From the NCBI GenBank assembly GCA_003230015.1, contig QIGO01000189.1, positions 1-50,931 on the forward strand: DNA of 50,931 nucleotides. The letters are read 5' to 3'. Shown here one piece after another: positions 1-50,931 of the stretch. This DNA is from Alphaproteobacteria bacterium (GTDB taxonomy: Bacteria > Pseudomonadota > Alphaproteobacteria > UBA6615). The first letter of the stretch is position 1, and each line of letters starts with the position of its first letter. A program made the translations under genes and the position numbers. The notes under the pieces are model-generated. The model was not told the DNA's origin, searched no databases, and was given only the letters and a program-made list of their open reading frames with translations.

Positions 1-1
1 A

Positions 2-325
2 TAGCAATCCGCCGCTTCGACAGCCCGCCGGCATGAAGCCGCAGAACCTCGCCTATCTTGCGCATGGGCAATCTCTCCCGGGGCATCCTCGTTCCTCTCA
101 AAAAGGCGCGAAGGTAGCCCCTGTCAGGATCACCCAACGAGGTCGATCACATCGCCAATCCGACTGGCCGCTTTGGATCGGAATCAGTGGCCGCATTGCG
201 TCGGAATGCGCATCCTCACCGCCACCGGATACAACTTCAGCGTCCTCATCCGATGGTTCGAGGCCCTTTTGCGTGCCTTGATTAAGGTGCTCCTCAGAAC
301 ACCTTTTGTCGCTCAGATCGTCTGA
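2..325 (+). pseudogene. Relic of the 3' end of an IS5-type transposase
   Basis: The reading frame that ends with TGA at 323-325 gives a tail containing TATGYNFSVLIRWFEALLRA. This resembles the C-terminus of IS5-group transposases, which commonly end in a GYNF..LLRW..LLRA stretch. Upstream in the same frame I see no recognisable catalytic domain, and the other frames contain stops, so only the last third or less of a transposase survives. The sequence just after the stop (about 340-358, ACTGATTCTTCACGGCCGAC) could be the terminal inverted repeat, but the other end lies outside the window. The family call rests on the tail motif alone. Confidence 0.45.
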
Positions 326-545
326 AAACTCACCAACACTGATTCTTCACGGCCGACTTGTTAAGAAGCGTGTTTGGTCATTCTGAGATCGGCCAAACCC
401 GAGGCGTTTTCCGAACGTCAAGCACGTTAATCTGACTGGGCGTTGATCTTGCGGATTCCATCAGGGCCAACGGTCAGCGCACCGCAGCGATAAGGCCGGA
501 AACATGACGACGCCCCCGGTGTTGCAAAGGGCCGGTCCTGCCATG
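326..545. other. Intergenic tail after the IS relic; no gene seen
   Basis: This stretch contains the possible IS terminal repeat near 340-358 and then about 190 bases without a coding pattern. It lies immediately downstream of the last gene of the minus-strand operon. I see no convincing rho-independent terminator in it. Confidence 0.4.
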
Positions 546-2054
546 TCACCTGCCCTCATCTATTTGACTTGATGCTTGTCTCAATCGACGAGGGTCAACC
601 GAATCGTCTTTTGGATAGAACGGCCGCTCTAAGCTCCGCCATGTCAGCCCTCGGAGGTCGGGTGTGGTGGGTCCCTTGGTATCCAGGACGAACGCGCCCG
701 CGGCAAATGGATATGTCAGGCGGTAGTTCATCGGATTCTTGACAGAGACAAGTCGGGCGGCTTGCACATCCAATCCCGCCGCCCTATAGGATTCGTAGCC
801 CCATTCATATGCCGCGTAGGTCGTGACCAGTACGCGCGTTTCCTTGACCGCGAGAACAACGCTTGGGCCCATTGAGGCGGTAACGCCTCCAAGAAAGCCC
901 CCATCATAGGTAAACTGGCCGTCGAAAACGCGTTCAACTGTCGCCGTGATCGGAACGGGCGTGCCCCGCGAAGTGTTGATCCGGTTGCCGACCTCAGTCG
1001 CGATTGTTACGCCTGTGCCGGCCTTCGCGGCTTGCTCAGCGGCAACCGGATCGACAAGGTGCACGAGCGAACCGGCATTTGGCGCGAGCCTCAGCAATGC
1101 CTCAAGGAGGGCCGCTCCATCTCCGGTCGAGCCACCACCGACACAATCCGACGTGTCGGCGAGAATCACCGGCCCATTTCCAATCGCGAGCGCGGCGCGG
1201 ATCGCGTCATCGACAGGGACCGTTTCGACCTCAAAAGCATGGCGGCGCTCCCAGGCTTCGGATGTAATTTTATTGGCGACCGCCTCCGCGGTGGCGACGT
1301 CACCGTTCGAGACAACCACCGCCGCGAAGCCCATGTCGGGCACATCAAGCCAGGGCTGGACAGGGAAATAGCTGACGGCGCTAATCGGTCCATCGTCGTT
1401 CTCAAATCCGCGCGCGATCCGGTCGAGGTCGACCATCGGTCCCGCACCGGAGGTGTGCTCAAGGTGAGGCGCAAACAACATTGGGAGCTTGGACACCGCC
1501 ATAACCGGCTGCATCCGTCCTTCGATGGTATCCACAAGGCAACGGACGGCGCGCGCCGCGGTTTCCGGTGCATCGTCATGGGGGTAATGTTGATAGCCGA
1601 TCAAGATGTCGCAGTTGGCGAGCATCGCCGGGGTTATGTTGCCGTGAAGATCGCAGCTGATGGCGATCGGCGCCGAACCGGCAATCGAGCGGACCTCGGC
1701 CAGCAACTCACCTTCGACATCGTCGGCACCTTCGGCCATCATCGCACCATGCAGCGCCAGAAACACGCCGTCGAATGGCGCCGACGTGTTCAACCGATCA
1801 TCTCTAAGCGCTTGATGGCAATTGCGCTCGACGATGCCGCCCGCGCCGCCATGGGTCGCAAGGAGCGGCGCGATACCGACGCCGGTTCTTTCGAGTTCCG
1901 CGATTGCGCCACCCATTTCGGTGCGTGTACCGGAGAGACGCCCGACGAGATTTGGACCGGTCTCAAGGTATTTGTTGCGGAAATCCTGCATTCCGGCTCG
2001 GGCGACACAGAAGGCGTTGCTCTCTTGCATCAGCGCGCCGAGGGCGACCCTCAT
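546..2054 (-). CDS. M81 family (MlrC-like) metallohydrolase
   Basis: The 502-residue protein matches the M81 family in length and layout: an N-terminal DUF1485-type region followed by the MlrC C-terminal domain. It opens with the usual E-S-N segment (MQESNAF, residues 9-15). It has LHGAM (101-105), a D-x-H pair at D135/H137 (CDLHGNIT) and H156/H159 in YQHYPHDD, which fit the zinc ligands of this family. MlrC itself cleaves linearised microcystin, but most relatives have unknown substrates and probably hydrolyse amide-type bonds in small molecules; the substrate here cannot be read from sequence. No signal peptide is seen, so it is likely cytoplasmic. It is the last gene of the TRAP operon, and its start overlaps the aminotransferase stop by 4 bp. 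It may release an amine or acid from the imported compound (inference). Confidence 0.85.
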   Translation of the reverse strand: MRVALGALMQESNAFCVARAGMQDFRNKYLETGPNLVGRLSGTRTEMGGAIAELERTGVGIAPLLATHGGAGGIVERNCHQALRDDRLNTSAPFDGVFLALHGAMMAEGADDVEGELLAEVRSIAGSAPIAISCDLHGNITPAMLANCDILIGYQHYPHDDAPETAARAVRCLVDTIEGRMQPVMAVSKLPMLFAPHLEHTSGAGPMVDLDRIARGFENDDGPISAVSYFPVQPWLDVPDMGFAAVVVSNGDVATAEAVANKITSEAWERRHAFEVETVPVDDAIRAALAIGNGPVILADTSDCVGGGSTGDGAALLEALLRLAPNAGSLVHLVDPVAAEQAAKAGTGVTIATEVGNRINTSRGTPVPITATVERVFDGQFTYDGGFLGGVTASMGPSVVLAVKETRVLVTTYAAYEWGYESYRAAGLDVQAARLVSVKNPMNYRLTYPFAAGAFVLDTKGPTTPDLRGLTWRSLERPFYPKDDSVDPRRLRQASSQIDEGR

Positions 2055-2968
2055 GACGCGGGCGCTTGATCGTAGTCAATCGGCGTGCCATGCCACCCCG
2101 CTTCCCTTTTTTTCCAGTATAGGTCGCGCAATCGCCAGGTCACGGGTCCCGGTGTTCCGTCCGCCACTGGTTGGCCGTCAATCCTTGTGATGGGGATGAG
2201 CCCGCCCGCTGTCGTCGACAGGAAGACTTCTTCGGATTTTCTTAGGCGCTCCGCCGGAAGGGGGGCCGCCACGTATTCAAGATTGGTCTCGGCGCAAAGC
2301 TCAAATACGGTCCGTCTGGTCATGCCATCCAAGACGCCCTCGCCCGGGGTTATCAATTTGCCGTCGATCACGGCAAAAATATTGAACCCCGGCCCCTCCG
2401 TCACGTTTCCTTCGGCGTCGCTCAGCACCACGGTTTCAGCGCCGTTGTCGTAAGCTTCGAACAACCCCATTTGAAAGTCGAGCCAATGGTAGTGTTTGAT
2501 CGTCGGGTCCACCGATGTTGCTGGAACTCGCTGGATGCCGCTGACAAAAAGATGCAAGCCCTGCCGTTGCTGCTCGGGGGTCGCCACCCAGATATAGGGC
2601 ACGCAAAAAACGTAGAATTGGTTGGCGCATTGCCTTGGGTCGCGTACACCGGCCGGCGGCACGCCGCGCGTCATAATAATTTGCACATAGGCATCGCGAA
2701 AACCGGCCCTGCGCACGCATTCGATTACGACCTTGCGCCGCCCCTCCTCGTCGAATTCCCCGCTCATGCGCAACTTTGCGATGTTGCGCTTGAATCGGGC
2801 GAGATGGTCGTCAAGCCGGAAGACGACCCCCTTCCATACCGATATGGTGTCCTGGTTGGCGTCGGAACGTAGAAAGCCCCAATCGAGAAGCGGTATCCGG
2901 GCCTCCTCGATGGGGACGTAAGTTCCATTGATGAAGGCAATGCCCTTGCTGAAGTCCCCTTCAATCAT
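2051..2968 (-). CDS. Class IV PLP aminotransferase (BCAT / D-amino-acid transaminase-like)
   Basis: This is a fold-type IV PLP enzyme of 305 residues. The motif TSVDPTIKHYHW places the Schiff-base lysine at K158, and VTEGPGFNIF (189-198) supplies the PLP-binding glutamate E191. A long-range ATG at 3001 exists in frame, but the ATG at 2968 has a strong GGAGGG Shine-Dalgarno site (complement of 2976-2981) seven bases away, so I chose it. The family covers branched-chain aminotransferases, D-amino-acid transaminases and 4-amino-4-deoxychorismate lyases. Catabolic context points to transamination between an amino acid and a 2-oxoacid, but specificity cannot be assigned. It lies between dctM and the M81 gene, and its stop overlaps the M81 start by 4 bp. 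Confidence 0.85.
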   Translation of the reverse strand: MIEGDFSKGIAFINGTYVPIEEARIPLLDWGFLRSDANQDTISVWKGVVFRLDDHLARFKRNIAKLRMSGEFDEEGRRKVVIECVRRAGFRDAYVQIIMTRGVPPAGVRDPRQCANQFYVFCVPYIWVATPEQQRQGLHLFVSGIQRVPATSVDPTIKHYHWLDFQMGLFEAYDNGAETVVLSDAEGNVTEGPGFNIFAVIDGKLITPGEGVLDGMTRRTVFELCAETNLEYVAAPLPAERLRKSEEVFLSTTAGGLIPITRIDGQPVADGTPGPVTWRLRDLYWKKREAGWHGTPIDYDQAPAS

Positions 2969-3005
2969 AACTGTTCCCTCCAGTGCGCGGTCTGCCGCCA
3001 TCCTC

Positions 3006-4286
3006 TCATAAGAAAACGAGCGTCAAGGGCGGAACGAAAGCGACGAGCAGTATCGCTATGATCATGATCGCCATCCACGGCAAGGCAGCGACCGCCACTT
3101 TCACAAGTGGGGCGCCCGCGATATTGGCTCCAACGAACAGGCAGATACCAACAGGTGGCGTGATGAGTCCAAGATTGAGCGCCATAATCATGAAAACACC
3201 GAAATGGATCGGATCCATTCCGATACCAAGGGCGACGGGAAGTAGGATAGGCAGCAAAATGAAAAGCGTTGATGTCGCGTCAAGGAACATGCCGGTGACG
3301 ATCAAAAGGCCCAACATGGACAATATGATTACCGAATCGGAGCCACCGCTCGACAAGAGCAGGTTCGATACGAATCCCGGAATGCCCTGCGCGTTGATGA
3401 TCCAAGCGAAGAGGGTGGCCGTCGCAACGATGAACATCACGGAAGTTGCGACGACTGCGGCACGTTCGAAGATGCGCGGCACGTCGCGCCAGGTGATGTC
3501 CCGGTACACATAGATGGCAATAAACAGAGCGTAGAGTGTGACGAAAATAGCCGACTCCGTCGGCGTGAAGATGCCGAGACGGATCCCACCAAGTATGAGC
3601 ACCGGCGCAATCAGCGCCCAGCCCGCGCGCAGGGTAGCTTTACCCAGGGGCTGCCGCGCGATGGCTTGGGTCGATCCATAACCCCGCAGCCGCGACAGAA
3701 GGACCGCGCCGGCGGCGAGTAGGACAGTAATGACCAGTCCCGGCACGACACCAGCCAAGAATAAGTCGCTGATCGATTGCTTTGCCAGGACGCCGTAAAG
3801 AATGAGCGCGATCGACGGCGGTACGAGGTTAGCGGTCGTCGATGCCGCAGCGATCAGCGAGGCCGTGAAGTGACGCGGGTAGCCGTGCCTATCCATCGGT
3901 TTCGACATTATTGAGGTGACTGCCGCCGTTTCCGCCGCCGCCGAACCAGTCAATCCGCCGAACAAAAAACACGTGAAGACCGATGTGATGGCGAGACCAC
4001 CCGGAATTCGACCGAACAGCGCATTGAAGAAGTCCACTAGCCGAGAGCCGATCGAACTTTCCGAAATGATCGTGCCCGCAAGAATAAAGAAAGGAATGGC
4101 CAGCAACACGAAGGAGTCGAGGGAGGTCATGATCATTTGGACGCTAAGCTCGATCGGAGCAATGTCGAACAGCAACAGTGTCAGCGCCGCGCTGAGCCCG
4201 AGGCAGATAGCGATCGGCAACCCACCCGCCAGAAACAGGAACATCAGTCCGAATAGAGCTGACGAGACGATTACCTGCTCGCTCAT
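3006..4286 (-). CDS. dctM: TRAP transporter large permease, DctM subunit
   Basis: This 426-residue polytopic membrane protein has the DctM profile: about a dozen hydrophobic segments and the conserved LITPPVGICLFVGA stretch near residues 370-385. It forms the ion-coupled channel of a TRAP importer with the DctQ protein encoded just upstream and the periplasmic DctP. I start it at 4286, where ATGA overlaps the dctQ stop and a GGGGGA site lies upstream; a second in-frame ATG at 4301 is less well placed. TRAP systems usually import organic acids using a sodium or proton gradient. Confidence 0.92.
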   Translation of the reverse strand: MSEQVIVSSALFGLMFLFLAGGLPIAICLGLSAALTLLLFDIAPIELSVQMIMTSLDSFVLLAIPFFILAGTIISESSIGSRLVDFFNALFGRIPGGLAITSVFTCFLFGGLTGSAAAETAAVTSIMSKPMDRHGYPRHFTASLIAAASTTANLVPPSIALILYGVLAKQSISDLFLAGVVPGLVITVLLAAGAVLLSRLRGYGSTQAIARQPLGKATLRAGWALIAPVLILGGIRLGIFTPTESAIFVTLYALFIAIYVYRDITWRDVPRIFERAAVVATSVMFIVATATLFAWIINAQGIPGFVSNLLLSSGGSDSVIILSMLGLLIVTGMFLDATSTLFILLPILLPVALGIGMDPIHFGVFMIMALNLGLITPPVGICLFVGANIAGAPLVKVAVAALPWMAIMIIAILLVAFVPPLTLVFL

Positions 4287-4810
4287 CGTGTCCCCCGCCA
4301 TGCCGGCAGGATTTCCACCTGGACGATCCGAATGATGCTTAGAAAGCAGCCGAGCGGGACAGACGCGGTTAGCAACGCCGCCGGAAAACCAACATTTGTC
4401 ACCGCGTCGATGCGAAGTTGAAACTGCGCTACTTTGACTGCCGAATAGGCGAGGTAGATGAGAAACGCAATCGCGAGTAGCCAGACCAGGACGAGATAGA
4501 CGCGCCGGACGGTTCCACTGAGGCTGTCGGGTACCAAACTGACGTTGATGTTCTCGCGATACCGGAAGGTCATCGCCAACGAGAGGAACACCAGCACAAT
4601 GAACATATTCGGCAGCAACATCTCGGTCCGGGATATCGGAAGCGGAATCGCGTATCGGTTGACGATCTGAGCCGTGCCGGTCACGAGCATGGCAACGAAG
4701 ATTAAGGTCACAAGCCCGCGTTCAACGCGGTCAACGAGTGGCGGCGCTTGTCGCTCCGGCGTTTTATCGTTTTGGCTGCTGGGCGGCGGATCTATCATGT
4801 GGTCTTCCAA
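4283..4810 (-). CDS. dctQ: TRAP transporter small permease, DctQ subunit
   Basis: At 175 residues with four hydrophobic segments (roughly 35-55, 65-85, 105-130 and 145-170), this is the size and topology of DctQ. It has a hydrophilic, proline-rich N-terminus. DctQ associates with DctM in the inner membrane. It overlaps dctM by ATGA and is separated from dctP by about 100 bp that contain a stem-loop. Confidence 0.88.
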   Translation of the reverse strand: MEDHMIDPPPSSQNDKTPERQAPPLVDRVERGLVTLIFVAMLVTGTAQIVNRYAIPLPISRTEMLLPNMFIVLVFLSLAMTFRYRENINVSLVPDSLSGTVRRVYLVLVWLLAIAFLIYLAYSAVKVAQFQLRIDAVTNVGFPAALLTASVPLGCFLSIIRIVQVEILPAWRGTR

Positions 4811-4834
4811 CTGCGTCCGGTCGCGGGTGGAGGC

Positions 4835-4861
4835 GGCGCCGCCTGTCCGAGTGGCGGCGCC
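4835..4861 (-). promoter_or_regulatory. Stem-loop between dctP and dctQ
   Basis: GGCGCCGCC (4835-4843) and GGCGGCGCC (4853-4861) form a perfect 9-bp stem around a 9-base loop. No T-run follows on either strand, so it is probably not a classical terminator. Position suggests an mRNA-stabilising or partly terminating structure that keeps binding-protein transcripts in excess of permease transcripts (inference). Confidence 0.5.
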
Positions 4862-4911
4862 GTCCGTCCGAGTGGGAGAATGGGCGGGAGCAGTTCGAAC
4901 TTGAACGGCCC

Positions 4912-5934
4912 CTAGCGACCGAGTTCGGCGCGTGCCTTGTCGGCCTCGGCGATGGCCAGCGCAATGATGTCCGCGCCGATGACGTCGTTGAACTGGCTGT
5001 ACAATGGTTGCAGGAGCTGGCGGAACTCGTTGATCGCCTCCGGTGTCGGCCGGAGCACTTCCATGCCGAGTTTCTCCAACTCAGCCGGTAGATCGATATC
5101 CTGCTGTATTGCGATCGCCCGTTGCTCGAGGACGGCGTTGCGCGCCTCTTCAAGGAGCACGGTCTGGAACTCCTCGGACAGGCTGTCGAACTTGTCTTTG
5201 TTTATCAGGATATTGAATGGGTCGTAGACGTAGTTCCATTGGGTCACGTAGTCCTGCACCTCGTAAAGCCGGAACGACATGATGGTCGAGAAGGCATTCT
5301 CCTGGCCGTCGACGGCGCCTGTTTGCAGAGCCTGGAAGGTCTCCTGCATGTTCATTGTGACCGCTTGCGCTTCCATCGCCTTGAAGGCCGCGAGGAACAC
5401 TTCCGTTCCGGCAACGCGCAGTTTCAGTCCCTTGATGTCGGCGGCGGTGGCGACTGGGCGCTTGCTATTGGTCAATTGCCGGAAGCCGTTAATGCCCGTA
5501 CCGAGCGACTTGATGCCGTATTCCTCGTACCAACTCGCCGTCGCATCGCCAAGCGGTCCATCGATGACCTTAATGGCGACCTCATGATCTTCGATAAGGA
5601 AGGGCAAGCTGTACACATCGAAGCGGCGATCGACGAAAAGGCCGGCGATGATGGTTGAAAGGAGGGACATGTCGATGATCCCGGCGCGCAGCAGTTCCAC
5701 CTCCGTCTTGAAGCTGCCGCCCGCCAGCGTGTGGTTGGGAAAGAGCTCGATCTTAAGCCGCCCGCCGGTACGTTCCGCGACGCGCTCCGCGAGAATTTTG
5801 CCGGCGACAAAGACGTGGCCATCGGGCCGGTCATTTGCCGACAGCCTGAGCGTAACCGTTTCTTGAGCGAAGGATTGAGCGGAAACAGAAATCATTCCAA
5901 GTACCGCAACTCCTAATAACAAAATTTTGCGCAT
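4912..5934 (-). CDS. dctP: TRAP transporter substrate-binding protein, DctP family
   Basis: This is the periplasmic ligand-binding subunit, 340 residues. The ATG at 5934 has an AGGAGGA site (complement of 5941-5947) and gives a clean signal peptide ending around SAQSFAQ (residues 18-24); an upstream in-frame ATG at 5979 lacks this. The segment GLKLRVAGTEVF (169-180) carries R173 at the position of the arginine that binds the substrate carboxylate in DctP proteins. GFRQLTNSKRPV (150-161) is also typical. A carboxylate ligand is therefore likely, but its identity is not evident. The gene leads the dctP-dctQ-dctM block and follows the hydroxyacid dehydrogenase gene. Confidence 0.93.
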   Translation of the reverse strand: MRKILLLGVAVLGMISVSAQSFAQETVTLRLSANDRPDGHVFVAGKILAERVAERTGGRLKIELFPNHTLAGGSFKTEVELLRAGIIDMSLLSTIIAGLFVDRRFDVYSLPFLIEDHEVAIKVIDGPLGDATASWYEEYGIKSLGTGINGFRQLTNSKRPVATAADIKGLKLRVAGTEVFLAAFKAMEAQAVTMNMQETFQALQTGAVDGQENAFSTIMSFRLYEVQDYVTQWNYVYDPFNILINKDKFDSLSEEFQTVLLEEARNAVLEQRAIAIQQDIDLPAELEKLGMEVLRPTPEAINEFRQLLQPLYSQFNDVIGADIIALAIAEADKARAELGR

Positions 5935-6026
5935 GGTCTTTCCTCCTGTTGGTCGTCGGTAATTCGCCTGGTTGTGCACGTTGGTTCACGCTTTCCCAGA
6001 CATTGAAGTAGCAACCGGTTCGGGCG

Positions 6027-7022
6027 TCATGCCGGTCGTCCACCACTTTTCGGTCGGCGAACCACGTTTTCCAGTGGTGCGCCACGAGCGAAGCGATCTA
6101 GATTCTCTGCAATTTTTTTCCATCGGCGGGAAAGCATTCCCTCGGTCCAAGCCGCGACATGAGGTGTCATCAAGACATTGGGCAATTCCGAGAACGGATA
6201 CCGGGACGGGCGCGGCGCTGGGTCATCGTCATCGGGATAACGCCACCAGACGTCAAGAGCGGCGCCGGCGATCTTGCGATTGGACAGCGCCGCAAAGAGA
6301 GCCGATTCGTCGACTATTTCTCCCCGGGCGATATTGATCAGGACTGCGGAGTCTTGCATCAGCGCCAATCGGCGCGCATCGATCAATCCGTGCGTTTCAG
6401 TCGTGAGCGGACAGGCAATCACAACAAAATCGCAACGCGGCACCATGGTATCGAGCGCGGGCATGCGTCCGGACCATTCAAGAACGGGATCGTCTGATTC
6501 CCGCCGCGATACCGCAACCACGGTCATGTCGAATGCGGCCGCCTTTTTGGCGACGGCCTGAGCGATTCTTCCATAGCCGACCAGACCGATCGTCGCGCCC
6601 GCCAGCTCCCCATGCAGGGGGCCGAAGGAGACGTGGCTGCCGCTCCAGTCGCCGCCGCGGAAATTTCCGTCGAGTCCGCGGAGATCAATGCGGAGTTCGA
6701 GCATCGCCAGGAGGACGAATTCGGCCACGGCGGTTTCATGCTCGAAAACGTTGCAAACGGTACATGTCTCGGGGATGGCGCCCCAATCGACGGCATCGGT
6801 GCCGGCATTTGGAAGCTGAAGAAACCGCAGCTTGACCGCTTTTCGACCGAGGCTTTGGTTCCAGCCTTGCGAAATGGCGGCTTCCGCCGTGGACAGTGTA
6901 TCCATCAACATGCAGTCGGAATCCTGAAGCGCGACTGTTCGGATCTCCCATGGCGTTGTCAGAGATGCTGCAAGGCGGTCGACGTTGCGGGTGGCGTAGG
7001 GATTGACGAGAACACAGCGCAT
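6027..7022 (-). CDS. D-isomer-specific 2-hydroxyacid dehydrogenase
   Basis: This NAD(P)-dependent oxidoreductase of 331 residues interconverts a 2-hydroxyacid and a 2-oxoacid. The Rossmann motif is GLVGYGRIAQAV, the catalytic arginine is in NIARGEIVDE, and the catalytic histidine in MTPHVAAW. At the spacing where the catalytic glutamate normally occurs (LDVFEVEP in standard members) this protein has LDVWWRYP, so a tyrosine replaces the glutamate. I start it at ATG 7022, five bases after the SDR stop; a longer frame to 7094 would run back through the SDR gene. It may supply or remove the 2-oxoacid handled by the E1 enzyme of the same operon (inference). Confidence 0.87.
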   Translation of the reverse strand: MRCVLVNPYATRNVDRLAASLTTPWEIRTVALQDSDCMLMDTLSTAEAAISQGWNQSLGRKAVKLRFLQLPNAGTDAVDWGAIPETCTVCNVFEHETAVAEFVLLAMLELRIDLRGLDGNFRGGDWSGSHVSFGPLHGELAGATIGLVGYGRIAQAVAKKAAAFDMTVVAVSRRESDDPVLEWSGRMPALDTMVPRCDFVVIACPLTTETHGLIDARRLALMQDSAVLINIARGEIVDESALFAALSNRKIAGAALDVWWRYPDDDDPAPRPSRYPFSELPNVLMTPHVAAWTEGMLSRRWKKIAENLDRFARGAPLENVVRRPKSGGRPA

Positions 7023-7027
7023 GGCGG

Positions 7028-7759
7028 TCACATCCCTACGCCGCCCGAAACCTTGATCACCTCGCCGGTGATGTAGCTGGACGCCGGAGAACAAAGAAAG
7101 GCGACGGTCTCCGCCATGTCGCGCGGCTGCCCCATGCGCGGGATCGGGTAGTCCTCGATACCGTAGTCATAGCCGTGCATCACCGCCGAGGTGAGTACGG
7201 GCCCCGGTGCGACGGCATTGACTCTGACGCCCTGGCGGCCGTATTCGCGCGCCGCCCACTTGGTCAGGCCAATCAGGCCCGCCTTCGCCGCGGCATAGGC
7301 CGGCCCGGATCTTCCATCCTGCCCCTTTGCCGGAAGGCCGCCAATGACCCCGGAAATAGAGGAGATATTGACGATGGCGCCGGTCTCGGCTGCCAGCATG
7401 TATGGCAGCACCGCACGCATGAAGAAAAACGCGCCGGAAAGGTTCTTGTTCAGCTCAGCGAACCACACCTCGTCGGGCAGGTCTACAAAGCCGGTGCGTG
7501 CGCCGCCGCCGGCGCAATTCACCAAAATATCGATACGCTTGTGAAGGTGGTGCGCTTCGACAACCGTCGCGGCTACGGTCGAGGAGTCGGTTACGTCGCA
7601 AACCAATGACAACACGGCGTTCGCGACCTCCGCCTCGATGAGGTCGACGACAACGACGCGTGCGCCACGCTTCGTTAGGGCTGACGTAATGGCTCCACCG
7701 ATATGCCCCGCACCGCCGGTGACGATGGCAACCTGGCCGTCGAGATCGCCGCCGGTCAT
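7028..7759 (-). CDS. SDR family NAD(P)-dependent oxidoreductase
   Basis: This classical short-chain dehydrogenase has 243 residues. It has the cofactor motif TGGAGHIG near the N-terminus, NCAG in the core, a catalytic serine in NISSISG and the YAAAK catalytic motif. It ends in the typical [11 protein letters not shown] stretch. It likely oxidises or reduces a hydroxyl/keto group in the pathway served by the operon. It overlaps the E1-beta stop by 4 bp and is followed within five bases by the hydroxyacid dehydrogenase, so it is co-transcribed. Confidence 0.9.
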
Positions 7760-8730
7760 GGCGCCACCATTTCGCGAATTGCTTGCTCGATATTCTGTTG
7801 CGACACCCGATAGGCGGCTTCAAGGGGCGGGGAGAACGGGACCGGCGCCCTCGGCGCGCCCAGACGCCGCGGCGGCCGGCAGAGGTCCCCGTGGACATTC
7901 TCGACAACCGTCGCGACGATTTCCGCGCCGAGGCCGCAGACCTGAACGGCTTCGTGGACGACCAGTAGCCGGCCGGTCTTTTTCACCGAGGCAAATACGG
8001 CGCCCGTATCCCACGGCCACAGCGAACGCAGATCCAGCAATTCGACGTCCGTGCCGGTCTCGACGCAGGCCTCCACCGCCTTGTGTGCAACCGACGCCAT
8101 AGTTGACCAGGTAACGACCGTAACATCGCCACCCTTCCTGACAAGGCGCGCCTCGCCAATTGGGACGCAGTGGTCGCCCTCGGGAATCTCGCCCGTGTTT
8201 TGCCATATGGCGCGGGGTTCGATGAAAATGACGGGGTCTTCGCATCTGATGGCCGATTTCAAAAGGCCCTTGCAGTCGGCGGCAGTCGACGGCGCAAGAA
8301 CGACGAGGCCCGGTACGTGGACGTACCAGCTTTCAAGTGATTGCGAGTGCTGCGCGGCCGATCCCGTCACCATTCCCTGCGGCAGACGCACGACAACCGG
8401 AACCCGCGCCTGCCCGCCAAACATGAAGCGGGCCTTGGCGATCTGGTTGACCAGTTCGTCGATCGCCGAAAGGGCGAAATCGGCAATGCGCATTTCCACG
8501 ACCGGTCTCGTACCGGCAAGGGCCCCGCCAAGCCCGGCGGATACGATCATCGCTTCCGAGATCGGAGAAGCGACGATGCGGTCGGGTCCGAACTCGCTGA
8601 TTAGGCCGCGGTATTGTCCGTACAGGCCGCCGATGTGGAGGTCCTCGCCAACCGCCCAGACCGTTGCGTCGCGCCGCATTTCCTCGGCCAGGCCGTCGCG
8701 AACGGCCTCAAGGACCGTCTGCGTCGTCAT
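7756..8730 (-). CDS. Thiamine-diphosphate dehydrogenase E1 beta subunit (pyruvate/acetoin type)
   Basis: The 324-residue protein matches E1-beta subunits of 2-oxoacid and acetoin dehydrogenases. It has an N-terminal pyrimidine-binding domain with the VGEDL and SPISEAM segments and [16 protein letters not shown] in the conserved core. A transketolase C-terminal domain follows (about residues 195-320). With E1-alpha it would form an alpha2-beta2 enzyme that decarboxylates a 2-oxoacid or cleaves a 1,2-dicarbonyl/acetoin-type compound. Start and stop overlap both neighbours by 4 bp. No E2 lipoyl acyltransferase or E3 gene is adjacent, which is unusual. Confidence 0.9.
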
Positions 8731-9710
8731 GCCGGGGCTCCGATGTCCTGGACTTCCGCATAGATGCTCGCGGGTTCCGGGAAGACTGCCTCGCGGGCAG
8801 CTACCAGCGCCGCCGCTATTTCCGTCTCAACCTCCACCTGAAGACGCTGCACATCCTGGGACAAATTCCAGTCGGTCAACCGCTGTCGCATGAGGAGAAT
8901 CGGGTCACGGAGCTCCTGGCGGGAGTGCCTCTCCGCGTCGCGATAGGCGCCCTGGTCGGCGATAGTGTGCCCGCGAAGGCGATAGGTCTGAGCATGAATG
9001 AACGCAGGTCCGCCCTCGCGACGGAGCCGCTCGACCATCGCTGCGGCTGCGTCGGCCACGGCCAACACATCGTTGCCGTCAACGACCATGCTTTGGATGC
9101 CAAGAGACTCGGCGCGGGCCGCCGGACCCGCGCCCGCCGTCAGGCGCGCGGTCTCGGTAAAAGCCGCGTAACCGTTGTCTTCGCAAACGAAGAGGACAGG
9201 CAGCCGAAAGGTGGCCGCCCAGTTGAGCGACTCCAGGAAGGGTCCGCGATTTACCGCGCCGTCGCCGAAGAAGCAGGCCGTAACCGCTTCGCTTCCGCGG
9301 ACGCGCAGCCCCTGAGCCGCTCCCACAGCTATCCCGAGGCCGCCGCCGACAACGCCGTTCGCTCCAAGCATTCCGGCGGAAAAGTCGGCGATGTGCATCG
9401 ATCCGCCCTTGCCTTTGCACGTGCCGGTTACGCGCCCGAAGAGTTCCGCCATCATTGCTGAAAGCGATGCCCCTTTGGCGATCGAATGGCCGTGGCCACG
9501 ATGTGTGCTTGTGATGAGATCGGCCGGCTCAAGCGCAGAGCAGACGCCCGCAGCGACAGCCTCCTGCCCGATCGACAGATGTAGGGTGCCTGGAATCTCT
9601 CCGTCGCGCTGCGCGATCTCGGCGGCCTCCTCGAAGCGCCGAATGCTGAGCATCGTCCTGTGGAGCGCGAGCGCCCGCTTGCGCTCGTTGTTGTTGTCGA
9701 TGTCCGTCAT
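8727..9710 (-). CDS. Thiamine-diphosphate dehydrogenase E1 alpha subunit (pyruvate/acetoin type)
   Basis: At 327 residues this is a standard E1-alpha. It shows HRGHGHSIAKG and the thiamine-diphosphate/Mg motif GDGAVNRGPFLESLN followed by LPVLFVCEDNGYA. It supplies the cofactor-binding half of the active site completed by E1-beta. Family similarity alone cannot separate acetoin, pyruvate or another 2-oxoacid as substrate. It overlaps the IclR stop by 4 bp, so the regulator and enzyme are translationally coupled. Confidence 0.9.
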   Translation of the reverse strand: MTDIDNNNERKRALALHRTMLSIRRFEEAAEIAQRDGEIPGTLHLSIGQEAVAAGVCSALEPADLITSTHRGHGHSIAKGASLSAMMAELFGRVTGTCKGKGGSMHIADFSAGMLGANGVVGGGLGIAVGAAQGLRVRGSEAVTACFFGDGAVNRGPFLESLNWAATFRLPVLFVCEDNGYAAFTETARLTAGAGPAARAESLGIQSMVVDGNDVLAVADAAAAMVERLRREGGPAFIHAQTYRLRGHTIADQGAYRDAERHSRQELRDPILLMRQRLTDWNLSQDVQRLQVEVETEIAAALVAAREAVFPEPASIYAEVQDIGAPA

Positions 9711-10519
9711 GCTGCCGTGACTTCGCGCGGGCGGCGCATGGGGTCCAACCGCTGCGCGATCACGTCTGCTTCGCGTTGGAGCATCGACACGACTTGCATT
9801 CGCCTCTCAGGTTGCATGCGTTCGGAAATCGCCGCGACGCTAAGCGTCGCTACCGGCAGGCCGTCCTTGCCAAGAACAGCGACGGCGACGGCACTCATTC
9901 CGCTAACAATCCGTCCGCCGTTGAATGCGTATCCCTGGGCCCGCGTCTCTTCGATCTGTTGATAGATATCGGAAACGTCGAACCCCGAGAGAGCGGACTC
10001 ACGTGCGGCGTTGATCTCGATGGCTTGCCGCAACTCGCTGTCGGGTAGGGCGGAGAGAAGAGCGAGACTGCCCGACCCGATGCCGAGGGGCCGACGGTCA
10101 CCGATATTGAGCGTCAGAGTCCGAATGGGAAACGAGCCAACCTGCCGGTCAACGCAGACGGCCTCGTACCGGTCCATGATCGACAGGAACACGGTATCGC
10201 CCGTTTGCCGGGCAAGCGCGACGAGGCTCGGTCGGGCCAACTCAATTATGTCCAGCCGACTCTGTGCGGCCATTGCGAGCGTATAGACCTCGAGGCCCAG
10301 CCGGTAGCGCCGCGTCGCCGCGTCCTGCTCGACGAAGCCGAGGTCTAGCAACGCATTGATCAGGCGGTGGGTGGTTGTCTTGCCGAGGCCGATCGCCTGC
10401 GTCACCTCGGCCAAGCGCGTTCCCGCGGTCCCCGCATGGGCAAGGACGCGCAGGATCGTTGCCGCCCGATCCAGGCTTCGGACGCCACTCCGCCGGTCGA
10501 TCAGTTTGCTCTCCGGCAT
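9707..10519 (-). CDS. IclR family transcriptional regulator
   Basis: This 270-residue protein has an N-terminal winged helix-turn-helix (about 15-75; TRLAEVTQAIGLGKTTTHR) and a C-terminal IclR effector-binding domain (about 90-255). The ATG at 10519 has a GGGAG site five bases upstream. IclR proteins sense small aromatic or carboxylic metabolites. As first gene of the minus-strand operon and divergent from the plus-strand cluster, it probably controls one or both from the intergenic region at 10520-10686. Confidence 0.92.
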   Translation of the reverse strand: MPESKLIDRRSGVRSLDRAATILRVLAHAGTAGTRLAEVTQAIGLGKTTTHRLINALLDLGFVEQDAATRRYRLGLEVYTLAMAAQSRLDIIELARPSLVALARQTGDTVFLSIMDRYEAVCVDRQVGSFPIRTLTLNIGDRRPLGIGSGSLALLSALPDSELRQAIEINAARESALSGFDVSDIYQQIEETRAQGYAFNGGRIVSGMSAVAVAVLGKDGLPVATLSVAAISERMQPERRMQVVSMLQREADVIAQRLDPMRRPREVTAA

Positions 10520-10561
10520 TTCAACTCCCTAGACAACGAGGACATTATGCGTTACGGATAG

Positions 10562-10577
10562 TGGAACTCGAGAACCA
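10562..10577. promoter_or_regulatory. Candidate IclR operator
   Basis: TGGAACTCGAGAACCA is an imperfect 16-bp palindrome: arms TGG/CCA with central CTCGAG, two mismatched positions per arm. It lies 43 bp upstream of the iclR-type gene in the divergent intergenic region. Assignment to this regulator is by position only. Confidence 0.35.
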
Positions 10578-10595
10578 TAATACAGAACAAAAGTG

Positions 10596-10625
10596 TTGTC
10601 AAAGCCATGAAACCCGCAATATCTA
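10596..10625 (+). promoter_or_regulatory. Possible sigma-70 promoter for the plus-strand cluster
   Basis: TTGTCA (10596-10601) and TATCTA (10620-10625) are separated by 18 bases. They sit about 60 bp upstream of the first plus-strand gene. This is a visual match only. Confidence 0.25.
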
Positions 10626-10686
10626 GGCCGTTGGCGAGGGAATTGGTCCTATTGGGTCCATATTTTGGCACATGGCGGGAGGGAAA

Positions 10687-11511
10687 ATGAGGAACGGGGC
10701 AATCCTCCTGGCTGACACGGCGACCGTGCTCGGGCCGCTATTCGCCAACGCCATCGTCATTTGCGGGTCTCACGGCGGTACCTTTCCGGGTTGCCTTGTC
10801 GCCCAGGCGGGCTGCCGCGGGGCGATTTTCAACGATGCGGCCATCGGAATGCAGGCCGCGGGAATCGGATCGCTCGCGCTCCTAGAAGGGCTTGGTTTGC
10901 CGGGCGCGGCTGTCGACCACTGTAGTGCGCGGATCGGCGACGCGGCCGACATGCAAGCGCGCGGCATCATTTCGCGGATCAATACTTCCGCGGAAGTATT
11001 CGGCTGTGCCGTTGGCCAGACCGTCGCCGAATGCGCGAAACGGATGTCGCGCGGCGCACCGCGCCTGTCGTCGGCGCCCGATATCGCCGAACAGCGCGTG
11101 CTTGTCGCGGAAGGGGGCGGTGTAAAGGTCTGGGCGCTCGATTCGGCGTCACAGGTTGTGGCCAATGATGCTGACGCCATTCTTCTGACCGGCTCTCACG
11201 GCGGCTTGGTTGGCGGGCGGACATCCGCAGTACTGAAAACGAGCGCGCGCCTAGCGGTATTCAATGATGCGGGCGTCGGCGTCGATCGAGCCGGCATCGG
11301 AAGGCTGGCGGCGCTTTCGGCGCGCGGCATTCCTGCCGCCACGGTCTCCGCTGAAACGGCGCGCATCGGCGACGGCGTTTCGACCTACGAGGACGGCATC
11401 ATTTCGTTCCTCAACGAGCCTGCTCATTTGCTCGGTGGGCGGCCGGGTCAAGCGGTGCGTGAATTTGTCACCGCGCTTCTTCATCGCGTTTCCTCGGAGG
11501 CGACGAGTTGA
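10687..11511 (+). CDS. Unrecognised protein built of two tandem homologous domains (GSHGG repeats)
   Basis: I cannot name this family. The 274-residue product is an internal duplication, roughly residues 6-117 and 146-265. Matching landmarks are DTAT/DSAS, GSHGG (27-31 and 169-173), FNDAAIG/FNDAGVG (48-54 and 192-198), AGIG (58-61 and 202-205), ARIGD (81-85 and 225-229) and GIIS (93-96 and 237-240). No signal peptide or membrane segment is evident. Glycine-rich loops with conserved H, N, D and R suggest an enzyme or ligand-binding fold with pseudo-twofold symmetry (inference). ATG 10687 follows a GGGAGGG site closely; an upstream in-frame ATG is at 10672. Its stop overlaps the TTG start of the TPP enzyme by 4 bp, so the two are probably made together. 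Confidence 0.7.
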   Translation: MRNGAILLADTATVLGPLFANAIVICGSHGGTFPGCLVAQAGCRGAIFNDAAIGMQAAGIGSLALLEGLGLPGAAVDHCSARIGDAADMQARGIISRINTSAEVFGCAVGQTVAECAKRMSRGAPRLSSAPDIAEQRVLVAEGGGVKVWALDSASQVVANDADAILLTGSHGGLVGGRTSAVLKTSARLAVFNDAGVGVDRAGIGRLAALSARGIPAATVSAETARIGDGVSTYEDGIISFLNEPAHLLGGRPGQAVREFVTALLHRVSSEATS

Positions 11512-13265
11512 ACGAGGTTCAGGAAGCCATGCCTCATGGGGCAATACCAATGAATGGCGGCCGCCTCATCGCTGAGATGGTGAAGGCCCACGGCGTTGGT
11601 CCAATGTTTGGGATGGGCGGATTTCAGCTCCTGCCCTTCTACGAGGCGATCCGTCAACTCGGTCTTGAGCACTACCTCGTGAATGACGAGCGAACCGGCG
11701 CGTTCGCCGCCGATGCTTATGCGCGCGTTTCCGGGCGACCCGGGGTGTGCGACGCGACGCTTGGCCCCGGCGCGACAAATCTCGTCACAGCCCTCGTCGA
11801 GTCGTTGAATGCGGGCATTCCACTTGTCGTGTTTGTGGGGGACACACACCGCCGCCACGCCGGGCGCAACATGACCCAGGAAGCGCGCCAGACGGAAATC
11901 CTGCGCCCCGCCGTAAAGGAATTGATCCGCGTGGAAATGGTCGAGCGGATTCCGGAACTTGTGCGTCGCGCGTTCGCCTTATCGACCGCCGGCCGACCCG
12001 GTCCGGTTGTGCTCGACATTCCGGAAGACGTATGCCACGGCGAAGCTTTCATATCGCGCGCCGAAATCTATGCAGGTTCCGCTGCGGTCGCCGTTCCGGC
12101 CATGCGCTGTCGGCCCGATGCTGACGCGATTACCCGTGCCGCCGCTCTTCTACAGGACGCCGAGCGGCCCTTAATTCTCGCGGGCGGCGGCGTTCATCTT
12201 TCCCGTGCCGACGGCGTGCTGACGGAGTTCGCCGAGACATTCGGTATTCCGGTAGCTCACACAATGAGCGGCAAGGGAGCCATTGCGTGCACCCACCCGC
12301 TATCGGTTGGCCTGTTCGGGCGGTATAGCCGAATCGCCAATGATTTGATCGCATCAGCGGATTGCCTTCTGGTCATCGGCTGCAAACTTGGCGAAATCGC
12401 GACGCGCCGGTATTCGCTTCTGCCTAGCGGGACCTCGCTCATCCACCTCGACATATGTCCGGAGGAATTCGGGCGGACGGCTCGCGCGACGATCGCGCTC
12501 TTGGGGGACGCGGCCGCAGGCATTTCCGATCTTCACGAAGAGCTTCGCGAAACGGCTGCAGCGCAAAAGACGAAGCGGGCAGGCATCGCCCGCGACATTG
12601 CCGACCGGATGGCGGTTTGGCGCGAGGGGGCACGCCAAAGAACCCATTCCGACGAAGAGCCAATCAATGTCGCCCGCATTGTTCAAGCCTTCAACGAGGT
12701 GCTTCCGGCCAATGCACTGCTGATAGCCGACGGCGGCTTCGCGGCACACTGGACCGGCCTTTTTTACGATACCAAGAAAAGTGGCCGGACCTACCTTCCT
12801 GATCGTGGATTTGCCTCGATCGGCTACGGACTTCCGGGGGCGCTGGGCGCGTGGCTCGCAGTGCGCGACAGGCCCGTTGTCGCCATCACCGGCGATGGCG
12901 GATTGAACATGACGCTCGGAGACCTTGAGACCGCCCGGCGGGTCGGTGCGGCCATCGTAATCTGCGTCGTAAACAACGCTGCATCCGGTTACGTCAAAGC
13001 GCTGCAGCATTCGGTGTACGGGCCGGGCCACTACCAATCATCGGATCTTGAGGAAACGAATTACGCCGAGGTGGCGCGAGCAATGGGCTGCGCCGGTATT
13101 CGTGTTGAGCGGCCTGCCGATTTGTCGGCCGCATTGGTAGAGGCCCTCGCCGAACGAGGGCGGCCGACTGTTATCGACATAGTTTCGACGCGCGACCCGG
13201 CCGCAATGCTGCCGGGAGTCGATACCCGCGCGCTCGTTGTGGAGGCTGGTGACCGACCTATCTGA
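11508..13265 (+). CDS. Thiamine pyrophosphate enzyme, acetolactate synthase superfamily
   Basis: The 585-residue protein has the three-domain layout of the acetolactate-synthase/benzoylformate-decarboxylase superfamily. The N-terminal domain carries the activating glutamate E61 (NDERTGAFAADAYA). The central domain includes the region near residues 200-335. The C-terminal domain carries the TPP/Mg motif ITGDGG...NN (about 460-490). Such enzymes decarboxylate or ligate 2-oxoacids; homology does not settle the reaction. The TTG start at 11508 has a GGAGG site at 11496-11500 and overlaps the upstream stop; ATG codons at 11529 and 11550 are alternatives. In this cluster it may cleave a 2-oxoacid derived from a sugar acid (inference). 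Confidence 0.87.
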   Translation: MNEVQEAMPHGAIPMNGGRLIAEMVKAHGVGPMFGMGGFQLLPFYEAIRQLGLEHYLVNDERTGAFAADAYARVSGRPGVCDATLGPGATNLVTALVESLNAGIPLVVFVGDTHRRHAGRNMTQEARQTEILRPAVKELIRVEMVERIPELVRRAFALSTAGRPGPVVLDIPEDVCHGEAFISRAEIYAGSAAVAVPAMRCRPDADAITRAAALLQDAERPLILAGGGVHLSRADGVLTEFAETFGIPVAHTMSGKGAIACTHPLSVGLFGRYSRIANDLIASADCLLVIGCKLGEIATRRYSLLPSGTSLIHLDICPEEFGRTARATIALLGDAAAGISDLHEELRETAAAQKTKRAGIARDIADRMAVWREGARQRTHSDEEPINVARIVQAFNEVLPANALLIADGGFAAHWTGLFYDTKKSGRTYLPDRGFASIGYGLPGALGAWLAVRDRPVVAITGDGGLNMTLGDLETARRVGAAIVICVVNNAASGYVKALQHSVYGPGHYQSSDLEETNYAEVARAMGCAGIRVERPADLSAALVEALAERGRPTVIDIVSTRDPAAMLPGVDTRALVVEAGDRPI

Positions 13266-13294
13266 AGGTCGAAAGAAGGGAGTTGAAAGATGGC

Positions 13295-13564
13295 ATGCCT
13301 CACTTTGTGGCTGGGGAGGTCAGTGTGGCACTGGGCTGAGGCCTCCCGATTGAGGAACGTCGGGAAGTGACTTTCGGCGTGCTCCCCGAAGATCTAGCGC
13401 TCTGCGATGCCGGCGCGCTCTCTGTTATTCGGGCGGTCGTCGAGCAGGGCTTAATGCCGCGTGTCGGCGATTCGGTGGGCTTCTTCGTGCGTGACGTTGC
13501 GACTTTGCACCTTTTCGATAATCTAGCTCCCGGTCAACCCGCGATCGCTCGAGTGATCGCATGA
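13295..13564 (+). pseudogene. C-terminal relic of a CUT1 (MalK/UgpC-type) ABC ATPase
   Basis: Read from 13295, the frame gives FVAGEVSVALG, a TGA stop, then GLPIEERREVTFGVLPEDL and later GDSVGFFVRDVATLHLFD. These are landmarks of the TOBE domain at the end of MalK/UgpC ATPases (GVRPEDL and a final LHLFD). The nucleotide-binding domain is absent, an in-frame stop is present, and the spacing suggests an internal deletion. Its last codons overlap the SDR start by ATGA, so the tail may persist because it couples translation of that gene. It implies a CUT1 importer once preceded the SDR. Confidence 0.65.
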
Positions 13565-14358
13565 CCGGTGCCCACCACGAAAAGGTAGCATTAGTCACAG
13601 GCGCGGCGGGCGGTATCGGGCTTGCCACGGCTGAGCGCCTCGGCCGCGAAGGCGCCGCCGTCGTGCTCGTCGACAATCAAGTTGAGCCGCTTCAGCGAGC
13701 TGCGGCCGCGATGGTCGCGCAGGGGCAAACGGTACTGGCCGTACCAGCCGATATCGGAAAGGAAGACGAGGCACTCGGCTGCGTCGACGCGGCGGTAGAC
13801 GCCTTCGGCCGGCTTGATATCGTCGTCAATGCGGCGGGCATTCAACCCTACGGAACGGTGGTTGACACCGACCTTGCAGATTGGGAGCGCGTCTTCGCTG
13901 TGAACCTCACTGCGATTTTTTTGATCTCCAAGCGGGCAATTCCGATGATGCTGGCACAGGGTGGAGGTGTGATCGTTAATATCGCCTCCGTCCAATCGCT
14001 CGCGAGCTCGGCACGTGTAGCCGCCTACGCGGCGTCAAAAGCCGGTGTTCTAGGATTGACCCGGTCGATAGCTGTCGACCATGCCCGCGACGGGATCCGC
14101 GCCAACGCAATCTGCCCCGGCTCCGTCGATACGCCGCTGCTCCGTTTTTCCGCCGAGGCAAACCGCGGCGATCGCAGTGTGGAGGACATGATTGCCGGTT
14201 GGGGGGCGATGCATCCGGTCGGTCGCGTCGGACGCGCCGAGGAGATTGCCGGATTGGCGTCATACCTCGCCGGTCCGGACGCCGCGTTCATCAACGGCGC
14301 CGCTATTACGATCGATGGCGGCGTCATGGCGAAGCTCGGCATCGTGCTCCCGGAGTAA
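13561..14358 (+). CDS. SDR family NAD(P)-dependent oxidoreductase
   Basis: This classical SDR has 265 residues: TGAAGGIG cofactor motif, NAAG, catalytic serine in NIASVQS, YAASK motif and the C-terminal FINGAAITIDGG. It likely oxidises a hydroxyl of a sugar or sugar acid to a ketone for the kinase encoded next. The start overlaps the ATPase relic by 4 bp, and the kinase begins four bases after its stop, so they are co-transcribed. Confidence 0.9.
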   Translation: MTGAHHEKVALVTGAAGGIGLATAERLGREGAAVVLVDNQVEPLQRAAAAMVAQGQTVLAVPADIGKEDEALGCVDAAVDAFGRLDIVVNAAGIQPYGTVVDTDLADWERVFAVNLTAIFLISKRAIPMMLAQGGGVIVNIASVQSLASSARVAAYAASKAGVLGLTRSIAVDHARDGIRANAICPGSVDTPLLRFSAEANRGDRSVEDMIAGWGAMHPVGRVGRAEEIAGLASYLAGPDAAFINGAAITIDGGVMAKLGIVLPE

Positions 14359-14362
14359 TGAC

Positions 14363-15622
14363 ATGCATTTGGGATGCATCGCAGACGACTTCACCGGAGC
14401 AAGCGACCTTGCCAATACTCTCGCCAAGGGGGGCATGGCGACGACGCAATTCGTTGGCGTGCCAGGCGGTGCGGCGCCACGCGACTGCGAGGCCGGGGTC
14501 GTGTCGTTGAAAACCCGGTCGGTCGCCGCCGACAAGGCGATCGCGGAGAGCATTGCGGCGCTGGAATGGCTGCGGCGGCAGGGATGTCGCCAGTATTTCT
14601 TCAAGTATTGCTCCACCTTCGATTCAACGCCGGAGGGCAATATCGGCCCGGTCGCGGAAGCAATGGTGAATGCCATCGATGCTGCTGTGGCGGTCGTGTG
14701 TCCTGTGTTCCCGGCAACCGGGCGGACGCTCTACTCGGGACACCTCTTTGTCGATGGGAAGCTGCTGTCCGAATCAGGGATGGAAAATCACCCGCTCAAC
14801 CCGATGACGGACGCAGACATCCGACGCTGGCTGAGCTTGCAGACGCATGGCGACGTTGGCCTTCTGCCTTACGATGTGGTGCGGCAAGGCGCCGCCGCCA
14901 TTCGCGTGGGACTTGGGGCCGAAGCGGCCGCGGGGCGGCGGCTGGTAGTAGTCGACGCGCTTACGGACAACGATCTGATCGAAATCGGCGTGGCGGTGGC
15001 CGACGACAAGCTGGTGACTGGCGGCTCCGGAATTGCCCTCGGACTCCCGAATAATTTCCGCAAGTCAGGGCTGATTCATGGCAGCTCCATCGCTTTTTCG
15101 GGTGCCAAGGGGTCCGGGGTCGTCCTGTTGGGGTCATGTTCGGCGACCACGCGCGGCCAGGTCGCCGCCCACCTTGAGGACCATCCCGGCCTAGCCGTCG
15201 ATCCCGACGATTTGTCGTATGGCACGATCAACGCCGACATGGCCGTCGCCTTCGCCCACGATCGGATCGATCGATCGCCAATCATCTATACCACCGCCGA
15301 ACCGGCCGATGTACGGGCCGCCCAAGAACGCCACGGCCGCGAAGCGATTGCCATGACGATCGAGGCGTTCTTCGGAGAAGTGGCCAAACAGCTGGTGGCT
15401 GAGGCCGGCGTGACCCGTATCGCGGTTGGCGGTGGCGAGACCTCCGGCGCTGTCGTTAATGCGCTTGGACTGGAGTGGTTCCGCATAGGCCCCGAGATCG
15501 ACCCCGGCGTGCCGATACTTTCCGCCGAAGGGCGACAGCCGGTGCATCTCGCGCTAAAGAGCGGAAACTTCGGTAGCAGCGATTTCTTTGCGAAGGCGCT
15601 TGGCGCAATGGGGGGTTCATGA
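14363..15622 (+). CDS. otnK: Four-carbon acid sugar kinase family protein (OtnK-like)
   Basis: At 419 residues it has the size of 3-oxo-tetronate kinases. It shows the N-terminal GCIADDFTGASDLANTL motif of the sugar-binding domain and the nucleotide-binding motifs GGGETSGAV and KSGNFGSSDFF near the C-terminus. OtnK phosphorylates 3-oxo-tetronates with ATP in erythronate/threonate breakdown; members vary in substrate. The ATG at 14363 starts four bases after the SDR stop; longer upstream extension would run through the SDR gene. An OtnI-like isomerase lies downstream, which supports a tetronate-type pathway, but no OtnC decarboxylase is present in the window. Confidence 0.85.
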   Translation: MHLGCIADDFTGASDLANTLAKGGMATTQFVGVPGGAAPRDCEAGVVSLKTRSVAADKAIAESIAALEWLRRQGCRQYFFKYCSTFDSTPEGNIGPVAEAMVNAIDAAVAVVCPVFPATGRTLYSGHLFVDGKLLSESGMENHPLNPMTDADIRRWLSLQTHGDVGLLPYDVVRQGAAAIRVGLGAEAAAGRRLVVVDALTDNDLIEIGVAVADDKLVTGGSGIALGLPNNFRKSGLIHGSSIAFSGAKGSGVVLLGSCSATTRGQVAAHLEDHPGLAVDPDDLSYGTINADMAVAFAHDRIDRSPIIYTTAEPADVRAAQERHGREAIAMTIEAFFGEVAKQLVAEAGVTRIAVGGGETSGAVVNALGLEWFRIGPEIDPGVPILSAEGRQPVHLALKSGNFGSSDFFAKALGAMGGS

Positions 15623-15759
15623 GCGAACAAGACCTTTGTCAGGCGCGGCTTCGTTTCATGGTACGGACGGCGGTCCATCCGCGCGAAGTCGAATGCGAGC
15701 CCACAAGCGGCGATCGGTCAACAGGGAATCGGATTGAAAATGACAAATTACGCTGGTGA
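15619..15759 (+). pseudogene. Truncated start of a gene resembling the small protein at 18857
   Basis: An ATGA overlap with the kinase stop opens a 46-codon frame beginning MSEQDLCQA. The small protein at 18857 begins MTEQDLHEA and is also reached through an ATGA overlap. After this similar start the frame diverges and ends inside the permease gene. I read it as the cut-off beginning of a paralogue, left where the transporter cassette joins the kinase. The similarity is short. Confidence 0.35.
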
Positions 15760-16789
15760 AATTCGACGAAAAGGATTCGTCGAGAAGGTATCTAAATATC
15801 CGCTCGTTGGAAAAGTAGCCAAATACTGGGAGGAAAACCCGGGGCTGAGGCAACCCCTGGGAGTGCTTATTCCGCTGGTCCTTATCATCACGATTTTCGC
15901 CATAATCAATCCCCGCGTAATATCGGAACAGAATATATTCAATATCCTCCGGCAGGCCGCAATTATCATGGTCCTGGGCACGGGGATGACCCTTGTCATC
16001 GCGACGGGTGGAATCGATCTTTCCGTCGGTTCGATCGTCGGATTAACCGCTGCTGTTGCAGGCCTAATTCTAGATAGTGCGCTTACAGACTTTCCAGTAT
16101 TTTTCGCCATAATCGCGGCCATTAGCGTTGGCATTGCATGCGGGGCCGTTAACGGCGCTGTGATCAACTATTTCAAAGTACCGCCGCTCATAATGACACT
16201 TGGCACGCTAACAACCATACGCGGAATAACATTTTTAATGATGCAGGATAAAATTGTCCGAGGATTTCCGGACAGTTTTTCGTTTATTGGACAGGGGCGG
16301 ATAGGTGGCGTCCCGGTGCCGATCATCATAGGCCTAACGACAATGGTCGTCGGCGGACTGATTCTGTCATCGACCAGGACCGGAAAATACATGCTTGCTG
16401 TTGGCGGGAACGAGGAAGCCGCGAAGCGTTGCGGGATAAAAATTACGCAGTACCGGCTGCTTGCTTACATCATCAGTGGCGGACTGGCCGGACTGGCGGG
16501 AATAATGCTGGCATCACGAATTGATTCCGCGCAGGCAAGCTTGGGTACGGGTCTGGAACTCCACGTCGTCGTGGTTGTCATCCTTGGGGGCACATACCTC
16601 TTTGGTGGATACGCGACGATGTTGGGGACATTGCTCGGCATTTTGTTGATTGGGGTTATAGAAAATGGACTTCTTCTTGTTGGGGTACCGTTTTTTTGGC
16701 AACAGATTGTGATTGGTACTCTACTGATAACAGCGGTTGCCGTGCAGATGTACAGGTTCCGTTCCTCTTCGATGGGAGCACAAGAGTAG
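15740..16789 (+). CDS. CUT2 sugar ABC transporter permease (RbsC-like)
   Basis: The 349-residue membrane protein carries the CUT2 permease signature GTGMTLVIATGGIDLSVGS near residues 75-95 and some eight to ten hydrophobic segments. It would form the homodimeric channel of a ribose-type importer. I start at ATG 15740; a TTG at 15734 is an alternative. From here to 18753 the sequence is visibly richer in A+T than the genes on either side, with runs such as AAAATTGTCC and ATTTTTAATG, which suggests a different origin. Confidence 0.9.
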   Translation: MTNYAGEIRRKGFVEKVSKYPLVGKVAKYWEENPGLRQPLGVLIPLVLIITIFAIINPRVISEQNIFNILRQAAIIMVLGTGMTLVIATGGIDLSVGSIVGLTAAVAGLILDSALTDFPVFFAIIAAISVGIACGAVNGAVINYFKVPPLIMTLGTLTTIRGITFLMMQDKIVRGFPDSFSFIGQGRIGGVPVPIIIGLTTMVVGGLILSSTRTGKYMLAVGGNEEAAKRCGIKITQYRLLAYIISGGLAGLAGIMLASRIDSAQASLGTGLELHVVVVVILGGTYLFGGYATMLGTLLGILLIGVIENGLLLVGVPFFWQQIVIGTLLITAVAVQMYRFRSSSMGAQE

Positions 16790-16876
16790 CGCCGAAGGAA
16801 AGGAGAAGCGTGGCAGGGAAAAGAAACGAATACAAATTGCAGAAATTCAATCGTCAGATCCTGAGGAGGAGAGATC

Positions 16877-17896
16877 ATGAAAGGGAAACTCTTTAAATTT
16901 ATCGTTATGGCGTCGGCTATTGGTCTGTACGGTACACAGCCAGTGGTTGCGAGTGAAAATGAGGTTGTTATCGGTTTCGCCCCGTCGGCATACGACACGA
17001 CAGACTACTTCGGCCAATTCGACTCGGCCATGCGGGAAGTTCTAGAAAAGGAGGGAATTTCCTTCAAGGTGAAGGGCCGGGCGCCGCTAACTCCTGGCGA
17101 TGTGCGTGGCCACATGGGTATCGTCGAGGACTTCATAACAATTGGTGTCGACTACATTATTTTTGGGCCACTCGATCCCGTCGCAACAGTTCCGGTAATA
17201 AGGCTGGCCAATGAAGCCGGTATACCGCTAATCATTATGAACCGTCTCGAGCCTCTTCCAGACGACGCCGGTGTCGAGGTCATGACATATACCGGATATT
17301 CCCAAAGAATGGGCGGCGAGATACTGGGCCAATGGGCCATAGACAACCTGTTGGAGGCTGGTGACGAGGTAGCGATTATCTACGGGAATGTGGGGCACGC
17401 GGTGTCGGATGATCGCGGTTTTCCAGCCAAGGAAGCCTGGGAAAAAGCGGGTATTAAGGTCGTATTCGAGCAGAATACGAATTGGCTATCGACTTCCGCC
17501 TACGATGTTACCGAGCGTGTGCTCGTAACCTACCCGAACATCAAACTTATCTATGGGGTTTCCAGTTCCATAGCCATGGGGGCGGCAGAGGCTGTTGCTG
17601 CCGCTGGCTTAAAGGGAAAGGTTGACGTTCTTGGATTTGGAAGTATCACCCCCGAAATTGACATGATCTGGGAGGGATTAATCCGGGGTTCTATCTTCCG
17701 GGATGCGGCAAGCAATGGTAGGCAGGCCGCGGAAGCCATCATTCTGCGTGAGCAGGGGAAAGCCGTCCCCTCCAGCTACGGGATGGAGTTGATAATGGTC
17801 AGCAGCAGGGATGAGATTTTGGATAGTATCCCAGTTGGGCAGTTGGAACCCACGAAGAACTGGCCTGAGATGGAAAAAGCACTTGCTGCGAGGTGA
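16877..17896 (+). CDS. CUT2 sugar ABC transporter substrate-binding protein
   Basis: This periplasmic binding protein of the ribose-binding (type I) fold has 339 residues. It has a Sec signal peptide ending near QPVVAS (about residue 26) and repeated Rossmann-like halves with DYIIFGPLDP and GIPLIIMNR. A GAGGAGA site precedes ATG 16877. The ligand is probably a sugar or polyol, but it is not identifiable. A rho-independent terminator-like hairpin follows directly, which would raise binding protein over ATPase expression. Confidence 0.9.
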   Translation: MKGKLFKFIVMASAIGLYGTQPVVASENEVVIGFAPSAYDTTDYFGQFDSAMREVLEKEGISFKVKGRAPLTPGDVRGHMGIVEDFITIGVDYIIFGPLDPVATVPVIRLANEAGIPLIIMNRLEPLPDDAGVEVMTYTGYSQRMGGEILGQWAIDNLLEAGDEVAIIYGNVGHAVSDDRGFPAKEAWEKAGIKVVFEQNTNWLSTSAYDVTERVLVTYPNIKLIYGVSSSIAMGAAEAVAAAGLKGKVDVLGFGSITPEIDMIWEGLIRGSIFRDAASNGRQAAEAIILREQGKAVPSSYGMELIMVSSRDEILDSIPVGQLEPTKNWPEMEKALAAR

Positions 17897-17901
17897 GGTT
17901 G

Positions 17902-17937
17902 TGGGGGAACTCGGGCGTTCCGGTTCCCCCATTTTTT
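17902..17937 (+). terminator. Rho-independent terminator-like hairpin after the binding-protein gene
   Basis: TGGGGGAAC (17902-17910) pairs perfectly with GTTCCCCCA (17923-17931), with a 12-base loop, and is followed by a T6 run to 17937. It lies between the binding protein and the ATPase of one transporter, so it probably acts as a partial terminator. Confidence 0.7.
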
Positions 17938-17997
17938 CCGAATAGGTCCGAGAATTTTGGATCAAGTGAGCGCAGGGACCTTGAGAGGGTGGACAAT

Positions 17998-18753
17998 ATG
18001 GAAATGAACGAGCCTCTCATTCAAATGAGGGGGATAAGCAAGAGTTTCGGTGGTGTGGAGGCATTAAAGGAGGTCGATCTCCAGCTTGGGCGGCAAGAAG
18101 TTCTCGGTCTGGTGGGAGACAATGGAGCCGGTAAATCCACGCTTATCAAAATATTGACAGGCGCTATTACGCCCGATCAGGGCGAAATTTTGATAGATGG
18201 GGAGAAGGTAAAAATTACCCATCCCAGGGACTCGCAAGGTCTCGGGATACAAGCCATCTACCAGGACTTGTCGCTGGTAGGGACATTTGATCCGCCATCG
18301 AACCTGTTCTTGGGAAAAGAAATCATCAAACGCCGTTTCGGCCTGTTTCCCGTTCTAGATAAAAAGAAAATGCTGAAGGAGGGGTTGAAGACATTACGCG
18401 AGGAACTAATGATCGATATTCCCAACCCTTACAATTCGGTGAACAAACTCTCCGGGGGGCAGCAACAAGCGGTCGCAATAGGTAGGGCGATATATTTGAA
18501 GGCCAAGGTTATAATCATGGACGAACCCACTGCGTCCCTGGGTGTGGAAGAATGCGAGAAGATTTTAGATTTGATCAAACGGCTAAAGACGCAGGATTGT
18601 TCCGTGATAGTCATAAGCCATAACATGGAACATATTTTCTCCGTTTGCGACAGGGTGTCTGTGCTAAGGCACGGCGAGATCGTTGGCGACCGCGCTGTAT
18701 CGGATAGCAGCAGTACAGAGATTGTTAGCTACATTACCGGCGCGAAGGGATAA
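17998..18753 (+). CDS. CUT2 sugar ABC transporter ATP-binding protein, single-domain
   Basis: The ATPase shows Walker A GDNGAGKST (40-48), signature LSGGQQQAV and Walker B VIIMDEPTASLG. It has one nucleotide-binding domain (251 residues), like FrcA, rather than the fused pair found in RbsA. ATG 17998 lies after a GAGGG site and the terminator-like hairpin; an in-frame ATG at 17893 would overlap that hairpin and the previous stop. It completes the cassette with the permease and binding protein. Confidence 0.9.
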   Translation: MEMNEPLIQMRGISKSFGGVEALKEVDLQLGRQEVLGLVGDNGAGKSTLIKILTGAITPDQGEILIDGEKVKITHPRDSQGLGIQAIYQDLSLVGTFDPPSNLFLGKEIIKRRFGLFPVLDKKKMLKEGLKTLREELMIDIPNPYNSVNKLSGGQQQAVAIGRAIYLKAKVIIMDEPTASLGVEECEKILDLIKRLKTQDCSVIVISHNMEHIFSVCDRVSVLRHGEIVGDRAVSDSSSTEIVSYITGAKG

Positions 18754-18758
18754 GTATT

Positions 18759-18860
18759 GTGCCTGATGAAAATATGATCGGGCACATGGCGCTTGGCAAC
18801 GGAACCTCCGACGGGATCGAGTTCCTTGGGAGCTTGCGTAGTCCTCTGAGCAATCTATGA
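18759..18860 (+). pseudogene. Possible C-terminal relic of a second four-carbon acid sugar kinase
   Basis: A 33-codon frame (GTG 18759) ends HMALGNGTSDGIEFLGSL..., the same length and partly the same pattern as the OtnK-like tail at 15545-15622 (HLALKSGNFGSSDFFAKAL). It also ends in ATGA on a gene starting M-T-E-Q-D-L, just as the real kinase ends on M-S-E-Q-D-L. Shared residues are few (H, A, L, G, F and similar D/E), so the homology is tentative. Confidence 0.3.
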
Positions 18861-19075
18861 CAGAACAAGATCTTCACGAGGCTCTCGTTCACTGGCGCCG
18901 CTCGATGTTCGAGCGCGGGTCGGTCGTGTCGGGAACCACCCTGGATATCGCCACATACAACGTTGAAGAACTGGTGGACGCCGCCAGATTCGCGATAACG
19001 ATGCGCGGCCAAAAGGCGCGTTATCTTACAGCGTCCGACGTTGCCGACCTGGAAACGGCGTTCGATTCAAGGTGA
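18857..19075 (+). CDS. Small protein of unknown function (72 aa)
   Basis: I do not recognise this 72-residue, apparently soluble and probably helical protein. It starts MTEQDLHEALVHW and ends near ASDVADLETAF. There is no signal peptide or metal-binding motif. It lies 5 bp before the isomerase gene and starts in an ATGA overlap with a relic frame. A truncated look-alike begins right after the kinase at 15619, so it seems to be a usual partner of this kinase family locally. Confidence 0.6.
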   Translation: MTEQDLHEALVHWRRSMFERGSVVSGTTLDIATYNVEELVDAARFAITMRGQKARYLTASDVADLETAFDSR

Positions 19076-19080
19076 CCTAG

Positions 19081-19863
19081 ATGGCCCGTTTCTCCGCCAA
19101 TCTCGGATTCATGTGGCCAGACCGGCCTCTCCTCGAGCGGATTGACGCCGCCGCGGCCGCAGGATTTCGCGCGATCGAATTGCATTGGCCTTACGACACG
19201 CCGGGCGAATCGGTTCGCGACTCCTGCGCTGACCGCGGATTGACGCTTCTCGGCATCAACACGGCGCGCGGTAATGTCGCAGCCGGAGATTTCGGACTTG
19301 GCGCCGTGCCCGGCCGGGAAGCGGAGTTCATGGCGGCCATAGAGCAATCCATCGCTTATTGTATGGCGTCGGGCGCCTCCTCCATCCACGCGATGGCGGG
19401 CATCAATGACCCTACGCAAGAAGAGGCCGCCATGGCGGTGTTCCGCGAGAACCTGGCGGGCGCCGCCGAGCGGGCATCGGTTCATGGATTGACGTTGCTA
19501 CTCGAACCGATCAATCCGCGCGACGTGCCGGGCTATTTTTTGTCCTGCGTCGAGGCCGCCGGGGAGATCATTGAAGCGGTCGGCGCGCCGAATATCAAGA
19601 TCATGTTCGACGTCTATCATGTCGCGATCGCCCAGGGTGATGTCCTGACACGTCTTGAGCGGTACCTTCCGCTCATTGGTCATGTTCAAATCGCCGCGGT
19701 ACCGAGCCGTCATGAGCCGGATGAAGGCGAGATCGCATACGGCGCTATTTTTGATGCGCTGGAGGAACATGATTACGGCGGCTGGATCGGCTGCGAGTAC
19801 AAACCGCGGGACGCCACGGAGAGTGGGCTGGGATGGGTTCAGACGCTAGGGGTTCGGCTATGA
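19081..19863 (+). CDS. Hydroxypyruvate isomerase family protein (OtnI/Hyi-like)
   Basis: This 260-residue xylose-isomerase-like TIM barrel has the length of Hyi and OtnI proteins. Metal-site segments are visible: LLLEPIN (active-site glutamate), FDVYH, HVQIA and the terminal GCEYKP glutamate. Hyi interconverts hydroxypyruvate and tartronate semialdehyde; OtnI isomerises 2-oxo-tetronate to 3-oxo-tetronate. With an OtnK-like kinase in the same operon the OtnI role is favoured (inference). The stop overlaps the lactonase start by ATGA. Confidence 0.85.
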   Translation: MARFSANLGFMWPDRPLLERIDAAAAAGFRAIELHWPYDTPGESVRDSCADRGLTLLGINTARGNVAAGDFGLGAVPGREAEFMAAIEQSIAYCMASGASSIHAMAGINDPTQEEAAMAVFRENLAGAAERASVHGLTLLLEPINPRDVPGYFLSCVEAAGEIIEAVGAPNIKIMFDVYHVAIAQGDVLTRLERYLPLIGHVQIAAVPSRHEPDEGEIAYGAIFDALEEHDYGGWIGCEYKPRDATESGLGWVQTLGVRL

Positions 19864-20732
19864 CCAATGTTGCCGTTGTTGTCGAGTCGAAGAACCTCCT
19901 CGGCGAGGGGCCGGTCTGGTGTTCGCGCGATCGTGTTCTCTGGTGGGTGGACATCATTGGGCGCGAGATACTTCGGTTCGATGCCGGCACGGCGATACTC
20001 GACCGCTGGCCGACGGAGATGCGGCCATGCTGCCTCGCGGTGCGTGAGGCCGGTGGCCTGATCGTTGGCTTCGATAAGGGATTCGGCCTATTTGCCCCAG
20101 AGACGGGGACGGTTACGTGGTACGCGGACAACGAGAAGGATACGCTGCGCACGCGAATCAACGACGGCAAGTGCGATCGCCGCGGCCGTTTCTTCGTCGG
20201 CACGCTGGACGACGAACTCAAGGAACATCTTGGTGCTCTCTATCGCCTCGACGCCAATGGAGTTACGTCGCAAATCGATCGCGGCTTCGGCATCTCCAAT
20301 GGCCCTGCGTGGAGCCCGGACGACAAAACATTCTATGTCGGCGACAGCATGGACAGGGCGATATACGTCTACGACTTCGATGCAGGGGCAGGGACCGTAT
20401 CGAACAAACGGGTCTTCGCGACGATAGACGATGGAGCGGGCATTCCCGATGGAGCGACAGTGGATGCCGAGGGTTTTCTGTGGAATGCTCAGTGGGATGC
20501 CTGGCGCGTGGTGCGCTATGCCCCCGACGGGCGGGTCGATCGTACTATTCAAATGCCGGTCAGGCGGCCGACGAGTTGCATGTTTGGCGGGCCTGATTTC
20601 ACGACCCTCTACGTAACTAGCGCGATCTGGGATCCATCCGATCCGTTGCTGGCCGGAGAGCCGCTAGCGGGTGCGGTCTTTGCGCTTGAAACTGGCGTGC
20701 GCGGCTTGCCCGAGCCGCGTTTTGCCGGTTGA
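19860..20732 (+). CDS. SMP-30/gluconolactonase/LRE family lactonase
   Basis: The 290-residue protein has the six-bladed beta-propeller landmarks of SMP-30: LLGEGPVW with the metal-binding glutamate, TRINDGKCDRRGRFFVGT, NGPAWSPDDKTFYVGDS and DGATVDAEGFLWNAQW. These enzymes hydrolyse sugar lactones to sugar acids with a divalent metal. ATG 19860 overlaps the isomerase stop. It would open a lactone made from an imported sugar or alditol acid, placing it early in the pathway. Confidence 0.9.
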   Translation: MTNVAVVVESKNLLGEGPVWCSRDRVLWWVDIIGREILRFDAGTAILDRWPTEMRPCCLAVREAGGLIVGFDKGFGLFAPETGTVTWYADNEKDTLRTRINDGKCDRRGRFFVGTLDDELKEHLGALYRLDANGVTSQIDRGFGISNGPAWSPDDKTFYVGDSMDRAIYVYDFDAGAGTVSNKRVFATIDDGAGIPDGATVDAEGFLWNAQWDAWRVVRYAPDGRVDRTIQMPVRRPTSCMFGGPDFTTLYVTSAIWDPSDPLLAGEPLAGAVFALETGVRGLPEPRFAG

Positions 20733-20744
20733 CCGCAGGCAATA

Positions 20745-21557
20745 GTGCTGTCAAACAAAAGCGAGCCGGTGTCAGTTTGCCGTTGGGTTTGGAATCTCAA
20801 GCTGTACAAAGCATCCGCCACTCGGACAGCGCGGCGGTGCGGTTCAGTTTGAAATTCCGGCGGCCGGTGAGATGGCGTTCGTGATTGAAATGATTGAGGA
20901 AAGACGAGTGGACGGCGGCGAACTTTTGCAGACTTCGCATCCGCCGGAACCTCTGCATAGCTCGTTCGCGTCGTCGGAGCGGCAGGTGTGAGTTCTCAGC
21001 GCGGTTATTGACCCAGCGGCCGGTCTCCTGAAGCCGTTCGTTGCCGATTTCTCGCATCGCAGCCCGATAGGACCGAAGCCGGTCGGTGACGATGGCTTTC
21101 GGCCCCCCGTACCGCTTCATGGTCTTCTTCAGAAAATGTAAAGCTGCCTTGCGATCGCGGCGTTTGGAGACATAGGCCTCCAGCACCTCGCCTTCGTGAT
21201 CGACCGCTCGCCATAGGTAGTGCGTCTCACCTCTGATCTTCACGAACATTTCGTCCAGATGCCAGCGCCACTGCGTGACCTGGCGCATCTGCTGCGCCCT
21301 CTTCCTGCGGATCTCGCCGGCGAACATCGGGCCGAAACGGTTCCACCACAGGCGCACGGTCTCGTGGCAGATGTCGATACCCCGCTCATGGAGAAGGTCT
21401 TCCACATTCCGTAGTGACAGCGGAAAGCGGATATACATCATCACCGCCAAGCGGATGATCTCGGGTGATGTTTTGAAATAGCGAAACGGATTCTTGCTCA
21501 TACAGCGAGGCTACGGAGCATCCCGGGCGCACTCAAGCCGCTTTCCCCTGACAACAC
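20745..21557. mobile_element. IS6-family insertion sequence with imperfect inverted repeats
   Basis: The 813-bp element contains one transposase gene. GTGCTGTCAAACAAAAGCG at 20745-20763 partly matches the complement of 21539-21557 (GTGTTGTCAGGGGAAAGCG); mismatches cluster in the middle. The length fits IS6. I see no 8-bp target duplication, so the ends may be rearranged; an IS3 fragment abuts the right side. Confidence 0.65.
20797..21501 (-). CDS. IS6 family transposase
   Basis: The 234-residue DDE transposase is full length for IS6. It begins with FRYFKTSPEIIRLAV and has an N-terminal helix-turn-helix (RNVEDLLHERGIDICHETVR). The catalytic aspartates are in WHLDEMFV and IVTDRLRSYR, and the glutamate in NNRAENSHLP. 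The C-terminus FAAVHSSFLNHFNHERHL is typical, and no internal stop is seen. IS6 elements move by replicative transposition forming cointegrates. It is 68% or so similar by eye to the interrupted copy at 43461, not identical, so they are different elements. Confidence 0.93.
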   Translation of the reverse strand: MSKNPFRYFKTSPEIIRLAVMMYIRFPLSLRNVEDLLHERGIDICHETVRLWWNRFGPMFAGEIRRKRAQQMRQVTQWRWHLDEMFVKIRGETHYLWRAVDHEGEVLEAYVSKRRDRKAALHFLKKTMKRYGGPKAIVTDRLRSYRAAMREIGNERLQETGRWVNNRAENSHLPLRRRERAMQRFRRMRSLQKFAAVHSSFLNHFNHERHLTGRRNFKLNRTAALSEWRMLCTA

Positions 21558-21600
21558 CCTGCAGCGGCTTCAGCCTTGCTTCGCGGCTGATTGGTATCGA

Positions 21601-21855
21601 TCAGGCCCGCAGGTCACAGAGAATATCCCTCTCCTCCTTGAGCAGACGGTTCTCTTTGCGAAGCCTGTCGTTCTCTTTCGCCAAATCCAAATCAGGAGCC
21701 GACGGCATATCGTCCGGCGCTGACTTTTGGATCCATTTATTCAGCGTCGAAAAGCCAATGCCCAAATCCGAGGCAGCCTGCCGACGGCTAAGCCCGCTCG
21801 TCAGCGCAATGGGGATCGCCTCCCGACGGAACTCGTCGCTGTGTCGCCGTGCCAT
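21601..21855 (-). pseudogene. IS3-family OrfA transposase fragment
   Basis: The frame encodes MARRHSDEFRREAIPIALTS, then a helix-turn-helix (SRRQAASDLGIGFSTLNKW), then the coiled-coil leucine zipper ENDRLRKENRLLKEERDIL typical of IS3 OrfA. ATG 21855 has a GAGGAG site. After EERDIL the normal end of OrfA is replaced by CDLRA and a stop, and no OrfB follows. The IS6 element next to it probably cut it off. Confidence 0.8.
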
Positions 21856-21898
21856 GTTCGCTCCTCTCGACAAATATTGCGAATAGTCGCGAAACGGC

Positions 21899-22636
21899 TC
21901 ACGGCATCTGCCCCCGTGCCTGCCAGTATTGCCGGGCGACTGTCTCGAGGTGATCGCGCATAACCGATTCAGCGCGTTCGGGATTCTTTTCGGCCACAGC
22001 GTCGAAAATGCACTCGTGGGATCGGTATGCCATTTTGCCGGCGTTCGGAATGCGGAGAGTCAGAGAACGTTGCATCGTCAACCATTCGGCCACGGCCTCA
22101 TGAATTGCCGAGAAGATCGGGTTGCGCGAAATCTCGGCGAGAACCAAGTGAAAAGCGACATCTGTTCGCTCAAACGCGTCGAGATCGCCAAGCGCCGCCT
22201 TGTTGGCATCGAGGGCAGCACGCAAATCTTCAATATCCGTTGGCGAGGCGTGCTGCGCGGCATGACGTACCAGACCAACTTCGAAGAAGGTCCGCGCTAC
22301 TTGGAAATGCCGCTCTCCTTCCGGCTCAGCCAGCAAATGGCGCGCGGCGCCACGGAGCTCGTTAAGCAGAAGGCGCGGCGTGGGTTTGGTGACTCGGCCG
22401 CGCTCGCCGGCCTTGATCTCGAGGAGCCCCATTTTCTGCAGGGAATAGAGAGCTTCGCGAATGGTAGGACGGCCAACCCCAAACCTTTCCATGAGTTGGC
22501 GTTCTGAAGGTATCTGGTCACCCGGTTTGTATTGGGGCGACAGAAGCATCTCTTCGAGGCGCGCCAACACCTCGTCGGACAACCGTTTACGGCGAATGAT
22601 CTGTGTCTGCACGCGCGTCTCCCAATAGTGCTCCAT
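21899..22636 (-). CDS. GntR family (FadR/FCD subfamily) transcriptional regulator
   Basis: This regulator has an N-terminal winged helix (PGDQIPSERQLMERFGVGRPTIREALYSL) and an all-helical FCD ligand domain with metal-binding-type histidines (DVAFHLVLAEIS, SHECIFDAV, RDHLETV). I chose ATG 22636 (245 residues) because it gives the usual family length; in-frame ATGs at 22666 and 22714 are possible and no start has a clear ribosome-binding site. FCD regulators usually repress uptake and breakdown of sugar acids or sialic acid. It lies downstream of the phosphatase on the same strand and probably controls the adjacent CUT1 importer (inference). Confidence 0.88.
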   Translation of the reverse strand: MEHYWETRVQTQIIRRKRLSDEVLARLEEMLLSPQYKPGDQIPSERQLMERFGVGRPTIREALYSLQKMGLLEIKAGERGRVTKPTPRLLLNELRGAARHLLAEPEGERHFQVARTFFEVGLVRHAAQHASPTDIEDLRAALDANKAALGDLDAFERTDVAFHLVLAEISRNPIFSAIHEAVAEWLTMQRSLTLRIPNAGKMAYRSHECIFDAVAEKNPERAESVMRDHLETVARQYWQARGQMP

Positions 22637-22795
22637 CAGCAGGCGCGTAATCGAACGCACCGTCATCTGGATCGGGCGTAATCGAAGAATGGCCAAGGAT
22701 GTCGAACGCCTCATCGGCCCCGCACCAGCCTACATCCTTATCCCCATCATCTAACTCATGACACGCCACCTCGCACGGCGCAGATATCGTGCGGC

Positions 22796-23611
22796 TCATT
22801 TCAACAAGGACTCTAAGCCTGCAAAACGACAAAGGTCCAGCCGGACGCCGGGACCGGCAGCTACGAGCGGGTTACCCTTATAAAGACCATTGTTTGCCAT
22901 AAAATCGCTCGTCCATCCGCCGGCCTCACGCACCAATGCAATCCCGCCAAGGCAATCCCATGAATTGATGTGAGGCATAAAGGCGCCAATAAGCCGGTCT
23001 GCCGCCACGTAGGCCAGCATCAAGGCGGCGGATCCATTTTGGAAATACAAACCACCTGCTTCGAGCAGGTTTGAGGCGAACGGGATGATGTCGATCGGTT
23101 TGCATCGGTGCGCGAAAGGCATGCCTACCGAACCCTCAGTGACGGTTGTCGCCCGGCTCACACTGAGGCGTGTACCATTCAGCCAAGAACCGGCCCCGCG
23201 ACTTGCGGCATAAATATCACCCGTACATGGCTGCACGACGACGCCAAGGATGACGTCATCGTGCAAGACATACGCAATGGAAACAGTCCAAGTTGGTATC
23301 CCGGAGAGAAAGGCTGCCGTTCCGTCAATTGGATCGACGACCCATAGTCCCGAGACAGATTCTTGGCTCCCCTCAGTAAGACCGCTTTCTTCGCCCAGGA
23401 AGTCATCGTCCGGAAATTGAGAAGCCAGTCGGTTGCGTATGAGCTGCTCGACACGTGCATCGGCCTCGCTCACAAAATCCTGCACTCCCTTAACCGTTGT
23501 CGTGAGGTCGGCTCTCTTGCCAAAGAGTTCGAGCGCAAGATCACCAGCCTCTGTCGCGATTTTCTGAGCTGCTTCATAGCGGCAGGCTATTTGGTCGTTA
23601 GACATATCCAT
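22796..23611 (-). CDS. Inositol monophosphatase family protein (SuhB-like)
   Basis: This Mg-dependent phosphatase of the IMPase/FIG superfamily has 271 residues. The metal motifs are all present: GEESG (glutamate), VDPIDGTAAFLSG (the DxDGT-type site) and the C-terminal WDCLGGIALVREAGG aspartate. I start at ATG 23611 (ATG 23605 and an upstream frame to 23653 are alternatives). Substrates in the family include inositol phosphate, histidinol phosphate, 3'-phosphoadenosine phosphate and fructose bisphosphate. Next to a Ugp-like importer it may remove phosphate from the imported compound (inference). Confidence 0.88.
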   Translation of the reverse strand: MDMSNDQIACRYEAAQKIATEAGDLALELFGKRADLTTTVKGVQDFVSEADARVEQLIRNRLASQFPDDDFLGEESGLTEGSQESVSGLWVVDPIDGTAAFLSGIPTWTVSIAYVLHDDVILGVVVQPCTGDIYAASRGAGSWLNGTRLSVSRATTVTEGSVGMPFAHRCKPIDIIPFASNLLEAGGLYFQNGSAALMLAYVAADRLIGAFMPHINSWDCLGGIALVREAGGWTSDFMANNGLYKGNPLVAAGPGVRLDLCRFAGLESLLK

Positions 23612-23753
23612 TCGATTTGTTCTCGGCTCCTTGGTTAGGCGAAAATCTAGCAATTGGGCTTGACAGATTTGCTAGAGTCGGCGGGCTCATAACTTGCCTC
23701 GAGCGACGTCAGGGTTCTTGAGATCCAATGCTATTTGGTTTGCGGATTGCCTC

Positions 23754-24869
23754 CTACGAAGTAGTTATGGCGGCCTCAGCGAGGTGAACCTCGTGCAAAT
23801 CTTCGCGGCGTCTACCGCTCGAGGTCTCGAAAAGATGAACAACGTCTGGAGACCAGGTAAGGCGGACTTGGCTGCCGCGCTCGATTGAGAAGCGACCATG
23901 GGTTCGAACGGCGATTTTCTCGTCGCCGACATTGCAATCGACGATCGAATCGGCGCCCAAGTATTCGGCGCCCCGCACGATCGCCGGTAGCCCCCCAGAC
24001 TCACAGAAGCGAATGTCCTCCGGCCGCAACCCGAGGCTCAAGTCCTGCCCGCGGACCGCCAGGATAGGCGGGCCATCGAGGCCGCGTAGGACGGCGCCAC
24101 CCTGATGGTTCATCAACCGGATCAAGTTCATTGGTGGCGAACCGATGAAGCGGCCAACAAAGGCCGAGGCGGGACGTTGATAGATCTCATCGGGAGGAGC
24201 GCTCTGCTCGATACGACCTTCGCGCAGCAGGATGATCTTGTCGGCCATGCTCATGGCCTCGACTTGATCGTGGGTCACGTAGACCATGGTGATGCCCAGC
24301 TTGCGTTGCAGGTCGCGAATCTCCGTCCGCACTTCATGGCGCAGCTTGGCGTCAAGGTTCGATAGTGGCTCGTCCATCAGGCAGACTGGCTTTTCGGCGA
24401 TGACCGCCCGACCCAGGGCGACTCGCTGCTGTTGGCCACCGGAAAGCTGACTCGGTCGGCGGTCCAAAAGCTCGGACAAGCCCAGAAGATCGGCGCAGCG
24501 CTTCAATCGCTCGCCCTGTTCGGCCTTGGGCACCCGGCGCACCTTAAGGCCAAAGAGGATGTTCTCTGCGACGGTCAGGTGCGGAAACAGTGCATAGGAT
24601 TGGAATACCATCGACAGCTGCCGCCGCGCCGGCGGCATATTTGTAACGTCTCGGCCGCCGATGGCTATGCGCCCGGCCGAAACCATTTCCAGGCCGGCTA
24701 TCAATCGCAAGGTCGTCGACTTGCCGCATCCGGAGGGGCCGAGCAGGACAGTGAAACCGCCTGTTGGGGCTTCGAAGCTTACGTTGTCGACCGCCTTGAC
24801 GGAGCCCCACGATTTGTCGACGCCGCGCACCGAGATCGAGAACAATTCCTTGGCAGTTTTCGTCGTCAC
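23754..24869 (-). CDS. CUT1 ABC transporter ATP-binding protein (UgpC/MalK-like)
   Basis: The 371-residue ATPase has Walker A GPSGCGKST, Q-loop MVFQSYALFPH, signature LSGGQQQRV and Walker B VCLMDEPLSNLDAK. A C-terminal TOBE domain follows (about 240-360, with LGLRPEDI and VVHLFE). It energises the SBP and two permeases encoded divergently from 25338. The UgpC/MalK class serves sugars and glycerol-phosphate compounds. Confidence 0.92.
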   Translation of the reverse strand: MTTKTAKELFSISVRGVDKSWGSVKAVDNVSFEAPTGGFTVLLGPSGCGKSTTLRLIAGLEMVSAGRIAIGGRDVTNMPPARRQLSMVFQSYALFPHLTVAENILFGLKVRRVPKAEQGERLKRCADLLGLSELLDRRPSQLSGGQQQRVALGRAVIAEKPVCLMDEPLSNLDAKLRHEVRTEIRDLQRKLGITMVYVTHDQVEAMSMADKIILLREGRIEQSAPPDEIYQRPASAFVGRFIGSPPMNLIRLMNHQGGAVLRGLDGPPILAVRGQDLSLGLRPEDIRFCESGGLPAIVRGAEYLGADSIVDCNVGDEKIAVRTHGRFSIERGSQVRLTWSPDVVHLFETSSGRRREDLHEVHLAEAAITTS

Positions 24870-25337
24870 AGCGAGAACATCATTCTGCCAACTACCTCAT
24901 TTGCCCAAATACACATCAACATAACATGGAGCTTAGGCGTCGTCGCTCGACAGGCTAACGAGTGACCACACGATCGTCGTCACGCCAGTGCTAGAACCTG
25001 CGGTGTTTAGCCGAAGACGGCCGACCAACCGCTAGCCTCGTGTACCCGCCTGGCACGCTTGGCCGGATCGGTCGCTAAGCCAAGGAATCATCTTGCAATT
25101 TTCGTACATTAGCTTCACACTGTACTTAGTATACCAGCGCAGAGCAAGCGGATTGCGCCTGGGCGACGAAGGGCCGGGGTGTCGTGCGCGTTAGTTTTGG
25201 CTGACATTGGACGTCGCTGTCTGGATTGATCGCCCGGTTGTCGATGTCGAAATCCGAGCGTTGCGTGGATTGTCGCTAACAGTTGCGAGTGTTAGGGCAA
25301 GAAGGAAGAGAAACTCTAACTTAGGGGAGAGACCTAA
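24870..25337. promoter_or_regulatory. Divergent promoter region of the first CUT1 importer
   Basis: This 468-bp gap separates the minus-strand ATPase from the plus-strand binding protein. I see no gene. An AT-rich patch at about 25093-25136 (TTGCAATTTTCGTACATT... to GTATACC) is the likeliest promoter or operator area, with TAGTATACCA (25127-25136) as a near-palindrome of the kind bound by FCD GntR proteins. A GGGGAG site lies ahead of ATG 25338. Confidence 0.4.
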
Positions 25338-26633
25338 ATGAATGAATTCAAAAGGGTTTTCGGTGCTGCGGCCATTGCGGCGCTCGCTGTCATGGGAGGC
25401 GCCAAAGGGGCATGGGCCCAGGCCGAAGTTGAGATACAATTTTACTTCCCGGTGGCCGTCGGTGGTAAGGCGGCAGAGAGTCTTGGCGGGCTGGTTGCCG
25501 AGTATGCGGCGCAAAGGCCGGGCGTGAAGGTCGACGCGGTCTACGCCGGCAGCTATGTCGACGCGATGGTCAAGGCGATCACCGCGTCGAGGGGCGGCAA
25601 CGCGCCGCAGCTCGCGGTGCTTGGTGCGGTGAATCTCTTTATGCTGTTGGAAGAAGACTTAATCATGCCAATCGACGACTTGATCACGTCCGATGCGGAG
25701 CGCGAGTGGCTTGACGGCTTCTACCCGGCTTTCATGGCAAACAGCCAGGCGGGCGGCAAGACCTATGGCATCCCGTTCCAGCGCTCAACTTTGGTAATGT
25801 TCTGGAACAAGGAGGCCTTCAAAGAGGCCGGACTGGACCCGGACAGGCCGCCGACCACTCTGGCCGAGTTGGTTGAGTTCGGCAAGAAACTCACTAAGCG
25901 CGACGCCGCCGGCAAGGTGACTCAGTGGGGCATGAGAATTCCTTCCTCCGGCTATCAGTATTGGGAACTCCAATGGCTGATCGGAGGTAAGTTGCCGCTG
26001 AACAACGCGGACGGCAACAAGACCAACTTCGACGATCCGCGGGTCATTGAAGCACTGCAGTATTGGCTGGACCTTAGCCAGAAGCATGAAGTCATGGCGT
26101 CAGGCCTCCTCGATTGGGGCGCTACACCAAAGGCGTTCTTCGAAGGGGAATCGGCGATAATATTCACCTCCACCGGCAACCTGACCAATGTGCGAGACAA
26201 CGCGCCGTTCGACTTCGGCGTTGGCTTCATGCCCGGCGTAAAAGACCTAGGTGTCTCGACCGGCGGTGCCAACTTCTACATCTTCAAGGGCTCCACCGAC
26301 GAGCAGAACGCCGCTGCGCTGGACTTTGTCAAATGGGTTAGCGCGCCTGAACAGGCCGCCACATGGACGCTTGCCACAGGCTACGTGGCGCCACGCCCGG
26401 ACGCCTGGGAGACGCCGACCTTGAAAGCGTACGCGGCGGATTTCCCACCTGCCGGCGTGTCTCGAGACCAACTCGAATTTGCGGTGGGTGAGTTCATGGT
26501 ATACGAGCAATACACAGTCCAATCGTTCATAGACGATAACATAGAGGCCGCCCTTACCGGGCAAAAGACACCGGAAGAAGCCATGCAGGACGCGCAGCGC
26601 AAGGCGGACCGCCTTCTGAAAAAATATCGTTGA
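25338..26633 (+). CDS. CUT1 ABC transporter substrate-binding protein
   Basis: This is a family 1 extracellular solute-binding protein of 431 residues, the UgpB/MalE type. The signal peptide ends at about GAKGAWAQ (residue 28). Segments such as YGIPFQRSTLVMFWNKEAF and FFEGESAIIFTSTGNL are typical of UgpB-like proteins. It delivers ligand to the permeases that follow after about 90 bp. The ligand may be a sugar or glycerol-phosphate-like compound. Confidence 0.92.
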   Translation: MNEFKRVFGAAAIAALAVMGGAKGAWAQAEVEIQFYFPVAVGGKAAESLGGLVAEYAAQRPGVKVDAVYAGSYVDAMVKAITASRGGNAPQLAVLGAVNLFMLLEEDLIMPIDDLITSDAEREWLDGFYPAFMANSQAGGKTYGIPFQRSTLVMFWNKEAFKEAGLDPDRPPTTLAELVEFGKKLTKRDAAGKVTQWGMRIPSSGYQYWELQWLIGGKLPLNNADGNKTNFDDPRVIEALQYWLDLSQKHEVMASGLLDWGATPKAFFEGESAIIFTSTGNLTNVRDNAPFDFGVGFMPGVKDLGVSTGGANFYIFKGSTDEQNAAALDFVKWVSAPEQAATWTLATGYVAPRPDAWETPTLKAYAADFPPAGVSRDQLEFAVGEFMVYEQYTVQSFIDDNIEAALTGQKTPEEAMQDAQRKADRLLKKYR

Positions 26634-26644
26634 GGCCGGGCGCC

Positions 26645-26674
26645 CCGGGAGAGGCGCGTTGCGCCCTCTCCCGG
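26645..26674 (+). promoter_or_regulatory. Stem-loop between binding-protein and permease genes
   Basis: CCGGGAGAGGCGC (26645-26657) pairs with GCGCCCTCTCCCGG (26661-26674), with one bulged C and a GTT loop. No T-run follows. It lies where transporter operons often carry a 3'-stabilising or attenuating hairpin that keeps binding protein in excess. Confidence 0.6.
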
Positions 26675-26724
26675 CAGACGTGCGCCCCAAACAGGGGCGA
26701 CCATCTTAACCGGAAGGATCGCAC

Positions 26725-27705
26725 ATGCCCGCGAACCGCGGTTATGATGACGTTGGCAGAAGTGAATTGACGGATACCCCCCGTAATCCGTTTGCCAGCT
26801 CCAAAGCTAGGTTTCCGGGGCTGTCGCGATTTCGTCCGCGCCGGGAGGCCGTATACGGCTGGTTGCTCCTACTGCCGGCCTTGGTATTGCTATTCGCGTT
26901 TACTCATTACCCTGGCCTCATCACCATCTGGCGCAGTTTTTTCTCGACCGCACGCGGCGCTCGGCCCTCCAAATTCATCGGCCTCGACAACTATGTCACC
27001 CTGCTGGAGGATGACATCTTCTGGCAGGTGTTGTGGAACAACTTCTTTTACGCGTTAGGCACGATCCCAACTTCGATCGCCTTGGCAATCGTCATGGCTC
27101 TTTGGGTCAATCGCAAACTGGCCGGGCGCGGATTCCTGCGGCTTTTTTATTTCGCGCCAACCATGCTGCCGCTGGTCGCCGTGGCCAATATTTGGATGTT
27201 CTTCTACACCCCTTCTTTCGGCTTTTTCGATCAGCTCCTTGGCATCTTTGGCCTCAGCGGCCCGAACTGGCTCGGCGACCCGGATACGGCTCTCTTGTCT
27301 GTGATCATAGTCGCCATTTGGAAGGAAGCCGGTTTCTTCATGATCTTCTACCTGGCAGCCTTACAGGCGATTTCGCCGCAGCTGGAGGAGGCGGCGATGC
27401 TCGAGGGTGCCAGCCGATGGTACTTCTTCCGGCGCATCACGTTTCCGCTGTTGATGCCGACCACGCTCTTCGTTCTGGTCAATGCGGTAATCAACTCATT
27501 CCGTCTGGTGGATCATATCATTGTCATGACGGGAGGCGGGCCAAACAACGCCAGCGCGCTGCTATTGTTCTATATCTTTGAGAACGCATTCCGGTTCTGG
27601 GATACCGCCTACGGCGCCACGTTAACAGTCGTGCTGTTGCTGTTGATGGCCCTGTTCGGGATCGGCCAGTTCCTTCTTCTGGACCGCAAGGTTCACTATC
27701 AGTGA
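26725..27705 (+). CDS. CUT1 ABC transporter permease (UgpA-like)
   Basis: This six-helix MalF/UgpA-type permease has 326 residues. The cytoplasmic EAA loop is LEEAAMLEGASRWYFFRRI followed by FPLL, which docks onto the ATPase. The N-terminus has a long hydrophilic extension of about 45 residues before the first membrane segment (YGWLLLLPALVLLF). Its stop overlaps the GTG start of the next permease gene by 4 bp. Confidence 0.92.
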   Translation: MPANRGYDDVGRSELTDTPRNPFASSKARFPGLSRFRPRREAVYGWLLLLPALVLLFAFTHYPGLITIWRSFFSTARGARPSKFIGLDNYVTLLEDDIFWQVLWNNFFYALGTIPTSIALAIVMALWVNRKLAGRGFLRLFYFAPTMLPLVAVANIWMFFYTPSFGFFDQLLGIFGLSGPNWLGDPDTALLSVIIVAIWKEAGFFMIFYLAALQAISPQLEEAAMLEGASRWYFFRRITFPLLMPTTLFVLVNAVINSFRLVDHIIVMTGGGPNNASALLLFYIFENAFRFWDTAYGATLTVVLLLLMALFGIGQFLLLDRKVHYQ

Positions 27706-28529
27706 ACCAGCCTTTTCATACCAGCCGCCTCGACCGGGCGCTCAACACGATCGGCGCCTGGGTGCTCGGGGTGCTTTGGTTCTTGCCGCTAATCTACGCT
27801 GTTTGGGCCGCATTTCATCCCCAGGAATACTCCGCGCGCTTCGTGCTGTTGGCGCCGCTAACGTTGGAGAATTTTGCTGAGGCCTGGGCGCAAGCGCCCT
27901 TCGCCCGCTATTTCCTAAATACATTCCTGTTGGTGACACTGATCCTGGCGGTTCAGCTACTGCTGTGCACTCTTGCGGCTTATTCCTTCGCGCGTTTTGC
28001 GTTCCGTGGCCGGAACCTCATGTTCATGCTGGTTCTCATGCAAATGTTGGTCATGCCCGACATCCTAATCGTCGAGAACTACAGGACCATTTTGTTTTTG
28101 GGCCTGCTCGACACCATTCCCGCGATTGGGCTGCCGTATATGGCCTCGGGCTTCGCCATATTCCTGTTGCGCCAGTCCTTCAAAACCATTCCCAAAGAGT
28201 TAGACGAGGCGGCCCGTATAGAGGGTGCCAACATTTTGCAGATCCTATGGAAAGTCTATGTGCCGCTGACCAAGCCGGTCTACGTGGCATTTGGCCTGGT
28301 ATCGGTCAGTTTCCACTGGAACAACTTCCTGTGGCCCCTGATTGTCACCCAATCTGTAGAAACCCGGCCGCTCACGGTTGGCCTCAGTATCTTTTTCCAA
28401 ATCGAGTCGCCCGCCGACTGGTCGCTGACCACTGCCGCGTCTCTGATTACCTCAGCGCCGCTGTTGATCGCCTTTCTCATATTCCAGCGCCAATTCGTGC
28501 AGAGCTTCATGCGTGCCGGCATCAAATAG
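27702..28529 (+). CDS. CUT1 ABC transporter permease (UgpE-like)
   Basis: This MalG/UgpE-type permease has 275 residues and six hydrophobic segments, with the EAA loop KELDEAARIEGANILQILWK. The GTG start at 27702 lies in a GTGA overlap with the partner permease. It completes the heterodimeric channel. Confidence 0.92.
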   Translation: MNQPFHTSRLDRALNTIGAWVLGVLWFLPLIYAVWAAFHPQEYSARFVLLAPLTLENFAEAWAQAPFARYFLNTFLLVTLILAVQLLLCTLAAYSFARFAFRGRNLMFMLVLMQMLVMPDILIVENYRTILFLGLLDTIPAIGLPYMASGFAIFLLRQSFKTIPKELDEAARIEGANILQILWKVYVPLTKPVYVAFGLVSVSFHWNNFLWPLIVTQSVETRPLTVGLSIFFQIESPADWSLTTAASLITSAPLLIAFLIFQRQFVQSFMRAGIK

Positions 28530-28630
28530 ACGTTACCCAAACATGGCCGATGCGGAGCGTGGCCGGTTGACCCAGCTTGGTTGTGGCGGCGTAAGGTGGC
28601 CGCGGTTATGGCCGGCTGGGGCGGGGCGGT

Positions 28631-29419
28631 CTATTTTGGACGGCCAGGCAGGAGATTTGTTATCGAATCAACGAGACCACCGTCCACGACGATGTTTTGT
28701 CCCGTGCAATACCCCGAATCAGGCCCGGCTAAGAAGGCGACAACGCTGGCGACATCTTCATAGGGATCGCCAATGCGGTGTAGCGGTATGATCGCCTCGC
28801 GCTTGGCCTTGATATCTGGGTCCTGATAGATCGAGGCGGTTGCTGGCGTGACTACGAAACCCGGCGAAACGCAATTGACCCGCACACCGTCGCCCCCCCA
28901 TTCCTGAGCCATCAACCGGACCAGCATGATTAACGTAGCTTTGCTCGGGCCGTACGCACCGAGACGAGTATGCGGAACAACGCCGGATATCGATGAGATG
29001 GCGACAAAACTGCCTCGGCTCTCCTTCAACCATGGATGTGCGGCCTTTGCCAGCAGCCAGCAGGCCCGTGTGTTAACCGCGAACAGATGGTCCCACTCGT
29101 CAACCTTTAGCTCCAACAAAGTTTTCGAATGGACGATCCCAGCGTTGCTGACGACCACGTCGAGACCTCCAAAGGCGTTGGTGGCTTCGTCCACGAGCCG
29201 CGCGGGCACCGCCGGATTCGCGACATCGCCAAGAAGTGGTATGGCGTCCGCGCCTATCTCTCGAAGTTCGCCTACGATCGCATCGAGCTCCGCCACATTC
29301 CTCGACGCGCAGGCCGCAATGTGTATCGCGCCCTCACTCCGCGCCGCAAAATCACGTACCAATCGCAGGCATATGGCGCGGCCAATGCCTCGGCTCGCGC
29401 CGGTCACCAATATACGCAT
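28631..29419 (-). CDS. SDR family NAD(P)-dependent oxidoreductase
   Basis: The 262-residue SDR has the cofactor motif TGASRGIG, VSNAG, catalytic serine in AISSISG and the tyrosine-lysine pair in YGPSK (the second alanine of YxxxK is replaced but Y and K are kept). It ends with GQNIVVDGG. It is convergent with the permease genes and divergent from the phosphodiesterase, so it belongs loosely to this cluster. Its substrate is unknown. Confidence 0.88.
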   Translation of the reverse strand: MRILVTGASRGIGRAICLRLVRDFAARSEGAIHIAACASRNVAELDAIVGELREIGADAIPLLGDVANPAVPARLVDEATNAFGGLDVVVSNAGIVHSKTLLELKVDEWDHLFAVNTRACWLLAKAAHPWLKESRGSFVAISSISGVVPHTRLGAYGPSKATLIMLVRLMAQEWGGDGVRVNCVSPGFVVTPATASIYQDPDIKAKREAIIPLHRIGDPYEDVASVVAFLAGPDSGYCTGQNIVVDGGLVDSITNLLPGRPK

Positions 29420-29725
29420 CGTCCGTTTCCCTGGTTCGTCGCATCGAGCACTCCCGACCGGACTCGCCGGTCCTTGAGCAAGACCAATTTAACTAATGAC
29501 CAAGTATATATACGGCGCTCTATTTGGGAAATGACAGGGTAACCGGCCACGTCGCCTCGCCCCGCAAACAAAACCATCAGTTAGACGTCGCACCGAAGCT
29601 CCAATGATGAGATTAGATTGACGTATGTTACCCGCTATCCACTACTGACCGCCATGACGTAAAAGAATAGAATTGATCTATGCGCGAGCCAAAGCTCGTA
29701 AGGCAGCGGAAAAGGCAAGTCGCTC
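29420..29725. promoter_or_regulatory. Divergent region with a GTATATATAC palindrome
   Basis: No gene is seen in this 306-bp gap between the SDR and phosphodiesterase genes. GTATATATAC at 29504-29513 is a perfect 10-bp palindrome about 85 bp upstream of the SDR start and may be an operator or part of a promoter. Confidence 0.35.
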
Positions 29726-30505
29726 ATGCTCATCGCCCAGATCACCGACTTCCACATCTCCGAACCCGCCGGCAAGCCCGAGATGCTATACAGGACTGCC
29801 GACCACTTGGTCGCGGCGGTCGCACACCTCAACGCGCTCGACCCTCGACCCGACCTCGTATTCGCTACGGGCGACCTCGTGGACCTCGGAACGGTCGCCG
29901 AATACGAGCGGGTTCGCAGCCTGTTGGCTCCGCTGGCGATTCCGGTGCACCTACTTGCCGGCAACCACGACAATCGGCAGACCCTGCGGGCGGTATTCTC
30001 AGACCATGCATATCTGCAGGCTGACGGTCCGTTCCTCCAATACGCTCTCGAGGACGGTCCCCTCCGCATTATTGTACTGGACACCCTCATTCCGGGCAGG
30101 AGTGGCGGCGGGCTCTGTGATTCGCGACTGGATTGGTTCGAGGCACGCCTCGCGGAGGCACCTGACCGACCAACACTCGTCTTTATGCACCATCCTCCAC
30201 TAGTGAGTGGAATCGAAGTCTTCGACGAACACGGGTATATCGAGGACAAGGAGAAACTTGGTGCCATTGTTGCCCGGTTCCCAAACATCGAGCGCATCGC
30301 CTGCGGCCACCTACACCGGCCGGTAACCGTTCGCTGGCAGGGCACCGTGGTTAGCGTGGCGCCGGGCACCGCACATCAGTATGGCTTCGACCTAAGCGCC
30401 GGCGCCGACCTCTCAGTCGTCATGGAACCACGAGTCGTTCAGCTCCACTTGTGGAGCGAACGGACCGGCCTGGTCTCCCATACGTCCTACATCGGCGAAT
30501 TCTAA
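29726..30505 (+). CDS. Metallophosphoesterase (GpdQ/CpdA-like phosphodiesterase)
   Basis: This calcineurin-like phosphodiesterase has 259 residues. The dinuclear metal ligands are all visible: D8/H10 (DFH), GD (49-50), GNHDN (79-83), H155/H156 (MHHPP) and CGHLH (193-197). Size and motif spacing match the GpdQ/CpdA group, which hydrolyses glycerophosphodiesters or cyclic nucleotides. Beside a Ugp-like importer and an IMPase-type phosphatase, a catabolic role on a phosphodiester is plausible (inference). Confidence 0.88.
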   Translation: MLIAQITDFHISEPAGKPEMLYRTADHLVAAVAHLNALDPRPDLVFATGDLVDLGTVAEYERVRSLLAPLAIPVHLLAGNHDNRQTLRAVFSDHAYLQADGPFLQYALEDGPLRIIVLDTLIPGRSGGGLCDSRLDWFEARLAEAPDRPTLVFMHHPPLVSGIEVFDEHGYIEDKEKLGAIVARFPNIERIACGHLHRPVTVRWQGTVVSVAPGTAHQYGFDLSAGADLSVVMEPRVVQLHLWSERTGLVSHTSYIGEF

Positions 30506-30543
30506 GGGGGACTCGTCCGTCCCATTCAGGCAATGCAACGCGC

Positions 30544-30585
30544 GGTGTTGTCAAGTCGCCAAACAGCAGTCGCATAAATATCGGG
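30544..30585. repeat. Solitary IS6-type element end
   Basis: These 42 bases (beginning GGTGTTGTCAAG) match 50407-50448 (beginning GGCGCTGTCAAG) at 34 of 42 positions. The latter abuts a degenerate IS6 transposase at its 3' end. Here nothing of the transposase remains after ATATCGGG, so it is a solo terminus left by deletion or recombination. Confidence 0.6.
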
Positions 30586-30716
30586 CAGTCTGCCATTCGC
30601 CTATTTTTGACGCCTGACGTGCTCCCCAAGTCGTCCTCGATCATAAGTTAGTTCTGTTCTGGTTATGGTTCGTTTTTGGCCGGGTTGGCCCAGGCTGCAT
30701 ATCTAGCGCCAAATAG

Positions 30717-31469
30717 CTAAGGCCTCCAGGGAAGAAGGATATTTAGGAGTGAAACGTTGGAGAGGCTGTGACGTTCAGACGCGAGTAACGCGTCCCAGTC
30801 CTGCGACCGTGCGTCGCCGGTACCGATATAGCGTCGCAACCGCAATTCGGCGGCGTGGTCTACAAGGATCATGATACCGCCGGGCCCGGGTAGTCCCGTA
30901 ATCGACAGGGGAACGAGTAGGAGCACGACAATGAGCAATACCAAACTGAAGCCCGGATTGTGTAGTGCCAGGAGCAGGCAAGACTTCAGGGTCGCGGAAA
31001 TATCACCTCGGTTGCGCGAGATCAGCGCAAAGAAAAATAACGACACTTGAACCCACACCGCCAAGACCCAAATGGCAACGAGCAAGGCGGCGCCTCCCAA
31101 GGCATCGCCACTCGAGCGAGCCGCCGTGGCCCCCAGCACCAGAAATGAAACCAAGCCCACGCTTGAGAAGGCCCAAAGCGTTGCTGGAAGCCAAACTTGT
31201 GCCAGCAAGGTTAGGAACCGACCCAGTCCGATTTCCTCGCGGCGAACGATGTCCCGGAGAAGACCGGCGTAGATAGCAAAGATTACAGCAAGAATGGCAG
31301 CAACCACGCCAAGGCTTGCCACGCCGAGGATGACGTTTTGAACCCCTATCCAAATTGCGCCAAAAACGGCAAGAATGGAGGCGATCGAGAAGAGAATATT
31401 GCCTAAGAAAACCACGAAGATGTTTTCCCATAGGCTCAATGCCGATCGTTTTAGAACAATGCCGATCAC
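30717..31469 (-). CDS. Integral membrane protein, possibly DUF624/YesL-like
   Basis: The 250-residue protein has about five to six hydrophobic segments (around 17-45, 50-75, 85-115, 125-150 and 170-195) and a hydrophilic C-terminal tail of about 45 residues. YesL-type proteins of similar size accompany CUT1 importers in several bacteria, so I suggest that family with low certainty. It overlaps the ATPase stop by 4 bp and ends the transporter operon, so it probably assists that importer. Confidence 0.6.
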   Translation of the reverse strand: MIGIVLKRSALSLWENIFVVFLGNILFSIASILAVFGAIWIGVQNVILGVASLGVVAAILAVIFAIYAGLLRDIVRREEIGLGRFLTLLAQVWLPATLWAFSSVGLVSFLVLGATAARSSGDALGGAALLVAIWVLAVWVQVSLFFFALISRNRGDISATLKSCLLLALHNPGFSLVLLIVVLLLVPLSITGLPGPGGIMILVDHAAELRLRRYIGTGDARSQDWDALLASERHSLSNVSLLNILLPWRP

Positions 31470-32587
31470 GTCCGTTCACCTGCAATTGCGCTTTGCCCCT
31501 GTCCACGCTGGATGACCTTGCCCGCGTGATCGAAAAAGTGAACATTGTCGGCGTCAAAATCCGCGAAGGCCGGCGTGCCGCGTGGCAAAGCGGCGTCGTT
31601 GTCGGCACCGAGTACCGTGAGCTCCCCAAAAGGCACGGTGAAATAACGGTAACTGCGGTCGCCAAGATGTTCTGTGCCGAGCAGCTCAAACGGATCGATG
31701 CGCACTGCGACGGCACCCGCATGTGCTCCGATTCTGACATGTTCGGGCCGAACCCCCAGGACTTTCGGCTCCCCAACAACCTTATAAGGGAGCGTAAGAA
31801 GCTCTCCGCCGGTCAATATAATCTTCGTTGATTCGTTCCCCAACTCCGCCCGCTCCACTGCAAGAAAGTTCATCGCCGGCGTCCCGACGAAGCCCGCGAC
31901 GAACCTGTTGGTCGGGCGCTGATAGACCGCTAAGGGCGCGCCCACTTGTTCGATGATGCCATCGTGCATGACCACGACCCGGTCAGCCAGCGTCATTGCC
32001 TCGACTTGATCGTGGGTGACGAATACCATTGTTGCGTTGAGTTTCCGCTGCAGGCGCGCGATCTCCAGACGCATCTTACCGCGGAGCTCGGCATCGAGGT
32101 TGCTGAGCGGTTCGTCGAATAGATACACTTTAGGCTGGCGTATCATGGCACGCCCCATGGCGACTCGCTGGCGCTGCCCGCCAGATAGGTCGCGCGGCAA
32201 CCGATCCAGCAACTCGTCCAACTGCAAGATTCTTGCCGCCTCACGCACCTTCCTATCGATGGTGGCTTTGTCCTTGCCTGCCATTTTTAGAGGGAATGCG
32301 ATATTCTTATAGACTGTTTGATGGGGGTACAGGGCGTAGTTTTGAAACACCATTGCGCACCCTCTTTGCGAGGCGTCTGTATCGTTGATATATTCTCCGT
32401 CGATGTAGATATCGCCGTCCGTCACATCCTCCAGGCCGGCAATCATCCGCAGCAGTGTGGACTTACCGCAGCCAGATGGCCCAAGAAGAACCGTTAGTTC
32501 TCCGGAATTGATTTCAAGATCAATCCCATGGACGACCTCCGTCCGCCCAAACGACTTCCGCACTTTATTGAATGAGACCTGTGCCAT
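31466..32587 (-). CDS. CUT1 ABC transporter ATP-binding protein (UgpC/MalK-like)
   Basis: The 373-residue ATPase has Walker A GPSGCGKST, Q-loop MVFQNYALYPHQ, signature LSGGQRQRV and Walker B VYLFDEPLSNLDAE. A TOBE regulatory tail follows, with LGVRPEHVRIG and NVHFFD. It serves the two permeases encoded just upstream (five bases apart) and the binding protein at 34640. Confidence 0.92.
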   Translation of the reverse strand: MAQVSFNKVRKSFGRTEVVHGIDLEINSGELTVLLGPSGCGKSTLLRMIAGLEDVTDGDIYIDGEYINDTDASQRGCAMVFQNYALYPHQTVYKNIAFPLKMAGKDKATIDRKVREAARILQLDELLDRLPRDLSGGQRQRVAMGRAMIRQPKVYLFDEPLSNLDAELRGKMRLEIARLQRKLNATMVFVTHDQVEAMTLADRVVVMHDGIIEQVGAPLAVYQRPTNRFVAGFVGTPAMNFLAVERAELGNESTKIILTGGELLTLPYKVVGEPKVLGVRPEHVRIGAHAGAVAVRIDPFELLGTEHLGDRSYRYFTVPFGELTVLGADNDAALPRGTPAFADFDADNVHFFDHAGKVIQRGQGQSAIAGERT

Positions 32588-32592
32588 AACAA

Positions 32593-33597
32593 TTACCCTT
32601 TGACTGCACCGGCCATGGCGGAACGGATAAAGAGTTTCTGAAAAATGAAATACACCACAAGTATCGGAATAAGTGACATGAGTACGCCTGAAAACACCGC
32701 TTCAAAATTTCGCCCATAGGCGCCGCCGAGGGTGGCGACAAAGGCGGGTAGCGTGTATTTTTCAGGTGACAAGAACAGAAGCCCTAAAAGGAGGTCATTC
32801 CAGAACAAGGGCATCATGATCGAAGCGAATATGGCAAAAGGTGTCCCCATCAAGGGCAGCAAAATGTACCAAAAATAGTGGTAGTGCTTACCGCCGTCCA
32901 TCGCCACGGACTCCCGCAGAGACTTGGGGATTGCCGCGATGTACGTCGTAAACACCATGGTCGAGAGGGCGCCGCCCTTTATATGGAGAAGTACAATTGC
33001 AAAATAGCTGTCTTGTAATCCTAGGAATTGCGTAACGATAAAATACTGCGGCAGTATCACCATCATTGGCGGAACAATCATGTTCAGTAAATACGAGTTA
33101 TAGACAAACAAATGCCATGGACGGCGAAAGCCGGCCAACGCCGTCCCAGTCATGATCCCGAGAAATCCACCTATGGCGACGGACGAACCGGCGACGACGA
33201 TTGTGCCCCAGAGTGATTTCAGAAACCCGTTGCTAAGAACGACGAAGATTCCGTTATACTGGATGAACGGCCGCAAATATTCCTCAAGTTCTCCCGCATC
33301 TATGCCTTGGCGCTCGGCCAACTGTTGCAATGTCAACCGAGGGTCGATGTAGCCCTTGAGGCCAAAATCCTTTTTCAGTTTGGTAATGTCGATGTTGTTT
33401 ACGCTGGCGAGGTTGCCGAGCCGCGCATTCATTTGCACTTCGGGGCGTTCGGGTATCCAGAAATAGAATTCTCCCGATTTCAAGGTGGGCGTGAATGAGC
33501 GAATGACAAGGAAGTAGAATGGCACCAAGCTGATCGCGCAATAGAAGGCAAGAATAGCGGCGATCGACAGGTTTTTGAGGCGTTTTTTGCGTTCCAT
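32593..33597 (-). CDS. CUT1 ABC transporter permease, with an unusual extracytoplasmic insertion
   Basis: This MalG-type permease of 334 residues is about 55 longer than its relatives. The EAA loop is KSLRESVAMDGGKHYHYFWY. Between the first and second membrane segments lies a hydrophilic stretch of roughly 80 residues (about 40-118) that includes DITKLKKDFGLKGYIDPRLT and AERQGIDAGELEEYLRPF and probably faces the periplasm. It may contact the binding protein. It follows its partner permease gene by one base. Confidence 0.9.
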   Translation of the reverse strand: MERKKRLKNLSIAAILAFYCAISLVPFYFLVIRSFTPTLKSGEFYFWIPERPEVQMNARLGNLASVNNIDITKLKKDFGLKGYIDPRLTLQQLAERQGIDAGELEEYLRPFIQYNGIFVVLSNGFLKSLWGTIVVAGSSVAIGGFLGIMTGTALAGFRRPWHLFVYNSYLLNMIVPPMMVILPQYFIVTQFLGLQDSYFAIVLLHIKGGALSTMVFTTYIAAIPKSLRESVAMDGGKHYHYFWYILLPLMGTPFAIFASIMMPLFWNDLLLGLLFLSPEKYTLPAFVATLGGAYGRNFEAVFSGVLMSLIPILVVYFIFQKLFIRSAMAGAVKG

Positions 33598-33598
33598 G

Positions 33599-34597
33599 TC
33601 AATGATACTGCATTTTTTTCTGCAGCTTGTTCAAATAGAAGGCGACGGAGACGAGAGGCAAAAACACGACGAGAGATACCGCGATGCCTTGCGCCAAAGT
33701 GCCGGTCTTTGCACCGAAATTTTGAGACGTGGCGAAACCGAGCTCATATATGAGAATTGAAAGAAATCGTGCATCGGTGTTGCCGGCCAGACCACCGAGA
33801 CCGACAAGTTCGTCAAATATTCCAAAACCGCCTATCAGCGCGAAGATCGTCGCGATGATGATGCTTGGCCGCATTTGCGGGATATAGACATAAGCGACCC
33901 GCTTGACATAGTTGGCGCCGTCCATCTTCGCAGATTCTATGGTTTCCCGGGGAATGGATAGAAGGCCGCCGAGAAACAGCGCCATGTTAAACCCGGCCGT
34001 CTTCCAGCCGTAAATGACCGGTAGGCCAAATACGCTTGCGGCCTCGCCGCGAACGTCGAAAGTGTTTTTTCCGAGACCTAACGCCTGGATCGCCAGGTTC
34101 GCCGTGCCGGTGTCGCGGGTGAACAACATGATCATGAGAAGGCCGATACCGACGCCCGAAACCATCCACGGCATGTATATGATTGTAAAGAAGGCTCCCT
34201 TGAATTTCGACGAAAGCTCGTACATGGCGAGAGCCAGAAGAAAACCGAAGGCAAAAACCATAATATAGTTGACGAGGGTAAACAGCGCTGTACGACGCAG
34301 TGTCGCAAAGAAGATATCGCGCATCGGTTCCTGGAATAGTGAAACGATGTTCCTCATGCCGACAACGTCTATGTCCCGATCCAGGAAATCGATTTGGTCC
34401 GTGAACACGATTGGCAACGCCACAACGAACGGCACGACCAGCAGGCCGATGTAGAGCGCGTATTGTGGGCCCGCGTACAGCAGATCGACGAGAAATTCGC
34501 GGAAAAGCCGTGATCGCTTGGCTCGCTTCTTGGTGCGTGCGCTGGGGAGAAGCCGGCGCCCCTCCCCAACGTCTTGAACTACCTGCTGTGTAGGCAT
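33599..34597 (-). CDS. CUT1 ABC transporter permease (MalF/UgpA-like)
   Basis: The 332-residue permease has six or more hydrophobic segments and the EAA loop RETIESAKMDGANYVKRVAY. A basic N-terminal tail (ARTKKRAKRSR) precedes the first membrane segment. It pairs with the 32593 permease and is 42 bp downstream of the binding-protein gene. Confidence 0.9.
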   Translation of the reverse strand: MPTQQVVQDVGEGRRLLPSARTKKRAKRSRLFREFLVDLLYAGPQYALYIGLLVVPFVVALPIVFTDQIDFLDRDIDVVGMRNIVSLFQEPMRDIFFATLRRTALFTLVNYIMVFAFGFLLALAMYELSSKFKGAFFTIIYMPWMVSGVGIGLLMIMLFTRDTGTANLAIQALGLGKNTFDVRGEAASVFGLPVIYGWKTAGFNMALFLGGLLSIPRETIESAKMDGANYVKRVAYVYIPQMRPSIIIATIFALIGGFGIFDELVGLGGLAGNTDARFLSILIYELGFATSQNFGAKTGTLAQGIAVSLVVFLPLVSVAFYLNKLQKKMQYH

Positions 34598-34639
34598 GCG
34601 ACTTGTATCAACACGTCCAACCTCGGCAGTAGCTTGGCA

Positions 34640-35995
34640 TTATCCGGCTTGGTATGCCCGTTCCCAGCGTTTCTGCAGAATGGCCAGCGTATCTTCTAGC
34701 GTCGTCCGGCCTTCCAGATAGTCGGCATAGATCTCGGCCATCTGATTGTCCTGCAATGGCCGCGGTGTACCGCTGATGCGCATCCTTTCCGCCGCGCAGC
34801 GCCCGCACAGACTGTAGTCGAATTTGGCACCTCCATAGACCTGGCCGTCAAGGACAGGCTTGATGACCTTGACATACTGGTCGTTGGTCAGGTCGGCGCC
34901 ACCGACTGAACTCAGATCCATTGCCGGGACAAATCCGATCGCCTCGGACCGCAGTTTAACGGTCGCCGGGCTGTTCCACCAATTGAAGAGTTTGACGGCC
35001 TCGGCGAATTCGGGATCATCTTGCCTCTGCGCATAGAGAACCGAGCCATAGTCGCTTGTGACCTCGGGTCCCCAGATCTTACCGTCGCGGTTCGGTGGCC
35101 AGAAGAAACCGTCGAGTTGGGCGTCGGCGTCGACCGCCTGTACTTTGTCGAACAGCCACGGGCCATGGAAAGTCAAGATGGACCGGCGGGAGATAAAGCT
35201 GGCTTCGAACTCCTGTTCCCAATTCCGGGTCCACCAGCGCTCCGGCATATAGCCTTTGTCGTAAAACTCCTTCAGTGTGCGGAAATACTTGGTCATTGGG
35301 TTCTTATCGACGTCATCCCAGCGAATCTTGCCCGTGTAAAGGTCGCGGATTTCCTGCTTGGTCGCGCCAAGGCCCACCGACCACACCTCTGGATTGAAAC
35401 GGCCCCAGGCTCCCGGAAGCCAGCCGGCGTCGATGACGTATTCAATATCAGGGTTGCCATCAACATAGACCTTCAAGTCCGCCAGGAACTGCATGAAGTC
35501 ATCCAGATTTTGGATGCTCTTTGGATCCAACCCTGCTTTCTCCATTTCATCGGCGTAGTAGATGAAGCTACGGAACGGATTGGTGCGAACGTTCAGTGCT
35601 GGCTGAACGCCGTCGATACCGGTGACCCCCTCGAACGCCCCGGCGCCATCGTAGGACAGCGCGCCAAAATTCTCGATGTCGTCCCGTTCAAGCAGGTTCA
35701 CATAGGTCTTGTAGTTGTCGGCGTCGGGATAAACGAGGTCGCGAATATAGGGCGCGCCGCCGGCGGCGATTCGGGCCTCGAATGCCGCTTCGGTGTCCTC
35801 ATTCACGGACGATAGGTTGATCGTGACGTTCGGGTTCTCTTCCTCATAGAGGTCAAGTATGCCCCGAAACTGGGCCGAGTATTCGCCTTCGGTGACTACG
35901 AATGTGAGTTCGACAGGCTGCTGGCCGAGTGCCGGCAAACTTGCCATGACACTTGCCAGCAGGCCGCCGACGATCAGAATGGGAATAGACTTCAT
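34640..35995 (-). CDS. CUT1 ABC transporter substrate-binding protein
   Basis: This solute-binding protein family 1 member has 451 residues and a Sec signal peptide ending near ASLPALGQ (about residue 25). The region FVVTEGEYSAQFRGILDLY is the usual start of the first lobe. It heads the importer operon read toward 30717. The AT-rich motif at 36055-36070 lies about 60 bp upstream of its start. Confidence 0.9.
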   Translation of the reverse strand: MKSIPILIVGGLLASVMASLPALGQQPVELTFVVTEGEYSAQFRGILDLYEEENPNVTINLSSVNEDTEAAFEARIAAGGAPYIRDLVYPDADNYKTYVNLLERDDIENFGALSYDGAGAFEGVTGIDGVQPALNVRTNPFRSFIYYADEMEKAGLDPKSIQNLDDFMQFLADLKVYVDGNPDIEYVIDAGWLPGAWGRFNPEVWSVGLGATKQEIRDLYTGKIRWDDVDKNPMTKYFRTLKEFYDKGYMPERWWTRNWEQEFEASFISRRSILTFHGPWLFDKVQAVDADAQLDGFFWPPNRDGKIWGPEVTSDYGSVLYAQRQDDPEFAEAVKLFNWWNSPATVKLRSEAIGFVPAMDLSSVGGADLTNDQYVKVIKPVLDGQVYGGAKFDYSLCGRCAAERMRISGTPRPLQDNQMAEIYADYLEGRTTLEDTLAILQKRWERAYQAG

Positions 35996-36054
35996 TTGCG
36001 CGTTCTCCCAGTAAACTAGCGTGCCAACCCTCTTTGCCGGGGTCTTGCATGATT

Positions 36055-36070
36055 CATATATAGGTTTATA
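36055..36070. promoter_or_regulatory. AT-rich motif A, candidate regulator site
   Basis: The complement reads TATAAACCTATATATG. Its core AACCTATATA matches AAGCTATATA at 37049-37058 and in the complement at 38726-38735. It lies about 60 bp upstream of the binding-protein gene. Confidence 0.4.
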
Positions 36071-36183
36071 GCATTATACTCTCGGAACGCACAAGGCCGG
36101 GCCAAGCGCATCAATGCGGCGGCGGCATCCGGACACACCATGTTTGACGCGTCGGGTTGCGCGTTGGCGCGCCGGTTTGTTTG

Positions 36184-37020
36184 TTATGCGACGCGACCCG
36201 TGACTTGACGAAAAAACGGCTCGGCTACTTTTAGGAATGCGTTCGGATCCTCCCAGAGGACCATTGCGTTGAGCCGCGACAGTGTGACCAGACGGGCATT
36301 GGGGATTTTTCGCGCCACCGCCTTGGCCATCTCTGCGGTCGGTCCGGCATTCCAGCGGTTGCGTCCAAACGCCACCAGGAGAGTAGGCGCCTCGATCCGG
36401 CCGAATTCCGCCGTCGTTAGCCATTCCCGCTGGATTGCGCGATCCCATTTCATCATTGTTTCAGCGTCAAGTTTTAGGAACGGATCATGGCTCGCACGCG
36501 CGATGGCCAGCCGCTCGACCTCTTCGAAATGGTCGTCGACAAACTCTGCGCTCATCGTGGACATGAACCAGTAGAACGCATAAAGCTCTCGGTCCGGCTG
36601 CTCAAACATCACGCGGCGAAACGCCAGGAATTTCTCGGTAACCCGCATGTCCTGACCTGAGTGAAAAGGTCCCACCGCAGTGCAAGAAAGTACACGCTCC
36701 GGGTATTCGACGGCGCACCGTAAGGCAATGTGGGATCCGCCGACCCACCCCAGAATATGAAACTGCTTGGCATTCAGCGCCTCCGCCACCTCGACGCAGG
36801 CTTTGGCGAATGAACCGAACATGGCCTTTGGCCGGTCCAGCACGCTATCTTTGGGCAGAGGGAGGCCGACGGCCGCCAGACTGAAGGCCTCTGCCAGCCT
36901 AGGCCAGATTCTGTCCCAGACATGGCTGCCGGGTTGTGCCATCCGGACCAGAAGCATTAGAGGTTTGCCCGGCTGTAGCGAGTAGGCTACCTCCGTGTCG
37001 CCGAGCTTCAATATTTGCAT
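36184..37020 (-). CDS. Alpha/beta-hydrolase-fold protein lacking the catalytic triad
   Basis: The 278-residue protein aligns along its length with alpha/beta hydrolases (HILGWVGGSHIALR, EYPERV, APTLLVAFGRNRW, LWEDPNAF). Nucleophile position 93, normally Ser in G-x-S-x-G, is Val (GWVGG). The acid position in FGRNRW is not Asp. The expected G-H before the EDP motif is N251-A252. All three triad residues are therefore missing. It could be a binding or regulatory pseudoenzyme, or act by another mechanism. It is divergent from the GntR gene and upstream of the importer genes, so it is probably part of that regulon. Confidence 0.8.
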   Translation of the reverse strand: MQILKLGDTEVAYSLQPGKPLMLLVRMAQPGSHVWDRIWPRLAEAFSLAAVGLPLPKDSVLDRPKAMFGSFAKACVEVAEALNAKQFHILGWVGGSHIALRCAVEYPERVLSCTAVGPFHSGQDMRVTEKFLAFRRVMFEQPDRELYAFYWFMSTMSAEFVDDHFEEVERLAIARASHDPFLKLDAETMMKWDRAIQREWLTTAEFGRIEAPTLLVAFGRNRWNAGPTAEMAKAVARKIPNARLVTLSRLNAMVLWEDPNAFLKVAEPFFRQVTGRVA

Positions 37021-37048
37021 GTAATACCGACCCCTCTCCCTTAATATG

Positions 37049-37060
37049 AAGCTATATATG
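37049..37060. promoter_or_regulatory. AT-rich motif B, candidate regulator site
   Basis: AAGCTATATATG lies between the divergent pseudo-hydrolase and GntR genes. It shares AAGCTATATA with motif C and AAsCTATATATG with motif A, and would be a natural place for GntR autoregulation. Confidence 0.45.
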
Positions 37061-37126
37061 TCTTAAAGGGGATGGATTTGTGTTAGATATGGATGGTGAA
37101 ATCTTCGTGGTGGCAAGGGATAACCC

Positions 37127-37885
37127 ATGAGTTCGACGGGCGAGTTGTTTACGCGATTGTTCGACCAGCAGACAACGTCTGGTGCGCCGAAATATTTCGC
37201 ACTTCGCGGTGCGATCTTGAAGATGATCGAACAGAAACATTGGCAGGTTGGCGACAAGCTTCCGCCTGAGCAGGCCATGACAAAGCTGACCGGAATCAGT
37301 CTGGGAACCGTTCAGAAGGCACTTGGTTCGCTGGCCGATGACGGTTTGCTTTTTCGCGAGCAGGGTCGAGGCACGTTCGTCGCATCGCCCGAGATGCAGC
37401 TGCGCGACCCATGGCATTTTCGCTTTCTCAACGAGGCAGGGGACGCCCTGTTGCCGGTCTACACACGGGCCTTGTCGTGCGAACTCACCGCCGATACCGG
37501 TCCGTGGTCCAGCTTTCTTGGCGAAGACCAGGACGAGTTCGTCCGGATAACGCGTTTGCTGGACGTTAATCGCGAGTTCCGTTGTTACAACCTCTTTTAT
37601 CTTGGTGCGCGGTTGTTCGGCCCGCTGGCGAAGAAATCGCTCGCCAAGCTGCATGGCCGAAACATCAAGCACATTCTGGCGGATGAGTTTGGGGTCGAAA
37701 CACGGCACGTCACCCACCGGCTTCGCGCCGGTCGCTTCGATGCTAAAATACGCGAAATCATCAACTGCCCACGCGGTACGACAGGCTTGATTCTTGAGAT
37801 TTACGGCCAAACGCACAGGCGGAAGCCGTTATACTTCCAACGCACGTTCATTCCACCTTCCGAGCGCTGGTTGGCGGCGTCATAG
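37127..37885 (+). CDS. GntR family (HutC/UTRA subfamily) transcriptional regulator
   Basis: This regulator has 252 residues: a winged helix (about 20-88; LPPEQAMTKLTGISLGTVQK) and a C-terminal UTRA ligand domain (about 105-245) ending in HRRKPLYFQRTFIPP. UTRA regulators bind sugar phosphates, amino acids or similar effectors. It sits between two divergent promoter regions that share an AT-rich motif. Its 3' end overlaps the convergent aldolase gene by 38 bp. Confidence 0.9.
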   Translation: MSSTGELFTRLFDQQTTSGAPKYFALRGAILKMIEQKHWQVGDKLPPEQAMTKLTGISLGTVQKALGSLADDGLLFREQGRGTFVASPEMQLRDPWHFRFLNEAGDALLPVYTRALSCELTADTGPWSSFLGEDQDEFVRITRLLDVNREFRCYNLFYLGARLFGPLAKKSLAKLHGRNIKHILADEFGVETRHVTHRLRAGRFDAKIREIINCPRGTTGLILEIYGQTHRRKPLYFQRTFIPPSERWLAAS

Positions 37886-38651
37886 CAGCACGCGACCGAA
37901 CAAGCCCGTCGCGAAGCGCGTTGAAGAGCAGCTTAACATCTGCCGAGTAGGATAACAGGGTAAAGCCAGCCTCGCCCGCTGCCGCCGCGGCCTCGGCGTC
38001 ACCAACCAGCCGGCCGGCGGCTTTGCCGGAAGACCGTGCGGCCTCCACAACGTCCGCCACGGCAGTTTTAAAAGTAGAAGTATCAAACTCCCCCGGCCGG
38101 CCAAGCGACGCGCTAAGGTCTGCGTGGCCGAGCCAAACACAGTCCACGCCCTGGACTGACGCGATGGACTTCGCGTTCTTGACGCCGTCAACCGTCTCGA
38201 TCTGAGCAAACACGGCGGTTTCGAGGTTCGCCCGACTTAAGTTCTCGACCATTGCTATGGAACGGTAACGATCGTGTCCGATCTGTTGCGCAATTCCTCT
38301 TGCCCCTGCCGGGTGGTACTTTGCGGAGTGGACAATTTCGGCTGCTGCCGCTTCGGAGCCGACCATGGGAACCATGATCGCGTCCGCGCCGACATCGAGC
38401 GCCCGGCCAATATGCTCGCCGGGTGCTGGAATTCGAACGACGCACGCCAGATCGGCGGCCTCGAAATACCTCACAACACGCTTCAGCTCACCATAGTCCA
38501 ACCCACTATGTTCCATGTCGACAATGGCGAAGTCGCAACCCGCCTGCCGAAGAATATGACCGATCCCCGGCGTAAAAAACTCGAAAATCAAGGTGCCTAT
38601 CAGCGGTTTGGATCTATTCGTGACGCGGCTGCGGAAGCTTTCTTTCAACAC
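37848..38651 (-). CDS. HpcH/HpaI family class II aldolase
   Basis: This 267-residue TIM-barrel aldolase has VDMEHSGLDY with the catalytic histidine, VVRIPAPG with the substrate-binding arginine, a GARGI loop, the metal glutamate in FAQIETVDGV and the metal aspartate in GHADLSASLG. The family cleaves 2-keto-3-deoxy sugar acids or 4-hydroxy-2-oxoacids to pyruvate and an aldehyde. The start appears to be GTG 38651. It is divergent from the aconitase X genes, whose dehydrated product it could cleave. Confidence 0.9.
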   Translation of the reverse strand: MLKESFRSRVTNRSKPLIGTLIFEFFTPGIGHILRQAGCDFAIVDMEHSGLDYGELKRVVRYFEAADLACVVRIPAPGEHIGRALDVGADAIMVPMVGSEAAAAEIVHSAKYHPAGARGIAQQIGHDRYRSIAMVENLSRANLETAVFAQIETVDGVKNAKSIASVQGVDCVWLGHADLSASLGRPGEFDTSTFKTAVADVVEAARSSGKAAGRLVGDAEAAAAAGEAGFTLLSYSADVKLLFNALRDGLVRSRAAMTPPTSARKVE

Positions 38652-38722
38652 TGGTCTTTATCATCCCTAATCGGCTGGCGGCCCCTTTGACACGCAAATG
38701 TTGCTCTTGCAGGGTTGATAAT

Positions 38723-38737
38723 AACTATATAGCTTAA
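38723..38737. promoter_or_regulatory. AT-rich motif C, candidate regulator site
   Basis: AACTATATAGCTTAA, complement TTAAGCTATATAGTT, lies in the 117-bp gap between the divergent aldolase and aconitase X genes. It shares AAGCTATATA with motif B. Confidence 0.45.
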
Positions 38738-38768
38738 CAGGAAAATCGTCCAGGGCTTCGATGGATAT

Positions 38769-40019
38769 TTGGGCTTGAAGTATACTGACCAAGAGAAAGC
38801 AATCTTGCAGGGTGAGGGCGGCGAGCCGAGGAGGTGGGCGCTCGAGCAGCAAATTGCCGTGGGCGAGTTCTTTGACGCTGAGGATTTCGTCGAAGTTACG
38901 CAGGTGCACTTATGCGCTGATACGGAGGCGCTTGGCGCCAGCGGCGTTCAGTTTGTCGAGAATATTGCCGGTACCAAAATTGGGGGCCGCGTTTGTGTGC
39001 CGTCGATCACCGACCCTCGCGGCGCCGATTTTGCCCAAATAAATGCCATAAACCACGATCCGGATATAGTTGCCTTGGAGCGGCGGCTCTCGGCAGCGTT
39101 GTCATCAATCGGCTTTCTTATGACAAACACTTGCATTAACTACCAGTACGTCCTGCCGCCGGCTCGCGGAGAGCATCTCGCATTTGGCGATACCGGGTCT
39201 GTCATATATGCAAACGGTGTCGCCGGGGCGTATTCGAACTATGAGGGCGGGCCGGCAGCATTGGCAGCGGCGCTGACGGGCCGCGTGCCGCGCTACGGTT
39301 TTCATCTTTCCAGTAAGCGAACGGGCACCCAACTATACCGGCTGACAGGGGACCTCGGCACCTATAGTGACTGGGGGGCGGTTGGCGGGTTAATTGGCAG
39401 GGATATGGAATCCTACTGGGATGTGCCCGTTATCATCTCCAAACGACGGCCGCGATCCGACGAGTTGAAGCATCTCGGCGCGGCACTTGCCAGTTATGGC
39501 TCCACGGGCATGTTTCATTTTGTCGGAGTAACCCCGGAAGCGCCGACGATCGAGGCTGCCTTCGCCGGATTGCCGGTACCGGCCGGCCGCACGATTGGAT
39601 CGGCCGACATTCGATCGTTTTACGAGGCCTTTCATACGTCGAAGCAAGAATTGGATGTCGTCGTCTTCGCGGCCCCCCAGCTGTCGCTGTTCGAGTTGGG
39701 TGAACTGGCAGCAATGCTGGACGGCAGGCAGTTGCATGACGGTACGGCGCTGCTGGTTGCGGTACCCAAAGCGGTCAAAGTGATCGCCGACGAAAATGGC
39801 TTGACCCAGGCCGTCGAGGGGGCCGGCGGGATCGTCCTGGAGGGTGTTTGCTTTTATCAGATGCATGCCCGCGAGCTCGCCCGCGCCAACGGCTGGCGCA
39901 CACTCATGACCAACTCCGCAAAACTCGTGAACATCATTTCCGGGTATGGCTATGAGCCTGTTCTCGGATCGATGCGGCAATGTGTCGCCTCCGCCCTCGC
40001 CGGCCGGTTTTTGCGATGA
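38769..40019 (+). CDS. Aconitase X catalytic (large) subunit
   Basis: The 416-residue protein matches the aconitase X catalytic domain. It has GEHLAFGDTGSVIYANGVAG with NYEGGPAALAAALTG after it (134-171) and LMTNSAKLVNI (379-389). It has cysteines at C122 (TNTCINY), C361 (GVCFY) and C405 (RQCV), the expected iron or iron-sulfur ligands. Characterised AcnX proteins are dehydratases, for example of cis-3-hydroxy-L-proline in bacteria and mevalonate 5-phosphate in archaea. No proline genes are nearby, so a hydroxy or sugar acid is more likely here (inference). The start is TTG 38769 with no clear ribosome-binding site. Confidence 0.88.
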   Translation: MGLKYTDQEKAILQGEGGEPRRWALEQQIAVGEFFDAEDFVEVTQVHLCADTEALGASGVQFVENIAGTKIGGRVCVPSITDPRGADFAQINAINHDPDIVALERRLSAALSSIGFLMTNTCINYQYVLPPARGEHLAFGDTGSVIYANGVAGAYSNYEGGPAALAAALTGRVPRYGFHLSSKRTGTQLYRLTGDLGTYSDWGAVGGLIGRDMESYWDVPVIISKRRPRSDELKHLGAALASYGSTGMFHFVGVTPEAPTIEAAFAGLPVPAGRTIGSADIRSFYEAFHTSKQELDVVVFAAPQLSLFELGELAAMLDGRQLHDGTALLVAVPKAVKVIADENGLTQAVEGAGGIVLEGVCFYQMHARELARANGWRTLMTNSAKLVNIISGYGYEPVLGSMRQCVASALAGRFLR

Positions 40020-40489
40020 ATGAATCCAAATTTCGGGCGATGGCGGCCATGGGGCCAACCGTTGCGGGCGTGGCATTAGTCGCCTCTGATGATTTCAGCG
40101 CCCGCTACGATCTTGATCTCGCGCGTGGCGTCTTCTCACGTCCGGGTCATTCGCTCTTTGGGCGGAGTTACGTGGATCGCATCCTTGTGCTGAACGCCGC
40201 GAAAGGCGGCGTCGCGACGTCTTGGATGCTCCGAGACATGGTGATGCGGGGGCGCGCGCCGCTGGCGCTCTTGTTGAACTTCGCCAATCCGATCATGGCC
40301 CAGGCCGCGGCTTTTGCCGAGGTTTCGTTCATGAGCGGTTTTCCGGTGGACATCACGTCCGCCATCGCTTCAGGCGACCATATTGAACTTTCACCGGCGA
40401 CACGGGAGTTGACGATCGTCTCGCGAGGAGCAGACGAGGGGCCGGATTTCTCGTCAATGGAAGCCGCGCTGATTGAATCACGTAACTAG
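40016..40489 (+). CDS. Aconitase X swivel (small, DUF126) subunit
   Basis: This 157-residue protein matches the DUF126 swivelling domain that closes over the AcnX active site. Landmarks are PTVAGVALVASDDFSARYDL, the glycine-rich loop AAKGGVATSWMLRDM and FPVDITSAIASGDHIEL. ATG 40016 overlaps the large-subunit stop by ATGA, as expected for two subunits of one enzyme. In many AcnX proteins the two parts are fused; here they are separate. Confidence 0.9.
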   Translation: MNESKFRAMAAMGPTVAGVALVASDDFSARYDLDLARGVFSRPGHSLFGRSYVDRILVLNAAKGGVATSWMLRDMVMRGRAPLALLLNFANPIMAQAAAFAEVSFMSGFPVDITSAIASGDHIELSPATRELTIVSRGADEGPDFSSMEAALIESRN

Positions 40490-40516
40490 GGACGGTTGGC
40501 GCCAAATCGCTGACGA

Positions 40517-41314
40517 CTAGTCGCGGCCAAGTTGATCGGACTCAGCGAACCGGTAGGCAGACTCAACCAACTTTAGCGTTTCAAGGTTGTCAGGCAGAGA
40601 AGTTTCGAATTCGTGTCCGCTCCTAAGGCAGTTGACGAAATGCGAGATCGCGCCGAAATAGCCCTCTTGAATGGCCGCACCCGGATCATACCGATGCTGT
40701 TTGGGGAGAGCGCCCAACAATTGCACCGTATCGCCATCGCAGATAATTGCGCCGTGGTCACCAAGCAACTCGAAACGATCCGACACAACGGGTGGAAAAC
40801 CTTGTACTGCCATATTTATTTCAAGCACGACCGGAACGCCCTCTGCTGCCTCAAACACTAGCGTTGCGGCTGTTTCGCCGGGAAGATCCGGCTGTGTCCT
40901 GGCAAGCCAACCCTGTATTCTTCGATAGTGGGGCCGAAACCGCCAATTCTCATGCACCATCAGACGGAACCCAGGCCCGATATTGGCAGCGAGCGCGAGT
41001 GCTTCGGCGAGACTAGGGGCGAGCGGCTTTTGGCAGAGTGTCGGCGTTCTCGCTGCGTACGCCTTTCTAACGAGGTCTGTATGGGTTTCCCGTGGCGTCG
41101 CTATGTCGAGCGCGTCAGGGGCCTCATGGAGCAACATCTCTTCAATCGTTGCGTAGGCGGCGGGCACATCGAACTTCGCAGCCTGCTGCCACGCCCGCTC
41201 GATGTTCGGGTCGCATATTGCGACGACTGATGCGTTTGCGACCCGGCGCCACGCCGCGAGATGAAACCCGCTGACGAACCCTGCACCAGCTAGACCCACA
41301 CGTAGTTGGTTCAT
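40517..41314 (-). CDS. Gfo/Idh/MocA family oxidoreductase
   Basis: This NAD(P)-dependent oxidoreductase has the Rossmann motif GLAGAGFVSGFHLAAW and the conserved lysine in CQKPLAPSLAEA (the usual EKP is QKP). At 265 residues from ATG 41314 it is shorter than the usual 330-380, mostly in the C-terminal domain. The family oxidises sugars, inositols or their acids. It converges on the aconitase X genes and probably belongs to the same pathway. Confidence 0.85.
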   Translation of the reverse strand: MNQLRVGLAGAGFVSGFHLAAWRRVANASVVAICDPNIERAWQQAAKFDVPAAYATIEEMLLHEAPDALDIATPRETHTDLVRKAYAARTPTLCQKPLAPSLAEALALAANIGPGFRLMVHENWRFRPHYRRIQGWLARTQPDLPGETAATLVFEAAEGVPVVLEINMAVQGFPPVVSDRFELLGDHGAIICDGDTVQLLGALPKQHRYDPGAAIQEGYFGAISHFVNCLRSGHEFETSLPDNLETLKLVESAYRFAESDQLGRD

Positions 41315-41348
41315 CGTTCGGCCTCTGCCGCGGCGCGCATTCCTAGGC

Positions 41349-41705
41349 CTAGCCAGCGAACTCTGCCGCGGGCTGCGGCAGTTCAACTAGGTTGTCGATC
41401 GGTTGCTGTCGATAAAATCGATCAATGTTGCGGAAGATCGTTCGCATCTTCAGTTGGAACGCGTCCCGAGCGCCGGCGGCAAAATGCGGTGTGACGACGA
41501 CGTTGGGCAAGTCAAGAATGGCATTGTTCGCGTGCGGTGGTTCAACCTCGAATACGTCCAAACCGGCACCGCCCAAATGCCCACTCTCGAGGGCTGTATG
41601 GAGGGCTTTTTCATCGATGAGGAGGCCGCGGGCAGTATTGATGAGGATTGCTCCTCGCTTCATCATTTGGACGGTCCTTGCGTTGATCTGGAAATTCAGC
41701 CCCAA
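41349..41705 (-). pseudogene. Truncated D-2-hydroxyacid dehydrogenase (C-terminal third)
   Basis: The 118-residue remnant begins within the coenzyme domain (VQMMKRGAILINTARG) and keeps the catalytic arginine, the glutamate in LDVFEVEP and the histidine in VVTPHFAAG. The N-terminal half is missing; the sequence switches near 41705-41720 to a WYL-regulator tail on the opposite strand. It lies 34 bp upstream of the Gfo/Idh gene on the same strand, so an intact pair may once have existed. Confidence 0.8.
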
Positions 41706-41714
41706 AGCCGCCAG

Positions 41715-41922
41715 CCACGCCGCTCGCTTTCGATTTCACCCGGGGCAAGAGAACGAGGAGCTAAAGGATGGTTCGCTCGTGGTGCGTTTCAAGGCCTGCG
41801 GGCATCTCGAAATGTGCTGGCATCTCTACACCTGGGGTGACCAAGTTGAGATCCTTGGTCCAAGGGTTCTCGCTGACATGGTGGCCGGTTTTCGACGGGG
41901 TGATTTTCCGGCTTTGCCGTGA
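41715..41922 (+). pseudogene. C-terminal fragment of a WYL-domain regulator
   Basis: The frame shows RFRFHPGQENEELKDGSLVV followed by RFKACGHLEMCWHLYTWGDQ and VEILGPRVLADMVA, ending at TGA 41920-41922. This matches the C-terminal WCX end of WYL transcription factors (HPSQ..EEL.DGSL, then a WGP..EVLEP-type motif). The helix-turn-helix and WYL core are absent, cut off at the junction with the dehydrogenase relic. Confidence 0.65.
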
Positions 41923-42153
41923 TCCGTCGGCCAGGACGGTTTGGACGTCCCTATGTGGCGCGTCGAGTGCGCCAGAAATGAGATGTTGCTCGTCCAGGCT
42001 AGGCGGACGTCCTTGACGAAAATTCTGACGGTCACGTTAGACTTGGCCAACACGGTGCCCCACTTTCACGGAGCTGATGGTGGGTCTGAGCGGTATTGTG
42101 CAGCAACTGAAATGAGGCCAGTTTCTGATGTTATTTACCTCGGCTCTAAATCA

Positions 42154-42699
42154 ATGATCTTGTGGACAATTCAGACAGAGGCGGCAGTCATGCATTTGGA
42201 GTGCACGGGTGTTCTGCGCGGCGACGGGCGGCGTATATGGCGGGAACATCGCCGCGCTTACCAGTGGATGATCGGACAAATGAAAGAACGGCTAAAGCCG
42301 CCTCTGACCGGAAGCCATTACCCAGTATGGGCATGGAAGATTTTCAGCGCGCATGCCCCAAGGCCGGATTTGCGCTTCAGCGCTCACCTGCCGGCTGGGA
42401 CCAGAGGAGCGCGGATTGAGTTCGAAGTGTCCGAGCAGCGAGTTCTCCTATCCGACTTCGAACGCTGGCATTTTGTGCTTTCCGCCCAGTTTTTGGCCGA
42501 CGACGAACCGGAGGATCAGGCGGTGGACCATTTGCCATTGAGCGTGGGTCGAGTTGAAGCGAGTTGGGCTCGTATCTTTGAACTCGAACGTGGTGATCCC
42601 GCCTACCATGGGACGCTGTCAGATCGTCAAGTTCAGGCTACGCTCTGGCACGTCAAGCAGAGTGAGGTCCGTGCCCTAACTTGGTTCACGGCGCGGTAA
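42154..42699 (+). CDS. DUF3841 domain-containing protein
   Basis: This 181-residue soluble protein opens MILWTIQTEAAVMHLECTG and has RAYQWMIGQMKERL, YPVWAWKIF and PDLRF, which fit the DUF3841 family. The function is unknown. I start at ATG 42154 because the family motif begins there; an upstream in-frame ATG at 41941 adds an unrelated extension. It stands alone between mobile-element scars. Confidence 0.75.
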   Translation: MILWTIQTEAAVMHLECTGVLRGDGRRIWREHRRAYQWMIGQMKERLKPPLTGSHYPVWAWKIFSAHAPRPDLRFSAHLPAGTRGARIEFEVSEQRVLLSDFERWHFVLSAQFLADDEPEDQAVDHLPLSVGRVEASWARIFELERGDPAYHGTLSDRQVQATLWHVKQSEVRALTWFTAR

Positions 42700-42713
42700 T
42701 GCATCCTGGCCGA

Positions 42714-43195
42714 TTAGCGGCATGTGCAACTTGTTTGGAAGGACGGCAAGAAAGACCCAAGGGCGCTGTCACGTTTCCGCTTGACCAGGCCATGGCGGTC
42801 GAGGACCGCATGAACCGTGCTCTTGGCGGGAATACGTAGATCGCCGGCAAGGCGGCGTACCAGCAGCTCGCGGATCTTCCTGGCGCCCCAATGGGGCTTC
42901 TCCCGCTTGAGGCGCACGATCATGTGCTCAAGCTGCTCAGGCAGCTGATTGGCATAACGCACCGGGCGCCGGGAGCGGTCGCACAGGGCCTCCAGACCCT
43001 GTTCCTTGTAACGATCGTAGATCTTATAGCCGGTCTTGCGCGATATGCCGAAACACCGGCACACCTCGCTCATGCCCTCGCCATCGAAAAGGCGGGCGAC
43101 AAACCGAAGACGCTCTTCCATCACCGAACTCTCCTTCCACGGCATCAACACCTCCCGCCAAATGGCGAAAAGTGTTACCCATGTGTCCGGTACAA
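42714..43195 (-). pseudogene. IS481-type transposase fragment with one element end
   Basis: The frame (42714-43151) begins MLMPWKESSVMEERLRFVAR and has a helix-turn-helix (SEVCRCFGISRKTGYKIYDR) and KPHWGARKIRELL, typical of IS481 transposase N-termini. It ends at STVHAVLDRHGLVKRKR and the DDE catalytic domain is missing. TGTTACCCATGTGTCCGGTACA just upstream of the gene (43173-43194) resembles IS481 terminal sequence. The element is non-autonomous. Confidence 0.75.
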
Positions 43196-43401
43196 AGCGT
43201 CACCTATTTGATATTGCTGTGCTTATTTGACTTTGTGGTACATGGGGACTGTTCACGTAGTTTCCCCAGGTTAGGACGTCAGTGGATCTCGGCTGCGGCT
43301 TGCTGAGACCCGTGTGGTGCCGCAAACCCGTTGCCGATAGGGGCAAAGTCTCTTACGGCGATTTCGGTGGTGCCCAAACGGGGTGCTGTGGATCTCTGTC
43401 T
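43196..43401. other. Intergenic stretch between IS481 and IS6 relics; no gene recognised
   Basis: About 200 bases with no recognisable protein or RNA gene. Flanking mobile-element ends suggest it is older flanking DNA trapped between insertions. Confidence 0.35.
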
Positions 43402-44211
43402 GGGGCTGTGTCAGACCAAATCGGCTTGAAGCTGGCGTGGCTCTCGCCTAGCGTCGGCGAATGAAGAAACCGTTCCGGTATTTCAACAGTTCACCCGAGG
43501 TGATCCGCCTCACGGTGCTGATGTACATCCGCTATCCGCTGTCGCTGCGCCAGGTCGAGGATCTGCTGCATGAGCGTGGCATCGATATCTGCCATGAGAC
43601 GGTGCGTTTCTGGTGGAACCGGTTCGGTCCGATGTTTTCCGCCGAGATACGGAAACGGCGGGTTCATCATCAATCGTATTCGAACTGGCGCTGGCACCTG
43701 GACGAGGTAATCGTGTGGATCAACGGTGAGACCCACTACCTCTGGCGTGCAGTTGATCACGAAGGCGAGGTCCTTGAGGTAATGGCCACGAAACGGCGGG
43801 ATCGTAAGGCTGCGCTCAAGTTCCTGAAGCGCACGATGAAGAGATACGGGCGACCGTGTTTGGTCGTGACGGACCGACTTCGGTCGTATCGAGCGGCGAT
43901 GAAGGTGCTCGGCAATGCTACGAGTCAGATTTGCGGTCGTTGGCTCAACAACCGGGTGGAAAACTCACACCAGCCGTTCTGACGACGAGAGGGAGCGATG
44001 GCGAAATTCCGGCAGATCAAGACCCTCCAGAAATTCGCCACTGTTCACGCCTCGATCTGTAACCATTTCAAGCGGGAACGCCACCTCAACCGCCGCGACG
44101 TTTTCAAACGAAACCGCTCCGCTGCCCTGGCCGAATGGCGTCGGCTGGCGGCCTGAAAACCCCATTGACTGACTCATTCGAGGCCGATTCGAATTAGACT
44201 GACACTGCCCC
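43402..44211. mobile_element. IS6-family element with intact inverted repeats and a disrupted transposase
   Basis: The 810-bp element is bounded by 43402-43423 (GGGGCTGTGTCAGACCAAATCG) and the complement of 44190-44211 (GGGGCAGTGTCAGTCTAATTCG), matching at 18 of 22 positions. No 8-bp target duplication is visible, consistent with later rearrangement. It lies 47 bp from the end of the CUT2 permease gene. Confidence 0.8.
43461..44156 (+). pseudogene. IS6 family transposase interrupted by a premature stop
   Basis: The frame opens MKKPFRYFNSSPEVIRLTVL and keeps the catalytic aspartates (WHLDEVIV, VVTDRLRSYR) and glutamate (NNRVENSHQPF). A TGA at 43980-43982 follows; the next codons continue in the same frame as RREGAMAKFRQIKTLQKFA to a final stop at 44154-44156. 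In intact relatives an arginine (CGA) occupies the stop position, so a single C-to-T change explains it. The final 57 or so residues are lost unless the stop is read through. Confidence 0.88.
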
Positions 44212-44258
44212 CGCGAGGACCTCATATCCAAAGATGACAAGGCCCCTGCACCCAATCT

Positions 44259-45245
44259 TTATGCAATTTCTTCGACACGGATTTTGCGCCGCCCCAACGT
44301 ATCAAGGATAGAGGTGCGAAGGCCGTCGATCAGCACAGCGAGGAAAATGATCACTGCCGTCACGAGCGGGTAGATGTAGGGCGTGGCGTTGGTCATGACC
44401 AGGCCGCTCTGGACGGTTTGTATGAGGACCGCGCCGAAAACCGTGCCGACAACGCCGCCACGTCCACCGAAAAGGCTGGTGCCGCCAAGCACCGCCGCGG
44501 CAATGACGGGAAACTCGATTTGAAAGCCGAACGTTGATGACGCGGCGGCAACCTGGGCGATGGAAACGAGTCCGCCGACGGCGGCGAGGAAACCGCAAAT
44601 GCAATAGACGGAAAATAGGATACGCGGCACATTGATACCGGCTTTGGCCGCTGCTGTCGGGTCCTGGCCGACCGCGTAGATTTGTCGCCCAAACGGCGTT
44701 TCGCGTAGCACTATCCACGCGATGACGAACACGACCGCAAAAACCCAGATCGCCCAGGGAACACCGAAGTAGCTGGTTCGGCCCAGTGACATCACGCTCT
44801 CTTCGACGAAGACCATGCGTGTATCGGTCAGGAAAATAGCGGCTCCGCGCAGGATAAACAGAGTTGCGAGCGTCACGATAAAGGGATGCTGGCCGCGCAA
44901 CTTTATCACGAAATAGCCGTTCATCGCGCCAAGCGCGACGCCGATCAACCCGACCAGCGGGAATGCGATGACGACGGGAATGCCACCCAGGAATAGCGCT
45001 AGTACGGCGACCGCAACATACATGATCGCGCCGACCGACAGATCGATTCCGGCTGTCAGCAGGACGAAAGTGATGCCAATCGCCATGATGGCGATGTGGG
45101 AGGACTGGGTTAGGATGTTCATGAAATTCTGGATCGTCAAAAAGCGGTCGGACAAAACGCCAAAGACGACGACCACAGCTAGAAAAGCCACCCACGGTGC
45201 GGCGTTCAACAACAGCAATGTGGTCCTATTTTCGCCCACCTGCAT
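44259..45245 (-). CDS. CUT2 sugar ABC transporter permease (RbsC-like)
   Basis: This 328-residue membrane protein has the signature AIGITFVLLTAGIDLSVGA and the late motif AAAVLGGTSLFGGRGGVVGTV. It is one of two RbsC-type permeases flanking a double-domain ATPase, which may assemble as a heterodimer. It is the last gene of the operon and lies 4 bp after the ATPase. Confidence 0.92.
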   Translation of the reverse strand: MQVGENRTTLLLLNAAPWVAFLAVVVVFGVLSDRFLTIQNFMNILTQSSHIAIMAIGITFVLLTAGIDLSVGAIMYVAVAVLALFLGGIPVVIAFPLVGLIGVALGAMNGYFVIKLRGQHPFIVTLATLFILRGAAIFLTDTRMVFVEESVMSLGRTSYFGVPWAIWVFAVVFVIAWIVLRETPFGRQIYAVGQDPTAAAKAGINVPRILFSVYCICGFLAAVGGLVSIAQVAAASSTFGFQIEFPVIAAAVLGGTSLFGGRGGVVGTVFGAVLIQTVQSGLVMTNATPYIYPLVTAVIIFLAVLIDGLRTSILDTLGRRKIRVEEIA

Positions 45246-45249
45246 CAGA

Positions 45250-46806
45250 TCACCTTTCTTTACGGTCCGCCTGTTCCGGTTCCCTGAGACCCACCGACAT
45301 CGCCGTTTCTAGAATGCGTTCGCCATCAAAGTCGCCACGCTCATGGAATCCCGTGACTTCGCCTCGGTTCATGACCATGATTCGATCGCACATACCGATC
45401 AGTTCTTCCATTTCCGATGAGATGAAAAGTATCGCGGCGCCGTCGAGCACGAGTTGATTGATGATTTTGTAGACTTCCAGTTTGGCGCCGACGTCGATGC
45501 CACGCGTCGGTTCGTCGAGAATGAAGATGCTTGGTTGGCGCAGCAGCCACTTGGCGAAAACTACCTTCTGTTGATTACCGCCGGACAAGTGCTTGACCAA
45601 CATCCTGATGTAGTCGGATGTGTTGACCTTGACCTTGTCGCTTACCTCGGCGACGTCGCGGTCGAGCTTGGGCCAGCTCAGCCGGTGGCTAAGCCCGCGG
45701 GCATAGGAATTTAGTGAGGACAACGCGACGTTGTCGCGGATCGACGCCTCCATCAGCAAACCCTCGGCGCGCCGGTCCTCGGTCAAGAACGCCAACCCGC
45801 GTGCCATGCATATCTCCGGCGACGGGTTTTCGAGTGGTTCTCTTTCAACTGTGATCGTGCCGCTCTTAAAGGGATCCAGGCCGAACAGAATGCGCGCGAG
45901 TTCGGACCGGCCGGCTCCCATCAACCCCGAGACTCCCAGGACCTCACCGCTGCGGAGACTGAGACTCACATCTTTGACGACTCCGGGTTGGGTCAGGCCC
46001 GCGACGTCCAGGACCACCTCGCCCGGATGCGACTCACGCGGCGGAAACAGGTTGCCGATCTTGCGGCCGACCATCATCGAAATGATCTTGTCGATGCTCA
46101 TACTCGCGCGTGGGCCGCCGCCGGCAACGGCGCCGTCGCGCAGCACTTGCACGGAGTCGCAGACACGCAGCACATCGCCCAGAATGTGGCTGATGTAAAT
46201 GACGCCGATGCCCTGGGCCTTGAGGCGGCCAACAATCGTGAACAGTTTTTCGCTCTCGCGACGCGATAGAGAAGTCGTCGGTTCGTCGAAGATGATCACT
46301 TTCGCGTCGAAGCCAAGCGCCTTGGCTATTTCGACGAGTTGGCGCTCACCCTGGCTCAGTTTGCCGACCCGCGTGCCCGGTGGATGGCCGAGGTCGACCA
46401 AATCGAGCAGCCGCTTCGTTTCCTTACCGATTTTCCGCCGATTGATAAGCGGCAACCCGCGCCGTTTCGGAAACCCGCTAATGAAGACGTTTTCTTCGAT
46501 ACTGAGGTTTTCGAAGAGATTGAGTTCTTGATGGATGAACGCCAGCCCGGCGCGCTGCGCGTCCTTCGGTCCCGTCGGCCGGTAGGGTTTTCCCGCCAGG
46601 GTCATCTGCCCGGAGTCCGGCTGGTGTATGCCGCCGAGAATATTCATGGCCGTCGATTTGCCGGACCCGTTTTCACCGACCAGGCCAAGGACTTCACCCT
46701 TGTCCAGGGTGAACCCTACTTCCTTCAGTACCTTGACGCCAAAGAAGCTCTTGCTCAGCTCCCGGGCTTGCAGGAAAGCCTCGCCGCCGGCATGGGGCGG
46801 CGTCAT
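45250..46806 (-). CDS. CUT2 sugar ABC transporter ATP-binding protein (RbsA-like, two domains)
   Basis: The 518-residue ATPase has two fused nucleotide-binding domains. The first has Walker A GENGSGKST (44-52), KLSQGERQLVEIAKAL and IIFDEPTTSL. The second has the degenerate Walker A GLMGAGRSELARILFG, LSGGNQQKVVFAKWL and IFILDEPTRGIDVG, as in RbsA. ATG 46806 overlaps the upstream permease stop by ATGA; longer upstream reading frames run through that permease gene. Confidence 0.93.
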   Translation of the reverse strand: MTPPHAGGEAFLQARELSKSFFGVKVLKEVGFTLDKGEVLGLVGENGSGKSTAMNILGGIHQPDSGQMTLAGKPYRPTGPKDAQRAGLAFIHQELNLFENLSIEENVFISGFPKRRGLPLINRRKIGKETKRLLDLVDLGHPPGTRVGKLSQGERQLVEIAKALGFDAKVIIFDEPTTSLSRRESEKLFTIVGRLKAQGIGVIYISHILGDVLRVCDSVQVLRDGAVAGGGPRASMSIDKIISMMVGRKIGNLFPPRESHPGEVVLDVAGLTQPGVVKDVSLSLRSGEVLGVSGLMGAGRSELARILFGLDPFKSGTITVEREPLENPSPEICMARGLAFLTEDRRAEGLLMEASIRDNVALSSLNSYARGLSHRLSWPKLDRDVAEVSDKVKVNTSDYIRMLVKHLSGGNQQKVVFAKWLLRQPSIFILDEPTRGIDVGAKLEVYKIINQLVLDGAAILFISSEMEELIGMCDRIMVMNRGEVTGFHERGDFDGERILETAMSVGLREPEQADRKER

Positions 46807-47858
46807 CCCGAGCCCCGCGCGAGAATGCGCTGGCGCATGGCGTCGAGCCCTACGGCGAGCAGTATCACGCCGCCCTTGACGGCGAAAACGATGAACAGCG
46901 ACGAGCCCAGCAACTTCAGGCTGGCATCGATCGTCACCAAGAAGAGCACGCCGCCGACCGTCCAGATGATCTTGCCTTTGCCGCCGGCCAGGCTTGTACC
47001 GCCGATCACAACTGCGGCGATGATGTCGAGCAGAATGCGCTGACCAAGAACCGGCGTTCCCGTTTCCAGCCGCCCGGTCAACAGCATCGAGGTGATCGCC
47101 GCACAAACGCCCGAAATGACGAACGCCCAAAGGATCGCTTTGTCGACCGGCACGCCTGAAACTTTGGCCGCCTTTGGGTTGATACCGATCGCGTACAGCC
47201 AGCGCCCAAAAACGGTCTGGCTCAACAGGAAATGGGCAACAACGACGACGGCTATCGCCACAAACAAGGCAATAGGTACGCCGGCGAACGTCCCGCCGCC
47301 GATCGCAACGAAGGCGCGCGGCAGGCCGGCGATGCTGCTGGTTGGCGAGTGTGCCTTGGTGAACCAGATCGCCGCGCCGCCCAAAAACATCATGCCGGTC
47401 AGGGTGACGATAATAGGCGGCATGTTAAGCCGGGTGACGCACCAGCCGTTAAACCCGCCGATCAAACCGCCAACCACCAGGAACGCGATGATCCCCACGG
47501 GAATAGCCAGAGCACTCCCCTGGAGGTAGCCACCATCGCTGGTCATGATCGACGCACCAACGACGCTGGCCATGGCGATGACGCCGGTCACGGAAAGATC
47601 AATGCCGGCGACAATCAAGACGAATGTTTGGCCAATTGCCACGACCAGCAGGGGCAGCATGTCGGTCAGTATGTTGCGCAGGGAACTGAAACTGGCGATC
47701 TCGGGCACGATCGGCCAGACGATAAGAAAGTAGACCCCGGTGATGTAAAAGACGAGATATTCCGAAAGGATCAGGCGCTCCAGCAACCGCCGGAACGCCC
47801 GGACCTTTGGGATTTCGACCTTCGTGTCGACAGGGGTTTCAGCCGCATCAATAGGCAT
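46803..47858 (-). CDS. CUT2 sugar ABC transporter permease (RbsC-like)
   Basis: The 351-residue permease has the signature AIGQTFVLIVAGIDLSVTG and IAAVVIGGTSLAGGKGKI. It is distinct from the 44259 permease and is read immediately after the binding-protein gene (33 bp gap). The N-terminus has a hydrophilic stretch of about 30 residues before the first helix. Confidence 0.92.
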   Translation of the reverse strand: MPIDAAETPVDTKVEIPKVRAFRRLLERLILSEYLVFYITGVYFLIVWPIVPEIASFSSLRNILTDMLPLLVVAIGQTFVLIVAGIDLSVTGVIAMASVVGASIMTSDGGYLQGSALAIPVGIIAFLVVGGLIGGFNGWCVTRLNMPPIIVTLTGMMFLGGAAIWFTKAHSPTSSIAGLPRAFVAIGGGTFAGVPIALFVAIAVVVVAHFLLSQTVFGRWLYAIGINPKAAKVSGVPVDKAILWAFVISGVCAAITSMLLTGRLETGTPVLGQRILLDIIAAVVIGGTSLAGGKGKIIWTVGGVLFLVTIDASLKLLGSSLFIVFAVKGGVILLAVGLDAMRQRILARGSG

Positions 47859-47891
47859 CGGTCAGCCTAAAGCCGCGGCCGAAGCGACCGC

Positions 47892-48908
47892 CTAGCCCTG
47901 TTGATTTTTCCAAACCGAGAAGCCCCACATCGCGTCACGTGTCTCCTCCAGATTGTCCTGGGTTATGACGAATCCCGGATCGAGTAGCAGCTTCTCCGGC
48001 TTCTCGCCAGCCCACAGATCGGTGAAGGCGCCGAATGCCATGTCGACCTCGAGAAACAGGTTCTGCACGCCGCAGGCGTCGAGAAAGCCATCGAGCAGTC
48101 GCTGATAAGCACCTTCGTCACCGTCAAAACCAGCGAACAGAACGTGCCCCTCCTCGCCCCGCTTGTTCCACTTGCCGGCGATCTTCAGCGCCTGCTCGAT
48201 TTGTGGGTGCAGGAAGTCGGAGGAGGTGACAAGGAAGTTGATGTCGGGATTGGCTTGCAACGCGTTGGTCAGACCGGCAAAGGCCTTGTCGGCGTTCCAT
48301 TCTGTCGAGATTCGGGAGACCACTTCGATGATGTCTTTATTCTGGTCGACGATGTCGAAAAATCCGTCGCGGCGCTGGATCGCGTTGACGTCACCAAGGT
48401 CGCCGATCAAGATCGCTGCCTTGTAGGTCCCGCCGATGCGCTTGGCTTCGTCGACCAAGAACTGCACGGTCTCTCTCATGATCGCCCGATTGTCGGCTTG
48501 TATTGCGACGGAATAGGCGTCGCTTTCCGCCGGCGGGCGGTTGAAGTGCACCATCGGGATACCGGCGGCGTTGGCCTCGCGAATAGCGGGGATGACGGCG
48601 TTGGCGTCGGTCTGAATGATGAGGATACCATCGACCTCGCGCTCGATCATCGCGCGCACCTGTTCGAATTGACGGTTGTCGTCGAAATTCGAGATTGCTT
48701 CCAGCGTTTCCCAACCCCGCTTTGCCGCTTCTTCGCGCATGATCTCGATGCCCGTGACCCAGAATGGCGAAACGAGGCTGTCGAATAACAGGGCTACGGT
48801 CTTGCCTTCCTGTGCCTTTACCATTATCGGCAGACCGGCCGTGCCGGCCGCAAGTAAACTGCCGATCGTGAAGGCGCGACGGGTTATACGCGGAGTGAAT
48901 CCACTCAT
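47892..48908 (-). CDS. CUT2 sugar ABC transporter substrate-binding protein with Tat-like signal
   Basis: This ribose-type periplasmic binding protein has 338 residues. ATG 48908 has a GGAGGAGGAG site and gives the signal MSGFTPRITRRAFTIGSLLA, with a twin-arginine TRRAFTIG motif before a moderately hydrophobic core ending near VKAQ. Tat export is thus possible. The mature part has the type I fold (ALLFDSLVSPFWVTG, VDGILIIQTDANAVIP, GIPMVHFNRPPAESD). The ligand is not identifiable. It leads the operon to 44259, opposite a GntR gene. Confidence 0.92.
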   Translation of the reverse strand: MSGFTPRITRRAFTIGSLLAAGTAGLPIMVKAQEGKTVALLFDSLVSPFWVTGIEIMREEAAKRGWETLEAISNFDDNRQFEQVRAMIEREVDGILIIQTDANAVIPAIREANAAGIPMVHFNRPPAESDAYSVAIQADNRAIMRETVQFLVDEAKRIGGTYKAAILIGDLGDVNAIQRRDGFFDIVDQNKDIIEVVSRISTEWNADKAFAGLTNALQANPDINFLVTSSDFLHPQIEQALKIAGKWNKRGEEGHVLFAGFDGDEGAYQRLLDGFLDACGVQNLFLEVDMAFGAFTDLWAGEKPEKLLLDPGFVITQDNLEETRDAMWGFSVWKNQQG

Positions 48909-48927
48909 TTGCTGCTCCTCCTCCTTG

Positions 48928-48942
48928 GTCTGGATACCAGAC
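48928..48942. promoter_or_regulatory. Palindrome 1 in the divergent GntR/importer region
   Basis: GTCTGGATACCAGAC has perfect 6-bp arms (GTCTGG/CCAGAC) around ATA. It lies just upstream of the binding-protein ribosome-binding site and is a candidate operator for the FCD regulator encoded divergently. Confidence 0.5.
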
Positions 48943-48951
48943 TTGTCAAAT

Positions 48952-48962
48952 TGGTCTGACCA
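48952..48962. promoter_or_regulatory. Palindrome 2 in the divergent GntR/importer region
   Basis: TGGTCTGACCA has perfect 5-bp arms (TGGTC/GACCA) around T and resembles the TGGT-x-ACCA type of site used by FCD GntR proteins. Its centre is 22 bp from that of palindrome 1, about two helical turns. Confidence 0.55.
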
Positions 48963-49108
48963 TTCTACGTGTAGTTCATGGCTGGTCAATATGAGAAAAT
49001 GCAGCGGGCCTCGCGCCGACGTCGGGTGCGCGGGGGCTTTTGCATGGGTAATGTGGGGATTGGCCGCTCTAGGTCCATGCCGGCACAAGGATGTAACGAG
49101 AGTTGAAG

Positions 49109-49969
49109 ATGGGTAGAAAATCGAAGGGCGCCACGGCGACGTTCCCGGCATTTGATCCGGCGAAGAGCCTTCCGGTCTCGCGGCAGGGGTTGGCCGAGTT
49201 CGTCGTGACCCACATCCTGGAATCCGTCCAGGTCGGCCTACTGCGGCCCGGCGATCGGCTGCCGTCCGAACGAAACTTGGTCGAGATCTTCGATGTGAGC
49301 CGGCCGATTCTGCGTGAGGCCCTGCGGGCTTTGTCGACCCTGGGCGTGGTCGGCACCCGGCACGGCGGCGGCGCGTTCATCACCGACCTCAATGCCAAGT
49401 CTTTGCTGGCGCCGTTGGACTTCTTCCTTTCCCTGTCGGAGACCAACCTACACGACGTTTTCGAGAGCCGGCGTGCGATCGAGGGCGAACTGGCGCACAA
49501 AGCGGCCAAGTTGGCGAGCGCTGAGGACATCGGCAAACTGAACGCTCTCATCGCCGCCCATGCCGATGTCGGCAGTGACCCCGTTCGTTTCCGCATTCTC
49601 GACAGCCGCCTGCATGAACTGATATATGCGATAGCCGGCAACGTCGTGCTCGAACGTATGGCGACAGGCCTTTACAGCATGGGGCAGAACATCCGGCGCC
49701 GCGCCACGACGGACGCCGCACTCATCTCCCAAAGCACGAAGGATCACGCGCGCATCGTCCGTGCGATCAAGTCCGGCGACCCGGACAAAGCCAAGGCCGC
49801 AATGGTCAAGCATATCGACCACATCGAAAAGAGCACACTCCGGACAATGGATGAGATGCGTCGCGACATGCAACACACACTCGTGGCCGAGACCGATCAA
49901 AGCGCCTCCGGAGCCAGGGGCACCCGGTATTCAAAGCGGACTTCCTCGGCCAAGAACGCTGCTACCTAG
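49109..49969 (+). CDS. GntR family (FadR/FCD subfamily) transcriptional regulator
   Basis: The 286-residue regulator has a winged helix (about 30-95; PGDRLPSERNLVEIFDVSRP) and an FCD helical domain (about 110-245; DVFESRRAIEGELAHKAAKL, RILDSRLHELIYAIAGN). A basic tail follows that is longer than usual, ending near GTRYSKRTSSAK. ATG 49109 is chosen over TTG 49103. It is divergent from the CUT2 operon, with two palindromes between, so it probably represses that importer in the absence of its sugar-acid ligand (inference). Confidence 0.9.
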   Translation: MGRKSKGATATFPAFDPAKSLPVSRQGLAEFVVTHILESVQVGLLRPGDRLPSERNLVEIFDVSRPILREALRALSTLGVVGTRHGGGAFITDLNAKSLLAPLDFFLSLSETNLHDVFESRRAIEGELAHKAAKLASAEDIGKLNALIAAHADVGSDPVRFRILDSRLHELIYAIAGNVVLERMATGLYSMGQNIRRRATTDAALISQSTKDHARIVRAIKSGDPDKAKAAMVKHIDHIEKSTLRTMDEMRRDMQHTLVAETDQSASGARGTRYSKRTSSAKNAAT

Positions 49970-50401
49970 GCCGAGTGCTCCAAACCACCGCCAGACGCTT
50001 GGCCGCCATCACCGCGACGAGCGTGAGGCCCCAGAGGGCGAGCGTCAGTTGCTGGCTGAGACCAAGCAGATTGAAGCCGCTTGAGATGGTCTGCAGGATC
50101 GCCAGGGCAATGAGCAGCCCGTAGATCCGGCCAAAACCGCCAAACGGATCGACGCCGCCCAGAATCGCCGCCGGGATCGTGGTCAAAAGATTAACTGACC
50201 GAAGTCGGCACCGGAAGACCATTGATATCGCCCCATAGTCACGATCGCCGCCACCCAGCACAGCAGGCTTGAGAGTATGTAGACGGAGAAGATGACGCGG
50301 CGAGTGTCGACGCCTGAAAACCGCGTCGCTTCGGCGTTGGATCCCGTCATACGGATGCGCACGCCCAGCGGTGTCCGGGTCAGCAGCACATGCATGACCA
50401 T
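49962..50401 (-). pseudogene. Frameshifted, N-terminally truncated CUT2 permease relic
   Basis: From 50401 one frame reads HVLLTRTPLGVRIRMTGSNA and on to VAAIVTMGRYQWSSGADFGQ. The sequence then moves to another frame near 50190-50200 as SVNLLTTIPAAILGGVDPFG and continues to AVMAAKRLAVV. Together they match the C-terminal half of an RbsC-type permease. The first half is missing, replaced by an IS6-type end at 50407. Its 3' end overlaps the GntR gene by 8 bp. Confidence 0.75.
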
Positions 50402-50406
50402 TGCTT

Positions 50407-50931
50407 GGCGCTGTCAAGTTGCGGAACTGCAGTCGTATGAATATCGGGTGCAGGTTGTTCAGTCGGCACGGGTCGCGTCGTGCCATTTGGTCATGGCAGC
50501 GGCGCGGAACTGTCGTAATGTTCTTCGGGAAATTAGATGACGCCGGACGTTGAAGTTGTTGTAGACGGCGGCATGTATGGAAAGAAATCGTTGCGCTGAT
50601 CCGGCCGACTTGCAGCGTTGCATTCGTCGTTCGCGCTGCCGAACCGGTCGGTGACGATGGCGTCAGGGACGAAACCCTGTTTCTTCAACAATTGCGTATC
50701 AATTTGAGTGCGGCTTTCTTGTTCCTCCGGGATTGAACTGGGATATCCAGCACTTCGCCTTCACAATCCATCGCCCGCCACAGATACATGCGCTTGCCGT
50801 TAATCGTCACGAAAACCTCGTCGAGGTGCCATCGGGCATCTGATCGCGAGCAAGATTTCCGCAGCCTGGCAGCATAGGCCCGCCCAAACTTCAGAGCCCA
50901 GCGCCGCACCGATTCGTGCGAAACGTCAATG
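50407..50931 (-). mobile_element. Degenerate IS6-family element, partial at window edge
   Basis: The left end GGCGCTGTCAAG (50407) resembles IS6 termini and has a solo copy at 30544.
Transposase pieces on the minus strand are HESVRRWALKFGRAYAARLR and WHLDEVFVTINGKRMYLWRA, then a frameshift near 50690, then GFVPDAIVTDRFGSANDE. The segment that should carry the catalytic glutamate is deleted. The C-terminal tail is AAVYNNFNVRRHLISRRTLR to a stop at 50459-50461. The element continues past the window and cannot encode an active enzyme. Confidence 0.8.

Follow-up and report, generated by a model that had tools for sequence, protein, structure and literature searches.

Two activities of AcnX enzymes are described in the literature, the dehydration of C3LHyp by the type I enzymes (AtAcnX; LhpI) and the dehydration of MVA5P by the type IIb enzyme (TkAcnX), and the remaining bacterial subclasses are without a function. 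The subclasses IIc–IIf do not have the landmark residues of either of the characterised activities (PMC8184944). Here we describe a split AcnX gene pair in a stretch of 50,931 nucleotides (referred to as the window) of contig C2 (QIGO01000189.1) of an alphaproteobacterial assembly of the UBA6615 lineage (GCA_003230015.1; 3.07 Mb, 75% complete). Literature searches on AcnX and on the operator sequence discussed below gave no function for the clade to which this pair belongs. The AcnX family itself is known; what is new is a clade of it with an apparently rebuilt active site, a regulator of its own and a regulon that can be tested.

Gene content of the locus

The ORFs and the Pfam profiles confirm that the split AcnX, the HpcH/HpaI aldolase, the UTRA-type GntR regulator and the CUT1 importer adjoin each other (Table 1). 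This is in agreement with an earlier reading of the same DNA made from its letters alone (the sequence-only reading), as is the finding that no hydroxyproline genes are present near AcnX in the window; the single proline-racemase-family gene of this genome is sited on another contig. The sequence-only reading had assigned the whole set to the interval 38769–41314, which does hold AcnX and the Gfo/Idh gene, but the aldolase, the regulator and the importer are at 31466–38651, the complete importer (binding protein, two permeases and ATPase) spanning 31466–35995 of the reverse strand. The two AcnX genes are adjacent, and both score above the curated Pfam cut-offs, as expected for AcnX members of the aconitase superfamily. 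They overlap by the four nucleotides ATGA (40016–40019); AcnX-S likely starts at the ATG at 40016, which would give a protein of 157 aa, and is predicted to be translationally coupled to AcnX-L via this overlap. Rfam families and tRNAs were not found in the window. The ORF list also includes transposase fragments, at 42714–43982.

Table 1. Features of the AcnX locus, with positions in the window
Feature	Position	Strand	Basis and remarks
CUT1 importer, UgpC-like ATPase	31466..32587	-	ORF; 48–52% identity to proteins annotated as UgpC in two further CUT1 loci
CUT1 importer, permease 2	32593..33597	-	ORF; tblastn matches to CUT1 permeases
CUT1 importer, permease 1	33599..34597	-	ORF; tblastn matches to CUT1 permeases of other loci
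CUT1 importer, solute-binding protein	34640..35995	-	PF13416
Operator-like site 1	36050..36070	+	TGATTCATATATAGGTTTATA; before the CUT1 binding-protein gene; 4 mismatches to the palindrome core
Alpha/beta-hydrolase-fold protein (ABH)	36184..37020	-	PF00561
Operator-like site 2	37045..37065	-	TAAGACATATATAGCTTCATA; ABH–GntR intergenic region; core with 2 mismatches to the palindrome
GntR regulator with UTRA domain	37127..37885	+	Pfam profiles; AcnX-associated type
HpcH/HpaI class II pyruvate aldolase	37848..38651	-	PF03328, 111 bits; divergent from AcnX-L
Operator-like site 3	38719..38739	+	TAATAACTATATAGCTTAACA; between the aldolase and AcnX-L; core AACTATATAGCT, 1 mismatch from the palindrome
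AcnX-L	38769..40019	+	TTG start at 38769 or 38775; PF04412, 338.9 bits (cut-off 31.5)
AcnX-S, swivel subunit	~40016..40489	+	PF01989, 62.5 bits (cut-off 27); match in ORF 39980–40489
Gfo/Idh/MocA oxidoreductase, incomplete	40517..41386	-	Pfam; beyond AcnX-S

Two of the neighbouring genes were considered as pathway enzymes and rejected. The alignment of the Gfo/Idh protein to 5uhw breaks into two segments (chain residues 3–138 and 202–334), and the gap of about 63 residues falls in the C-terminal catalytic/substrate domain, which is thus incomplete. Because of these skipped residues the protein probably does not function as a dehydrogenase. The oxidation step that the sequence-only reading had given to it is therefore doubtful, since the gene is truncated and has no operator-like site, and it is probably outside the AcnX system. 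The ABH protein was considered as a lactonase, but in the alignment to 6eb3 it has other residues at the positions of the esterase Ser/Asp/His triad.

Fold and clade placement of AcnX-L

The model of AcnX-L (pLDDT 91) superposes on 7cnr_A with a TM score of 0.92 (by target length) and on 7cnp with a TM score of 0.87, and in the structure comparison the AcnX entries match first, followed by the aconitases, at a sequence identity of just under 30% to both solved AcnX enzymes. Scanning of bacterial genomes identified 408 AcnX relatives, the best 80 of which are 51–60% identical to the window AcnX, and the closest relatives are mostly from Alphaproteobacteria. In a tree of 90 AcnX-L rows, the window sequence is found in a clade of 79 non-redundant rows with a long stem (SH-aLRT 100), which is separate from TkAcnX and from the type I C3LHyp dehydratases, the C3LHyp side of the tree consisting of type I rows only, without a type IIa row. 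The window AcnX-L is the most divergent member and has the longest branch of the clade (1.56, compared with a median of 0.27), and the tree run printed long-branch warnings; the clade membership is nevertheless secure, because the diagnostic residues described below are common to the clade and provide independent support. The placement of the pair outside the hydroxyproline and mevalonate-phosphate clades, as the sequence-only reading had supposed, is thus borne out by this tree, with its type I rows, and by the residue comparison. Judged from these data, the AcnX pair would have neither of the two described activities, the dehydration of C3LHyp and that of MVA5P, and its clade is probably one of the AcnX types IIc–IIf.

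Active-site residues of the clade

AcnX-L was aligned to AtAcnX, TkAcnX and the 78 clade relatives, and the residue roles were taken from PMC8184944. Cys273, Cys508 and Lys530 of AtAcnX are retained throughout the clade, being Cys122 and Cys361 (of the Fe-S site) and Lys385 in the window protein. At other positions, the residues of AtAcnX are replaced in all 78 other rows (Glu292→Asp, Ser293→Thr, Asn294→Gly, Asn233→Asp, Cys205→Asp, Cys510→Tyr and Tyr534→Ile), and the third-ligand position (Ser449 of AtAcnX, Cys283 of TkAcnX) is an alanine in 77 of them. The diagnostic residues of the window AcnX-L are Asp141, Thr142, Gly143, Asp82, Asp51, Ala302, Tyr363 and Ile389. In AcnX-S, the general base (Ser70 of AtAcnX, Ser62 of TkAcnX) is a glycine in the window, as it is in each of the 75 further sequences that have a letter at this position, such that the serine of the published catalytic mechanism is lost, and Trp35 is replaced by an arginine. 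The small subunits of the clade also have a motif that is new when compared with known AcnX, FSARYDL (FSARYDLD in the window), and a serine or threonine three residues past the Ser70→Gly position (within KGGVATSW in the window). The active site of the whole clade therefore appears to be rebuilt, and invariantly so. With the catalytic serine lost, the chemistry of known AcnX cannot be carried over to the clade unchanged, and the formation of a 2-keto-3-deoxy acid by AcnX, put forward in the sequence-only reading, stays a proposal.

One position sets the window protein apart from its own clade. Its Cys49 is unique, being a methionine in all 78 other rows, and it stands at the position of Asp203 of AtAcnX, which contacts the substrate nitrogen (PMC8184944). 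This Met49→Cys replacement appears to be the one active-site change of the window enzyme, at a position that would discriminate between substrates, and perhaps its specificity has shifted via Cys49.

It is extremely improbable that the pair is a C3LHyp or MVA5P dehydratase after all. The identity of about 30% to both solved enzymes is compatible with this, and the best NCBIfam match is indeed C3LHypDH, but at 186 bits it is far below the cut-off of 700 bits, and the substrate-binding and catalytic residues of both enzymes are replaced in a separate clade. Among the C3LHyp-dehydratase-type residues, the window has Arg, Ala, Cys, Thr and Thr. The type IIb enzymes are recognised by the ligands Cys110, Cys283 and Cys342 and by the phosphate-site residues Gly48, Ser50, Asn53 and Asn79, of which the window has Cys283→Ala, Ser50→Thr, Asn53→Ala and Asn79→Asp. 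Homologues of Hyp epimerase and T3LHyp dehydratase are also absent from each of the 78 clade loci.

The long branch, together with the truncated Gfo/Idh gene, the triad-less hydrolase and the transposase fragments (42714–43982), could also be explained by a decaying locus whose function is being lost. However, the window keeps 106 of the 108 near-invariant positions of AcnX-L and 37 of the 38 of AcnX-S, so that its AcnX looks constrained, not decayed, in spite of the branch length. Decay of the locus is considered very unlikely, as both AcnX subunits, the aldolase, the regulator and the importer are of full length without stops, and as the promoters retain the operator-like sites described below.

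Genomic neighbours of the clade and of the aldolase

The neighbours of the clade were tallied by blast over 78 non-redundant loci and by an unbiased count of Pfam families among the nearest genes. TTT binding proteins are found in 16 loci, SDH-like subunits in 13–14, a DUF3604-related protein in 14, fumarase and TauE/SafE in 11 each, TRAP DctM in 10 and TauD in 9. The usual carriers beside the clade are TTT, TRAP and NMT1-type importers (the TTT and TRAP ones of carboxylate type), not CUT1, and this survey does not support the CUT1 importer of the sequence-only reading as a general AcnX partner. In two loci (L070 and L088), the module consists of a TRAP importer and AcnX only, which suggests a product that needs no aldolase to feed into central metabolism. 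These smallest modules point to an acid taken up from outside as the substrate, which AcnX may convert to a central metabolite in one step. Taken over the whole clade, the partners speak for di/tricarboxylates or sulfonates, not sugars, and the conversions of tartrate into oxaloacetate or of sulfolactate into pyruvate are ideas for the reaction of the clade.

The sulfonate genes among these neighbours bring in another possibility, namely that the clade acts on sulfonated or sulfated hydroxy acids, from which it would eliminate either sulfite, in the manner of the C-S lyase SuyAB, or water adjacent to a sulfonate. In L021, Xsc ends 92 bp before AcnX, and in L060 it likewise stands directly upstream of it, with Pta and TauE/SafE downstream at the Xsc-bearing loci, and sulfatase and SulP genes are near AcnX in some loci. 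ComA-family genes, with scores below the family cut-off, are near AcnX in four loci (L023, L025, L051 and L075), and another is found in L145, beside an operator-like site and a GntR homologue. Xsc is present in 8 of 16 genomes with AcnX and in 39 of about 368 genomes without it (Fisher p 1.7e-4, with relatedness ignored). Most clade loci, however, are without sulfonate genes, and for this reason sulfonate chemistry is kept as a rival and not as the main reading; TauE and TauD are broad families, and the SDH-like subunits (14/78), the fumarase and the TTT and TRAP importers fit plain polycarboxylates equally well. The genome of the window has no Xsc match at E <= 1e-150, and this chemistry is judged to be quite unlikely.

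The window aldolase matches solved members of its family end to end (4mf4, 3qz6 and 2v5j), as expected for a class II pyruvate aldolase, but it does not follow AcnX. None of the 86 related AcnX loci searched has a homologue of it, and in 16 genomes with AcnX no family member comes closer than 47 kb along the same contig, some of the contigs being short. In a set of 385 genomes from the class, a close aldolase is present in 20 and the AcnX clade in 16, not counting the window genome, with an overlap of 0 where about one is expected by chance, which means an absence of association, not avoidance. The sequence-only reading had made its pathway depend on the co-conservation of the aldolase with AcnX, and by this standard the pathway is weakened as a general one. 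Elsewhere, the aldolase subfamily is found beside CUT1 importers without AcnX, including Mesorhizobium and Bradyrhizobium plasmids and further loci in which an NAD(P)-dependent oxidoreductase is also present, and this fits a sugar-acid role.

The GntR regulator and its predicted operator

In 14 loci, GntR genes in the vicinity of AcnX are homologous to the window GntR (31–41% identity). Among plasmid sequences, the window GntR matches best to the GntR encoded in the AcnX region of NT-25/NT-26, and UTRA-type GntR genes are near AcnX in 9 loci of the nearest-gene count. This type of GntR thus appears to belong to the AcnX genes across Proteobacteria. In relatives with a homologous GntR, the AcnX and GntR promoters are marked by the palindrome AGCTATATAGCT, of which 8 exact copies are found in 1.34 Mb (0.33 expected), all of them at AcnX, at GntR or at a transporter gene in between. 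In one genome of 5.5 Mb (L036), the single site is at AcnX, and in two others (L022 and L068) all 3 sites with at most one mismatch are at the AcnX locus; the control loci have one match in 309 kb, and this match is beside the GntR homologue of L145. The palindrome is likely the operator of the AcnX-type GntR. Such a readable operator marks which genes belong to the AcnX pathway and makes the function testable.

Related operator-like sites are found in all three window promoters, those of the CUT1 importer, of ABH/GntR and of aldolase/AcnX, and for this reason the importer, the aldolase and AcnX probably form one regulon in this genome. The 21-bp motif common to these promoters has a score of 46, while 200 dinucleotide shuffles reached no more than 42, and the 21-bp pattern derived from them has no other copy in the genome at <=2 mismatches, a result that is partly circular because the pattern was built from these sites. 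Site 1 is the weakest of the three and resembles site 2 at 16 of the 21 positions. Together with the homology to AcnX-linked GntR proteins, these sites would agree with binding by a UTRA GntR regulator.

The promoter data also bear on whether two modules merely abut here, with AcnX and its GntR acting on an organic acid and the CUT1 importer and the aldolase on an unrelated sugar acid. The distribution of the parts agrees with such an arrangement, since the aldolase subfamily occurs with CUT1 importers and without AcnX, AcnX is accompanied by TTT/TRAP importers but not by the aldolase, and the 20 aldolase genomes and the 16 AcnX genomes do not overlap. It is not explained in this way that an AcnX-type GntR stands between the CUT1 operon and the aldolase gene, that operator-like sites are present in all three promoters and that the aldolase and AcnX have a common divergent promoter region with the best-matching site. 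Two separate modules are therefore regarded as possible but somewhat unlikely.

Proposed pathway

It is possible that the window has one GntR regulon of AcnX, the aldolase, the CUT1 importer and the triad-less hydrolase-like protein, in which import is followed by elimination by AcnX and by aldol cleavage; this is our leading proposal, held with a confidence somewhat short of even. The clade, the residues, the predicted operator sites and the gene order are the part of it that can be read from the sequence. The GntR regulator would control the AcnX heterodimer, the aldolase, the importer and the ABH-like protein, and the importer would bring in a small polyhydroxy or carboxylic acid. From this acid, AcnX would remove a leaving group, most likely water, at the β position beside the carboxylate. 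The Fe-S cluster, held by Cys122, Cys361 and perhaps Asp141, would act as a Lewis acid together with Lys385, and the base would be a residue other than the usual serine, the candidates being the Tyr or Asp of FSARYDL or the Ser or Thr of KGGVA[ST]. The aldolase would then split the resulting 4-hydroxy-2-oxo acid into pyruvate and an aldehyde, although the order of the steps could differ.

A sugar-acid pathway, and with it the joint role of importer, aldolase and AcnX put forward in the sequence-only reading, is plausible in the window genome in view of the common operator-like site, but not as a general arrangement. Against the proposal, no relative has AcnX together with a window-type aldolase or a CUT1 importer. 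The weakness of site 1, the carboxylate or sulfonate character of the clade's partners, the modules of a TRAP importer and AcnX only, and the broken Gfo/Idh gene and hydrolase triad also speak against it. The set of AcnX, aldolase and CUT1 importer is seen in the window genome only. The likeliest history would be that, in the lineage of the window, a CUT1 importer and an aldolase have become connected to what was an AcnX organic-acid module. A more far-reaching version, which we consider unlikely, is that this widespread aconitase branch without the catalytic serine carries out a new β-elimination, of water or sulfite, on polyanionic hydroxy acids. In the window genome it would then be re-specified (Met49→Cys), its own regulator would couple it to the sugar importer and the pyruvate aldolase, and it would act as a dehydratase of a third kind in a pathway like that of Entner and Doudoroff. 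The loss of the catalytic serine challenges the mechanism that is accepted for the superfamily.

Comparison with known systems

With the type I C3LHyp dehydratases (AtAcnX; LhpI), the window pair has in common the fold, Cys273 and Cys508, which are two of the three Fe-S cysteines, and Lys530, whereas Ser70, Trp35, Asp203, Glu292, Ser293, Asn294, Cys510 and Tyr534 are replaced; the type I subunits are fused, and those of the window are split and without hydroxyproline genes. The type IIb MVA5P dehydratase (TkAcnX, PDB entry: 7CNR) is alike in its split subunits, its fold (TM 0.92) and Cys110, Cys342 and Lys361, but the window has Cys283→Ala (the third Fe-S ligand), Ser62→Gly (the base), Glu129→Asp and Tyr365→Ile, and its context is bacterial and catabolic. 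SuyAB, the 3-sulfolactate sulfo-lyase, is also a two-subunit lyase that provides a one-step route to pyruvate, and some clade loci have sulfite-exporter-family genes, but SuyAB belongs to a protein family that is unrelated to AcnX. The uncharacterised AcnX types IIc–IIf (Watanabe 2021, PMC8184944) are, as far as they can be likened by description, split and landmark-less in the same way as the window clade.

The Entner-Doudoroff-like pathways resemble the window in having an importer and a PF03328 aldolase, here under one putative regulator; they differ in that the window regulon is without a complete sugar dehydrogenase or a catalytic lactonase. The sulfofucose pathway pairs a PF03328 aldolase with a dehydratase of another family than the sulfoquinovose pathway does (PMC12421959). 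In the Entner-Doudoroff-like pathways the dehydratase is of the IlvD/EDD or enolase family, and in the window it would be AcnX.

Genes accompanying AcnX in related loci

ComA (phosphosulfolactate synthase) family genes, which are 49-80% identical, are found close to AcnX in the loci L023, L025, L051 and L075 of other genomes, and adjoining a GntR homologue with an operator-like site in the control locus L145. A conserved DUF3604-related protein of 747 aa has homologues in 14 of the 78 AcnX loci, and in L028, L035, L039, L017 and L081 its gene is directly upstream of AcnX. In gammaproteobacteria (L067, 7272-8939, and relatives), a gene upstream of AcnX encodes an adenylate/guanylate cyclase domain fused to a 2Fe-2S domain, neighboured by aldo/keto reductase and TauD genes.

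Surroundings of AcnX in the window and its genome

The gene at 36184-37020, which precedes the importer operon, encodes an alpha/beta-hydrolase-fold protein from which the catalytic triad is missing, and which may be a binding protein. A second HpcH/HpaI aldolase of this genome (contig C96, 3960-4709), 43% identical to the window aldolase, also has a CUT1 permease close by.

Read by eye, the translation of 41425-42699 shows what seems to be left of the C-terminal part of a WYL-domain regulator, its frame broken, and after it a DUF3841-like ORF. Two truncated transposase ORFs also adjoin the AcnX locus, and an island of uptake and catabolism genes occupies 546-28529 and 44259-49151.

Coordinates of ComA-family genes and of window features
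Feature	Location	Strand	Remark
ComA-family gene	L023 9080-9919		
ComA-family gene	L025 7150-7959		
ComA-family gene	L051 7911-8729		
ComA-family gene	L075 12474-13466		
ComA-family gene	L145 5672-6463		
IS481/IS3-like transposase ORF, truncated	within window 42714-43982	-	named from sequence only
IS6-like transposase ORF, truncated	within window 42714-43982	+	named from sequence only
TPP enzyme	window 11508-13265, within island		
SBD_N/NBD_C kinase family protein	window 14192-15622, within island		
TRAP importer	within island		
CUT2-type importers (two)	within island		
Inositol-phosphatase-family gene	within island
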